Below are positions 1 through 49,841 of a stretch of 49,841 bases of DNA, in pieces. The notes beneath the pieces were generated by a model that worked only from the letters and a program-made list of their open reading frames with translations, searched no databases and had not been told where the DNA came from. Numbering within the stretch: the stretch's first letter is position 1; every line of letters begins with the position of its first letter. Both the position numbers and the translations under genes were made by a program. This stretch comes from Parafrankia discariae (lineage in GTDB: Bacteria > Actinomycetota > Actinomycetes > Frankiales > Frankiaceae), in assembly GCF_000373365.1 (NCBI RefSeq), contig NZ_KB891170.1, forward strand, positions 77,463 through 127,303, given 5' to 3'.

Positions 1-80
1 GCCGTCAGGCCGTCAGGCCGTCAGGCCGTCAGGCCGTCAGGCCGTCAGGCCGTCAGGCCGTCAGGCCGTCAGGCCGTCAG
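1..80. repeat. Ten-copy 8-bp tandem repeat (GCCGTCAG)
   Basis: Ten perfect head-to-tail copies of GCCGTCAG run from the left window edge to base 80, so the full array may be longer. The tenth copy contains the stop codon of the minus-strand acyl-CoA dehydrogenase. Every copy carries TGA on the minus strand, and because the period is 8 the array puts stops in all three minus-strand frames. Confidence 0.95.
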
Positions 81-1210
81 GCCAGGGAGTCGACGGTCAG
101 CGCGGCGACCCGCTCGAGATGGGCGGGCGGGTCACCGAACGCCCCGTACAGCCGGCGGGCCCGCTTGTAGAAGAAGTGCGCCTCGTGTTCCCAGGTGTAA
201 CCGATGCCGCCGTGGTACTGGATCATCGCCGCGGTCGCGTCGCGGGCCGCCTGGCTGGCCTTCGCCTTGGCGACGGCGACCGCGAGCTCCAGGTCGTCGA
301 GGCCGGCGTCGAGCGCGTGCGCGGCGTACATCACGGCGTGCTCGGCCATCGTGACCGCGACGTGCAGGTCCGCGAGCTGGTGCTTGAGCGCCTGGAACGA
401 GCCGACCGGCCGGCCGAACTGGATGCGCTCCCGGTCGTAGCGGACCGTCCTGGTCAGCGCCTCGCGGGCGACCCCGGCCTGGTCCGCCGCCGTGAGCAGC
501 GCGCCGCGCCGGACGAGGTCGGCGAGCGCCGCCACCGACGAACCGGGCAGCCGCCGGGCCCGTGCCCCGGCCAGTTCCAGGGCGGCGAGCCGGGTGGTCC
601 CGTCGGGACCGGCCAGCGGGCGGACGGTGACACCGGCCGCGGCGGGGTCGAGCAGGTACAGGCCCACACCGCCCCCGGCGGGATCCGCACCGGCGGGGCC
701 GGGCTCGGCCGCCGCGACGACGACGAGGTTGGCGACCCCGGGATACTCGACGGGCGACGCCGTCCCGGACAGCTCATCGCCGCGGGCGGTGACCGCGACG
801 CCGGAGGCGTCCCAGGCGCCGCCGGCTCCCCGCAGGGCCACCGTCGCCACGAGATCACCGTCGGCGAGGCGCGGCAACAGTTCGGCCCGCTGCGCGTCCG
901 ACCCGGCGAGCCGGACCGCCTCTCCCGCCAGCACCGTCGGCAGCCACGGCCCCGGGACGGCCCCCGCGCCGAGCTCGCGGGCGACCACCTGGGCGTCCAG
1001 CAGCCCGAGGCCGAGTCCGTCGAACTCCTCGGGGACGCACACCGCCAGCCAGCCCTGCTCCCCCACCGACTTCCACAGCTCCGGCGGGTGCCCGTCGCCG
1101 GCGGTGTCCTCGAACACCGCCCGCACCGCCGTGAGGTCGAAACGGTCGGAGAGGAAGGCCCGGACGGTCTCGCCCAGGGCCCGCTGCTCGTCAGTCAGCG
1201 CAAAGAACAC
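77..1210 (-). CDS. Acyl-CoA dehydrogenase family protein (probable beta-type subunit)
   Basis: Encodes 377 residues, the normal size for an acyl-CoA dehydrogenase, an FAD enzyme that introduces the alpha,beta double bond in acyl-CoA. The C-terminal half has the family's FAD-binding helical segments (FGRPVGSFQALKHQLADLHV, then YHGGIGYTWEHEAHFFYKRA). The position that carries the catalytic Glu in MCAD-type enzymes (YEG) reads LYGAF. The start is a GTG at 1210 preceded by a GGAAGGGACC stretch. It lies 102 bp downstream of a second acyl-CoA dehydrogenase on the same strand. Adjacent pairs of this size in actinobacteria often form alpha2beta2 enzymes acting on bulky acyl-CoAs such as sterol side chains; that role is inferred from arrangement only. 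The 3' end runs into the octamer array. Confidence 0.93.
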   Translation of the reverse strand: MFFALTDEQRALGETVRAFLSDRFDLTAVRAVFEDTAGDGHPPELWKSVGEQGWLAVCVPEEFDGLGLGLLDAQVVARELGAGAVPGPWLPTVLAGEAVRLAGSDAQRAELLPRLADGDLVATVALRGAGGAWDASGVAVTARGDELSGTASPVEYPGVANLVVVAAAEPGPAGADPAGGGVGLYLLDPAAAGVTVRPLAGPDGTTRLAALELAGARARRLPGSSVAALADLVRRGALLTAADQAGVAREALTRTVRYDRERIQFGRPVGSFQALKHQLADLHVAVTMAEHAVMYAAHALDAGLDDLELAVAVAKAKASQAARDATAAMIQYHGGIGYTWEHEAHFFYKRARRLYGAFGDPPAHLERVAALTVDSLA

Positions 1211-1312
1211 TTCGGTGGTCCCTTCCGGACTCGGCGCGGCTCAACACCGCTCGGCACCGCTCGCTCGGCACCGCTCGCACGGCGTCGCTCGCACGGCACG
1301 GCGTACCGCGGC

Positions 1313-2485
1313 TCAGCGCGGCAGGCCGAGCACCCGCTCGGCGACGATGTTGCGTTGCACCTGCGACGAACCGCCCCAGATGGTGACCGACCTGGACCAG
1401 AACCCCTCCGACTGCAGAGCGGAGAGGTCGAGGCCCGCGACGGGCGTGCTGACCGCGGCGTCGGCGCCCAGCAGGTCGTCGAAGGTCTCGAACAGGTCCT
1501 GGTAGGTCTCGGACCACTGCAACTTGGTCATCGACGACTCGGCGCCCAGGTCGGCGCCCCGCTCCACCTGGGTGAGCACGTGCATGGCGTGGTAGCGCAG
1601 GCACTCGAGCTCGGCCAGCCGGCGGCCGAGCTCCTGGCGCAGCACCGGGTCGGTGTCGCGCCCCAGCGCCCGGGCCGCCCGGACGATCTCGTCGTAGGTC
1701 TGCCGGAAGGCGGTGTACTGCGAGATGCCCGACGCGCCGCGCTCGAAGGAGAGCAACAGCATCGCCGTTGCCCAGCCGTTGCCCAGGCCGCCGAGGCACT
1801 CACGGGCGGGCACCCGGGCGTCGGTGAAGAACACCTCGCCGAACTCGGTCGCCCCGCTCATCTGCCGCAGCGGCCGCACCTCGACGCCGGCCTGGTGCAT
1901 GTCGAGCAGCAGCATCGACAGGCCGCGGTGGCGCTGGCTGCCCGGCTCGGTGCGGACCATGGTGAAGATCCGGTCGCCGTGGCTGGCGTTGGTCGTCCAG
2001 ACCTTCTGGCCGTTGACGACGATGTCGTCGCCGTCGGCCACGCCGGACGTCCGTAGCGCGGCCAGGTCGGAGCCCGCGTCCGGCTCGGAGAAACCCTGGC
2101 ACCAGATCACGTCGCAGCGCAGCAGCGGACGGATGACCTCGCGTTTCTGCTCGTCCGTGCCGACCGCCATGATCGTCGGCGCGAGGAAGGCGAGGCCGAG
2201 CGGGTTGACGGTGGCGGGCGCGCGGACGAGCGCCAGCTCCTCGTCGTAGATCGCCTTCATGCCGGGGGTGCCGCCGCGCCCGCCGTACTCGGTGGGCCAG
2301 TCGATGCCGGCGAAGCCCGCGTCGAACTTGCGGCGCTCCCACTCCCGGCGCAGCCCGAAGGCCTCGTCGTCGGGGACGCCAGCCCAGAAGCCCGGCTCCC
2401 GCCACGCCGCGGGAACGCTCTCGGCGAGCCAGCTCCGCAGGTCCGCGCGGAACGCCTCCTCCGCGGCGCTGAAGGTCAGGTCCAT
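1313..2485 (-). CDS. Acyl-CoA dehydrogenase family protein (probable alpha-type subunit)
   Basis: Encodes 390 residues from ATG 2485, chosen because GGAGTGG lies just upstream and the family's N-terminus begins at MDLTFSAAEEAFR; the open frame continues further upstream without family similarity. Recognisable segments are the substrate and FAD-binding region WCQGFSEPDAGSDLAALRT, the beta domain with GQKVWTTNASHGD, and a C-terminal TIWGGSSQVQRNIVAERVLG that stands where MCAD-type enzymes have YEGTSQIQRN, so the MCAD-type Glu is absent. The SFERG segment in the C-terminal helical domain is typical of FadE-like paralogues. It is the upstream member of a two-gene unit with the dehydrogenase at 77-1210. 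Family assignment is firm; substrate is unknown. Confidence 0.94.
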   Translation of the reverse strand: MDLTFSAAEEAFRADLRSWLAESVPAAWREPGFWAGVPDDEAFGLRREWERRKFDAGFAGIDWPTEYGGRGGTPGMKAIYDEELALVRAPATVNPLGLAFLAPTIMAVGTDEQKREVIRPLLRCDVIWCQGFSEPDAGSDLAALRTSGVADGDDIVVNGQKVWTTNASHGDRIFTMVRTEPGSQRHRGLSMLLLDMHQAGVEVRPLRQMSGATEFGEVFFTDARVPARECLGGLGNGWATAMLLLSFERGASGISQYTAFRQTYDEIVRAARALGRDTDPVLRQELGRRLAELECLRYHAMHVLTQVERGADLGAESSMTKLQWSETYQDLFETFDDLLGADAAVSTPVAGLDLSALQSEGFWSRSVTIWGGSSQVQRNIVAERVLGLPR

Positions 2486-2987
2486 CTGATCACCACTCCG
2501 GGCCAGGTCGTGGATCGGGCGGCCCCCTGGTCGGGCACCCCCGCCCGACGGTGTGCGACGGCAGCAGATCGATTCGCCCGACCAGCATGCCCCATCCGGG
2601 CCCCGGCAGGCGGCGCCGGGCTCAAACAGGGGCCCGGGATCAGCCGGCGCGACGACCGCCACTGCCCAGACCGGACCCGGCGGCGGCGGCGCTGGGCATC
2701 ATGGAGGCCATCCGCGCCCCCGTGCGCCCGATCGACACCCACCGTTCACCTCAGCGTGAGCGGCGCGCAGCAACTGCCGGCACGATGGAACGGAGCCGTC
2801 CGCACCGCGGGACGGCGACACCAGGGACAGCAACGCCAGGGACAGCAGCGCCGAGCACCTCGGCACCCGGGACAGGAACACCCAGGACCGCGACACCCGG
2901 GCCAGGAACACCCGGGACCGCCCGGCACAGCACAGCCCAGCGCAGGACGCCCAGGACAGGAAACGGTCGAAGGGGGATCCACACACC
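2486..2987. other. Divergent intergenic region with degenerate GGGACAG-type repeats
   Basis: About 500 bp between the divergent acyl-CoA dehydrogenase and glycerol-3-phosphate dehydrogenase genes, expected to hold both promoters. Between about 2808 and 2965 there is a string of degenerate direct repeats built on CCAGGGACAGCAACG / CCGGGACAGGAACAC with a spacing near 15 bp. The open frames crossing it are low-complexity and look non-coding. I could not place a convincing -35/-10 pair. Confidence 0.5.
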
Positions 2988-4769
2988 ATGACCGGTACCG
3001 CCCGCCTCGACCCGGCCAGCCGGGCAGCCGCGCTGCGGCGCATGCGCGCCGAGCCGGTGGACGTCGTCGTGATCGGCGGCGGCGTCACCGGCGCCGGGGT
3101 GGCGCTCGACGCGGCCAGCCGTGGCCTGTCGGTGGCCCTGCTCGAGGCCCGCGACCTCGCCGCCGGGACGTCCAGCCGGTCGAGCAAGCTGATCCACGGT
3201 GGCCTGCGCTATCTGGAGCAGCTCAACGGGGCCCTCGTCCGCGAGGCGCTGCGCGAGCGGTCGCTGCTGCTGGAGACGATCGCCCCGCACCTCGTCCGGG
3301 CGATCCCGTTCCTGCTCCCGCTGACCCATCACGGCTGGGAACGCGCCTACATCGGCAGCGGCGTGCTGCTCTACGACACCCTCGGGCAGGGCATCGGGCG
3401 CATCGCCCCCCGGCCGGGCGGGGACGGTAGCGCCCCCCGCAGCGGGGGTGTTCCGCTGCACCGGCACCTGACCCGCAAGGCGGCGCTGCGCGAGTTCCCG
3501 TCGCTGCGCGCCGACGCGCTCGTCGGCGCCATCCAGTACTGGGACGGGCAGGTCGACGACGCCCGGCACACCATGTTCGTCGCCCGCACGGCAGCCCGCT
3601 ACGGCGCGCTCGTCGCCACCAGCGCCCAGGTCACCGGGCTGGTGCGGGAGGGTGACCGGGTCGCCGGGGTGCGGGTGCGCGACCTGGAGAACGGGGTCGA
3701 CCTGGAGGTCCGCGCCGCGCAGACGATCAACGCGGCCGGGGTGTGGACGGACGACATCCAGGCGATGGTCGGCGGGCGCGGGCAGCTCTCGGTGCGCGCG
3801 TCGAAGGGTGTCCACATCGTGGTCCCCCGCGACCGCATCCACGGCTCGACCGGGCTGATCCTGCGCACCGAGAAAAGTGTCCTGTTCGTGATCCCGTGGG
3901 GCAGCCACTGGATCGTCGGGACGACCGACACCGAGTGGAACCTCGACCTCGCGCACCCGGCCGCCAGCAGCGCGGACATCTCCTACCTGCTCGACACCGT
4001 CAACCGGGTGCTGCGCACGCCGCTGACCACCGAGGACATCACCGGCGTCTACGCCGGCCTGCGGCCGCTGCTGGCCGGCGAGTCGGAGGACACCTCCCAG
4101 CTGTCCCGGGAGCACGCCGTGGTCAGCCCGGTCGCCGGGCTCACCATGGTCGCCGGCGGCAAGTACACGACCTACCGGGTGATGGCGGCGGACGCCGTCG
4201 ACGCGGCGACCGCCGGGATGAGCCGCTCGGTGCCGCCGTCGTGCACCGACCGCGTCCCGCTGCTCGGCGCGGACGGCTACCCGGCGCTGTGGAACGCCCG
4301 GGAGGGCCTGGCCCGCGCCTCCGGGCTGCACGTCGCCTGGGTGGAGCACCTGCTGCACCGGTACGGCACCCTCGTCGAGGAGCTGCTGGCGCTCGTCGCG
4401 GAGCGGGCCGAGCTCGGCCGCCCGCTGCTCGGCGCCCCGAAGTACCTGGCGGTCGAGGCCGTGTACGCGGCGTCCCACGAGGGCGCGCTGCACCTCGAGG
4501 ACGTCCTGACCCGGCGGACCCGTATCTCGATCGAGACGGCCGACCGCGGCCTGGAGGCGGCCCCCCAGGTCGCCGAACTGATCGCCCCCGTCCTCGGCTG
4601 GAGCTCCGCCACCGTCGGGCGCGAGATCGATCACTACCGGGCCCGGGTCACCGCCGAGCTCGAGTCACAGCGGCAGGCCGACGACCACACCGCCGACGCG
4701 GCCAGGCTGGGCGCTCCCGACGTCCGCCCGGTCGTGCCGGAGGGCCGCGGCGCCGCCGCCCCGGCCTGA
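2988..4769 (+). CDS. glpD: Glycerol-3-phosphate dehydrogenase (FAD-dependent)
   Basis: Encodes 593 residues, the usual length for actinobacterial GlpD. The enzyme oxidises sn-glycerol-3-phosphate to dihydroxyacetone phosphate and passes electrons to the quinone pool at the membrane. The N-terminus has the FAD dinucleotide motif GGGVTGAG (residues 30-37), followed by the family signatures AAGTSSRSSKLIHGGLRYLE and YWDGQVDDAR; further on come WIVGTTDTEW and VAGGKYTTYR. The C-terminal third is the helical cap domain. The start at ATG 2988 has GAAGGGGG upstream. A very small membrane-protein gene follows about 50 bp downstream on the same strand. The opposite-strand frame covering the whole gene is a composition artefact. 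Confidence 0.96.
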   Translation: MTGTARLDPASRAAALRRMRAEPVDVVVIGGGVTGAGVALDAASRGLSVALLEARDLAAGTSSRSSKLIHGGLRYLEQLNGALVREALRERSLLLETIAPHLVRAIPFLLPLTHHGWERAYIGSGVLLYDTLGQGIGRIAPRPGGDGSAPRSGGVPLHRHLTRKAALREFPSLRADALVGAIQYWDGQVDDARHTMFVARTAARYGALVATSAQVTGLVREGDRVAGVRVRDLENGVDLEVRAAQTINAAGVWTDDIQAMVGGRGQLSVRASKGVHIVVPRDRIHGSTGLILRTEKSVLFVIPWGSHWIVGTTDTEWNLDLAHPAASSADISYLLDTVNRVLRTPLTTEDITGVYAGLRPLLAGESEDTSQLSREHAVVSPVAGLTMVAGGKYTTYRVMAADAVDAATAGMSRSVPPSCTDRVPLLGADGYPALWNAREGLARASGLHVAWVEHLLHRYGTLVEELLALVAERAELGRPLLGAPKYLAVEAVYAASHEGALHLEDVLTRRTRISIETADRGLEAAPQVAELIAPVLGWSSATVGREIDHYRARVTAELESQRQADDHTADAARLGAPDVRPVVPEGRGAAAPA

Positions 4770-4821
4770 TCCGAACGTCCCGGGGAGGTTTTGTTGACCT
4801 CGGGTAAGGAACGAGACGACC

Positions 4822-4965
4822 ATGGAATTCATTCTCTGGCTGATCGCCGTCATCCTGGTGATCGCGGGCATCGTCTCCCTGGTCCGGGGCGCCATCCTGT
4901 ACGGGATCGCGCTCATCGTCATCGGCCTGCTCGTCGGCCCCGGCGGTGTCTCGATCTTCACCTGA
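4822..4965 (+). CDS. GPGG-motif small membrane protein
   Basis: A 47-residue protein with an ATG at 4822 and AAGGAACGAG upstream. It consists of two hydrophobic stretches (residues about 2-18 and 23-38) separated by a short basic VRG turn, and then the GPGG sequence followed by VSIFT. This matches the small actinobacterial membrane-protein family named for its GPGG motif; its function is not known. It follows glpD on the same strand by 52 bp and may be co-transcribed. It is short enough to be missed by length-filtered gene calling. Confidence 0.82.
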   Translation: MEFILWLIAVILVIAGIVSLVRGAILYGIALIVIGLLVGPGGVSIFT

Positions 4966-4979
4966 CGGCGCCGAGCCAA

Positions 4980-5013
4980 CCCGCCGCGGGCCCGGGTCCG
5001 GGCCCGCGGCGGG
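4980..5013. terminator. Bidirectional stem-loop between convergent genes
   Basis: A perfect 15-bp inverted repeat (arms 4980-4994 and 4999-5013, left arm CCCGCCGCGGGCCCG, four-base centre) sits between the stop of the GPGG gene at 4965 and the stop of the convergent reductase at 5026. There is no T-tract on either side, as is common for high-GC actinobacterial terminators. Confidence 0.75.
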
Positions 5014-5025
5014 CCCGCCTGCCGG

Positions 5026-6564
5026 TCACAGGCCGTAGGCCTCCAGCAGGCGCAACCAGACCTCACTGACCGTGGGGAAGGACGGCACCGCGTGCCACAG
5101 ATCTTCCAGCGGGACCGCCCCGACGATCGCGATGGCCGCGGCGTGCACCATCTCCTGCGTGTCGTGGCCGACGAACGTCGCCCCGACCAACACCCGGCGG
5201 GCGGTGTCCACCACGATCTGGGACGTCCCGACGGCCTCGGTGCCGCGCACCGACGACCCGGCCACCGACGCCGTCGGGACGGTGACGACGCGGACATCCA
5301 GACCGGCCGCCCGGGCCGCCGCCTCGGTTCGGCCGACGGCGCTCACCTGCGGATCGGTGAACGTGACCCGTGGGACGGCCCCCGGGTCGGCGCGGTCGGC
5401 GGCGGCCCGGCCCGCCGGGTCGAGGCGGCCGGTGATGGCGTCGGCCGCCACCCGCGCCTGGTACTTGCCCATGTGGGTGAGCAGCGCCCGGCCGTTGACG
5501 TCCCCGACGGCGTAGAGCCAGTCCCCGGCCACGCCGGTGGCCCGCATCCGGTCGTCGACCTCGACGAAGCCCCCCTCGGGCAGGCCGACCGCGGGCAGGC
5601 CGAGTTCGCCGGTGGCGGGCGTCCGCCCGACGGCGACCAGGATCTCGTCCGCGACGACGCGCTCGGGCCCGCCGACGCCGCTGCCACCGCTGCCACCGTC
5701 CAGGGTGACCACCACGGCCCCGCGCGGCGCGCCCGGCCCGGCGAGCTCACCCGATCCTGCCGGCGTGCCCGATCCTGCCGGCGTGCCCGCTGCCGGGGCC
5801 TCCCGGTGGACGGCCACGGCCCGTCGGCCGGTGTGGACCGTGATGCCCTCGGCCTCGAACGCCGCCCGCACCTCGTCGCCGGCGAACGGCTCCTCGTGCG
5901 CGAGCAGGCGGGGGCCGCCCTCGATGATGGTGACCTCCGCGCTGCCCAGGCGGCGGAACGCCTGCGCGAGCTCGGCGCCGACGGCGCCACCGCCGAGCAC
6001 GGCGAGGCGGGCGGGCACCGCGCGGGCACCGGTCGCGGACCGGTTGTCCCACGGATCGGCTCCGGCGAGCCCGGGGACCGGCGGGACGGTGGCCCGCGTA
6101 CCGGTCGCCAGGACGACCGCGCGGGCCGCGGTGAGGACCTCCTCCGCGCCGTCCGGCGCGCGCACCGCGACCCGACGTTCGCCGACCAGCCGGCCGGCCC
6201 CGCGCCGCACCACCACACCGCGCTCGCGCAGCCACGGGAGCTGGCCCGCGTCGGAGTACCCGCCGACCATCTCGTCGCGCCGGGCGAACGCCGCCGCGGC
6301 GTCGATCCCGCCGACGGCGGGCGCCGCCCCGGGGACGGCTCTGGCGGCCGCCAGGACCTCGCCGGGGCGCAGCAGCGTCTTGCTGGGGATGCAGCCCCAG
6401 TAGGAGCACTCCCCGCCGACCCGCTCGCGCTCGATCACCGTCACCGACAGGCCCGCCTCGGCGCACCGGCCGGCCACCACCTCGCCCGCCGGCCCGGCTC
6501 CGATCACGATCACGTCGGCCTCGCTGGCGCCCGTACCTCCGTCGGCGTCGTCGGACCTACTCAT
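5026..6564 (-). CDS. NAD(P)/FAD-dependent disulfide oxidoreductase (dihydrolipoamide dehydrogenase-like)
   Basis: Encodes 512 residues of the class I pyridine nucleotide-disulfide oxidoreductase family. The FAD motif IGAGPAG lies at residues 21-27, the redox-active disulfide is C53-x4-C58 ([13 protein letters not shown]), a second Rossmann motif [14 protein letters not shown] binds NAD(P)H, and the C-terminal catalytic His-Glu pair is in [11 protein letters not shown]. The substrate could be lipoamide, mycothiol disulfide or another dithiol; no E2/E3 partner genes are adjacent. ATG 6564 was chosen because GGAGAGG precedes it and the FAD motif follows about 20 residues later. The middle holds a small Gly/Pro/Ser insertion caused by an 18-bp tandem repeat near 5755-5790, probably a surface loop. 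Confidence 0.93.
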
Positions 6565-6761
6565 GGGCACACCTCTCCGCGTCGGGACCAGCGTCGCGAG
6601 GCACCATCTCACCTGCCCCGTTCCGCCTGAACGCCACCGCACCGGGTGGACCGCCCACCGGGCGTGACCGAGGACGCGACGAGGTGTCCCGGTGCCGACG
6701 GCAGGATGGAGCTCGAGGACCTCACCTTCGACCGGTCCGTGCAGGACCATCGGGAGTTCAG

Positions 6762-7784
6762 ATGCAGCTCGGAATGATCGGACTCGGCCGGATGGGCGCG
6801 AACCTCGTCCGCCGGCTGATGCGCGACGGGCACGAATGTGTGGTCTACGACGTGAACCCCGAGACGGTGCGGTCACTGGCCGCCGAGGGCGCCGTGGGCG
6901 CCAACTCGCTGGCCGAGTTCGCGGCCGCGCTGAGCACCCCGCGGGCGGCCTGGGTCATGGTGCCGGCCGGTCTGACCGGCCAGACCGTCTTCGAGCTCGC
7001 GGAGCACTTCGAGGCCGGTGACATCATCATCGACGGCGGCAACTCCTACTACCGGGACGACGTCGACCGGGCCGCGAAGCTGGCCGAGCGCGGCCTGCAC
7101 TATCTGGACGTCGGCACCTCAGGCGGCGTGTTCGGACTGGAGCGCGGCTACTGCCTGATGATCGGCGGCGAGCCGGAGGTGGCCGCCCGCCTCGAGCCGC
7201 TGTTCGAGACGATCGCGCCCGGCGTCGACACCGCGCCGCGGACCCCGGGCCGGACGGGCGAGATCGCCCAGGCCGAGAAGGGCTACCTCTACTGTGGCCC
7301 GAACGGGGCGGGCCACTTCGTCAAGATGATCCACAACGGGATCGAGTACGGCATGATGGCGGCCTTCGCCGAGGGCATGGGCATCCTGGAGAAGGCCGGC
7401 ATCGGGCGCTCCGAGGCCGCCCTGCACGACGCCGAGACGGCACCGCTGGCCCATCCGGAGTACTACCAGTACGACTTCGACATCGCCTCCGTCGCCGAGG
7501 TGTGGCGGCGCGGCAGCGTGGTCAGCTCCTGGCTGCTGGACCTGACCGCCACCGCGCTCGCCGAGGACCCGAAGCTCACCGAGTTCGGCGGCCGGGTCTC
7601 CGACTCCGGCGAGGGCCGGTGGACGGTGCTGGCCGCGGTCGAGGAGGGCGTTCCGGCCCACGTGCTGACCGCTTCGCTCTTCGAGCGGTTCAGCTCGCGC
7701 GGCGAGTCGCTGTTCGCCGACAAGCTCCTGTCCGCGATGCGCAAGCAGTTCGGCGGCCACGCCGAGAAGAAGACGGAAGGCTAG
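6762..7784 (+). CDS. gnd: 6-phosphogluconate dehydrogenase, decarboxylating (short, YqeC/GndA-like type)
   Basis: Encodes 340 residues. Converts 6-phosphogluconate to ribulose-5-phosphate and CO2 with reduction of NAD(P)+ in the oxidative pentose phosphate pathway. The Rossmann motif GLGRMG is at residues 7-12, followed by the [10 protein letters not shown] segment, the substrate site [21 protein letters not shown] read across about residues 112-132, and [16 protein letters not shown] with the catalytic Lys. Its length (about 340 rather than 470) places it in the short, often NAD-preferring group. ATG 6762 has GGGAG upstream; the longer open frame adds residues with no family similarity. The gene is divergent from the reductase, with about 200 bp between starts. 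Confidence 0.93.
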
Positions 7785-8262
7785 GAGAAACCGTGGCGGT
7801 CGAGCGCGTCAGTGTGTCCACGCTCCGCACTCGACCGCCACGGTTGCGCTGGGCCACCACGGTTGCGCCGGACCCCCGTGGTTGCGCTGGTGGGCGGTTG
7901 TGCTGGTGGGGCTGCCGGCCGGAGCCCAGGTCCGGGCGAGCCCGGCCGGTGACGAGCCTTGGGCCGGACAGCGGACACCTGGCCTGGCTTGGCCCGGCCT
8001 GCGGACACCTCGGGCCGGACAGCGGACATCGCGGCCCGCTTCTGGCGCTCAGCTACTAGCCGTTTGGTTTCTTTCTCGCCGTTTCGGGGGCTTTTTCAGC
8101 GAAATCTCGCCCGAAAGGACGAGCGGGATGCCAAAAGGCGAGCAGGCCGCCCCGGCCCGCGAGAATTTCGTCCGATATACGTCATTCTGATCGCTGGCGA
8201 CCGCCAGCACCCAGTGACGGCGGCCGGCGGCGGCCCGTGGCCCCCCGGCGACGCGGCCGGGA
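7785..8262. other. Intergenic region with terminator hairpin and several short direct repeats
   Basis: Convergent junction between gnd and the L,D-transpeptidase gene. After the stem-loop at 7790-7844 come three near-copies of CCACGGTTGCGCYGG (about 7837-7905), two copies of GGGCCGGACAGCGGACA (7961-7977 and 8012-8028) with a shorter GCGGACACCT between them, and then a lower-GC stretch at about 8055-8200. Short frames here have no recognisable protein similarity. Confidence 0.6.
7790..7844 (+). terminator. Stem-loop downstream of gnd
   Basis: Perfect 15-bp arms ACCGTGGCGGTCGAG (7790-7804) and its complement (7830-7844), separated by a 25-base loop, begin six bases after the gnd stop codon. 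No T-tract follows. The position fits a transcription terminator; the right arm also merges into the CCACGGTTGCG repeats, so it may instead be one unit of a palindromic repeat family. Confidence 0.65.
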
Positions 8263-9207
8263 TCACTGCTGGCCGGCGGACGCCTGCAGGCTTGCCCGGT
8301 CACCCATGATGATCATGGGATGACTGCTCGGGGCCAGCCAGTGCAGGACAGTCTCCATCGAGGCCTGCGGGAGGCTGACGCAGCCGCGCGTGGGCGTGTT
8401 GTGGTCCACGTGCAGCCAGATGTCCCCGCCGGCCGCGGCACCCAGCGGCCGGGTCGGGTCGGACGGCGGATGCCCCGGCAGCCGGTTGTAGTCGATCGCG
8501 ACCACGTAGTTGAAGGCCTCCCCCATCGGGTCGCCCTCGTAGCCGCCGGCCTGGTAGAAGGACGGGCGGTACTCGTAGGGGAGCGCGGTGCCCGGGTCGG
8601 CGTAGCGGCCCCCGGCCGCGGTGAGGCTGAACACGCCCACCGGACTGCGCAGATCGCCCTCGACGTGGTCGTGGCTCCAGCCGTTGGCCCCGTTGCGGCC
8701 GGGGATCTCCGCGCCAACGGCCGTCCAGGGGGCGTCGGCGTCCGCGCGCTGCCAGAGCACGACGCGGTTCACGGTCGACGACTGGTCGGCGCCGGTCACG
8801 ACGATGACCTGCCTGGTCGACGACGGGATCCGCGCCATCATGAGGTCGCCGACGCCGGGGATCACGCCGGCGGCCGGCCGCGCGCCCGGGGCGACGGCCT
8901 CGTGGCCACCGGAGGCCGTGGGCCCGGGGCTGTCGGCCGAGTCGGTGATGCGGTGCGGCGTGGCCACCTCCGGCCGCGTCGAAGTGGCGGGAACAACCCC
9001 GTCTCGAGCCTGCGCAGTCGTCGACATGTCCGGATCCTCCGCCGAGCCGGTCACGTGCAGTGCTCCGGCGGCGCCGACCACCAGCGTCGCGCCGACCGCG
9101 GCCATCCCGATCGCGACGGTCTGCGCGGTGGCACGGTCGCCGCGTACGCCGCGCGCGCTCCTGAGCCGGCGGTCCTCGGACCACCCGGACCTACGGTGTG
9201 TCGCCAT
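8263..9207 (-). CDS. L,D-transpeptidase, membrane-anchored (YkuD domain)
   Basis: Encodes about 314 residues. L,D-transpeptidases form 3-3 cross-links in peptidoglycan outside the membrane. After a short basic start there is a single hydrophobic segment (TVAIGMAAVGATLVVGAAGAL), a signal anchor or signal peptide, then a Ser/Pro/Ala-rich linker, and a C-terminal YkuD domain ending in DIWLHVDH and TPTRGCVSLPQ, with the catalytic Cys at about residue 276 and the expected His in the preceding strand. The start is uncertain: ATG 9207 is tightly preceded by GGAGGA, and an in-frame ATG at 9264 with GGTGG upstream would add 19 residues. The gene is convergent with gnd and divergent from the AbiEi-like gene. 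Confidence 0.88.
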   Translation of the reverse strand: MATHRRSGWSEDRRLRSARGVRGDRATAQTVAIGMAAVGATLVVGAAGALHVTGSAEDPDMSTTAQARDGVVPATSTRPEVATPHRITDSADSPGPTASGGHEAVAPGARPAAGVIPGVGDLMMARIPSSTRQVIVVTGADQSSTVNRVVLWQRADADAPWTAVGAEIPGRNGANGWSHDHVEGDLRSPVGVFSLTAAGGRYADPGTALPYEYRPSFYQAGGYEGDPMGEAFNYVVAIDYNRLPGHPPSDPTRPLGAAAGGDIWLHVDHNTPTRGCVSLPQASMETVLHWLAPSSHPMIIMGDRASLQASAGQQ

Positions 9208-9615
9208 TCCTCCGACTTCCAGGCCGAAGCCGCGCCTCTCCAGCCACCTCCGCGCCTCCCGCATCGCTTACCACCATCACATGCGCAAGGGCGGTGCTGT
9301 GCGGCAACACACCCGCAACATCGCGGACGTGCCGGTCGCACACGATACGGGCTCGCCGGGTGGGTGCCACGAACCACTCCGCCCACCGCGCCGCCCGCCA
9401 CCAGCGCGGGCCCGACGCGGAGCCCGACGTGGAGGCCGACGTGGAGGCCAGTGCGGAGGTCGGCACGGAACCTGGTCACCGGGCGTGCCGGGGCCCACCG
9501 GCGAGCGGCGCGGGTGTCTGCGCGCGTTGCACACAGGTATCGGTCGGCATGCACGTTATCCACAGCCCGCCATTTCTCATGGACACAACGGATCAACAAC
9601 AAGCATCGTCTATCC
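9208..9615. other. Divergent intergenic region with a consensus DnaA-box sequence
   Basis: About 400 bp between the L,D-transpeptidase and the AbiEi-like gene. It holds a short CCGACGTGGAGG duplication near 9422-9450 and, at the right end, a locally lower-GC patch (9525-9610) containing TTATCCACA at 9556-9564 and the weaker TTGCACACA at 9528-9536. No gene was recognised, and no clear promoter could be assigned. Confidence 0.45.
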
Positions 9616-10634
9616 ATGGCCCCCAGCCCAGGCCGATCCTCCTGGCGGAAGATCGCCGACCTGCAGTCCGGTGTCATCAGCGAGCGTGACGCGATCGCCG
9701 CCGGCGTCACCCGCGCCGAGATCCGCGCGCGGGTGGCCGACGGCACCTGGCGGCGGCCCGCGCACGGTGTCCTCGTCACCGCCGCCACCACCGCGCCACC
9801 GCGGGTGCAGCGGGCCTGGGCGGCACTGCTCGCCGGCGGGCCGAACGCGGTACTCGGCGGGTCCACGGCCGCCGCCCTCGACGGGCTCGTCGGCCACGAC
9901 GACGAGGTCGTGACGGTGCTGGTCCCGCCCGGGCGCCGCGGTAGGCCCGTCGTGGGCGTCGCGTTCCGCCACACCGCGCGCCTGGCCCTGGCCGACGTCC
10001 ACCGGGCTCGGCTCCCGCCGCGTACCGCGCCGGCCCGCTCGGTGGTCGACATGGCCGAGTGGTGCGGTGGGCGCGACGCCGCCCGCGTCGTGATCAGCGA
10101 TGCGCTCCTGCAGGGCTTCGTCACCATCGAGGCGATGCACCGGGCGCTGGCGCGCCGCGGCCCGATCAGTCGACGCACCCTGATCGCCGACACCCTCGAC
10201 GAGCTGGGCCACCGGACACCCCGGATGCTGAGCCTGCGGTACACGCAGCTCGAGGCGGCGTTCGGGCTGCCCGCCGGCCGGGTGCTGGCCCCTCCCACCC
10301 GCTCCCCCGACGCACCGACCGGCCGGCTGGACGTCTGGTACGGGCCGTGGCGGCTGCTCGTGCGGGTCGGGCAGCCCGGTCCGCGGCGACCCCGGACCGC
10401 CGGCCGGCGGATCCTCCCCATCGGGGTGGAGCAGCTCTGGCAGGCGCCGGCGGAGACGGCCGCGCTGGTCGCCGCGGCCCTGCGCGAGCAGGTTCCGGTC
10501 GAGGCCGCCGACCGGCCGGCCGCGCCACCCGGGCCAGGCGATCCCGCCGCGAAATGGCCCGAAACGGTACGTGACGAACATGGCGAAGCCGACCAAGGGG
10601 GTGGCGGAGGCCAGTCACCTGCCGTAGCGTCGTC

Positions 10635-12589
<1,955 letters not shown>

Positions 12590-12595
12590 CCCGAC

Positions 12596-12645
12596 GGCCG
12601 CGGGCCTCCCCCGACCAAACCCACGGCCGGGTGAGCCCCGCGGCC
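12596..12645. terminator. Stem-loop between convergent thiC and methyltransferase genes
   Basis: Nine-base inverted repeat GGCCGCGGG (12596-12604) / CCCGCGGCC (12637-12645) separated by 32 bases, lying in the 79-bp gap between two convergent stop codons. It probably terminates transcription from both sides; the long loop makes this moderate evidence only. Confidence 0.5.
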
Positions 12646-12668
12646 CGCACGCCAACCGACTACCGGCC

Positions 12669-14519
12669 TCAGCTCTCCTTGCGGGCCAGCACCCGGTAGG
12701 TGTTCGAGCGTTGCCCCTGGGTCTGCCAGGATCTGCTGGCCCGGTCCAGCACGGCGGCCAGCAGGAACGGGCCGATCGAGGCCAGCAGCAGCGGTACCCG
12801 CAGCAGTCGCGGTCCCGGCCCGCCGCGGGCCGGGTCCAGCCAGGGCCGGCGCCGCGGCGCCACCCGCTCGATGAGCAGGCCCAGCGCCCGGGTGAGGTCA
12901 CCGGGGCGCAGCGCCGGCCCGAACTGGACGGCGACCGGGCGCAGCCCGCGGTCCTCCAACGCGGCGAGCAGGTTGTCGGCCGGGATGAAGTGCAGCCGGC
13001 GCGGCACGTCCCAGCCGGACCAGTAGGCCCGCAGCCGCCGCGCCGCCGGGCAGTCCACGTTCGGCAGCTCGATCATCAGGTATCCACCGGGGGCCAGCGC
13101 CTTGACGGCGCCGTCCAGCTCCTCCGACGGGTAGCGGGTCCGCTCGAGATAGCCGAACATGCTGATCACGTCGTAGCGGCCGGCGAGATCGTCCGCTACC
13201 TGGCTCAGCTCGCCGCGGTGGGCGGTGTCCACCCAGCCCCGCCGGTGGGCGTCGTCCACCGTGTCGGTGAGGTCGAGACCACCGAACACCGTGGCCGGCC
13301 AGTGGGCCCGGGCGACGTTGCAGAAGTGGCCGTAGCCGGTGCCGACGTCCAGCCAGGCCCGTGGGGTGGTGTATGGGCGGAGCAGCTCGGCCCGGGCCCG
13401 GTCGGCGGCGGCCGCGCGGGCCCGGGTGTGTTCCGCGATCTCGGCGGCGAAGCCGTCCCGCCAGTCGCGCTCGTAGTAGTCCTGCCCGTCCGGGGTGATC
13501 ATCGGGTTGAGGAAGACGTGGCCGCAGGCCGCGCAGCCGTCGAGGCGGAACCGCCCGGGCTTGCCCATCTCCAGGTCCCGCGAGCGGACCCGGACCGCGA
13601 GTTCGACCGACCCGCACCAGGGGCACTCGGCGCTGGTCGCCTCGCGCAGCCGGCCGACGTGGCGGGCGCGGGCGGCGTACCAGGCGGCTGTCTCCTGCCG
13701 GCGGCGGCGCGCCTGCTCCTTCGCCGGGTCCGCGGGCAGCCCGGCGGCCTTCGCCCGGCGGCCGGCCCGGGCGGAGTGCACGATGAAGATCACAAGGCCG
13801 AGGATGCGGACGATCGGGCTGCGGATCAGGTCGCGGGGGGCGAGCGGAACCCGCCCGGCGCAGACGAAGAAGGGCTGGAACCAGAACAGCGCCGTCGCGA
13901 CCAGCGCGACGTGATGGTTGATCTGGGCGCCGATGAAGGTCCCGATGTGCGGCGCGTACGGCATGTACAGACTCGCCGGGGTGCACGCGTAGGCCCGCTG
14001 CTGGACGCGTACCCGCATCGCGGCGTCGTCGCGCGCGGCCTGCAGCCCGGGAACGACGGCCAGGTCGGTGGCGGCCGGGGCGTGTCGTTTCAGCCGGGTC
14101 GTGATGTCGACCAGCTCGACCGGGCTGAATCCCTCCCGCTGGGTGATGCCGACCCGGTCCAGCAGGTCGGCGTGCGCCAGCAGGGCCTGGAAGGCACCCC
14201 GGCCGGGCGCCGAGCGGTCGGCCCGGTAGGTCCGGGTGTCGACCATCCGGGCCACGTCGAGCGCGCGTTCCACGGTGAGGTCGGCGGGGACGAGGTCGAG
14301 CACCAGCAGCCGCTCGCGGCGGGCGTGGTTGCTCGCCGCGCGCCGGGCCGCGTCGGAGAGCCGCACGCCCTCGGCCACAAGGAAGACGTGGGCGGGGTCC
14401 ACCGGCCGACCCGACGCGGCGACGGTGTCCAGCCGGCGCAGCCGGCCGCGCAGTCGGATCCCGTTCAGGATGAGCCCGACGCTCACCAGCATGGGTAGCA
14501 GCAGCAGCACGACTCTCAC
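12669..14519 (-). CDS. Membrane-associated class I SAM methyltransferase with zinc ribbon and novel N-terminal half
   Basis: Encodes 616 residues from GTG 14519. The C-terminal half is a recognisable methyltransferase: a zinc ribbon (CPWCGS at about residue 296, paired with CAACGHVFLNP), motif I WLDVGTGYGHFC (about residue 388), and the later APGGYLMIELPN motif. The N-terminal 290 residues start with a transmembrane segment (VVLLLLPMLVSVGLIL), continue with a soluble stretch I do not recognise, and include hydrophobic segments around VATALFWFQPFFVCAG and IVRILGLVIFIVHSA. Another hydrophobic stretch (LLRVPLLLASIGPFLLAAVL) lies near the C-terminus. It is the last gene of the minus-strand PKS locus, 147 bp after the glycosyltransferase. 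A role in methylating the lipid or sugar head is an inference from position. Confidence 0.8.
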   Translation of the reverse strand: MRVVLLLLPMLVSVGLILNGIRLRGRLRRLDTVAASGRPVDPAHVFLVAEGVRLSDAARRAASNHARRERLLVLDLVPADLTVERALDVARMVDTRTYRADRSAPGRGAFQALLAHADLLDRVGITQREGFSPVELVDITTRLKRHAPAATDLAVVPGLQAARDDAAMRVRVQQRAYACTPASLYMPYAPHIGTFIGAQINHHVALVATALFWFQPFFVCAGRVPLAPRDLIRSPIVRILGLVIFIVHSARAGRRAKAAGLPADPAKEQARRRRQETAAWYAARARHVGRLREATSAECPWCGSVELAVRVRSRDLEMGKPGRFRLDGCAACGHVFLNPMITPDGQDYYERDWRDGFAAEIAEHTRARAAAADRARAELLRPYTTPRAWLDVGTGYGHFCNVARAHWPATVFGGLDLTDTVDDAHRRGWVDTAHRGELSQVADDLAGRYDVISMFGYLERTRYPSEELDGAVKALAPGGYLMIELPNVDCPAARRLRAYWSGWDVPRRLHFIPADNLLAALEDRGLRPVAVQFGPALRPGDLTRALGLLIERVAPRRRPWLDPARGGPGPRLLRVPLLLASIGPFLLAAVLDRASRSWQTQGQRSNTYRVLARKES

Positions 14520-14666
14520 ACCCCAGCCGGTCGAACGCCCCGCGCCCCGGCCGTGGGCCCGGCACCGGCACCGGCACCGGGCACCGCTCCGGCGGCGGGC
14601 CCGACCCCGGCGGCAGCCCCGGCCCCGACAGCGGGCCCGCGGGCTGGTGATCCGCCGGGGCCGGGC

Positions 14667-15857
14667 CTACGGCAGCAGCTTCTCAATGTGGTCTGCGGCG
14701 GCCACGACACCGCCCGCCGCGCTGAACTCGTCCCGCAGCCGCCGCGCCGCGACCCGGTGGGACGGCTCGTCGAGCACGGTGCCGATCGCGGTGGCCAGCG
14801 TCGCCGGGGTCGAGCGCCCGAAGCGCACCCGCAGACCCGCCCCGGCCCGCACCACCTGCTCGCCGATGATCGGCTGGTCGTCCCGCACCGGCGCCACCAC
14901 CAGCGGCACTCCCCGTGACAGAGCCTCACAGACCGTGTTGTTTCCCGCGTGGCACACTATCGCGTCCAGTTCGTCCATCAGGTCCACCTGCGGCACGAAC
15001 GAGCGGACCAGCAGGTCGTCGGGAACCTGGCCGGCGAGGTCGTCCAGCGGGCCCGGCGGCGCGACGATCACGGCCTGCACCCGGTCGGACATCCCCACCA
15101 GGGCCTCCGCGGCCGCGCGCAGGAACCGCCCGCCGGCCTCCCGGGTCACCGTCCCGAGTGAGACGAGGACGGTGCGGCGGTCCCGGTCGAGCCATTCCCA
15201 GGGGAACTCCGGGGCCGACCGGCGCAGCCCGGCCGCGCAGCCGACGAACACGTGATGGGACGGATGGCTGGCGGTGCGCAGCAGCGAGGGCACCGAGCAG
15301 ACCACGGTGAGGTCCTCGGAGAAGCGCAGGTCACCGCGCGCCGCCTCCTCCGCCGGGACGCCGTTCGCGACCTGGAAGTCCCGCAGCCGCTCCGACACCC
15401 AGTTCCCGACCCCGGCGAGCACCGCGTAGGGGTCGTCGAGCTCCGCCGAGGTGGTGGCGAGCGTGGCCCACCGGATGCCGCGCCGGCGGGCGATCATGGC
15501 GGCCCCGACCGCCTGCTGGTCGGCGACGATCACGTCCGGGCGCCACCGTTCGACGACGGCACCGACGTCGCGCGCCATCGAGGCGCCCAGCGGCAGCAGG
15601 AACTCCTCCCACAGGAACTTCAGCGACGCGGGCCCGCGCAGCGGCCGGGACCGTTCCTCCAGCTCGGCCCGCTGGTCGGCCGAGATCTCCCCCGGCAGCG
15701 CGATGAGTGGGATGGACGGCGGGACGAGCGGGCCGACGACGCTCGCGTGGCCGACCAGGGCCACCTCCTGCCCGCGGGCCGCCAGCTCGCCGGCGATGCC
15801 GACCGCCGGGTTCACGTGCCCGGTCAGCGGCGGCACGGCGAAGAGAACACGGCCCAT
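14667..15857 (-). CDS. Family-1 (MGT/UGT-type) glycosyltransferase
   Basis: Encodes 396 residues from ATG 15857 with a GGGGG tract eight bases upstream. GT1 glycosyltransferases transfer a sugar from a nucleotide sugar to a small acceptor. The N-terminal acceptor-binding Rossmann fold begins RVLFAVPPLTGHVNPAVGIA, and the C-terminal donor-binding signature is HAGNNTVCEALSRGVPLVVA followed by PVRDDQPIIGEQVVRAGAG, giving the expected D-Q donor contact. It is closest in appearance to macrolide/sterol/lipid glycosyltransferases. Located directly downstream of the PKS, ACP and hydrolase genes on the same strand, it probably glycosylates the PKS product, analogous to the glycosyltransferase of heterocyst glycolipid synthesis. 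The sugar is not predictable. Confidence 0.93.
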   Translation of the reverse strand: MGRVLFAVPPLTGHVNPAVGIAGELAARGQEVALVGHASVVGPLVPPSIPLIALPGEISADQRAELEERSRPLRGPASLKFLWEEFLLPLGASMARDVGAVVERWRPDVIVADQQAVGAAMIARRRGIRWATLATTSAELDDPYAVLAGVGNWVSERLRDFQVANGVPAEEAARGDLRFSEDLTVVCSVPSLLRTASHPSHHVFVGCAAGLRRSAPEFPWEWLDRDRRTVLVSLGTVTREAGGRFLRAAAEALVGMSDRVQAVIVAPPGPLDDLAGQVPDDLLVRSFVPQVDLMDELDAIVCHAGNNTVCEALSRGVPLVVAPVRDDQPIIGEQVVRAGAGLRVRFGRSTPATLATAIGTVLDEPSHRVAARRLRDEFSAAGGVVAAADHIEKLLP

Positions 15858-15933
15858 CAAAGCCCCCGAAATCCCATTCGTCTCCCTTCCGGCGGTGAGT
15901 CAGCCGCGCCTTCGCGACCCGCACCGGTGACGG

Positions 15934-16869
15934 TCAGGCCTCGGCCGGCGAACCGGCCCGCGCCGCGGACAGCGACGTCGTGGGCTCGTCCCCGTTGTTG
16001 AGGTTCGGCGGCGGGATCATCTGCCGCACCCAGTCGGGGGTGTCGAACCCGGCACCGCGCACCTGGTGCGAGGGCATCGGCTCGGACCGCCGGAACAGCC
16101 ACCACCGCAGCAGGTCACGCAGGTAGTCGGCCGCCTCCCGCAGCACCATGTGGGTGTGCTGCTCCAGGACGACCAGGGTGCAGTCCGGGACCAGCTCGGC
16201 GAGCCCCTCGGCCTGGTCGATGATGTCCGAGTTCGCCCCGTAGACGGCGAGCACCGGCATCGGCAGGCTGGCCAGCGCCTCCGGCGAGAACGGCGGGGTG
16301 GCCAGCATGTCCTCGGCGATCGTGGTCTCCTTCAGCAGCGCCTGCGAGGCGCGGGTGATCCGGGAGACCGCGCGGCCGGCGGAGTTCGCCAGCCACTCCT
16401 CCACCTCCTCGTCGGTGACGGCCGCGAGAACCTGGGTCAGCGAGCGGGCCATCTCCTCGCCGAGCCCCTCGATCAGGAACGGCGGCTCGATCAGGGTCAG
16501 GCTCGCCACCCGCTCCGGGCGGGCCAGGCCGAGCGCGAGGGTCAGCGTCGCGCCGTAGCTGTTGCCCACGACGTGCACGGGCCGGCGCACGTCGAGGGCG
16601 TCGAGCAGGCCTTCGAGGTCGGCCATCGAGTCGACCATCGTGTAACCGGTCGGGGTCCGCTCGCTGCGGCCATGGCCGCGCAGGTCGTAGCAGATGACGT
16701 CGCATCCCGCTCCGGCCAGGCAGTTGCCCAGCGCGAAGTAGAAGCTGGAGATGTTGTCCATCACCATTCCGTGCACCATCACCACGACCGGCGACTCGGG
16801 ACCGGCCCCGCCCTTGGGCCCAAGCCTCTGCACATGCAGACGGACGCCGTTGGCGACGATCTCAGCCAC
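15934..16869 (-). CDS. Alpha/beta-fold hydrolase (possible chain-release enzyme)
   Basis: Encodes 311 residues. The start is a GTG at 16869 preceded by AGGGAGAG. The fold is clear: VMVHGMVMDNISSFYFALG forms the oxyanion region, CYDLRGHGRSERTPTGYTM follows, the nucleophile Ser is in VGNSYGATLTLA (about residue 105), and a late His is in LEQHTHMVLREAA. It lacks a signal peptide and so acts in the cytosol. Placed between the stand-alone ACP gene and the glycosyltransferase gene, it may act as a thioesterase or lipase-like enzyme that releases or transfers the PKS product; no separate thioesterase domain is present in the PKS proteins. The C-terminal 40 residues are disordered. Confidence 0.9.
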   Translation of the reverse strand: MAEIVANGVRLHVQRLGPKGGAGPESPVVVMVHGMVMDNISSFYFALGNCLAGAGCDVICYDLRGHGRSERTPTGYTMVDSMADLEGLLDALDVRRPVHVVGNSYGATLTLALGLARPERVASLTLIEPPFLIEGLGEEMARSLTQVLAAVTDEEVEEWLANSAGRAVSRITRASQALLKETTIAEDMLATPPFSPEALASLPMPVLAVYGANSDIIDQAEGLAELVPDCTLVVLEQHTHMVLREAADYLRDLLRWWLFRRSEPMPSHQVRGAGFDTPDWVRQMIPPPNLNNGDEPTTSLSAARAGSPAEA

Positions 16870-16971
16870 GTGCTCTCTCCCTAGCTTCGTTCACGAAGGT
16901 TGCGCCCGCGGTGCGCCCCGCGCCGCGCGCGTAAGAGGTCCTCGTCGCCCCCCCGCCGACCGTGTCCGCCG

Positions 16972-17310
16972 CTAACGGGCGGCGGCCGGCGTGTCGGTCT
17001 CGAGGCTGTCGACGATGAACTGGACGACCTCCCCGACCTTCATGTTGATCACCTGGTCGACATCCATCTCCGAGAGGAAGCCGACGAAGTCGACGTGGTC
17101 CCCGTAGGTCTCCCGGAGCCGGTCGGCGAAGGTCACGAACTCGATGCTCTCGAGTTCGAGGTCCGCGTTGAACGAGGTGTCCATGCCGATCGTCATGTCG
17201 ACGACGTACTCCTCGCCGATCACGTCGCGCAGGATCTCCGTCACGTCCCCGAGCACCTGGTCCGCGCGGGTCGCCGGGTCCACGGCCAGGGTCGACTGGT
17301 TGGTGGTCAT
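16972..17310 (-). CDS. Stand-alone acyl carrier protein
   Basis: Encodes 112 residues. The phosphopantetheine attachment Ser lies in DLELESIEFVTFADRL, with the typical four-helix ACP pattern and strongly acidic composition. The Ser is followed by IEF rather than the IKR seen in the two ACP domains of PKS1, so the three carriers are not interchangeable copies. ATG 17310 overlaps the stop codon of PKS2 (ATGA), which indicates translational coupling and a shared transcript. It may carry the starter unit or deliver the finished chain to the downstream hydrolase or glycosyltransferase; both are inferences. Confidence 0.92.
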   Translation of the reverse strand: MTTNQSTLAVDPATRADQVLGDVTEILRDVIGEEYVVDMTIGMDTSFNADLELESIEFVTFADRLRETYGDHVDFVGFLSEMDVDQVINMKVGEVVQFIVDSLETDTPAAAR

Positions 17311-20300
17311 CGCTGGGTCTGCTCCTTCTGCTGATCGGGCTGCGTACCGGTCCGTGCGCCCGGCCGGTGACCGGCCGGGCCGGTGGGTTGATCGCCGGGC
17401 CGCCGCGTGGGCGGGCTCCCGGCGGCGCCGCCCGGAGGCCTCGCGGATCGCTCGATCCGTGGCGAGGTCCAGGCCACGATGTAACCGCCCGCGGGAGCGC
17501 CGCCGGATGTGGCGGCGCCGGACGCGGCGGTGTGATCATTGAGTTCGGTGTCGGGACGGGGCCGTCCGGTGGTGTCCATGGTGCGCAGTGCCACCCACCA
17601 CGTCTCGCCGGCCCCGGCGCCCGCTTCCGCCCCGGTAGTGTGCCCGGCCGCGGCCGGCTCCGCCGCCGGACCGCCGTCCGGTTCCGCCGGTGGCCCGCCG
17701 TCCGGCGCGGAGACGGTGACCGGTACCAGCATCGGGGCCGGCAGGCCGGTCACGTCGGGAGGCTCGCCGGTCGGGTGCGCGACCATCCCGCCCGGCCCAC
17801 GCGGCACCGCCGCCGGGACGGCGGATCCGCCCGGTCGCGGCCGGCCGACGACGAACCGCCGCTGATCGCCGGCCGGCCCGGTCCCGTACGCCTTCGCCGC
17901 GGCCTGCTTCGCCGCGGCGAACCGCGCGAGCCAGAGCACGCGGGCCCGCGGATCCGCGCCGGCCAGTTCGTCGAGCAGGCTCAGCTCGGATCCGGCGAGC
18001 ACGGCCGCCTCCGCGGCGGGCCCGCGCCGTTCGTCGCGTTCCTCGATGCGCTCCAGGCCGATTCCCACACCGCCGACGTCTCCCGGGTCGTCCACCGCGA
18101 GGGCGACGGCGATCTCCGGGCGGTGGGCGATGCCCACCTCGGGGCGGGTCAGCTCGGGCAGACCCGGCCGGGTGGGCACCGTGCCGACGACCAGCCGCCC
18201 GGACACCAGATCCGTCACACCGACCTCGATCGGCCACACCGCGCCGGCCCCGCGTTCCCACCAGCGGCGCCGCACCGCGTCCTTGGCCGCGATCCGCCCC
18301 AGCAGCCAGGACCGGGCGGCCAGCGGATTGTGCCGGGCCAGCCGGGTCCGCTCGTCCGCGTCGAGGTAGTGGCGCAGCGACAGCTCCCGGGACGCCGGGT
18401 CACGCCAGTGCTCGGTGACGACCACCCAGCCGTCCGGCGTCAGGTGGCTCTGTGTGTTCCCCTCCGGCGCCAGTGCCATCGACCACAGGACGTCGTCCTC
18501 GGTGAACCGCCGGTCGGTCCAGCCCTGGATGTGCCCCCACAGCCGTCCGTCGGCGTCCCGGATCTCCATGTCCGCGGTGGCGGTGCGGTCGGTCACGTCC
18601 CGGATCCGGCCCAGGTAGGACATCCGCACGCCGACCGGCGGTGGCGGGCCGAAGAACCGAATCGAGGTGACCGAGGCCGGGAAGAGCAGCCAGTCCGTCG
18701 GCAGGTACTGCATGCCCCAGTACCCGAAGAACTGCCCGGCGTTGTCGAGCAGCGCGCCGCTGGCGGGTGTCACCCGCAGCCAGCCGCGCAGCCCCAGCGG
18801 GGCCATCCCGTCGACGGACTCGACGCCCTGGTAGCCCGGCCCGTGGAACAGCAGCCGGTCGTCGTAGATTGCGCGCCCGGTGTGCGGGGACGGCGCCTCG
18901 CCGGGGATCACGACCTCCCCCGCCGCGCCCGGCGCCGGGACGAACCCGGTGGCCGTGTCGGTCACCCGCGGCGGCGCCGGGTAGGCGTCGGCGAAGACGA
19001 CCGTGGCCCGCGTGTAGCCGACGACGTCGACCCGGATCTCGTCCGGGCCCAGCGGGGTGCTGGTGATCGTGACCTGCACCGGCGGCTCGATCGCCAGCCA
19101 GCGGGTGGCCCGCACGTCCCGGACGGCCACCACCGCGCGCCCGGGCATCAGCGCACTCGCCTCGGCGATGATCATTTCGAGCACGCCGGTGAGCGGCACG
19201 ACCGGGAACAGGTCGGACGGGTCGGACCACCCGGGGGGCTGCCGGTAGAAGCAGTGGTCGGCGACCTCGGGCATCGTCGCCAGGGAGAGCTCCCGCCGCA
19301 CGGTCCGCCCACCACCCGGCCCGCTCGCCGCGGGCCGGGCCGCGGGCACCCCCGCAGGCGCGGGCACCGCCTGCGCCGTTGCTGCCTGCGTCGTTGCCGC
19401 CTGCGCCGTTGCGGTCCGGGCCTGCGTCTGCGCCGTCGCGGAAGGAGCGGACGCCCGCGCCGCGGCCCAGCGGTCGGTGACGGTGGACATCACCGCTCGC
19501 GCGTCGGCGACCGCCGCGCCGAGTTCGGCGAGGACGGCATGGCGCGCGGGGCCGCCCGGACCGTCGGCCACCTGGGCCGGCACGTCGCCGTCGCCGCGAC
19601 GTCCCGCGTCCGCGCCGCCGAGCCGGGGCGGGAGCGATGCCGCGAGGTCCGGGGCGTCCGCGCCGAGCCGGACCAGCGGCGTTCCCAGTCGCAGGCGCAC
19701 CGGGCGCCCGGGCCGGGCCGCCGGTGCGGCCACCCGCGGCGCCCTGGTCGCGCCGGCAGCGGCGGTGCCGACGGCCGTGGCGGTGCCGGCGGCAACGGCG
19801 GTGCCGGCGGCAACGGCGGTGCCGGCGGCAGTGGCGGGCTCCGGTCTGGTGTGGCACGGCAGGACGTCCAGGCGCGGCGCGGCACCGTCGGCCCACAGCG
19901 CCACCGCGACCCGCCGGAGCTGGTCGAGGCCGGACCGCTTGGTGGTGTTCGTGACCAGCGACGCGTGCTCATCCCCCGGACCGTTCAGGGTGTCGTCGAC
20001 GAAGCCGGCGACGCTGCCCATCCCGACCTGCACGAACACCCGGACGCCCGCGGAGTGCAGACGCCGCGTCAGCTCCCGGAACCGCACCGGCTCGAGCAGG
20101 TGCCGGACGGCCAGCTCCCGGATCTCGTCGTGCCCCGCCGGATACGGAGCCACCGTGGTGGCGGACCACACGGGGACGCGTGCCGTGTACAGGGGCGTGT
20201 TGTAGAGACCGTCCCGCAGGCGCTTGAGGTGCGGCTTCAGGAACGGGGAGTGGAAGCCCGAACGGAACGGCAGCGTCTGCCCCAGCACCCCGCGGGCGCG

Positions 20301-22661
20301 CAGCCGGGCGAGCGCGGTCTCGACGCTGTCCACCCGCCCGCAGATGATCGACTGGTGTGGGCAGTTGTCGTGCGAGACCACGATCTCGGGCAACCCGTCG
20401 ATCGCCTCGGTGGCGACCTCCGCACCGCAGCCCAGCGCCCCGAACACGACACCCGGCACCTCGAGCGTGGCCGGGTCGAAGACCCCGATGAACTCGTCGG
20501 CGTACTCGTCGGTCATCAGCCCGGCCGAGAGCATCGCGTTCCACTCGCCCACGCTGTGCCCGGCGACCAGGTCGGGGACCACCCCGAGGCGGCGCAGGGC
20601 CGTGTCGAGGACCCGTCCCACCTGGACACTGGCGACGCCGTGGCTGCCGAGCTCGGCGGTGTCGCCCACCTCCGGGCGCGCCAGCCCGAAGTGGTCGCAC
20701 ACGTCGTCGATCCGTGGGGCGAACTTGTCCTCCAGACCGCAGAACAGGAACGCCAGCCGCGGGCCGACCTCGGCCCCGGCGCCGACGTCGGGGCCGAGGT
20801 CGGCACCGGGCCCGGCCCGGTCTCCGAGCAGCGGATCGGGGACGAACCAGAGATCGTTGCGCCCGCGCCACGCGGTGCCGCGGGCCGCCACCGTGCGGGC
20901 CAGCGCCAGCCGGCGCGGGGTGGGAGCCACCAGCGCCAGCCGGTACGGCCCGCCCACCGGCGGGGACGCCGCGTCGTCCCGCCCGAGCAGGTCGGCGTCC
21001 GGGACGGCCAGCTGGGCGACGATCTCGGCCGCCGACGAGCCCGCGAACAGCAGGACCCGCTCGGCCGCCGGGTCGGGCCCGAGCTCGGCACCCGTCCCGG
21101 CGGCGACGATGCCGGCGACGGAACCGGTGGAACCGGCGGAGCCACCGAAGCTCACCGGATCGACGGCGCCGGCGTGGTCGTCGAGGCACTCCTCCAGGAC
21201 GACGTGCGCGTTCACGCCGCCGAACCCGAAGGCGTTCACCCCCGCCCGGCGCGGCGTGGCGCCGGACGGCTCCCACTCGGCCGCCGCCCGGACCGGGGCG
21301 AACCGGCTCCCGTCGAACAGCGGGTGCGGCTCGTCGCAGTGCAGCGTCGGCGGCAGGGTGCGGTGGTGCAGCGCCAGCGCGGCCTTGATCAGTCCGGCCA
21401 TGCCGGCGGCGGGCATCGCGTGCCCGATCATCGACTTCACCGAGCCGAGACCGACCGGGCCCGCCCCGGCCTCGCTCGCCCCTACGCCGCCGCCGAAGAC
21501 CTTCGCCAGCGTCGAGAGCTCGGTGCCGTCGCCAGCCGGAGTCGCGGTCCCGTGCGCCTCGATCAGCCCGACCGCGCCGGGCGCCGCCGGGTCGAGACCG
21601 GCGTCCGCCCAGGCCCGCTCGATCGCCAGGATCTGCCCAGAGGACGCGGGCGCCATCAGGCTCGCGGTACGCCCGTCGCTGGACGTCCCGGCGCCGCGCA
21701 GCACGGCGTAGACCCGGTCGCCGTCGCGGCGGGCGTCGGGGAGCCGCTTCAGGACGATCATCCCGACGCCCTCGCCCATGAGCAGGCCGTCGGCGCGGCG
21801 GTCGAACGGCCGGATCCGCTGGGTGGGCGAGAGCGCCCGCAGCAGCGTGAACAGGCTCCAGAACGAGACCTCGTGCACGATGTGCACGCCGCCGACGATC
21901 ATCGCGCCGGCCCGGCCCCCGACCAGCTCCCGCATCGCGATGTCCACCGCGACCAGGGAGGACGCGCAGGCCGCGTCGATCGTGTAGGCCGGGCCGTGCA
22001 GGTCGAGACGGTTCGCGATCCGCGAGGCCGCCAGGTTCGGCACCAGGCCGATGGACGCCTCCGGCCGCTGCGGGCCCAGCTTGGCCAGAAACGCGTCGAC
22101 CACCTGGTCGACGGCCCCCTCCGGGACGTCCGGCAGCACCTCGCGCAGCGTGGTCGCCAGCTGGTGCGAGGTGCGGACCCGCTGCTCGAGCCGGGCCACC
22201 CCCGGCCCGACGTAGCCGCCGCGGCCCACCACGACGCCGACGCGGCCGCGGTCACCGAGCGCCTCGGCCCCGCCGGCGTCGTCCATCGCCTCGGCGGCGA
22301 GCCGCAGCGCGAGCAGCTGGTCGGGCTCCGCCCAGTCGACCGAGACCGGGACGATGCCGAACCGGGCGGGGTCGAAGGTCGCCAGATCGTCGACGAACCC
22401 GCCGCGCCGGCAGTAGAAGCCGGCGCCGTCCGGCCGCCGGTCACCGTCCGCGACCGCCCCGGCGGCCCCGGCGTAGTACTCGTCGAGGTCCCAGCGGCCC
22501 GGCGGGACGTCGGCGATCGCGTCCACGCCACCGACGATGTTGCGCCAGTAGGTGTCCAGGTCGCCCGCACCGGGGAACAGCGCGGACATCCCGACGATCG
22601 CGATCTCAAGCCCACCCGCGTCGCGGGGGCCGCCACCGTTGTGGCGGGATGTGTCACCCAT
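17307..22661 (-). CDS. Type I polyketide/lipid synthase PKS2: KS-AT-DH-degenerate PPTase
   Basis: Encodes 1784 residues from ATG 22661, which overlaps the end of PKS1 by eight bases. Domain order: ketosynthase (about 16-450; Cys232 in DAACASS, His in EAHGTATP and KSMIGHAMPAAG); acyltransferase (about 650-960; Ser703 in GHSVGEW, His in GFHSPF, but FCGLEDKF replaces FPGQGSQ and the malonyl-binding Arg is not seen); an Ala/Thr-rich linker; a double-hotdog dehydratase (about 1110-1420; His1136 in ADHCFYRQ, Asp/Gln in LLDNAGQFF); and an AcpS-like phosphopantetheinyl transferase region (about 1500-1610) with GIGLE instead of GIDLE (Gly1535) and AKQAAAKAYG instead of KEAAAKAFG (Gln1586). The last 170 residues are Pro/Gly/Ala-rich. 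It probably supplies condensation and dehydration to the PKS1 system, as in PUFA or heterocyst-glycolipid synthases. Confidence 0.93.
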   Translation of the reverse strand: MGDTSRHNGGGPRDAGGLEIAIVGMSALFPGAGDLDTYWRNIVGGVDAIADVPPGRWDLDEYYAGAAGAVADGDRRPDGAGFYCRRGGFVDDLATFDPARFGIVPVSVDWAEPDQLLALRLAAEAMDDAGGAEALGDRGRVGVVVGRGGYVGPGVARLEQRVRTSHQLATTLREVLPDVPEGAVDQVVDAFLAKLGPQRPEASIGLVPNLAASRIANRLDLHGPAYTIDAACASSLVAVDIAMRELVGGRAGAMIVGGVHIVHEVSFWSLFTLLRALSPTQRIRPFDRRADGLLMGEGVGMIVLKRLPDARRDGDRVYAVLRGAGTSSDGRTASLMAPASSGQILAIERAWADAGLDPAAPGAVGLIEAHGTATPAGDGTELSTLAKVFGGGVGASEAGAGPVGLGSVKSMIGHAMPAAGMAGLIKAALALHHRTLPPTLHCDEPHPLFDGSRFAPVRAAAEWEPSGATPRRAGVNAFGFGGVNAHVVLEECLDDHAGAVDPVSFGGSAGSTGSVAGIVAAGTGAELGPDPAAERVLLFAGSSAAEIVAQLAVPDADLLGRDDAASPPVGGPYRLALVAPTPRRLALARTVAARGTAWRGRNDLWFVPDPLLGDRAGPGADLGPDVGAGAEVGPRLAFLFCGLEDKFAPRIDDVCDHFGLARPEVGDTAELGSHGVASVQVGRVLDTALRRLGVVPDLVAGHSVGEWNAMLSAGLMTDEYADEFIGVFDPATLEVPGVVFGALGCGAEVATEAIDGLPEIVVSHDNCPHQSIICGRVDSVETALARLRARGVLGQTLPFRSGFHSPFLKPHLKRLRDGLYNTPLYTARVPVWSATTVAPYPAGHDEIRELAVRHLLEPVRFRELTRRLHSAGVRVFVQVGMGSVAGFVDDTLNGPGDEHASLVTNTTKRSGLDQLRRVAVALWADGAAPRLDVLPCHTRPEPATAAGTAVAAGTAVAAGTATAVGTAAAGATRAPRVAAPAARPGRPVRLRLGTPLVRLGADAPDLAASLPPRLGGADAGRRGDGDVPAQVADGPGGPARHAVLAELGAAVADARAVMSTVTDRWAAARASAPSATAQTQARTATAQAATTQAATAQAVPAPAGVPAARPAASGPGGGRTVRRELSLATMPEVADHCFYRQPPGWSDPSDLFPVVPLTGVLEMIIAEASALMPGRAVVAVRDVRATRWLAIEPPVQVTITSTPLGPDEIRVDVVGYTRATVVFADAYPAPPRVTDTATGFVPAPGAAGEVVIPGEAPSPHTGRAIYDDRLLFHGPGYQGVESVDGMAPLGLRGWLRVTPASGALLDNAGQFFGYWGMQYLPTDWLLFPASVTSIRFFGPPPPVGVRMSYLGRIRDVTDRTATADMEIRDADGRLWGHIQGWTDRRFTEDDVLWSMALAPEGNTQSHLTPDGWVVVTEHWRDPASRELSLRHYLDADERTRLARHNPLAARSWLLGRIAAKDAVRRRWWERGAGAVWPIEVGVTDLVSGRLVVGTVPTRPGLPELTRPEVGIAHRPEIAVALAVDDPGDVGGVGIGLERIEERDERRGPAAEAAVLAGSELSLLDELAGADPRARVLWLARFAAAKQAAAKAYGTGPAGDQRRFVVGRPRPGGSAVPAAVPRGPGGMVAHPTGEPPDVTGLPAPMLVPVTVSAPDGGPPAEPDGGPAAEPAAAGHTTGAEAGAGAGETWWVALRTMDTTGRPRPDTELNDHTAASGAATSGGAPAGGYIVAWTSPRIERSARPPGGAAGSPPTRRPGDQPTGPAGHRPGARTGTQPDQQKEQTQR

Positions 22662-25600
22662 CGAACGACCCGACTCCCGCGCACATGTAGACGACCTGGG
22701 TCGGCGCGGCCGCGACCGGCTCACCGAGCTCCCGCAGCAACGCGGCGACCCCTTCCCCGGGGTCGATCAGACCGATGCCCCGGCGGGCGTACTCCCGGGA
22801 CAGCTCGGCGGACACCATCCCGCGGCCGGCGACCGTGTCGGTGCCCCAGGGACCCCAGTCGACGCTGACCACCCGGCCGGCGAAACGCGCCGAGGCGGTG
22901 TGCGCGAGGGCGTCCAGGGCGTCGTTGGCGGCCGCGTAGTCGACCTGACCGCGGTTGCCGAACACCCCGGCCACGCTGCCGAAGAGCACAACGAAGCCCA
23001 CATCGGGCCGTAGCGCGTCCAGCAGGGCGCGCGCCCCGTCGACCTTCGTGCGGAACACCCGATCGAAGGACTCCGGCGACTTGTCCCGCAGCAGCCGGTC
23101 CTCCAGGACGCCGGCGCCGTGCACGACGCCGTCCAGCCGGCCGTGCCGCGCGTACACGTCGGCGACGACGCCGGCGACCGCGGTGACGTCCCGCACGTCG
23201 ACCGGGTGGTAGCGCACCGACGCGGCGACCTCCCGCAGCGCGCCGAGCGTGGCCCGGATCTCCCGCTCGGCCAGGATCCGCCCGATGCGGGCCTCTATCT
23301 CGGCCGGGCGGCGCACCCCCGCCGCGATCAGGGCACGGCGCAGCGCGGGCGGGTCGAACGCGCCCACGGTGGCCTCGTCCTCGGGCGCGTCCGGGACGGG
23401 CGTGCGTCCGATCAGCTCGACCGCGCAGCCGGTGGCACCCGCGAGCGCCAGCGCGGTCCGGGCGGTGATCCCACGCGCGCCACCGGTCAGCAGGACGACG
23501 CCGGACCCGTCCAGCCCCGGCGGAACCGCGGCGGCCCGCGGCGCCCCGGCGGCCGGAGCATCCGGCCCGCCGGTGACCGCGGCCAGGTCGACCATCCGCA
23601 GCTCGGGAGCGATCCGGACGCCGTCGCGGTAGCCGACGACCACCGGCGCGTCCGGCGTGAGCATCTCCGCGAGCAGGTTCTCCGCGATCCGCCGCGGCTG
23701 CGCCTTGGGATGGACGTCCACCAGCCTGATCAGGAGGTCGGGCAGCTCACGGGCCAGGGTCCGGAGCAGCCCGGCCATCCCGGCGCCCGGGCCGGGGTCG
23801 CCGATCTCGCCGTTGCGGCCGAGATCGCCGCCGAGGCCGGTGACCGCGACGAGCCGCCGGACGCCGGCCAGCGCGGCGGCGCGCAGCGCCGGGAACGCCG
23901 CCGGCAGACCGCCGGTCGGCCCCGCCGAGCCCTCCGTCGAGGCGGCCCAGAACAACCCGTCGGCGCCGATGCCGGAGGCGACCAGCTCGCCCAGGGCGGC
24001 GTCGTTCGCCGAGATGATGCGGACCTGCGCCCCGGCCTGTTCAAGCAGGCTCGACAGCGCGAGGCCGATCCCGAGCCCGCCGTCGACGACGGCGAACCGG
24101 GCGCCGTCCAGCACCGCCGTGCGGCCGGCGGCGACGATGTCGTCCCAGGACGGCAGCGGGGCCAGCTCGGTGGACTCCACCACGAACCGGCGCAGCGGCA
24201 CCCGTTCGGCGAACACCGGATCCGTGGCGCCCCGCGGGGCCGACAGCACCCCCCAGCCATCCGGCGCCGACGCGGTACCGGCTGACCGGACGCCGGCCGG
24301 CGGGGCACCAATTGGTGCCGCGAGCCGCGCGGACATCACCGGCGCACCCGCCGGTACCGGAACGGCCGTGGCCGCGGCCGCGGGAGTCGCCTTCGCCGCG
24401 GCGGTCGCCGGGACCGCGGCCGGGACGGCGGACCAACGCTCGGCGTGGCTCTGCTCGGGCACCTCGACCTGTCCGGGCCGGGCCCGTCCCGCGCCGGCGG
24501 CGGCGCCGGGCCCCGCGCCGTGGCCGGCCCCGCCCCCGGCGGTGACCGCCTGGTCGGCGGACCGGTCGACAGCCGGGTCGGCGGACCGGTCGGCGGCCGG
24601 GTCGGCGGACTGGCGCTCGACGATCCAGGAAACGATCCCCCGAACCGTCTTCACCGCCGCCAACTCCTCCACCACCGACTCATCCACATCACCCGCCCCC
24701 ACACCAGCCAGACCCACCCGCCCCGCGAGCTCCCCCAGAATCTCCGTCCGCTTGATCGAATCGATCGACAGATCAGCCTCAAGATCCAGATCCGGCTCCA
24801 GCATCTCCACCGGATAACCCGTCAGATCCGCGATCACCCCCACCACCGCATCCGCCACAGCCTCCGCCGACAACCCGACAGACCCCCCACCACCCACCGG
24901 CACACCCACCACAGCCGGCGCCGGAGACGAGGTGGCCGAGGACGCGGTGGCCGGGAGGGCGGCCGGCGCCGTGTCGTAGGCCGGGTCGGCGGACCGGTCG
25001 GCGGCCGGGTCGGCGGACTGGCGCTCGACGATCCAGGAAACGATCCCCCGAACCGTCTTCACCGCCGCCAACTCCTCCACCACCGACTCATCCACATCAC
25101 CCGCCCCCACACCAGCCAGACCCACCCGCCCCGCGAGCTCCCCCAGAATCTCCGTCCGCTTGATCGAATCGATCGACAGATCAGCCTCAAGATCCAGATC
25201 CGGCTCCAGCATCTCCACCGGATAACCCGTCAGATCCGCGATCACCCCCACCACCGCATCCGCCACAGCCTCCGCCGACAACCCGACAGACCCCCCACCA
25301 CCCACCGGCACACCCACCACAGCCGGCACGGCCAGAGCCGGAGACGCGGCGGCGGCAGGCGCGGCCACCGCGGATACCGCGGGTGCGGCATGCACCGCGG
25401 GCGTGGCGGATGCCGCGGGCGTGGCGGGCACCGCGGGCGTGGCGGGCACCGCGGGCGCGACAGGCGTGGCGGGCGGCAGGACGGCAGCCGGAGCCACCGG
25501 GGCCGGCAGCGGGGCTGCCTGAGCCCACCGCCCGGCATCGTGGTCGACCGGCGTGGCCGCGGCGGCGCCGCCCAGGTAGGTCAACAGAACGTCGCGCTGC

Positions 25601-28600
25601 GCCGCCACGAGATCACGGCCCGTCCGCAGGAACTCGAGGACGGCCGTGTCAGCGGGCCCGGTGACCGGGGCCGGCCCGGCCGGCCGGCCGGCGACCGCCG
25701 GCTCGACGGGGCTCGCACCGGCGGCGGCGAACGCGGCCCCGGACCCGTTCGGCCCCGGATACCAGCCGTCGCGATGTCCGTTCACATGCCCGTTCGCGTG
25801 CCCGTTCATCATCTGGGGACCGTCCACTGGAGTGCCTCCTGCCGATCCGCCGGCCCCCACCGGGCCGGGCGCGAAAACGCGCCAGGCCCCGGGGCCGTCC
25901 TGCCTGTCTGTGTCACCAGAGCCACCCGTCCGCGCCGTGGACGCCTCGACAGCCATCGGCCGCCCTGGCTCCGCGGCCCACTCAGCCGGCGCGGCCTCGA
26001 CAGCCGGCACGACCGGCACGACCGGCGGCACCCGTCGGGCGGGCCGCAGCCCACCGGGCAGGTAGCCGCCCTGCCCGGTCCGCACATACGCCCCGTCGAT
26101 CAGCCAGCCCGGGCGCCGGGGCATCCCGTCGGCCGGGACCGTGCGGGTGTCACGGCCCGCGAACAGGGCCGACGGGTCCAGCTCCACCCCGGCCGCCGCG
26201 AGCTCGGCCACCGCGAGCAGCAGCCGGCGCAGGCCGTGCTCCCCCGGCGCGTCGGTCGCCACGACCCGGTGCGGACGTCCGGCGAGAATCTTCGCCGTGA
26301 GCTGGGAGAGCACCCGGCCCGGACCGGTCTCGACGAAGACCCGGACGCCGGCCGCGTACATCGCCTCGATCTGCTCGACGAAGCGGACCGGGGCCGCGAC
26401 CTGGCCGGCCAGCGTCGCGCGGGTGCCGTCCGGGGTCCGCGGGTAGGGCGCGGCGGTCGTGTTGGACCACACCGGCAGCGTGAGCTCACCGACGGCCGTG
26501 GCGGCGAGCTCACCGGCCAGCGTGTCGGCCGCACCGGCGATCACCGGGCTGTGGAAGGCGCAGGCCACCGGGATGCGCCGGGCCGAGTGCCCGGCGTCCT
26601 TGAGCCGGGCGACCGCGGCGTCGACGGCGGCGGTGGGCCCGGAGATCACGGTCTGGCGTGGCGCGTTCTGGTTGGCGAGCGCCACGCCGGCCACGGTGCC
26701 GTCGGCCGCGGGCGCGCCGAGCGCGTCCCGGATCTGGTCGGCGGTCGCCGACACCGCGGCCATGGTGCCCGGGTCGCCGTCGGCCGCCGCGAGGATCGCG
26801 TCGGCGCGGGCCCGGCTGAGCCGGACGAGGTCGGCCCGGTCGTACGCGCCGGCCGCGCACAGCGCGACCAGCTCACCGTAGGAATGACCGGCGACATGGT
26901 CGGGACGGATCTTCAGCCCGGCCAGGATGTCGTGGACGGCCAGCCCGGCCATCCCCAGCGCGGGCTGCGCCGCCCGGGTGTCGGTCAGCGCCGCGGCCTG
27001 GGCCGTCCGTTCGGTGTCGCTGAAGGCGGCCGGGGGGAACATCGTGGCGGCGACGTCCGGGGCGAGCTCCAGCAGGGCGCGCAGCCGCGGGAAGGCCACG
27101 AAGAGGTCCGCGAGCATCCCGGGACGCTGGCTGCCCTGGCCGGGGAAGAGGAACGCCACCGGTCCGGCGCCGCCGCCCTCGGTGGACGTCCCGGTGCCGC
27201 CGCCGGCCGTGGCCGACGCGTCGGACGTGCCGGCCTCGTCCCCGGGGTGGACGAACACGCCGAGGCGGGAGTCCGACCGCGGCTCGCGCGCCCGGTCGAG
27301 GGCGGCGGCGAGATCGTCCAGCTCGTCGACGACGAAGGCGATCCGCACCGGGCCGCCCCGCTCCTCGGCCGCGGTGCGGGCCAGATCGCGCAGGTGGTAG
27401 GGCCGGCCCGCCTCCTCGTTGGCCCGGGCCAGTTCGGCGAGGCGGTCCAGCCGGCGCAGCGCGGCGGCGCGGTCCCGACCGCGGATCACGAACAGCTCCG
27501 CCGGCCACCGGTCCAGGCCGTGCGCGGGCTCCGGTGCCTTGTCGTAGGCCGACACGACGACGTGGAAGTTCGTCCCGCCGAACCCGAAGGCGGACAGGCC
27601 GGCGTGGCGCCGCCCGGCGGGCGCGATCCACGGGCGGGCCCGGTCGTCGAAGAAGAACGGGCTGCTCTCCTGCTCCCAGTACGGGTTGGGGCGGTCCATG
27701 TGCAGCGTCGGCGGCCGCACGCCGGTCTCCAGCGCGCGCGCCACCTTGACCAGCCCGGCCAGGCCCGCGGCGCACTTCGTGTGGCCGATCTGCGACTTCA
27801 CCGACCCGACCGCGCACTGGCCGACGGCGGCGCCGTGCTCGGTGAACACCTCGGTGAGGGTGGCGAGCTCGGTGCGGTCCCCGACGACCGTTCCGGTCGC
27901 GTGCGCCTCCAGCATGCCCACCTCGGACGGCGAGATCCCCGCCGTCGCGTAGGCCCGCTCGAGGGCGATGACCTGCCCGGCCTTGCGCGGCGCGGTCAGA
28001 CCGAGTGCCCGGCCGTCGGAGGAGCCGGCGACCGACCGGATGACCGCGCGGATCCGGTCACCGTCGCGCTGCGCGTCCGCGAGTCGCTTGAGAACGACGA
28101 CGGCGACGCCCTCACCGAGGCTGGTGCCGTCCGCTCCGGAATCGAAGCTGCGGCACCGACCCCCCGGAGACAGCGCGTGCACCGAGGCGAAAAGCAGGAA
28201 GTCGTGGACGCTGGAATGGGTGTCCACGCCCCCGCAGAGCACCATGTCGGACGAGCCCGCCGTCAGTTCCTTGCAGGCCGCGTCCAGGGCGGCCAGCGAG
28301 GAGGCACACGCCGCGTCGACGGTGAAGTTCAGGCCACCGAGATCGAGCCGGTTCGCCACCCGGCCGGCTATGACGTTCGCGAGCATGCCGGGGAAGGAAT
28401 CCTCGTCGAGCTCGGGCAGGAGCTCCTCCAGCTCGGCGGGAAGCTCACCGACCCAGGCCCGGTGCGCGGAGCGGAATCCATAGGTCGTGGAAAGGTCGGA
28501 ACCTGACTCCGCGCCGAAGACGACCGAGGCGCGCCGCCGGTCGAACGGTCGGCTTTCATACCCGGCGTCGCGAATGGCCCGGGCGGCCACCTCCAGCGCG

Positions 28601-31260
28601 AGGAGCTGACCCGGATCAATGCTGCGCAGCGAGCGCGGTGGTATTCCGTAGGCGAGCGCGTCGAACGGAATCCGCGGCAGGAATCCACCCCATTTGGACG
28701 GGGTTCGCCGGCCGGCGTCCTTCACGACCGATTCCGGGTCGTAGTAGAGCTCCGCGTCCCACCGTTCGGGTGACACCTCGGTTATCGCGTCGACACCGCC
28801 GACCACATTGGCCCAGTAGTCCTTCTCGTCGGAAGCCCGCGGAAACACCGCTGACATACCGACGATCGCGATGTCGAGCGACCGGGCCGCCTCGCGCACG
28901 GCGGCCACGGACCGGGCCGCGCGCCCGGCCCGGTCGCCGTCCGATGGCTGGCGGCCGACGGTCCCCTCGGCGCGGTCGGCCGCGGCTCCGTCGATCGCGG
29001 CGGCGCGCTCGGCGCCGCTCCCGGCGATGCGCTGGGCCGGCAGCACGGCGACCGACCCGGTCGGCTCGTCGACCCACCCGGCCGCCCGCTCGGCGACGAG
29101 CGCCGTGGCCTGCTCGGTCACCTCCGCGTGCAACCGGCCGATCGTCGTGCGGTCCGATCTCAGCGCCGCCACCTGGCCGATCATGAACATGCCGTCGGTG
29201 GCCTGCTCGCGGGGCCCGACCTCGACCAGCTGGCCACCCTCCCGGCGGACACCCCGGCTGGCGATCCGCAGCCGGCCCAGGTTGAGCGACTCGAGCTCGG
29301 CCCACATCTGCTTGCGCGCCACGCCGGCGGCCGTCAGCTCCTCGCGCCGGCGCAGGAAGGTGTGCACGAACTCGGACTCCACGCACCGGGTGGCGTGCCC
29401 GGGCGAGGTCTCCAGCAGCACGGTGCGGGTGGCGCCGATCGCCGCCTCCTGGAACCCGGGCATGATCGCGCCGTCGGCGACCGCCTCCTCGGTGAACAGG
29501 TAGGCCGTCCCCATGAGCACACCGACCCGCGCGCCGCGGTCGGCCAGCGGGGCCGCCGCCGCCGCGACCATGGCCGCCGAGCTCGCGTCATGGATCCCGC
29601 CCGCGAAGAGCACGTGGACGTCCTCCAGCGACCCCGGACCGTCACCGGCGGCCAGGGCGAAGGCGAGCAGGCGGGTGATCTGCGCCTCCCACAGCGAGAA
29701 GCTGGCCCGCGGCCCCACATGGCCGCCGCACTCGCGGCCCTCGAAGACGAACTTGCGCGCCCCGTCGGCGAGGAAGCGATCGAGCAGCCCCGGTGAGGGC
29801 ACATGCAGGAAGGTGTCGATGCCGGCGGCCTCCAGCGGTGCCGACTGGGCCGGTCGTCCGCCGGCGATCAGCGCGCAGGGCGGGCGTACCTCGTGCACCG
29901 CCTCGAGCTGGGCCGCGCGCACCTCGGGCGGCGCGAACCCGAGAATTCCCACGCCCCAGGGCAGGTCACCGAGCAGCTCGGCGGTCTCCGTCAGCAGCGC
30001 CCGGGTCGCCGCCCCGTCCAGCAGCGCGAGCGCGAGGAAGGGCAACCCGCCCGCGTCGGCCACCGAGCGGGCGAACCGCGCCCGGTCGCTGACCCTGGTC
30101 ATCGGTCCCTGCGCGACCGGGTAGCGCAGCCCGCGGGCGGCCGCGAACGGCGATCCCGGCGCGAGCGGCCGGTGCCGCGCCGCCGAGTCGAGAGCGGTCC
30201 GCACGGACTCCCGCACAGCCTGGACCAGGGCACTCGCCGACCCGTACCGGTCGGCCAGGTGGGCCGCCAGCGCGCCGTCCTGCCCGACGGGGAGAAGCTG
30301 CGTCCGCAGGTCGCGTCCGCCCAGCCGCAGCGCGACCGGGCGCTGGTCGCCACCGGCGGCGGATGCGGTGGCGCCCGGCACCATGGCCGCCGGCGCGGCG
30401 GGCCCGGTGGAGGTCAGCGCGGTGGACGTCAGCGCGCCGTCGGAGGCGAGTTCACCGCCGGTGTCCCGGAAGTCCGTGACCGGCTCGTCTCCGTTCCTGG
30501 GCGCACCCGGGCCGGCGGGCCAGCCGACCAGGCGGGCGACCGGTAGATCCGGGCGCACGTAGACGCGGTGGCCCTCGATCAGCGCGGTCTCGCTGCCGTC
30601 CATGGCGCGGACCGCGGCCGCCGTCTCGGTGGGCAGCTCCATCTCACGCACGAGCGCGAACTGCGAGTCCATGAGCACACCGACCGCTCCGCCGGCGATC
30701 GCCGCGGCGGCCGTGGCCGGACCAATGCCACCAGCAGCCCACACGGGGGCAACAGACCCGTCCCGACGTGTCGGCTTCGCGGCGATCAGGTGCTGTAGCA
30801 GAGTGAACGTCGTGAGGTCACCGACTCGTCCGCCGGCCTCATTACCGCGCGCGACGAGGCCGGCCGCGCCCGCCTCCAGCGCGCCCACCGCGTCAGCCAC
30901 GGACAGCACCTCGACGAGGACGCGCCGACCAGACCCGGCGGCCTCGGCCACCGCCCACGGGGCGTCCACCGCGAGCAGTACCGTGTCGACGCAGGCAGGC
31001 AGGTCACCGGTTTCGAGCGGGCAGCCCACGGGGACCCTGACCCCGAACGGCGCGGTCGACCAGGCGACCGCCGCGGCCAGCGACTCCCGGCCGCGGGCCG
31101 GGTCGAGGCCGAGATCGAGGATTCCCAGGCCGCCTGCGTGGCCGACCGCCGCCACCAGGTGCGGCGCGGGCTCACCGAACGGGCTGACGACGACGACCAG
31201 GTCCCGGTCTCCGGGCTCGACCGCGACGGGCCTCGGTCGGGCACTGAACGAGCTGCTCAT
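22654..31260 (-). CDS. Type I polyketide/lipid synthase PKS1: NPD-NPD-KS-AT-ACP-ACP-KR
   Basis: Encodes 2868 residues from ATG 31260, preceded by AGGAGG at ideal spacing. Domain order: an N-terminal nitronate-monooxygenase/PfaD-like flavin domain (about 25-260, GNEAGGRVG); a second one (about 370-720, GRECGGHVG); ketosynthase (about 793-1237; Cys985 in DAACASS, EAHATGT, KSQIGHTKCAAG); acyltransferase (about 1385-1700; FPGQGSQ, Ser1460 in GHSYGE, Arg in SRARAD, His in AFHSPV, so malonyl-type); two near-identical ACPs (Ser2032 and Ser2168, each in SIDSIKRTEIL, the form typical of PUFA-type synthases); and a ketoreductase (about 2370-2860; LTGGARGI, LFGSVAG, VDYAAAND). Together with the PKS2 dehydratase this gives full reduction capability in an iterative system. 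First gene of the locus; about 2 kb without genes lies upstream. Confidence 0.95.
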   Translation of the reverse strand: MSSSFSARPRPVAVEPGDRDLVVVVSPFGEPAPHLVAAVGHAGGLGILDLGLDPARGRESLAAAVAWSTAPFGVRVPVGCPLETGDLPACVDTVLLAVDAPWAVAEAAGSGRRVLVEVLSVADAVGALEAGAAGLVARGNEAGGRVGDLTTFTLLQHLIAAKPTRRDGSVAPVWAAGGIGPATAAAAIAGGAVGVLMDSQFALVREMELPTETAAAVRAMDGSETALIEGHRVYVRPDLPVARLVGWPAGPGAPRNGDEPVTDFRDTGGELASDGALTSTALTSTGPAAPAAMVPGATASAAGGDQRPVALRLGGRDLRTQLLPVGQDGALAAHLADRYGSASALVQAVRESVRTALDSAARHRPLAPGSPFAAARGLRYPVAQGPMTRVSDRARFARSVADAGGLPFLALALLDGAATRALLTETAELLGDLPWGVGILGFAPPEVRAAQLEAVHEVRPPCALIAGGRPAQSAPLEAAGIDTFLHVPSPGLLDRFLADGARKFVFEGRECGGHVGPRASFSLWEAQITRLLAFALAAGDGPGSLEDVHVLFAGGIHDASSAAMVAAAAAPLADRGARVGVLMGTAYLFTEEAVADGAIMPGFQEAAIGATRTVLLETSPGHATRCVESEFVHTFLRRREELTAAGVARKQMWAELESLNLGRLRIASRGVRREGGQLVEVGPREQATDGMFMIGQVAALRSDRTTIGRLHAEVTEQATALVAERAAGWVDEPTGSVAVLPAQRIAGSGAERAAAIDGAAADRAEGTVGRQPSDGDRAGRAARSVAAVREAARSLDIAIVGMSAVFPRASDEKDYWANVVGGVDAITEVSPERWDAELYYDPESVVKDAGRRTPSKWGGFLPRIPFDALAYGIPPRSLRSIDPGQLLALEVAARAIRDAGYESRPFDRRRASVVFGAESGSDLSTTYGFRSAHRAWVGELPAELEELLPELDEDSFPGMLANVIAGRVANRLDLGGLNFTVDAACASSLAALDAACKELTAGSSDMVLCGGVDTHSSVHDFLLFASVHALSPGGRCRSFDSGADGTSLGEGVAVVVLKRLADAQRDGDRIRAVIRSVAGSSDGRALGLTAPRKAGQVIALERAYATAGISPSEVGMLEAHATGTVVGDRTELATLTEVFTEHGAAVGQCAVGSVKSQIGHTKCAAGLAGLVKVARALETGVRPPTLHMDRPNPYWEQESSPFFFDDRARPWIAPAGRRHAGLSAFGFGGTNFHVVVSAYDKAPEPAHGLDRWPAELFVIRGRDRAAALRRLDRLAELARANEEAGRPYHLRDLARTAAEERGGPVRIAFVVDELDDLAAALDRAREPRSDSRLGVFVHPGDEAGTSDASATAGGGTGTSTEGGGAGPVAFLFPGQGSQRPGMLADLFVAFPRLRALLELAPDVAATMFPPAAFSDTERTAQAAALTDTRAAQPALGMAGLAVHDILAGLKIRPDHVAGHSYGELVALCAAGAYDRADLVRLSRARADAILAAADGDPGTMAAVSATADQIRDALGAPAADGTVAGVALANQNAPRQTVISGPTAAVDAAVARLKDAGHSARRIPVACAFHSPVIAGAADTLAGELAATAVGELTLPVWSNTTAAPYPRTPDGTRATLAGQVAAPVRFVEQIEAMYAAGVRVFVETGPGRVLSQLTAKILAGRPHRVVATDAPGEHGLRRLLLAVAELAAAGVELDPSALFAGRDTRTVPADGMPRRPGWLIDGAYVRTGQGGYLPGGLRPARRVPPVVPVVPAVEAAPAEWAAEPGRPMAVEASTARTGGSGDTDRQDGPGAWRVFAPGPVGAGGSAGGTPVDGPQMMNGHANGHVNGHRDGWYPGPNGSGAAFAAAGASPVEPAVAGRPAGPAPVTGPADTAVLEFLRTGRDLVAAQRDVLLTYLGGAAAATPVDHDAGRWAQAAPLPAPVAPAAVLPPATPVAPAVPATPAVPATPAASATPAVHAAPAVSAVAAPAAAASPALAVPAVVGVPVGGGGSVGLSAEAVADAVVGVIADLTGYPVEMLEPDLDLEADLSIDSIKRTEILGELAGRVGLAGVGAGDVDESVVEELAAVKTVRGIVSWIVERQSADPAADRSADPAYDTAPAALPATASSATSSPAPAVVGVPVGGGGSVGLSAEAVADAVVGVIADLTGYPVEMLEPDLDLEADLSIDSIKRTEILGELAGRVGLAGVGAGDVDESVVEELAAVKTVRGIVSWIVERQSADPAADRSADPAVDRSADQAVTAGGGAGHGAGPGAAAGAGRARPGQVEVPEQSHAERWSAVPAAVPATAAAKATPAAAATAVPVPAGAPVMSARLAAPIGAPPAGVRSAGTASAPDGWGVLSAPRGATDPVFAERVPLRRFVVESTELAPLPSWDDIVAAGRTAVLDGARFAVVDGGLGIGLALSSLLEQAGAQVRIISANDAALGELVASGIGADGLFWAASTEGSAGPTGGLPAAFPALRAAALAGVRRLVAVTGLGGDLGRNGEIGDPGPGAGMAGLLRTLARELPDLLIRLVDVHPKAQPRRIAENLLAEMLTPDAPVVVGYRDGVRIAPELRMVDLAAVTGGPDAPAAGAPRAAAVPPGLDGSGVVLLTGGARGITARTALALAGATGCAVELIGRTPVPDAPEDEATVGAFDPPALRRALIAAGVRRPAEIEARIGRILAEREIRATLGALREVAASVRYHPVDVRDVTAVAGVVADVYARHGRLDGVVHGAGVLEDRLLRDKSPESFDRVFRTKVDGARALLDALRPDVGFVVLFGSVAGVFGNRGQVDYAAANDALDALAHTASARFAGRVVSVDWGPWGTDTVAGRGMVSAELSREYARRGIGLIDPGEGVAALLRELGEPVAAAPTQVVYMCAGVGSFDG
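24572..24919 (-). repeat. 348-bp perfect direct repeat, copy B (second ACP domain of PKS1)
   Basis: Identical base for base to 24980-25327 (offset 408 bp, equal to 136 codons). It encodes the whole second ACP with its SIDSIKR motif. The coding strand here uses many GAT, GGT, GCT, CTT, TTG and GTG codons, in contrast to the GAC/GGC/GCC/CTC bias on both sides. Confidence 0.97.
24980..25327 (-). repeat. 348-bp perfect direct repeat, copy A (first ACP domain of PKS1)
   Basis: Identical to 24572-24919 with no silent differences. The copies are separated by 60 bp of linker that has the normal codon bias of the gene. Identity at third positions implies recent duplication or ongoing gene conversion. 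Confidence 0.97.
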
Positions 31261-32445
31261 CGGATGCTCCTCCTGGCCAGGCACCACCGTGATCGGCGAC
31301 GACCGGGAACGGTTGCCGCCGGCACCGGCCGGCGGGCCGGGGTCGGATTCGGGCGGGCTCGGCCGGCGGGCGCCGGTGAACCACTGGGGAGATCGCTGAC
31401 CGGCCGCCGCTGATCTGCGCGCCTCGAGGTAGTCCGGTCCCGGCGTCGTGGGGCGATCGGCACATCAGGCAGGTGCAACTCCATATGAGGGACAGAACCG
31501 GCGACCGGCTCGGACTCCCCGCCGCAGGCGACGATGACGATTTGGTTGTGGTGACTGCGGCCCGGCCCGATCGACTCACCCGAGGCAGCGGACGTGCGCG
31601 AAATACTAGCCCGTCCGGACGAGGTCTCCACAAGCAGGTCACGTCGCGAAACGATCAGGTACCCCGGCTCATCACCCGGACACACGGCCGAACACACGGA
31701 ACGCGGCGCGCGACGGCGCGCCGGGATCTTCTGGCCCGCCCTGCCGGGCGTGTTGTCCGGCTCTGCGGACAGCGCGCGTTTCGCCGTACATCCGATGTTC
31801 GCCGCGACGATGCCGTACACATGCCTGCAATGACTACGATTCGACGGCTGGCCCGAATTTATTCCGGCACGGTCCCAGAGTGACACGTCATACCGTCCGG
31901 GTGCGGAGCGTCGGTGATCGAAACCATCGGGAATCAGTGTCAACTTTCCCTGACCGGGCACCGCGGCCTCGACGGTGGACCACGCCCGAATCCCATGACA
32001 TGACATTCATCCAGCCGTTCCTCCGGTGACGATCTGGAGCAGCCGCCGATCCCGGCCTGAGCCGGACGGACACGGCGTCGACAGACTCGTCTCTTCTGAC
32101 CCCCACATACGCAGTGACATGACCCGTTCAACCTAGTCACCCTTGGCGAGCAGCCGCAAGCATAAGCGCTGCCCATTTCCCTCGCCCATCTTGGAGTCGC
32201 CCCCTCGGGCACGACAAATACCCAGTTCACAGGGGCTTTTCCCACGCGATCAGGGCACCGCGCGGATGCCATCCGGGCTCCGGCGAGCCACACGGGACCA
32301 CGGGGAGCATTCCGCGAAGAGGCCGGGCAGGCGGCGAGACCACCCGAAGTAACTAGAGCCAGGTCACTGCCAGGAAGCCCATCCGCCAGAGTGCGTGAAC
32401 GACTCTCCCGAGTCCTGCGTGGATGTCCGACCAGGACCCAGAAGA

Positions 32446-32542
32446 CGCGTCGGGTCAGGAGCGCGTCGGGTCAGGAGCGCGTCACCCGGAAGCGCGTCAC
32501 GTCAGGAGCGCCATCTCAGGGCGTGTCGGGTCAGGGCGTGGC
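32446..32542. repeat. Degenerate 15-16 bp repeats (GCGCGTCGGGTCAGGA)
   Basis: Two exact head-to-tail copies of CGCGTCGGGTCAGGA(G) at 32446-32476 are followed by decaying copies (GCGCGTCACCCGGA, GCGCGTCACGTCAGGA, GCGTGTCGGGTCAGG). There are no spacers of constant length, so this is a tandem minisatellite and not a CRISPR array. Confidence 0.8.
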
Positions 32543-32696
32543 CGAGGCGACGGCACGGCGCCGACAACAGCGAAGGCGGCAGAGACACGACGCCGACGGC
32601 AGCGGCGACGGTCACCGCCCGCCGCCAGGGGTCAGGGGGTCACGACCTGCCGCGAAGGCCTGTCACACGCACCCGCCGCTGCGGGGCGCCCATGCG

Positions 32697-32766
32697 GCGG
32701 GGGCGGGGCGGCGGGGGCGGGGCGGCGGGGGCGGGGCGGCGGGGGCGGGGCGGCGGGGGCGGGGCC
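32697..32766. repeat. Five-copy 14-bp G-rich tandem repeat (GCGGGGGCGGGGCG)
   Basis: Five consecutive copies at 32697, 32711, 32725, 32739 and 32753; only the last base of the last copy differs. The plus strand alternates G5 and G4 runs separated by one to three bases, a classic G-quadruplex-capable pattern. Confidence 0.93.
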
Positions 32767-33333
32767 GCGGTCGCGGTCGCGGGGCTCGGCACCCGCCGGA
32801 ACTTCGCGGGGAAGGACGACCGAACTGTCACAACGGACGGTCAATCCATCCGGTTCCATGCGGACCGCTCCCCGGCGGCGACCGCCGTCGCGGGCCGGCC
32901 GATCGCCGGCCGGCCCGCCACGCCGAACATGTGACTGCGAGTTGCTTCGACGTTCACCCGCGGCGGATGACCGGGAGGGGCGGTCCCGGCCCCACCGGTC
33001 TCCCGTCGGGGTGCGCGGACGCGCCGCGCGCCGGGCGGGCGGGCGCGATCCGGTGTGTGCCGCCTGGGCGCCGATCTCTCGACGTCCGGGCGTTGTCGGA
33101 CCGTGGGCTGGTCCGACGACCCTGCCGGGCAGGCCGGCCGGGGCGTTGCTATCCGGGCGCTGGCGGCCCGGAGGGTGCAGGTCGGGCGAACCCGCACGGA
33201 CAGTCATGAACAGGTTGTGCGCAGGAGAGCGATCGGCACCGGGTGGGCACCCCGCACCGCCCGCTCGCGCGCCGCCGGTCCGCGGACCCGCGGACGCTCC
33301 GGCCACGACTGGCCGGACTATGACGGCCCCCGG

Positions 33334-34377
33334 CTACGGACGGGGCAGTCCCGGCGCCGGCATCGAGCCCATCTCACGCTGCCAGGCGAGCGCGAGCTGG
33401 GTGCGGTTGGAGCAACCGGTCGCCACGAGCGCGTGCGTCAGGTGATGCTTGACGGTGTCGATGCTGATGCAGAGGGCCTCCGCCACCTGCCGGTTCGACT
33501 GGCCTTCCGCCACCAGGCGAACGACGTCGCGCTCCCGGGCGGAGAGCTTCGCCGTCACGGCCGGACCCGGGTTCACCCGGATGTAGAAACGCAGCAGGTT
33601 GCCGAGATGGCGGGCGAGCACGGCACCCACCGCGCGGTCCCGCGGCCCGAAGGCACCCGGCCGCGGGTCCAGCAGGGAGACGACGGCGCCGACACCGCCG
33701 GACCCGGCGAGCCTGATCAGCAGCTTCGCGTGGATTCCGTGGGCGCGCAGGAAGCGCTCCAGCCGCAGCCGGACCTCGGGCCGGTCGGGCACCCCGATCT
33801 CGTCGAGTGTGACCAGGCCGCGCTCCCACATCAGCCGCAGGCTCTCCGGGTCGTTGAAGACCTCGAGGCTACGGTAGCGCTCCAGGAAGGGCCCGGCCAT
33901 GCGCAGCGCGAGACCGCGCCCGGTCGGGCGGGCGTCCTGGAAGGTCGACTGCGGGGACGAGCCGAGGAAGAACGCCGAGTGGCGGTAGCCGAGGTGGCGG
34001 GCCATCCCGTCGAGCGCCGCCTCACGGAACGCCGGCAGCGACGCCGCCCGTTCGCAGTCCTCGACGACGCGGAGCACGCCGCGCAGCTCCGCCGCGCCGA
34101 GCGCCAGATCCCGCGGCACCTGCGGCCCGCGGGCCGGGACGGGGGCGCGGCCGGGCAGCCCCGCCGCGACCGCGCCGGGACGCATCCGGGCGCCCGGGTG
34201 GCCCACCGCGGATGTCGCCGAGATCGGCGCGTGCCGCGTCGTGGGAGCCCGGTGCGGGGCCGCCACGCCGGGCGGCCGGGCAACCCCCGCCGATGTGTCC
34301 ATCGTCACGGCGAGTCGGCCGGAGGCCGGATGGCCGCTGGGGCTACCATCGGGATTGCTGAGCATTCGGTCAGTCAC
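33334..34377 (-). CDS. LuxR-family transcriptional regulator
   Basis: Encodes 347 residues from GTG 34377, with GGAGG five bases upstream. The C-terminal HTH_LUXR domain (about residues 275-330) begins LSARERDVVRLVAEGQSNRQ and has the recognition-helix part SIDTVKHHLTHAL. The middle (about 120-260) looks like a GAF-type sensory domain (LGYRHSAFFLGSS to AVGAVLARHLGNLLRFY). The first 90 residues are disordered and Pro/Ala-rich. No receiver Asp or ATPase motif is present, so it probably responds directly to a ligand or partner protein. It is the nearest regulator to the PKS locus on the same strand, about 2 kb upstream of PKS1, and is a candidate regulator of it; that link is positional only. 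Confidence 0.92.
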   Translation of the reverse strand: MTDRMLSNPDGSPSGHPASGRLAVTMDTSAGVARPPGVAAPHRAPTTRHAPISATSAVGHPGARMRPGAVAAGLPGRAPVPARGPQVPRDLALGAAELRGVLRVVEDCERAASLPAFREAALDGMARHLGYRHSAFFLGSSPQSTFQDARPTGRGLALRMAGPFLERYRSLEVFNDPESLRLMWERGLVTLDEIGVPDRPEVRLRLERFLRAHGIHAKLLIRLAGSGGVGAVVSLLDPRPGAFGPRDRAVGAVLARHLGNLLRFYIRVNPGPAVTAKLSARERDVVRLVAEGQSNRQVAEALCISIDTVKHHLTHALVATGCSNRTQLALAWQREMGSMPAPGLPRP

Positions 34378-34824
34378 ACATGCCTCCGGGGGCAGACCGA
34401 CACCAGGTCACTGGCCGGTAGTCGCGAATCAGCCGGCTTATTTCCGGCCAAGCTGGACATGTTCGGCAAGCCTAGGGCCGCGACTACCCAGATGCCAGCC
34501 TGCGAAGCCTAGTTTCTGACGCCTGATAAGCCTGACTGGCTTATGTGAATAATGAACCTCAGTTCGTGCGTCATTTCGCCGCGGGACACCGTTGATCGTC
34601 ACGACTGCGCCACACACAGTCACATCAACGCAGCACCTCCACCACCCAAAGGTGCCAGCAACCGCCCTCAAATTGGCCCGGTCCGACCACCACCTCCACC
34701 TTCGGCTGCGCGTGTGTAACCGGCTGCCACAGAGGGTAGTTTTCTCACCGAACGTATAACTGACGATCACATTCGATCACCGTTGCGGCCGGCCCACCAG
34801 GCCCGCCGAAATGAGGTGAAGCGA
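34378..34824. other. Divergent regulatory intergenic region, lower GC
   Basis: About 450 bp between the LuxR gene and the divergent small membrane-protein gene, clearly less GC-rich than its surroundings (especially 34430-34600 and 34690-34775). It contains the dyad ATAAGCC-TGACT-GGCTTAT at 34526-34544, a plausible regulator binding site or small hairpin, and several TTGATCGTCACGAC-like sequences. No gene or confident promoter was identified. Confidence 0.5.
34526..34544. promoter_or_regulatory. Perfect 7-bp dyad, candidate operator
   Basis: ATAAGCC and GGCTTAT flank a five-base centre TGACT. It lies about 150 bp upstream of the LuxR start, in a lower-GC stretch between divergent genes, a typical place for an operator. 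It could also be a weak hairpin. No second copy was found near the PKS1 start. Confidence 0.35.
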
Positions 34825-35496
34825 GTGACGACCGGATTCGCGATCTTCCTCATCGCCGCGGGCGCAACCCTCCGCTATGCGTTGTCCTATCGGTTGACCG
34901 GCATCGACCTGCGGGTCCTCGGTTCGATCATCATGCTGGCCGGCGGAGCGACGCTGATCGTCTGCCTCGGGCGCGGTCTGCGTCCGCCGCGCCGCCGCCG
35001 GCCGGCCGCGGTCGCCGCGACTCTTCCGCTTCCTCCCTTTCCCCCGCGTCCCCCCTCGGTGGATGGCACGACCGATCGGTTCTGGCCGCGGGCCGACGCT
35101 GAAGGATTCGGGACAGAGGAGCCAACCGGATTTCGTTTCCCGGCCGGTGGACCACCCCCGGACCACCATCCCCACCCGGGGATCCCCGCCGGGTGGGAGG
35201 ACCTCGGCCCCAGCGGTTTCCCCGGCCCCGCCGGGCCGGTCGACGGCACCGGGTGCCCCCACGAAGGTGGTCCCGAGTGGTGGGGTGCCGGAGAGAGTCC
35301 GCCCCGCTCAGACGTCGCACCGGGGTGGTGCGACACCGGCCCGGGCCTGGCCGCGCCGCAAGGTGGCGGGCCCGCCGTGGGCGGCCCAGGCCGCGTCGAG
35401 GAGCCCGGCGAGCCCGCCCGTCACCTGCCTCCCAGAGCCGGGTGGCACCCCGACGACGCGGGCTGGCCCGACGAGACGCGCCGCCCGGCGGGCTGA
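34825..35496 (+). CDS. Small two-helix membrane protein with long Pro/Gly-rich tail (DUF6458-like head)
   Basis: Encodes 223 residues from GTG 34825, chosen because GAGGTGAAG sits just upstream and the hydrophobic domain starts at once. Residues about 3-20 (GFAIFLIAAGATLRYAL) and about 26-50 (GIDLRVLGSIIMLAGGATLIV) form two transmembrane segments with the RLTGIDLRVLG turn typical of the DUF6458-like actinobacterial membrane proteins. The remaining 165 residues are Pro/Gly/Asp-rich, without predicted fold, and presumably cytoplasmic. It is divergent from the LuxR gene and convergent with the LAL regulator. The tail could be poorly conserved; the head is the reliable part. Confidence 0.75.
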   Translation: MTTGFAIFLIAAGATLRYALSYRLTGIDLRVLGSIIMLAGGATLIVCLGRGLRPPRRRRPAAVAATLPLPPFPPRPPSVDGTTDRFWPRADAEGFGTEEPTGFRFPAGGPPPDHHPHPGIPAGWEDLGPSGFPGPAGPVDGTGCPHEGGPEWWGAGESPPRSDVAPGWCDTGPGLAAPQGGGPAVGGPGRVEEPGEPARHLPPRAGWHPDDAGWPDETRRPAG

Positions 35497-35502
35497 CGGC
35501 AT

Positions 35503-35551
35503 GTGCCGATCCCAACAGGTGCCGATGACCACAGGTGGCCGATCACAGCAG
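35503..35551. repeat. Three imperfect 16-17 bp repeats over the LAL stop codon
   Basis: GTGCCGATCCCAACAG (35503-35518), GTGCCGATGACCACAG (35519-35534) and GTGGCCGATCACAGCAG (35535-35551) lie head to tail. The third includes the stop codon of the LAL regulator (35543-35545). Confidence 0.75.
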
Positions 35552-38500
35552 GTGAAGGGCACGCGCCCGGTGGACGGCGTCCCGGCGCCTGGCGACGTCC
35601 AGCTTGCGGTAGATGCTCTTGAGGTGCGTCTTGACGGTGTTCACCGACACGTACATCTCGGCCGCGATCTCCGCGGTGGTGAGCATCGTGGGCAGGTAGC
35701 TGAGCACCGCGAGCTCACGCTCGCTGAGCCGTTCGGCCGGCTCCGGCAGATGCCCCCCACCGCCCGGGCGCGGCCCCCCGCCCGCCGGACCGCCCCCGGC
35801 GGCACCCCGACGCCGGGCGCCCCCGGCGTCGCCCCCGCCCCCGCCCTCGGCGCGCCACGGCCCGCGGGGCGACCCGAGCCCACCCGCACCACCCAGCCCG
35901 CTCGCACCATCCGCACCATCCGCACCACCCAGCTCGCCCGCACCACCCGCACCGCCACCGACGACGCCGCCACCGCTGCTGCCGCGGCTGGGCCCGCCGA
36001 CGCCGCCGCCAGGCCCGACGCCGCCGGGCGGCCTGGCCCCGGCCGCCGGCACCGCGGTCCACGACCGCTGCGACGTCGGCGCGGCCGGTGCCGGCACGAC
36101 GACATCAGGCCCGACCGCCCGGGACGGCGTCGTGGGCCGCGGCGCCATGAACCGCGACCGGGCGGCCACCGGCCGCGGCCCGGACGATCGGGACGACTCC
36201 GACCGGGTGAGGACGGCGACGAAGGCGGGATGGGCGTCGGCCAGCCCGGGATGGGCGAGCACCATCGCCAACGCCTCCGGCCCCGCGTCGAGGAACGGTG
36301 CCACCATGCCCTCGTCGGCGGCGAGCGCCACCGCCCGGGCGAGCAGGCCACCGGCGCGGGCGTGGTCGTCGCGCCGGGCGGCCGCGACCGCGCCGAGCAC
36401 GCACGCCGCGACGAGTCCCGCACCGCCGTCGCCGGCCCGCAGCAGCGGGCCGAGCGCCTCCTCAGCCACGGGCACGTCGGCGCAGGCCAGGGCGCAACGC
36501 GCCAGCGCGAGCTGAATCTGCGGGTCGGTGGCCGCCCGATCGCCGTCGCGCAGCAGCAGCCGGCGGGCCGCCTCCGGGTTGCCGGCGGCGACGAGCAGGT
36601 CCGCCTCGGCCGCCCGCCGGGCCGCCACACACAGCGGCGGCGTCGGGCCGGTCCTGGCGACGGCCAGCATCCGCCGGGCCGAACGCACCTCGTCGGGTGA
36701 TCCGTCGAGCAGCCGCAGCCGCGCGGCGCAGACCGCCGCGATCTCGGCGAGGAACGCGGGGTGGGCCGGCGTGATCGTCATGCGCGCCGCGCCCAGCCAC
36801 CGGTCCGCCTCGGCCGGCTCCGCACGCTGCAGACGGACCAGCACAGCGGCCAGGTACGCCTCGGGGAGTCCGGGGGCGCCCCACCGCTCGCGATGACGCG
36901 CCCCGCCCGGGAGGCCGGTCGCCGCGTCGGGCGGACCGGTCGTCGGGCCGAGCACCGCGCGCAACTGGCTCTCCCCCTGGCGCAGCCGACCGCGCAGCGC
37001 GTACTGGAGCGCGAGGGCCCCCAGGCAGGAAACCTCGACGCCGTCGAGCCCGGCCCGCCGGGCCACCTCGGCGCCCTCGCGCAGCAGGCCGGCGGCCACG
37101 GACAACCGGCCGAGCCACAGCTCCCCCCGGCCCCGCGCGCACAACGCCAGCGCGCGTGCCCGCTCGTCGGGCGCCCGCACGGGCCGCGACGGCGCCCGCT
37201 CAGCCGCGGCCCGCTCGATCACGGCCCGCTCCGCCGCGTCGTCCGGATCACCCCCGGACGCCCGCGCCGGTCCGGTGGCGGCTCCCGGCCGTGGCGCCGC
37301 CGCGGCGGGCGCGTCGCCAGCGGGCCCGGAACGTTGCAGCCGCCGGGCCGCGGTGATCATCGCCGCGGGCTCCCCGGCGAGCTCGGCCCGGTACGCCTCC
37401 ACGGTGTCGATGCGGTCGACGAGCGTCCGGCGGCGGGCGGCCGCCGGGCCCGAACCGGCCGCGGGCAGCTGCGCCCGCGCCGAGGCCAGGCTGACCGAAC
37501 CGGCCTCCAGCCGGCCGTCGCGCAGCTGCCCGACGGCCAGGACGAGATCACACTCGGCTGACAGCCCCGCCGCCGTGGTGGGCAGCCCGGCGACGAGGGC
37601 ACCGAGCTCGGGCGAACGTCCGAACAGGACGTCCACCAGTGCCGGGCCGTCGACGAGCAGGCAGGCGAGGTACCGCCAGTCACCGGCCCGCGACGCGTGG
37701 CGGGCGGCGTCGGGGGTGTGGTCGTTCGCGGCGAACCAGAGAGCTGCGCGGAGGTCGAGCTCGCGGGGATCCTCCTGCGGGTCGCGCCCGAGCACCCCGC
37801 GCAGCATCGACGCGAACATCCGGTGGAACCGGTACCACTCCTGCGTGGTCCCGGCCGCGGGCTCCAGGGTGGGGCGGTACTCCGGGCGACCGTCCGGCAG
37901 CGCGGCGACGGCCGCCGGGAACGGACCGCCCAGCCCGCCGTCCGGGAGGTCGCCGCCGTCCGGGAGGTCGCCGCCGCCGTGGTGAGCTGTCGCGGCGGGC
38001 CCGTCCAGCAGCCGGATCAGGAAGCCGCCCGTGCGCGCGAGCTCGCCGAGCAGGTGCGCGGACGTCTGGGTCGACGTCTGGGTCGACGTCTGGGCGGGCA
38101 TCTGGGTCGACGTCGGCGCGGACGCGGGCGCCACCGCGGAGACGGCGTGGGCGAGCGGGGCGCTGATCCGCTCCAGCACGCTCGTCCGGAGCAGGAAACG
38201 CCGGACGGGTTCCGGGTACTCCGCCAGCACCTCGGCGTGGAGGAACTCGGCGATGGCCGCCCGCGCCGCGCGGGACGGGTCGAGCTCGGGCGGCAGCGCG
38301 GCGTTCCCCGCGCGCTCGGCGTCGTGGTCCGGGGCCGCGTCGGCCGGCCCGCGGGTTCCGGTCGAGACCGCGCTCGCCGCGGCCAGCCGCAGGCCGACCG
38401 CCCACCCCTCGGTGGCCCGCCGCAGCTGGGCAGCCACGCCGGGCGGGACGCGCAGGCCGTGGGCGGCGAGCAGCTCCGCGGTCTCCGCTGTGGTGAAGGC

Positions 38501-39286
38501 CAGCTCCGCCGGGCCGATCTCGGTGACCCTGCCCTCGGCACGCAGGCGGTGCACCCGCAGGATCGGCGCCCGGCCGGCCAGAACGAGGCGCAGCCGGCCC
38601 TCGCCCTCGCTCGCGAGCAGTTCGAGCCCGGCGAGGTCGTCGGGATCCCGGACGAGGTGCGCGTCGTCGAGGATCAGCACCGCCGGGGCCGGCAGTTCGG
38701 CGAGCCGGTTGACCAGCTCCCGCCGGAAGCGCTCCGGACAGGTCCGGGCGTTCGCGGCGATCAGGCGCACCAGCTGGTCCCCGGGGGGCAGGCCGGCGTC
38801 CCGGATGAGACCGCGCAGGATCTGCGCCCACAGTGACACGGGCGGGCCGGGCCGCCGCGTCGTGCTCCGCGCCAACGGCAACGACGACAGCGAGGACGAG
38901 GACGATCCCGGCTGTGACAGCGACAGCATCGGGTCGACGCGCAGCCAGACCACCGGGTGGGCGGGCCGGCCCGAGCGCGCCCAGTCGGCGAGCGCCATCG
39001 TCTTGCCGGCGCCGGCCGGCGCGCACACCACGGTCAGCGGCCGGTCGACGGCCTCGTCGAACAGCGCCAGCAGCCGCGGCCGGGCGACATGCGGAGCGGC
39101 CGGGCGTGGCGGGACCAGCCTCGTCCCCAGTACAGGCAGGTCGTCGGCCGGCGACGGCTGGAAACGGGGCCGTGACCGGAGGACGGCGTCGGCTCCTCCG
39201 AGCCGGGCGCCCTCGCCGACCCCGTTCCAGGGCAGGGCGAAACCGGGCATTCCAGGACAATCTTCCGGTTCGTCCGCGCCAGCCAC
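35543..39286 (-). CDS. LAL (MalT-type) LuxR-family ATP-binding transcriptional activator
   Basis: Encodes about 1247 residues. Walker A CAPAGAGKT is near residue 90, followed by DWARSGRPAHPVVWLRVDP and Walker B AVLILDDAHLV near residue 210. A large helical TPR-like middle follows, and the C-terminus is a LuxR HTH (LSERELAVLSYLPTMLTTAE, then VSVNTVKTHLKSIYRKL). Proteins of this class bind an inducer and ATP before activating transcription. Between the helical region and the HTH there is a long Gly/Ala-rich insert (about residues 1085-1180), which is unusual. Start choice: GTG 39286 has GGGGGTGAG upstream; an in-frame GTG at 39301 and an ATG at 39250 are alternatives. The long opposite frames in this gene are shadows. 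Its target is unknown. Confidence 0.93.
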   Translation of the reverse strand: MAGADEPEDCPGMPGFALPWNGVGEGARLGGADAVLRSRPRFQPSPADDLPVLGTRLVPPRPAAPHVARPRLLALFDEAVDRPLTVVCAPAGAGKTMALADWARSGRPAHPVVWLRVDPMLSLSQPGSSSSSLSSLPLARSTTRRPGPPVSLWAQILRGLIRDAGLPPGDQLVRLIAANARTCPERFRRELVNRLAELPAPAVLILDDAHLVRDPDDLAGLELLASEGEGRLRLVLAGRAPILRVHRLRAEGRVTEIGPAELAFTTAETAELLAAHGLRVPPGVAAQLRRATEGWAVGLRLAAASAVSTGTRGPADAAPDHDAERAGNAALPPELDPSRAARAAIAEFLHAEVLAEYPEPVRRFLLRTSVLERISAPLAHAVSAVAPASAPTSTQMPAQTSTQTSTQTSAHLLGELARTGGFLIRLLDGPAATAHHGGGDLPDGGDLPDGGLGGPFPAAVAALPDGRPEYRPTLEPAAGTTQEWYRFHRMFASMLRGVLGRDPQEDPRELDLRAALWFAANDHTPDAARHASRAGDWRYLACLLVDGPALVDVLFGRSPELGALVAGLPTTAAGLSAECDLVLAVGQLRDGRLEAGSVSLASARAQLPAAGSGPAAARRRTLVDRIDTVEAYRAELAGEPAAMITAARRLQRSGPAGDAPAAAAPRPGAATGPARASGGDPDDAAERAVIERAAAERAPSRPVRAPDERARALALCARGRGELWLGRLSVAAGLLREGAEVARRAGLDGVEVSCLGALALQYALRGRLRQGESQLRAVLGPTTGPPDAATGLPGGARHRERWGAPGLPEAYLAAVLVRLQRAEPAEADRWLGAARMTITPAHPAFLAEIAAVCAARLRLLDGSPDEVRSARRMLAVARTGPTPPLCVAARRAAEADLLVAAGNPEAARRLLLRDGDRAATDPQIQLALARCALACADVPVAEEALGPLLRAGDGGAGLVAACVLGAVAAARRDDHARAGGLLARAVALAADEGMVAPFLDAGPEALAMVLAHPGLADAHPAFVAVLTRSESSRSSGPRPVAARSRFMAPRPTTPSRAVGPDVVVPAPAAPTSQRSWTAVPAAGARPPGGVGPGGGVGGPSRGSSGGGVVGGGAGGAGELGGADGADGASGLGGAGGLGSPRGPWRAEGGGGGDAGGARRRGAAGGGPAGGGPRPGGGGHLPEPAERLSERELAVLSYLPTMLTTAEIAAEMYVSVNTVKTHLKSIYRKLDVARRRDAVHRARALHLL

Positions 39287-39387
39287 GCGCTCACCCCCCA
39301 CTTCCCCGAACTCAGGGTAGTGGTACAGCTACTCCGCGAGACCAGCAACCGGGCGTGCGCGGTGTCGGGAAGAAGTCGGCGCCGGCC

Positions 39388-39966
39388 TCAGGACGCGCGC
39401 GCGGCTCGTCGGGCCGAACTCGACGCGCGCAGCGCCGAGCCCGCGGTCGCCACGAAGAGGACGTCGAACGCCATCTGGACGGTGACGACACCCCGGGCGG
39501 CCTGCCCCGTGGCGTGCACATCCCCGAAGCCGACCGTGGTCAGCACGGTGACGGCGAAGTAGAGCGCGTCGGTCTTCGTCCGGATACCGGAGATCTGGGC
39601 GGACGCACCCACCGCCAGCGCGTAGTAGGCGGTGGCGAACAGGACCACGGTCACGCAGATGCCGGCGAACAACCACTGCGCGCGGGCCCGCGGGACGGAG
39701 ACGTGCCGGGTGGAGACCACCTGCCGGGCGAGCAGGCACCCGGTCACGATCAGGGCGAGGACGAACAGCCCCACCCGGAGCGGGAGCCACCGCCCAGTGC
39801 CGCCGCCGTAGACGGGCAGGGCGTAGAACGCCGTCAGGCACCCGGCCAGGATCGCCGCCGCGATCGCACCCATCCGGCGGGCGGACGGTTCCGGGGGCGG
39901 GCCCGGCAAGGGCCTCACTCCCGGAACCGTCCGTCCGGTGTCGTGCGATGGAGGTCCACCGCTCAT
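39388..39966 (-). CDS. Potassium channel family protein
   Basis: Encodes 192 residues. The selectivity filter TTVGFGD lies at residues 143-149 in the pore loop between the last two transmembrane helices, so the ion is K+. Two further hydrophobic segments precede them (AIAAAILAGCLTAFYALPVY and LRVGLFVLALIVTGCLLA), giving four membrane helices in total. No Arg/Lys-repeat voltage sensor and no RCK domain are visible; the first 30 residues are Pro-rich. It starts 27 bp after the DUF4193 gene on the same strand and is likely co-transcribed with it. Confidence 0.93.
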   Translation of the reverse strand: MSGGPPSHDTGRTVPGVRPLPGPPPEPSARRMGAIAAAILAGCLTAFYALPVYGGGTGRWLPLRVGLFVLALIVTGCLLARQVVSTRHVSVPRARAQWLFAGICVTVVLFATAYYALAVGASAQISGIRTKTDALYFAVTVLTTVGFGDVHATGQAARGVVTVQMAFDVLFVATAGSALRASSSARRAARAS

Positions 39967-39993
39967 ACCTGGCCGCCCGGGCCCGCGCGCGCG

Positions 39994-40293
39994 TCAGGCG
40001 GCGCAGTCCGAGCACACCACCCGGCGTGGGTCGGCCAGCTGGCTGCGGTGCTGCACCAGGAAGCAGCTCGTGCAGGTGAACTCGTCCGCCTGCCGGGGCA
40101 GCACCCGCAGCGCGAGCTCTTCGTCCCTGACCTCGGCGTCGGGCAGGTCAAGCTCCGCCTCGAGCGCGTCCATGTCGTCGCCGAGGTCAGCCGCCGCTCC
40201 GGCGCGCTGTGCCTTGAGCGTCTCCAGGCTCTGCTCCTGGAGCTCGTCCTCCTCGACATCCGTACTTCGCCGAGCGTCGAAGTCACGAGCCAT
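39994..40293 (-). CDS. DUF4193 family zinc-ribbon-like protein
   Basis: Encodes 99 residues from ATG 40293 with AAGGAG upstream. The N-terminal half is strongly acidic and helical (DVEEDELQEQSLETLKAQR), and the C-terminal half has two Cys pairs, CTSC in DEFTCTSCFLVQ and CSDC in RVVCSDCAA, which should bind one metal ion. This matches DUF4193, widespread in actinobacteria, with no established function. It is the first gene of a short unit with the potassium channel. Confidence 0.93.
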   Translation of the reverse strand: MARDFDARRSTDVEEDELQEQSLETLKAQRAGAAADLGDDMDALEAELDLPDAEVRDEELALRVLPRQADEFTCTSCFLVQHRSQLADPRRVVCSDCAA

Positions 40294-40817
40294 GCGTCTC
40301 CTTACCTTCCCTCATCCTCACAGACCGCGGCCTGTCGCCACCGGCGTCGACCCGAACCCCCGGATCGATCATGAACGGTACCCGAAAGACATCGGCTGAT
40401 CACAATAAGCAGTGGCTCTGGCCAGAGAAGTGGGCGACAAGCAGATGTCCGCGTTCCCCGTACCTGGAGCCGGTACCCACGGCCACCAGTTCGGAACGCG
40501 GATCTCCAGAGCCGCCCGAAGGATACGGGCCGAGGAGTGTCCGCACCAAGCAGGGGCAGCCCGGCGCGGTGTCACTCCCGCCACACTTGGACGCTCCGGG
40601 CCACTGGGACGGCCCCGCGATGACCGGCCCCGTCGGCACGATCGGCCCGCCGTGCGACAAACCGGACCGCCGCGGCGACCGGCCGCGCACCGCCCGTCGG
40701 TGGTGGGAACGGCTCGGGTGGCTCGGCGACAGCCGGACGGCCTCGGCGACAGCCAGGCGATCTCACCGGCGATCTCAGCGGTCGCCGCGGCATCTCAGCG
40801 CGATCAGAGGTACGCGA
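40294..40817. other. Intergenic region upstream of the DUF4193 gene
   Basis: About 520 bp between the stop of the GroES-like gene and the start of the DUF4193 gene, both on the minus strand. The 40370-40440 stretch is lower in GC and is the likely promoter of the DUF4193-channel unit. Near 40735-40760 CGGCGACAGCC is repeated, and at 40800-40826 a 13-bp sequence is duplicated over the GroES-like stop. The open frames here (both strands) have no family similarity, so I do not call a gene. Confidence 0.5.
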
Positions 40818-40826
40818 TCAGAGGTA
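40800..40826. repeat. Direct duplication of the GroES-like stop-codon region
   Basis: GCGATCAGAGGTA occurs at 40800-40812 and again at 40814-40826. The second copy contains the stop codon of the GroES-like gene (40818-40820); the first supplies an identical TCA/TGA just beyond it. Confidence 0.85.
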
Positions 40827-41141
40827 GAGGCCGGTCAGCCCGTCGTCGAGCCGCTCGGCCGCCACGGCGTGCACGTCACGCTCGCGCATGAGGATGTAGG
40901 TGGTCGAGTGCAGCTCGACCTCGGCGCGGTCCTCCGGGTCGTAGAGCACCCGGTCGGCCACCTGGATCGTGCGCACCGCCGTGCCGATGGCCACCACGTC
41001 GGCCCACGCCAGCCGCTTGCCCATCTGCGCGGTGGCCGGGATCACGATGCCGGCCTTCGAACGCCGGTCCGCGGAATCCTCCCGCGGCCGCACCAAAACC
41101 CGATCATGAAGGAGCCGGATGGGCAGCGAACCACCGGACAT
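40818..41141 (-). CDS. GroES-like co-chaperonin family protein
   Basis: Encodes 107 residues from ATG 41141, chosen because GroES relatives begin near LPIRLLHDRVLVRP; the upstream extension of the open frame has no similarity. The Cpn10 fold is recognisable in DRVLVRPREDS, GIVIPATAQ (mobile-loop region), and ADVVAIGTAVRTIQVADRVLYDP. It differs from housekeeping GroES by a TAQMGKRLAW loop and by HSTTYILMRERDVHAV at the C-terminus, and no groEL gene adjoins it. Actinobacteria commonly carry such an extra GroES-like gene; it may be an alternative co-chaperonin. The Shine-Dalgarno sequence is weak. Confidence 0.88.
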   Translation of the reverse strand: MSGGSLPIRLLHDRVLVRPREDSADRRSKAGIVIPATAQMGKRLAWADVVAIGTAVRTIQVADRVLYDPEDRAEVELHSTTYILMRERDVHAVAAERLDDGLTGLYL

Positions 41142-41640
41142 GTCGATGCCGGCAGCGCCCCCGACACCGTTGACATCGCCGGAAACTACGCTCACACGCT
41201 CGGACCCTACTCGTCCACGGCGGCGGGACCGACCCGATGCTTCCGATTTCCCGGCGGGCCGGGCCGGGCGGTGCCGGCGGGGCCGTCCCACCGGGAAATC
41301 AAACGACCCGGCGCCGGCGGTGACCCGGGGGATCCCACCCCGGCGTGCCGGTCGCCCGGCCGCCGCCGGATCATCCACCGCGCTCCCGCCCGCGATCAGG
41401 TACACCGCGCCGACACACAGCTGAATCCCACGTCTTACCCCCACCCGCGAACACAGGCATATCAACCAGCCCGGATGGGGAATGCCACCTCAACGCGGTA
41501 TAAGCTGCCGCCCATCACAGCCCGGCCCAACACGGCCGGCGCTGAGAGGCGCCGGGGGGGAGCCCGGCCTCCAGGAGAAGCGTCCGCGTCGGAAGCCAGG
41601 TAACCGTCGACACGCACGAGCCGAGAGATGGGGCAAACCA
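41142..41640. other. Divergent intergenic region with a structured leader candidate
   Basis: About 500 bp between the GroES-like gene and the 224-residue hypothetical gene. The last 110 bp before ATG 41641 hold a perfect hairpin CCGGCGC-TGAGAG-GCGCCGG (41536-41555) directly followed by a seven-G run and a further self-complementary GGGAGCCCGGCCTCC stretch. This could be a structured 5' leader. The CTGAGAGG in the loop resembles a thi-box, but the other thi-box elements are missing. No promoter was assigned. Confidence 0.45.
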
Positions 41641-42315
41641 ATGGCGCTGAGAATCAGTGTGGACCTTGAGGGCCTACGCTGGGCGGACCTCTTCCGGTTC
41701 GTCGATCTCGCTCGAAACGGCGGCATCGGACCAGAGGACCAGGTCGATGTCATCACGTACGGCAGTGACCCGATGTCGGTGAGCCTCTCCGCGCGGATCT
41801 ACCCGGCCTCCGACGGATTCCTGTCGACCGAGCAGCCGGAGATCGGTTCGGGTGAGGGCCTGCGCGGATCGACACCGCTGTCGATCGGTTCCGGAAGCAC
41901 CGGGGCGGGGCCGGGCTTCGGTTACGACGGCGCTCCCGAGCGCGCCGCCTCGTCCAATGGCAACCACTATCCGGCGTTCGACAACGGATCGGAGCGCCCG
42001 CAGTCCGCGGCCGGCAACCTGCCGTCGTACGGGCCAGCCGGTTATGACGGCCAGCAGGAACGGGGCACACCGCCGCCCCCGCCGCCCCCGAGCGGCACCC
42101 ACTACCCGGCCTTCGACGGCCAGAACGATCGCATGCCCGGCCAGAACGGCCAGTTCGCCGGCTTCGAGCCGGTCTTCGACCGCTCGCAGGGCGGCAAGGA
42201 CACCAGCGGTGCCGCGGGGGTGGAGAGTCCCTACATCGAGGAGTTCGCGCGGCTCCAGGAGGGTCTGATGCGCCAGGTCCGCCGGGACGGCGAGGTCCGA
42301 CCCGATCGCACCTGA
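41641..42315 (+). CDS. Hypothetical protein with conserved-looking head and disordered centre
   Basis: Encodes 224 residues from ATG 41641, with GAGAGATGGGG upstream. I do not recognise the family. The first 55 residues (MALRISVDLEGLRWADLFRF and DQVDVITYGSDPMSVSL) look like a small alpha/beta unit. The centre is Gly/Pro/Ser-rich with a seven-proline run and two NHYPAFD / THYPAFD repeats spaced by about 55 residues. The last 30 residues (SPYIEEFARLQEGLMRQVRR) form a likely helix. No signal peptide or membrane segment. It precedes another low-complexity gene on the same strand and may form a unit with it. Confidence 0.75.
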   Translation: MALRISVDLEGLRWADLFRFVDLARNGGIGPEDQVDVITYGSDPMSVSLSARIYPASDGFLSTEQPEIGSGEGLRGSTPLSIGSGSTGAGPGFGYDGAPERAASSNGNHYPAFDNGSERPQSAAGNLPSYGPAGYDGQQERGTPPPPPPPSGTHYPAFDGQNDRMPGQNGQFAGFEPVFDRSQGGKDTSGAAGVESPYIEEFARLQEGLMRQVRRDGEVRPDRT

Positions 42316-42500
42316 CGCCAACCGGCCGGGTTATGGCCCATCCGGGCCTGACTGAGGCCACCACACGCGGGCGCTGCGTGACCGGAGCATCGACGGAGCG
42401 CACCGCAATCGCCACCCTGTCGCGACGGGTGCACGCAGCACTCGCTATCCGTGGAAACCGTCGACGCGCATAGTGAGGACAAGGTCACCAGTTACCCGCA

Positions 42501-44810
42501 GTGGTGGTGCCCCCCGCACGTTTCCGCCCGCAATGGTGCATGCTGCCTTCGATGGAGGATCCGCGCGTAGTCGACGTCGAGCGGTACCACGGTCAGCTGC
42601 GCTCGGAACTCGAGATGATCGCGAACGGACCGGTACTGGCCGGCCCTCGGATCGTCGAACACATCAATTCACTGATCACACTGATTGACCTGCACCAACC
42701 GAACGAGTTCGACCTCTGCCTGAGCTGCGACCGGCTCTGGCCCTGCGCGACCGTCGTCGCCATCACCGGTGAGCTCGCGGCCACCGAGGACGAGGTGGCG
42801 CCCCGCCCGCTGCCGCAGGCCCCGGCGACCCGGTCCAGCGATGGACGCCAGGCGGACGCGCGACCGGTCGACCCCCGCCACGCGCCAGCCGGCGGCCCCG
42901 CCGACCAGCGTCGGCCGGACCTTCGCCCGGCCGCGCCGCCACCGTTCGACACGGGCTCCTACTCCACCACCACGCAGACCAGTACCGGCCAGTCGACGAT
43001 GCCGCACGAGCTGCCTCGGGCCACCGACCCGGCCCGGCAGCGCGGCGCCCCCGGCCCGGCGGACGAGCCGATGGCCGCGCCCAGGCCGACCGGGCCGCAC
43101 CGCATGCCGCCGCCGCCCTCGATGCCGCCGCCCGGGACGCGCCCGCCGGCCGCGGTTCCGCCGGCCGCGGCCGCGGCCACCGGTGGGATGCCCGCCGGTG
43201 GCGGCCCGCGGACGGGCGGCATGCCCATGAGCAACGGAGCGCCCGCCCGCACCCCCGTCTTCGGCGATCCGCTGGCCGGTATCCGCCGCCCGGGCGCCGG
43301 CATGCCGCCGCGTGTCAGCGGTGGCCCGCCCGGCGAGCACGCCCCGCCCACCCGGCCGGGACCGCCCCCCGCCGACACCGGCCGCCGTTCCGCCCCGCCC
43401 GGACTCCAGCCACCGGGACTTCAACCACCCGGGCTCCAGCCACCCGGACTTCAACCACCGGGACTCCAACCACCCGGGCTCCAGCCCCCGGGGTTCCAGG
43501 CGGCCGGGCCGCCGCCGGGCACCGGCGGGCAGCCGGGACGTCCGATGTCGGCCCCCGGCTTCGAGCGAGCTCCCGACCAGCGCGACCAGCAACTTCCCGG
43601 CCCGGGTGGCCGGCCCGTGCCCGGGTTCGGCCGCCCGAGCGGGCCGCCCGGCTATTACGGGCAGCCCGCCCACACCGGGCAGCACACTCAAAACGGTCAG
43701 CACACTCCGAACGGGCAGCAGAGCCCGAACGGGCAGCCTGGCTACAACGGCCAACCCGGTTACAACGGCCAACCCGGCACCGGGCAGCCCGGGTATGCCG
43801 GGCAGCCCGGCCAGGGCCGGCAGCCGGGCCAGGCCGGATATCAGGGCCCGGTGGAGCAGTCCGGCCCGATGGCACGGCCCGGCCTCTTCGGCCAGCCCGC
43901 GGTGGCGGGCCCGGGGCGGCCCACCGGCCCGGTTCCCACCGGGCTCGGCGACCGCATGCCCGGGCGGGCCCAGCACCCGGCCGATCCGTCCCGTTCCCAG
44001 CCCCACCCGGCACAGCCCCAGCACGCGCAGTCTCAGCCCGCGCAACCTCAGCACGCGGCCGGCTCGGGCCGGCCCGAGCCGTCGCGGGCTCCGGCCCGCC
44101 CCGACGGTGTCGAGGCCCCGGCGGCCCAGGCCGAGTCCTTCTCGGTGCCGGCGTCCCGGCAGGCGCCGCCGATCTCCGGCCCGGTCGAGATGCTGCCCGC
44201 CAGCATCGCCGCCGCCCGGGCCGCGGAGCTGGCGCGCGGGCAGGCCGCCGCCGCGGCCGGACCACCCCCGCCGCGGCATCCCGACATCGTCCGCGGTCCC
44301 GAGCGGGGAACCCGGCCGCCCGTCGGACGGCTCACCTCCGACCCGGCGCGACCGCGCGGCCGGCACGCGGGCCCCGACCAGCCGCGGCCCCAGGGCTCCC
44401 CGTGGAGCAGTCAGGCCGCCGAGCAACGCCGTCCCATCTCCGTGGACGACTCCTGGGCCGGCGTCGGGCGCGGCCAGAACGGCGACGGCGGCCAGCCCGG
44501 CCAAGGCGGTCAGAACGGCCAAGGCGGTCAGAACGGCCAAGGCGGTCAGAACGGCCACGGCGGTCAGAACGGCCACGGTGGCCAGTACCAGAACGGCCAG
44601 CACCAGCCCAACGGTCAGCGGGGTCCGGGGTCGGGGCGTCCCGAACCCGGCGCGGGCGGCGGCCTGGACCGTTCCGGCCCGACGAACCGGGGCCCCGGCA
44701 CCGGCCGTGACCAGGGCCCGGACCCGTCGCTGAGCCCCGAGGTGGAGGCGGTCACCAGAGCATGGCTCGCGCGCAAGGACTCGGTGCTCGACGGCATCGA
44801 CGTCATCTGA
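42501..44810 (+). CDS. Large Pro/Gly/Gln-rich protein with N-terminal Cys motif domain
   Basis: Encodes up to 769 residues. The first 95 residues are ordered: YHGQLRSELEMIANGPVL, HINSLITLIDLH and then CLSCDRLWPCATVVAI, a C-x2-C-x4-WPC motif found in small actinobacterial proteins of unknown function. The rest is disordered, with short tandem units: PGLQP repeats (encoded near 43404-43500), NGQ/GYNGQPG units (43675-43800) and GGQNGQ/GGQNGH units (44510-44585). A short helix ends the protein (SPEVEAVTRAWLARKDSVLD). The start is uncertain: GTG 42501, GTG 42504, ATG 42540 and ATG 42552 are possible and none has a good Shine-Dalgarno sequence. Codon periodicity and the absence of stops support real coding. 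Function unknown. Confidence 0.75.
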   Translation: MVVPPARFRPQWCMLPSMEDPRVVDVERYHGQLRSELEMIANGPVLAGPRIVEHINSLITLIDLHQPNEFDLCLSCDRLWPCATVVAITGELAATEDEVAPRPLPQAPATRSSDGRQADARPVDPRHAPAGGPADQRRPDLRPAAPPPFDTGSYSTTTQTSTGQSTMPHELPRATDPARQRGAPGPADEPMAAPRPTGPHRMPPPPSMPPPGTRPPAAVPPAAAAATGGMPAGGGPRTGGMPMSNGAPARTPVFGDPLAGIRRPGAGMPPRVSGGPPGEHAPPTRPGPPPADTGRRSAPPGLQPPGLQPPGLQPPGLQPPGLQPPGLQPPGFQAAGPPPGTGGQPGRPMSAPGFERAPDQRDQQLPGPGGRPVPGFGRPSGPPGYYGQPAHTGQHTQNGQHTPNGQQSPNGQPGYNGQPGYNGQPGTGQPGYAGQPGQGRQPGQAGYQGPVEQSGPMARPGLFGQPAVAGPGRPTGPVPTGLGDRMPGRAQHPADPSRSQPHPAQPQHAQSQPAQPQHAAGSGRPEPSRAPARPDGVEAPAAQAESFSVPASRQAPPISGPVEMLPASIAAARAAELARGQAAAAAGPPPPRHPDIVRGPERGTRPPVGRLTSDPARPRGRHAGPDQPRPQGSPWSSQAAEQRRPISVDDSWAGVGRGQNGDGGQPGQGGQNGQGGQNGQGGQNGHGGQNGHGGQYQNGQHQPNGQRGPGSGRPEPGAGGGLDRSGPTNRGPGTGRDQGPDPSLSPEVEAVTRAWLARKDSVLDGIDVI
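43404..43500 (+). repeat. 15-bp in-frame tandem repeats encoding PGLQP units
   Basis: About six copies of a 15-bp unit of the form CCACCCGGACTTCAA / CCACCGGGACTCCAG run in frame, giving the five-residue period PPGLQ. Differences are mostly silent, so the repeat is kept at protein level. Confidence 0.88.
44507..44585 (+). repeat. 18-bp in-frame tandem repeats encoding GGQNGQ/GGQNGH units
   Basis: About four copies of GGCGGTCAGAACGGCCAA or GGCGGTCAGAACGGCCAC in frame near the 3' end of the low-complexity gene. The near-identity of the DNA suggests recent slippage. Confidence 0.88.
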
Positions 44811-44834
44811 CACGACCGCGCCGGTGCGGTCGTG
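44811..44834 (+). terminator. Stem-loop immediately after the low-complexity gene
   Basis: CACGACCGC (44811-44819), a six-base loop, and GCGGTCGTG (44826-44834) form a perfect 9-bp stem that starts on the base after the stop codon. No T-tract, as for other likely terminators in this window. Confidence 0.75.
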
Positions 44835-45021
44835 GACGGTCACGGCGAGTCGCTACCGTTCCCGTGCCGGACCCGGGCCAGGCTGTGTCTCGCGTCTCCG
44901 GTCTGGCAGGACCACGCCAATCAGGTTTGAGGTCCACGCGGAGGTGGGAGGAACGCGACGCCGGGCTCGGCCGTGGCAACGCGGGCGGACCGGAAACGGA
45001 CAACCGCCCGGAAGGTGATGT

Positions 45022-45453
45022 GTGGCCGAAGCTCTGACCGCCGGCTTCGACCTGCCCGCTGACCCTCGGGCGGCTGGGCGTGCCCGCGGGCTGGTCGCTG
45101 ATCTGCTTGTGTCGTGGGGCTGTGAGAACGCCGCCGAAGTCGCGAAACTGCTGGTCAGCGAGGTCGTCACGAACGCCGTCCGTTATGTGGGGGCCCGTGA
45201 GGTGTTGCGCGTCTCGGTCGAGTGCCGCGGCGAGCGGGTCCGGGTCGCCGTGAGTGACGGAAGCTCGCTGCGCCCGGTACTCAAGGCCGCCCAGGACGAC
45301 GACGAGTCCGGCCGGGGGATGCAGCTCGTCGCCGCGCTCGCCAGCCGATGGGGCGTCGTCGACGATCCGCCCTCGACCGGCCCGGGCAAACAGGTCTGGT
45401 TCGAACTCCCGGCCGTCCGCGAGACGGCGACCCTCGGCTGCGTCCTGAGATGA
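45022..45453 (+). CDS. ATP-binding regulatory protein (anti-sigma-factor-like HATPase)
   Basis: Encodes 143 residues from GTG 45022, preceded by GGAAGGTGA. The GHKL/HATPase_c_2 fold is seen in the N box LLVSEVVTNAVRYV (about residues 48-61), the G1 box VAVSDGSSLRP and the G2 box DDESGRGMQLVAALASRWG. This is the small serine-kinase anti-sigma/RsbW-like family, very abundant in actinomycetes; members phosphorylate anti-anti-sigma proteins or act in similar partner-switching. No sigma-factor or STAS-domain gene adjoins it, so its partner is unknown. The 3' end is partially duplicated just downstream. Confidence 0.93.
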   Translation: MAEALTAGFDLPADPRAAGRARGLVADLLVSWGCENAAEVAKLLVSEVVTNAVRYVGAREVLRVSVECRGERVRVAVSDGSSLRPVLKAAQDDDESGRGMQLVAALASRWGVVDDPPSTGPGKQVWFELPAVRETATLGCVLR

Positions 45454-45503
45454 TCCGGCCGCGTCCGCGAGGCCCGGCCGCGTCCTGAGATGATTCCGCC
45501 GCG
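45436..45503. repeat. Direct duplication of the 3' end of the ATPase gene
   Basis: CGTCCTGAGATGAT at 45441-45454 recurs at 45481-45494, 40 bp downstream, within a longer near-match (CGGCTGCG.../CGGCCGCG... before and CCGGCCGCG/TCCGCCGCG after). The first copy contains the gene's last codons and stop. Confidence 0.8.
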
Positions 45504-45510
45504 CGGCGGG

Positions 45511-46293
45511 TCAGTCCCGGTGATCCGCTCGGTCCGCCTCGTCATCCGGCCGGCCGGCGATCAGGTCGAAGAGCCTGTCCCGGCGTGGCCGCCAGCGGAC
45601 GGCGAACCGGGCCGCGCGTCGGGCGGCCCGCTCGGCCTTGCGTGACCCCTCGGGGTAGCGCCGGTGCGCCCAGGCCGAGCCCGGCCGGGCCAGCCGGACC
45701 GCGCCGACCACCGCGACCAGCGGGATGAGCAGGCCGACGACACCGAAGCCGACGCGCCCCTTGAGGAAGCTGCAGCTCACGGCCACGATGTTGATGCCGA
45801 GCACGATGATGAGGTCCCACAGCGCGAGGTGGTCCCCGGTGTCGAGGCCGTCGACACCCAGCGGGGTCGCGCCGACGATCAGCAGTCCCGTGAACGCGGC
45901 ACCGAGGATGACCGCGTCCACCGACATCCGGCCCTGTTCCGACCAGTAGACGTCCTTCAGCCGCAGCACCAGCGCGAACTCGTCGAGGATGAGCGCCGCG
46001 CCCACGCCGAACAGAATCGCCAGCAGATCCCACCAGGGCGACCGCCCGCCCGCGGGCGAGAAGGCACCCACGCCGGCGAGCAGGACGAAGGCGATGCCGA
46101 AGACCGTGTGGTGGACGTGCACCCCGCCGACCGCGACGTTGCCCGGCCACCAGCGCACGCCCGCGCGGATCATCCGGACGCTGAGCCGGATGAGCAGGAA
46201 CGTGAGGATGAACGCTACGAGGAGCGCCAGCAACGGCTGCTTGCCGGGCTCGACGATCACCCGGTCGTAGCCACGTGACAACGCCGCCCACAT
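45511..46293 (-). CDS. Polytopic integral membrane protein
   Basis: Encodes 260 residues from ATG 46293, chosen because GGGAGAGGCGGGA lies just upstream; the longer open frame adds Arg/Gly-rich residues only. There are about six transmembrane segments, among them LLALLVAFILTFLLI, VFGIAFVLLAGVGAF, LLAILFGVGAALILDEFALV, AVILGAAFTGLLIVGA, LIIVLGINIVAVSCSFL and VVGLLIPLVAVVGAV. The GVHVHHTVFG and ILDEFALVLRLKDVYW motifs place polar His, Asp and Glu in or near the membrane, which recalls metal or proton sites. The C-terminal 50 residues are basic and cytoplasmic. The family appears conserved in actinobacteria, but its function is not known to me. Confidence 0.85.
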   Translation of the reverse strand: MWAALSRGYDRVIVEPGKQPLLALLVAFILTFLLIRLSVRMIRAGVRWWPGNVAVGGVHVHHTVFGIAFVLLAGVGAFSPAGGRSPWWDLLAILFGVGAALILDEFALVLRLKDVYWSEQGRMSVDAVILGAAFTGLLIVGATPLGVDGLDTGDHLALWDLIIVLGINIVAVSCSFLKGRVGFGVVGLLIPLVAVVGAVRLARPGSAWAHRRYPEGSRKAERAARRAARFAVRWRPRRDRLFDLIAGRPDDEADRADHRD

Positions 46294-46601
46294 CGCGTCC
46301 CGCCTCTCCCGCCCACGGACCGCACACCGGCCCACCACCGCACAGCGCACCGCGACGCGACCCCACCGGCAAGCAGCCGGACCGTCACGGCACGTCACGA
46401 TCGATGCCGGTCCAGTGTGCGGCCACTCCCCCGCGATCCGATGACGCCCGCCTTCGACCACGCCCGGCGGCCGTCCGGCGACCCGGATTCGCGACACCAT
46501 GCCACCATTCGGCCATAGTGCGGCGAAATCTCCGGGGGGAGGTGGATGATGGCGACGTATCAGCAGCCAGGTGGCGACGGGGCGTCACGATTGGGGGCGG
46601 C
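46294..46601. other. Divergent promoter region with misplaced strong Shine-Dalgarno sequence
   Basis: About 300 bp between the membrane-protein gene and the Nudix/TerB gene. It presumably contains both promoters. GGGGGGAGGTGG (46533-46545 region) is the strongest Shine-Dalgarno sequence nearby, yet the ATGs at 46546 and 46549 open a different frame from the gene; the in-frame GTG at 46542 overlaps it. This leaves the Nudix/TerB start open. Confidence 0.45.
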
Positions 46602-47528
46602 ATGCCGATGCCGACGCAGGTCTCTCTGGAAACAGCGCTACTCATCGAGGTCGACGGCGGTCTGCTCGTCCACACCGACGACCCGGCGGGCCCCCGGTTC
46701 CCGGGTGGCCCCGCCCAGCCGGGCGAGTCGTCCCGGGACGCCGCCGAGCGGCTGCTGCGCGCCACCCTGCCCACGACCGGACGGCCCGTCTTCGCGGGCT
46801 GCGTCGAGCACGGCGGGGCGGGCGGGACGACGTCCGCGCACACCCCGCACACCCTCACCGTGCTCTACGCCGTCACCCTCGGGCCGGCGGAGTTCGCCGC
46901 CGGGCACCCGCCCGCGCCGGGGCTGACGCTGGTCCGCCCCTACGAGAGCGACTCCGGGCCCGCGTTCACGGTCCAACCGCCCGCGGTCGGCCACGCGGCG
47001 ATGTCCTGGTGGGCCGATCGGTGGCCGTCCTGGCGTGGGCTCGCGGTCGCGGACGCCGAGCCCTGGTGGACCGGGCTGCGCCAGTCGGTGCGGACCCTGC
47101 GGGCGCAGCTCACCGCCCGCCGCGAGGACGTCCGGGGCGAGGCGTTCCGGGACGCCGCGGTGGCGATGTGCGCGCTGGTCGCGGCCGCCGACGGGCGCGT
47201 CGACCCCGCCGAGCGCGACGCGATGGCCGCCGCCATCCAGGCCGAGGACGTGCTGGCGGACTACCCGCGGGCCGACCTGGAGCTGCTGTTCGATCTGCAC
47301 GTCGCCCGGCTGCGTTCGGATCTCGCCGCCGGCCGGCGCGCGGCCCTGCGCGAGATCGGCAAGGTCCGCGGTGACCCGGCCCGCTCGTGGGCGGTGCTGC
47401 GCATCGGGGCGGTGATCGGCCGGGCCGACGGGTACTTCGATCCGGCCGAGCGGCGGGTCGTCCAGGACGCCGCCGACACGCTGGGGCTCCGCTCGGGCGC
47501 GCTCGCCGTCCAGGCGGTGGGGCGATGA
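46602..47528 (+). CDS. Nudix-like domain fused to TerB-like domain
   Basis: Encodes 308 residues from ATG 46602, with GGGGGC upstream; GTG 46542 would add 20 residues. Residues about 5-150 resemble a Nudix fold (LLIEVDGGLLVHTDD, then FPGGPAQPGESSRDAAERLL), but the Nudix box lacks the RE-x2-EE glutamates (it reads AERLLRATL). Residues about 175-305 are a TerB-like helical domain with two similar acidic loops, AAADGRVDPAER and GRADGYFDPAER, which in TerB bind metal. The protein is soluble. Its stop overlaps the start of a second Nudix-like gene (ATGA), so the pair is translationally coupled. Probably a sensor or binding protein rather than a hydrolase; this is inference. Confidence 0.83.
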   Translation: MPMPTQVSLETALLIEVDGGLLVHTDDPAGPRFPGGPAQPGESSRDAAERLLRATLPTTGRPVFAGCVEHGGAGGTTSAHTPHTLTVLYAVTLGPAEFAAGHPPAPGLTLVRPYESDSGPAFTVQPPAVGHAAMSWWADRWPSWRGLAVADAEPWWTGLRQSVRTLRAQLTARREDVRGEAFRDAAVAMCALVAAADGRVDPAERDAMAAAIQAEDVLADYPRADLELLFDLHVARLRSDLAAGRRAALREIGKVRGDPARSWAVLRIGAVIGRADGYFDPAERRVVQDAADTLGLRSGALAVQAVGR

Positions 47529-48010
47529 ACCCGGCCGACCCCGCCGGACAACCGCGGCCGGGCCGGTCGCTGCACGCCCGGGTCTTCCTGACCTTCGGCG
47601 ATCTCGTGGTCGTCGCCAACCATCGCGGCCAGCCCTGGTTCTTCCTGCTCGGCGGGCACGTCCCACCGGGCGGGGGCGTGGAGGAGGTGCTGCACCAGGT
47701 GCTGCGCCGGACCGCCGGCTTCGAGGTGCGCTCCCTCGACTTCGTCGGCGGCGTCGAGCACCTCGAACCCGCGGGCGGGACGTCCCAGCGGATCGACGTG
47801 ATCTTCGCGGGGGCCGTGCCGCGCTACGCGGAGTTCGGCAGCCGGCTCGACGACATCGACATCGTCACCCTCCGGCCGTCCCGGCTCCGGTCCGTCGAGT
47901 TCCGCCCGGCCCGCGTCGGGCGGGTTATCACCGACTGGCTGACCGACCGCGAGCCCCGCTGGTACACCGACGGGGGGTCGGCGCACCCCACGGACGGGTC
48001 TACCCGCTGA
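47525..48010 (+). CDS. Nudix-like protein with degenerate Nudix box
   Basis: Encodes 161 residues from ATG 47525, overlapping the preceding stop by four bases. The Nudix fold is recognisable from ARVFLTFGDLVVVANHRGQP and FLLGGHVPPGGGVEEVLHQV, continuing RRTAGFEV. In active Nudix hydrolases the box is G-x5-E-x7-RE-x2-EE-x-G; here the first Glu is Gly (PPGGG), RE becomes HQ and EE becomes RR. Metal-dependent hydrolysis is therefore unlikely. Paired with the upstream Nudix/TerB protein, the two may form a heterodimer that binds a nucleotide-type ligand. No regulator HTH is present. Confidence 0.85.
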   Translation: MNPADPAGQPRPGRSLHARVFLTFGDLVVVANHRGQPWFFLLGGHVPPGGGVEEVLHQVLRRTAGFEVRSLDFVGGVEHLEPAGGTSQRIDVIFAGAVPRYAEFGSRLDDIDIVTLRPSRLRSVEFRPARVGRVITDWLTDREPRWYTDGGSAHPTDGSTR

Positions 48011-48361
48011 GTCCCCCGCCACGGCCGCCGCCTCCCCCGGCCGCCGCCGCGGCGGCGGAACCCCGCAGGCCCGTTACGGCCATCCAACCGTCACCTCCCG
48101 GGCACTTCACAGGGAGCATACGGGCACGTCACAGTGTGTCCGACAGGCATCGGACGGGGTTGCGGGGGGATGACCGCGCCATGGCGCGGCCCGTGCGCCG
48201 CGCTGTCCTGTCCGTCCTCGGCCCCCGGTCCGCGACCTTGCTCGACCAACCGCACAATGAAACACGTTCAGGTGTCGTTCAGGCGTGCGTCGTAGCGTGA
48301 GCGGCGAGGCTTCCGGACACTGGGGGTAGACATCGAGATCCCGGTCGCGCTGAATGTCCCG
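48011..48361. other. Intergenic region between Nudix-like and flippase-like genes
   Basis: About 350 bp. A GC palindrome CCGCCGCCGCGGCGGCGG at 48041-48058 is a likely terminator for the Nudix pair. A lower-GC patch around 48235-48300 is the likely promoter area of the next gene. GGTCGCGCTGAA and GGTGGCGCTGAA (48335-48373) form a short duplication at its start. No gene seen. Confidence 0.5.
48041..48058 (+). terminator. GC palindrome after the Nudix-like gene pair
   Basis: CCGCCGCCGCGGCGGCGG is a perfect 18-bp palindrome about 30 bp after the stop codon. A hairpin would have to open several central pairs for a loop, so terminator function is plausible but not certain. Confidence 0.4.
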
Positions 48362-49552
48362 GTGGCGCTGAACGCAGACAACGCCGCGGTCGCACCGCTT
48401 GTTCCCGGTCCGACCCTGCCCCGGCACCGACGGTCCGGCGAGCGCGGGGCTCCCGTACCCGGCGAGCGTCCGCCGACCGGCCAAACGGGTCCCACCGGCA
48501 CCACGCCGGGTGGCGTGCCCGCGGTGTTCGGCGGGGTCGACGCCACCGGTGCCGCGGCCGTCGCGGTGGAGCTCACCCGGACCCCCCGCCGACTCGGCCC
48601 GCGCCGGACACGCCTGCGTGTCCTGGCCGCCGTCGGCGTCGTCGGCATCGTCGGCGCGCTCGTCGGCACCCGGTTCCGCTCGGACGTCCTCGGCACCCTC
48701 TCCGACGTCCCCGCGCCGCGCTGGCACTGGCTCGTGGCCTGCCTGATCGCCTCGGTGCTCTTCTACGTCGCGCACGGCGTGAGCGTGCGGGCGGCGAGCG
48801 GGCTGCGGATGAGCCTGGGCACGGCCACCGCCTCCCAGCTCGCCGCGGCGGCGGCGAACAGAGTCGTCCCGGCCGGCCTGGGCGCCATCGCCGTACACCT
48901 GCGCTTCCTGGAACGCCGGGGGATGACCCGGCCCGCCGCGGTGGCCGCCGTGGCGTCCATCAAGGGCGCCGCGATCCTCCTCCACCTGGCCGGAATCGCG
49001 CTCGTCGCCGGCACCCTGCGCGGCTCCGGCGTCGGCGAGGCGGTGACCGCGCCCGTCCGGATGACGGTGAACGGGATCGGGGCCGGCCCCGTCGCGGCCG
49101 GGCTCGCCGTGGTCGGCGCGGGAGTCGGCACCGCCGTCGCGCACCCGCGGGTGCGCACGAGGCTGCGGCCCGCGCTGCGCGGCTTCCGCGCGCACCTGGG
49201 GGTCCTCGCCCGCTCGCCCTGGCGGACGATCGTGCTCGTGACCAGCACCGCCGCCACGAAGGCCGCGCAGGTCATGGGCCTGGCCTGTGCGGTGTGGTCG
49301 TTCGAGAGCGGGCTGAGTATCGCCTCGATCACCGCCGTCTACCTGGTCGGCTCGGCCGTCGCCGGCGCCGCGCCGACAGCCGGCAGCGTCGGAGCCATCG
49401 AGCCGGCGCTCGCCATCGGGCTCACCGCGTCGGGTGGCACGGCGGCGACCATGTTCGCCGCGGTCCTGGTCTTCCGTCTGATCAGCTACTGGCTGCCGAT
49501 CCTGCCCGGGGTGACCGCACTCGCGATGATGCGCCGCCGCGGTGACCTCTGA
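48362..49552 (+). CDS. YbhN/AglD-type flippase-like integral membrane protein
   Basis: Encodes 396 residues. The first 75 residues are a disordered Pro/Gly/Thr-rich cytoplasmic tail, followed by about seven to eight transmembrane segments typical of the lysylphosphatidylglycerol synthase transmembrane (UPF0104) family: VLAAVGVVGIVGALVG, WLVACLIASVLFYVAHGVSV, then AAAAANRVVPAGLGAIAVHL with the family's conserved N-x-x-x-P-A-G-x-G, a later hydrophobic pair, and AGAAPTAGSVGAIEPALAIG near the C-terminus. Such proteins are thought to move or sense lipid-linked substrates. No MprF-type C-terminal synthase domain is fused. GTG 48362 is the first available start, but without a good Shine-Dalgarno sequence, so the true start may be internal. 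Confidence 0.85.
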   Translation: MALNADNAAVAPLVPGPTLPRHRRSGERGAPVPGERPPTGQTGPTGTTPGGVPAVFGGVDATGAAAVAVELTRTPRRLGPRRTRLRVLAAVGVVGIVGALVGTRFRSDVLGTLSDVPAPRWHWLVACLIASVLFYVAHGVSVRAASGLRMSLGTATASQLAAAAANRVVPAGLGAIAVHLRFLERRGMTRPAAVAAVASIKGAAILLHLAGIALVAGTLRGSGVGEAVTAPVRMTVNGIGAGPVAAGLAVVGAGVGTAVAHPRVRTRLRPALRGFRAHLGVLARSPWRTIVLVTSTAATKAAQVMGLACAVWSFESGLSIASITAVYLVGSAVAGAAPTAGSVGAIEPALAIGLTASGGTAATMFAAVLVFRLISYWLPILPGVTALAMMRRRGDL

Positions 49553-49574
49553 GACCGGCGGCTGAGTGCCTGTC

Positions 49575-49841
49575 CTGGATCTTTGTTTCGTGTGCTGAGT
49601 GTGGTCTGTTCCTGATCTTCTCGGTGTGGCGGGCTGGGCTGGCGGGGTGGGCTGGTCAGGGTCCGGACATGGCGCGATCGCACCGGTATCCGTCGGATCT
49701 GTCCGACCAGGAGTGGGCCCACGTGCAGCCGTTGCTGCCTCCGGCACCGAAGGACGGCCGGCCCGAGAAACACGACCGGCGTGACATCGTGGACGCGATC
49801 CTCTACGTGACCCACAACGGGATCGTGTGGCGGGCGCTGCC
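49575..49841 (+). mobile_element. IS5-type insertion sequence, left end (cut by window edge)
   Basis: The sequence from about 49575 precedes a transposase start at 49669 and is less GC-rich than flanking genes. The exact left terminal repeat cannot be fixed because the right end is outside the window. It begins 20-25 bp after the stop of the flippase-like gene. Confidence 0.55.
49669..49841 (+). CDS. IS5 family transposase, N-terminal fragment (partial)
   Basis: From ATG 49669 the frame is open to the window end (57 complete codons). The translation starts MARSHRYPSDLSDQEWAHVQ, continues PLLPPAPKDGRPEKHDRRD and then IVDAILYVTHNGIVWRAL. This is the N-terminal helical DUF4096-type domain of IS5-group transposases, which cut and paste DNA by DDE chemistry; the catalytic domain lies beyond the edge. 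No frameshift is seen in the visible part, so the element may be intact. Confidence 0.9.
   Translation, partial: MARSHRYPSDLSDQEWAHVQPLLPPAPKDGRPEKHDRRDIVDAILYVTHNGIVWRAL

Follow-up and report, generated by a model that had tools for sequence, protein, structure and literature searches.

The window, the whole 49,841-nucleotide stretch of DNA that was analyzed, carries two adjacent, identical ACP-encoding repeats. They are best explained as a GRINS-like repeat of short length, housed in the gene for an iterative lipid synthase that resembles PUFA synthases, in a Parafrankia-like actinobacterium. The likeness of the copies, the inheritance of their codon skew, the link between skew strength and copy identity, and the association of skew sign with the replication strand were all computed. 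Recombination among the ACP copies, whether by gene conversion, unequal exchange, or template switching, would keep the copies alike and alter their number. The same exchange, perhaps occurring at replication forks, would carry a strand-asymmetric bias from C (and A) to G (and T) on the leading strand, mostly at silent sites, and this bias could be either mutational or in the choice of the strand that is kept. Leading-strand ACPs would then drift to G/T-ending codons and lagging-strand ACPs to C/A-ending codons, and a lone ACP would retain the skew for some time after copy loss. The exchange, the involvement of the fork, and the strand-asymmetric bias are steps that we infer, and the probability of the explanation as a whole is roughly 0.62.

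The synthase and its repeats are arranged as follows, in positions of the window.

22654..31287, minus strand: synthase gene, 2877 aa from GTG (ORF, Pfam, and NCBIfam); domain order FabK-like, KS, AT, ACP, ACP, KR
24980..25327, minus strand: first ACP copy in the reading direction, 348-bp repeat (exact match to 24572-24919)
24572..24919, minus strand: second ACP copy, 348-bp repeat (exact match to 24980-25327)
24920..24979, minus strand: 60-bp linker with normal codon bias (GC3 0.95)
25036..25341, minus strand: G/T-ending patch over the first ACP, approximate (codon listing, 40-codon profile, and 150-nt windows)
24628..24921, minus strand: G/T-ending patch over the second ACP, approximate (same evidence)
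17307..22724, minus strand: downstream partner synthase with KS, AT, and weak DH (profile matches)

The synthase matches Pfam families PF00109, PF02801, PF00698, PF08659, and PF00550, the last in two stretches, and has a single KS, AT, and KR along with the two ACPs. Its FabK-like domain corresponds to TIGR03151 (NCBIfam), with a score under the curated cut-off. The best NCBIfam match of the synthase is PfaA (TIGR02813), though the score of 903.2 bits is below the curated cut-off of 1010.1. The KS-AT-ACPn-KR order, the tandem ACPs, and this best match liken the synthase to PfaA. Unlike PUFA synthases, it has the FabK-like domain fused at its N-terminus and ACPs that are exactly identical in DNA. 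Shulse and Allen 2011 (PMC3098273) describe a Pfa-like cluster, Type M, that is conserved in Frankia, and the synthase probably belongs to this type. In PUFA synthases, output rises with more ACPs (PMC5067506). At the level of the enzyme, the duplication probably provides two equivalent carriers and no more. Downstream of the synthase (12672-16869) are a methyltransferase, an EryCIII-like glycosyltransferase, and an alpha/beta hydrolase, and upstream (33337-39301) are two LuxR-type regulators; from these neighbours, a glycosylated lipid product is possible. A long plus-strand ORF opposite the synthase (24445-28506) is taken for an ordinary high-GC antisense ORF.

The sequence-only reading had described a perfect repeat whose copies each encode a full ACP, separated by a linker of ordinary codon usage, and all of this holds. 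The copies agree at 348/348 bases, and the exact repeat is maximal, with no extension possible on either side. Each encodes the DLSIDSIK motif, and the Pfam PP-binding domain is found in two stretches. The linker is 60 bp and has the usual codon bias. A search for the repeat elsewhere in the genome, which that reading had proposed, found the two copies and four short fragments (33-52 bp, 79-88% identity) and no further full copy among the 40/353 first-look candidates that were scored. Because the genome is assembled as a 194-contig draft, two ACP copies are a minimum.

The codon preferences described for the repeat were borne out, with GCT in 4/17 Ala codons; the counts for TTG and CTT (two and one of the ten Leu codons) are too few to weigh alone. 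GAT:GAC is 8:3 in the repeat versus 18:137 elsewhere in the gene, and GTG:GTC is 15:2 versus 101:133. GGT and GGG together occur 15 times in the repeat, where GGC is absent, and the remaining gene has 50 GGT, 85 GGG, and 148 GGC. The anomaly is an avoidance of C at third positions, with G or T taken instead. Third positions of the ACP core are A 0.00, C 0.07, G 0.68, and T 0.25, compared to a prediction from the codon usage of the remaining gene of A 0.04, C 0.47, G 0.44, and T 0.06; the actual C value in the remaining gene is 0.48. GC skew and TA skew are 0.50 and 0.28 in the ACP core and 0.02 and 0.10 in the remaining gene. Codon bias is back to normal over the final ~22 codons of each repeat; the anomaly therefore spans the ACP core and not the whole repeat. 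GC3 alone is not distinctive, as a second 116-codon stretch of the gene has 0.776 versus 0.784 in the repeat. G3-C3 is distinctive: the patch has 0.58, and no other stretch of 81 codons in the gene exceeds 0.27.

C3-poor patches are found in 8/64 coding-like ORFs of the window and eleven loci of the same genome. One of these is the synthase, and the contigs of the other seven ORFs have carrier-domain hits; no such patch was found in the other ORFs of the window or in locus L162, nor was a skew patch found in the downstream partner synthase. The loci were mostly picked for PKS genes; the background is provided by L162 and the greater part of the window. On contig C135 of the same genome (G000), the minus-strand ORF 1-14514 (L156) has a skewed stretch of ~500 codons, whose motifs resemble those of an NRPS adenylation domain.

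GRINS, elements of lopsided base composition known from antibiotic-making genes and defined in PMC10394414 and PMC9899208, are at least 500 bp and typically ~1 kb long and are located in assembly-line (modular) PKSs. The skew limit is given as GC and TA skew >25% (PMC10394414) or, alternatively, as a mean absolute value >0.15 (PMC9899208). With GRINS so defined, the ACP pair shares coding DNA repeated inside a single synthase gene at high identity, with GC skew and TA skew both above 25% and possible signs of gene conversion. Identity is 100% over 348 bp to another region of the synthase, skew in the ACP core is 0.50 (GC) and 0.28 (TA), and eight 150-nt windows per copy pass both the identity and the skew limits. 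Each copy is 348 bp, however, and the runs of passing windows are ~360 bp; the ACP-linker-ACP unit is 756 bp, but its linker is unskewed. The host is a PfaA-like, iterative lipid synthase rather than an assembly line, the copies are adjacent and of one domain, and both skew signs occur and track the replication strand, all of which differ from GRINS as those papers define them. The pair lies within the identity and skew limits and outside the length and location given, and we therefore class it as a short GRINS-like variant and not a member.

The copies resemble each other within genomes more than between them. When the 30 ACPs of 17 orthologues are placed in a tree, the copies cluster by genome in 9/11 tandem genomes, and the ACPs of the close relatives G010 and G028 interleave. 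Silent codons agree at a mean of 0.98 in the 15 within-genome pairs and 0.72 in the 420 between-genome pairs. If codons were drawn at random from the skewed pool, an identity of 0.92 would be expected in the window gene, compared to the actual 1.00. The grouping by genome points to gene conversion or repeat turnover, in keeping with the recent duplication or gene conversion proposed from the sequence; conversion and repeated duplication and loss fit it alike. Copy number, suggested to vary among strains, ranges from 1 to 3 ACPs in orthologues and is 4 in a related gene, and draft assemblies may collapse copies. The draft contigs of several relatives end or begin beside ACPs, as near-identical repeats would cause, and copy numbers in drafts are therefore minima.

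The strength of the skew follows the identity of the copies. This was measured as d, the excess G3-C3, in 143 distinct ACP genes (63 tandem); one selection of relatives took the top-ranked 80 of 543. Identical ACP sets, window ORFs <2000 aa, genes with <250 non-ACP codons, and loci L164, L165, and L168 (from the same genomes as G005, G002, and G029) were omitted. The excess absolute G3-C3 correlates with copy identity, with a Spearman value of 0.89 over all tandems and of 0.78 when the set is narrowed to the 41 with GC3 >0.8. Among GC-rich tandem genes, an absolute d of at least 0.25 is reached in 27/28 with a copy identity of at least 0.90, in 4/8 with an identity of 0.80-0.90, and in 0/5 below 0.80. 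One leading-strand tandem (L250, identity 0.84) has no skew. Counter to a strict link, 22/78 single GC-rich ACP genes are skewed as well (15 from the Frankia family and 7 from outside it); copies may have been lost or collapsed in those of the Frankia family. Type M singles lie below tandems (median 0.36, n=12, versus 0.55, n=11; p 0.005, from lists drawn up by hand), and within genera the gap is small. The skewed singles and the near-equal skew of singles and tandems within genera would fit a separation of the two processes, in which recent duplication or conversion makes the copies alike, and the skew either survives as an old, neutral relic or comes from a local mutation bias that has no tie to exchange. 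This we consider unlikely, as the skew climbs gradually with copy identity over the 41 genes and recurs in several lineages with both signs.

The sign of the skew associates with the replication strand, with leading-strand genes rich in G/T and lagging-strand genes rich in C/A, and with exceptions at weaker thresholds. The origin was placed at dnaA and the terminus at its antipode on circular chromosomes, and Streptomyces-like chromosomes were assumed to be linear; origins and termini are thus inferred positions. Sign was compared with strand in 30 ACP genes, all on dnaA-carrying contigs (0.76 Mb in G121 and 1.26 Mb in G205), with L064, on the second contig of G014, omitted. The skew thresholds were set after part of the data had been seen, and all that were tried are given here. 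At an absolute d of at least 0.15, 11 leading-strand genes are positive and 1 is negative, and 0 lagging-strand genes are positive and 6 are negative (Fisher 3.8e-4). The corresponding counts are 10 and 1 (leading) and 0 and 5 (lagging) at 0.25, and 10 and 0 and 0 and 3 at 0.35. Tandem ACP genes by themselves give 8 and 0 and 0 and 5 at 0.15. Modular-PKS loci were taken among the matches listed, with lagging-strand clusters deliberately included, and same-strand loci within 150 kb were merged to give 39 clusters >1500 codons (L319 had no ORF passing the filter). Of clusters with at least 5% skewed windows, the leading strand has 10 positive and 0 negative and the lagging strand 0 positive and 5 negative (3.3e-4). 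These become 12 and 1 and 1 and 6 at 3%, and 13 and 2 and 1 and 6 at 2%. The genes are of limited phylogenetic independence; counted by hand as one per orthologue family and genus, 8 ACP groups (4 and 4) are all consistent (p 0.029, or 0.048 with L082).

The exceptions in sign are the single ACP L082 (leading, -0.26), the single ACP L245 (-0.146, just under the limit), a positive lagging PKS cluster of G202 (2.13-2.17 Mb), two weakly negative leading clusters of G088 (9.13 and 1.05 Mb), and L304, which is leading and negative and is hidden in a merged positive cluster of G139. L303 and L304 (G139:C1:158-204 kb) are neighbouring PKS genes of opposite orientation, and the lagging one is strongly C/A-ending, in 54% of windows; the negative leading L304 beside it is perhaps a recent inversion. 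In G009, GC skew switches near 4.0-4.3 Mb versus an antipode at 3.75 Mb. Terminus samples of G029 and G010 are roughly consistent but noisy, and those of G029 at 0.90 and 2.30 Mb are contrary. The minus-strand genes of one terminus sample (L335, G029:C1:2000000-2019999) have G3-C3 of +0.24 with a GC skew of -0.146, and this locus probably holds another skewed megasynthase. The dnaA gene of the window's own genome is on a different contig (C129). On the window's contig, G3-C3 of minus- versus plus-strand genes is -0.04 versus -0.12 in the window and -0.08 versus -0.16 in L162; minus-strand genes are slightly more G-ending, which is weakly in line with the synthase gene lying on the leading strand. 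Chromosomal replication-strand bias likewise enriches G and T on the leading strand. The ACP skew differs in being local, with a patch G3-C3 of ~0.6 versus strand differences mostly <0.1 (20-kb samples of three relatives).

Of the silent third-site differences between copies in positive genes, 23/28 are C/G or C/T. Cytosine deamination alone is disfavoured, with 14 C/G differences exceeding 9 C/T (equal-length pairs compared). We would take an even bet that GRINS are the trace of a recombination bias that is coupled to replication and asymmetric between the strands, and by which mutually converting repeats turn G/T-rich on the leading strand. If so, the sign of the skew records the orientation of a repeat to the fork, its strength records both how long and how often the repeat has been converted, and lipid synthases, through their tandem ACPs, offer the simplest natural test system. 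In the ACP pair, a GRINS-type element takes the form of a small repeat whose copies are adjacent and equivalent in function. The skew varies in strength with copy identity and in sign with the replication strand, so the mechanism is testable. The original GRINS report is said to have left the mechanism open. A literature search that did not reach the original paper itself found no paper combining 'GRINS' with 'leading strand', and the novelty of the strand rule is thus unconfirmed.

A second tandem-ACP gene of this genome, L153 (G000:C47), shows the pattern of the synthase in mirror image, with third positions of C 0.75 and A 0.10 and a GC skew of -0.30. Its relatives in the window's genus (L259, L260, L262, and L261) are also negative, at -0.40 to -0.52. 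Those in G009 and G029 (g5, Frankia) and G018 (g2) are positive (L244, L248, and L263; 0.58 to 0.62). These opposite-sign orthologues are 59-60% identical over the full proteins and 71-81% identical in their ACPs. L153 uses GAC 17 times and GAT 0 times, and GAA 10 times and GAG 0 times; L244 uses GAT 15 and GAC 9 times, and GAG 21 and GAA 0 times. Translational selection, by which slow or special codons assist ACP folding or modification, would account for a patch that coincides with the ACP core and is kept across the family. It is very improbable, as orthologous ACPs of different genera use opposite codons (L153 versus L244) and many single ACPs are unskewed.

The skew was inherited with the gene, and the ACP DNA travelled with it. 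The N-terminal domain of the synthase is matched in 57/146 related genomes, and G/T-ending ACPs are also found in family orthologues that carry one, two, or three ACPs. Single-ACP orthologues with the same bias are present in G017 (one contig, C3 0.19) and G005 (draft, C3 0.15), and the skew is weaker in genus g2 (G021, G018, and G006). Compared with its G003 orthologue, the window gene has a silent-codon identity of 0.89 over the ACPs and of 0.85-0.90 over the other domains. ACP silent identity exceeds that of the flanks in 5/6 species comparisons, including G002 (0.75 versus 0.65-0.69), G010 (0.79 versus 0.62-0.63), and G001 (0.84 versus 0.61-0.68). A smaller set of third bases would give this higher identity. 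The sequence-only reading had suggested a cassette acquired from another source and had named beforehand the same codon pattern in single ACPs, as found in G017 and G005, as refuting it. A cassette with foreign codon usage, gained horizontally and then duplicated, would suit a composition sharply unlike the remaining gene, and exchange between species could also yield the higher ACP identity in 5/6 comparisons. We reject it as barely credible: single-ACP orthologues throughout the family have the skew, divergence at ACP silent sites is about equal to that of the flanking domains or somewhat smaller (equally so from G003, with the fewer third-base states explaining the remaining comparisons), no other source copy turned up among the scored candidates in the genome, and plasmid matches are partial (22-29% of the ACP query in each of four records, at 74-80% identity). 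A codon patch that looks foreign in a megasynthase gene need not signal gene transfer.

An assembly error behind the perfect duplication, conceivable in a draft genome with a repeat longer than a short read and with the contigs of several relatives ending or beginning next to ACPs, has a very small chance, as the copies differ in their flanks, the linker is distinct, and near-identical pairs are carried by the single-contig genomes G029 (100%) and G013 (99.6%) and by G009 (98.5%).

Other repeats are found in the window. At its very start (1-88) are about ten head-to-tail copies of the 8-mer GCCGTCAG. The plus-strand ORF 42501-44810, for which no Pfam match was found, contains in-register 15-bp and 18-bp repeats (43395-43514 and 44470-44595). 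Two adjacent 40-bp direct repeats at 45420-45499 are 78% alike.
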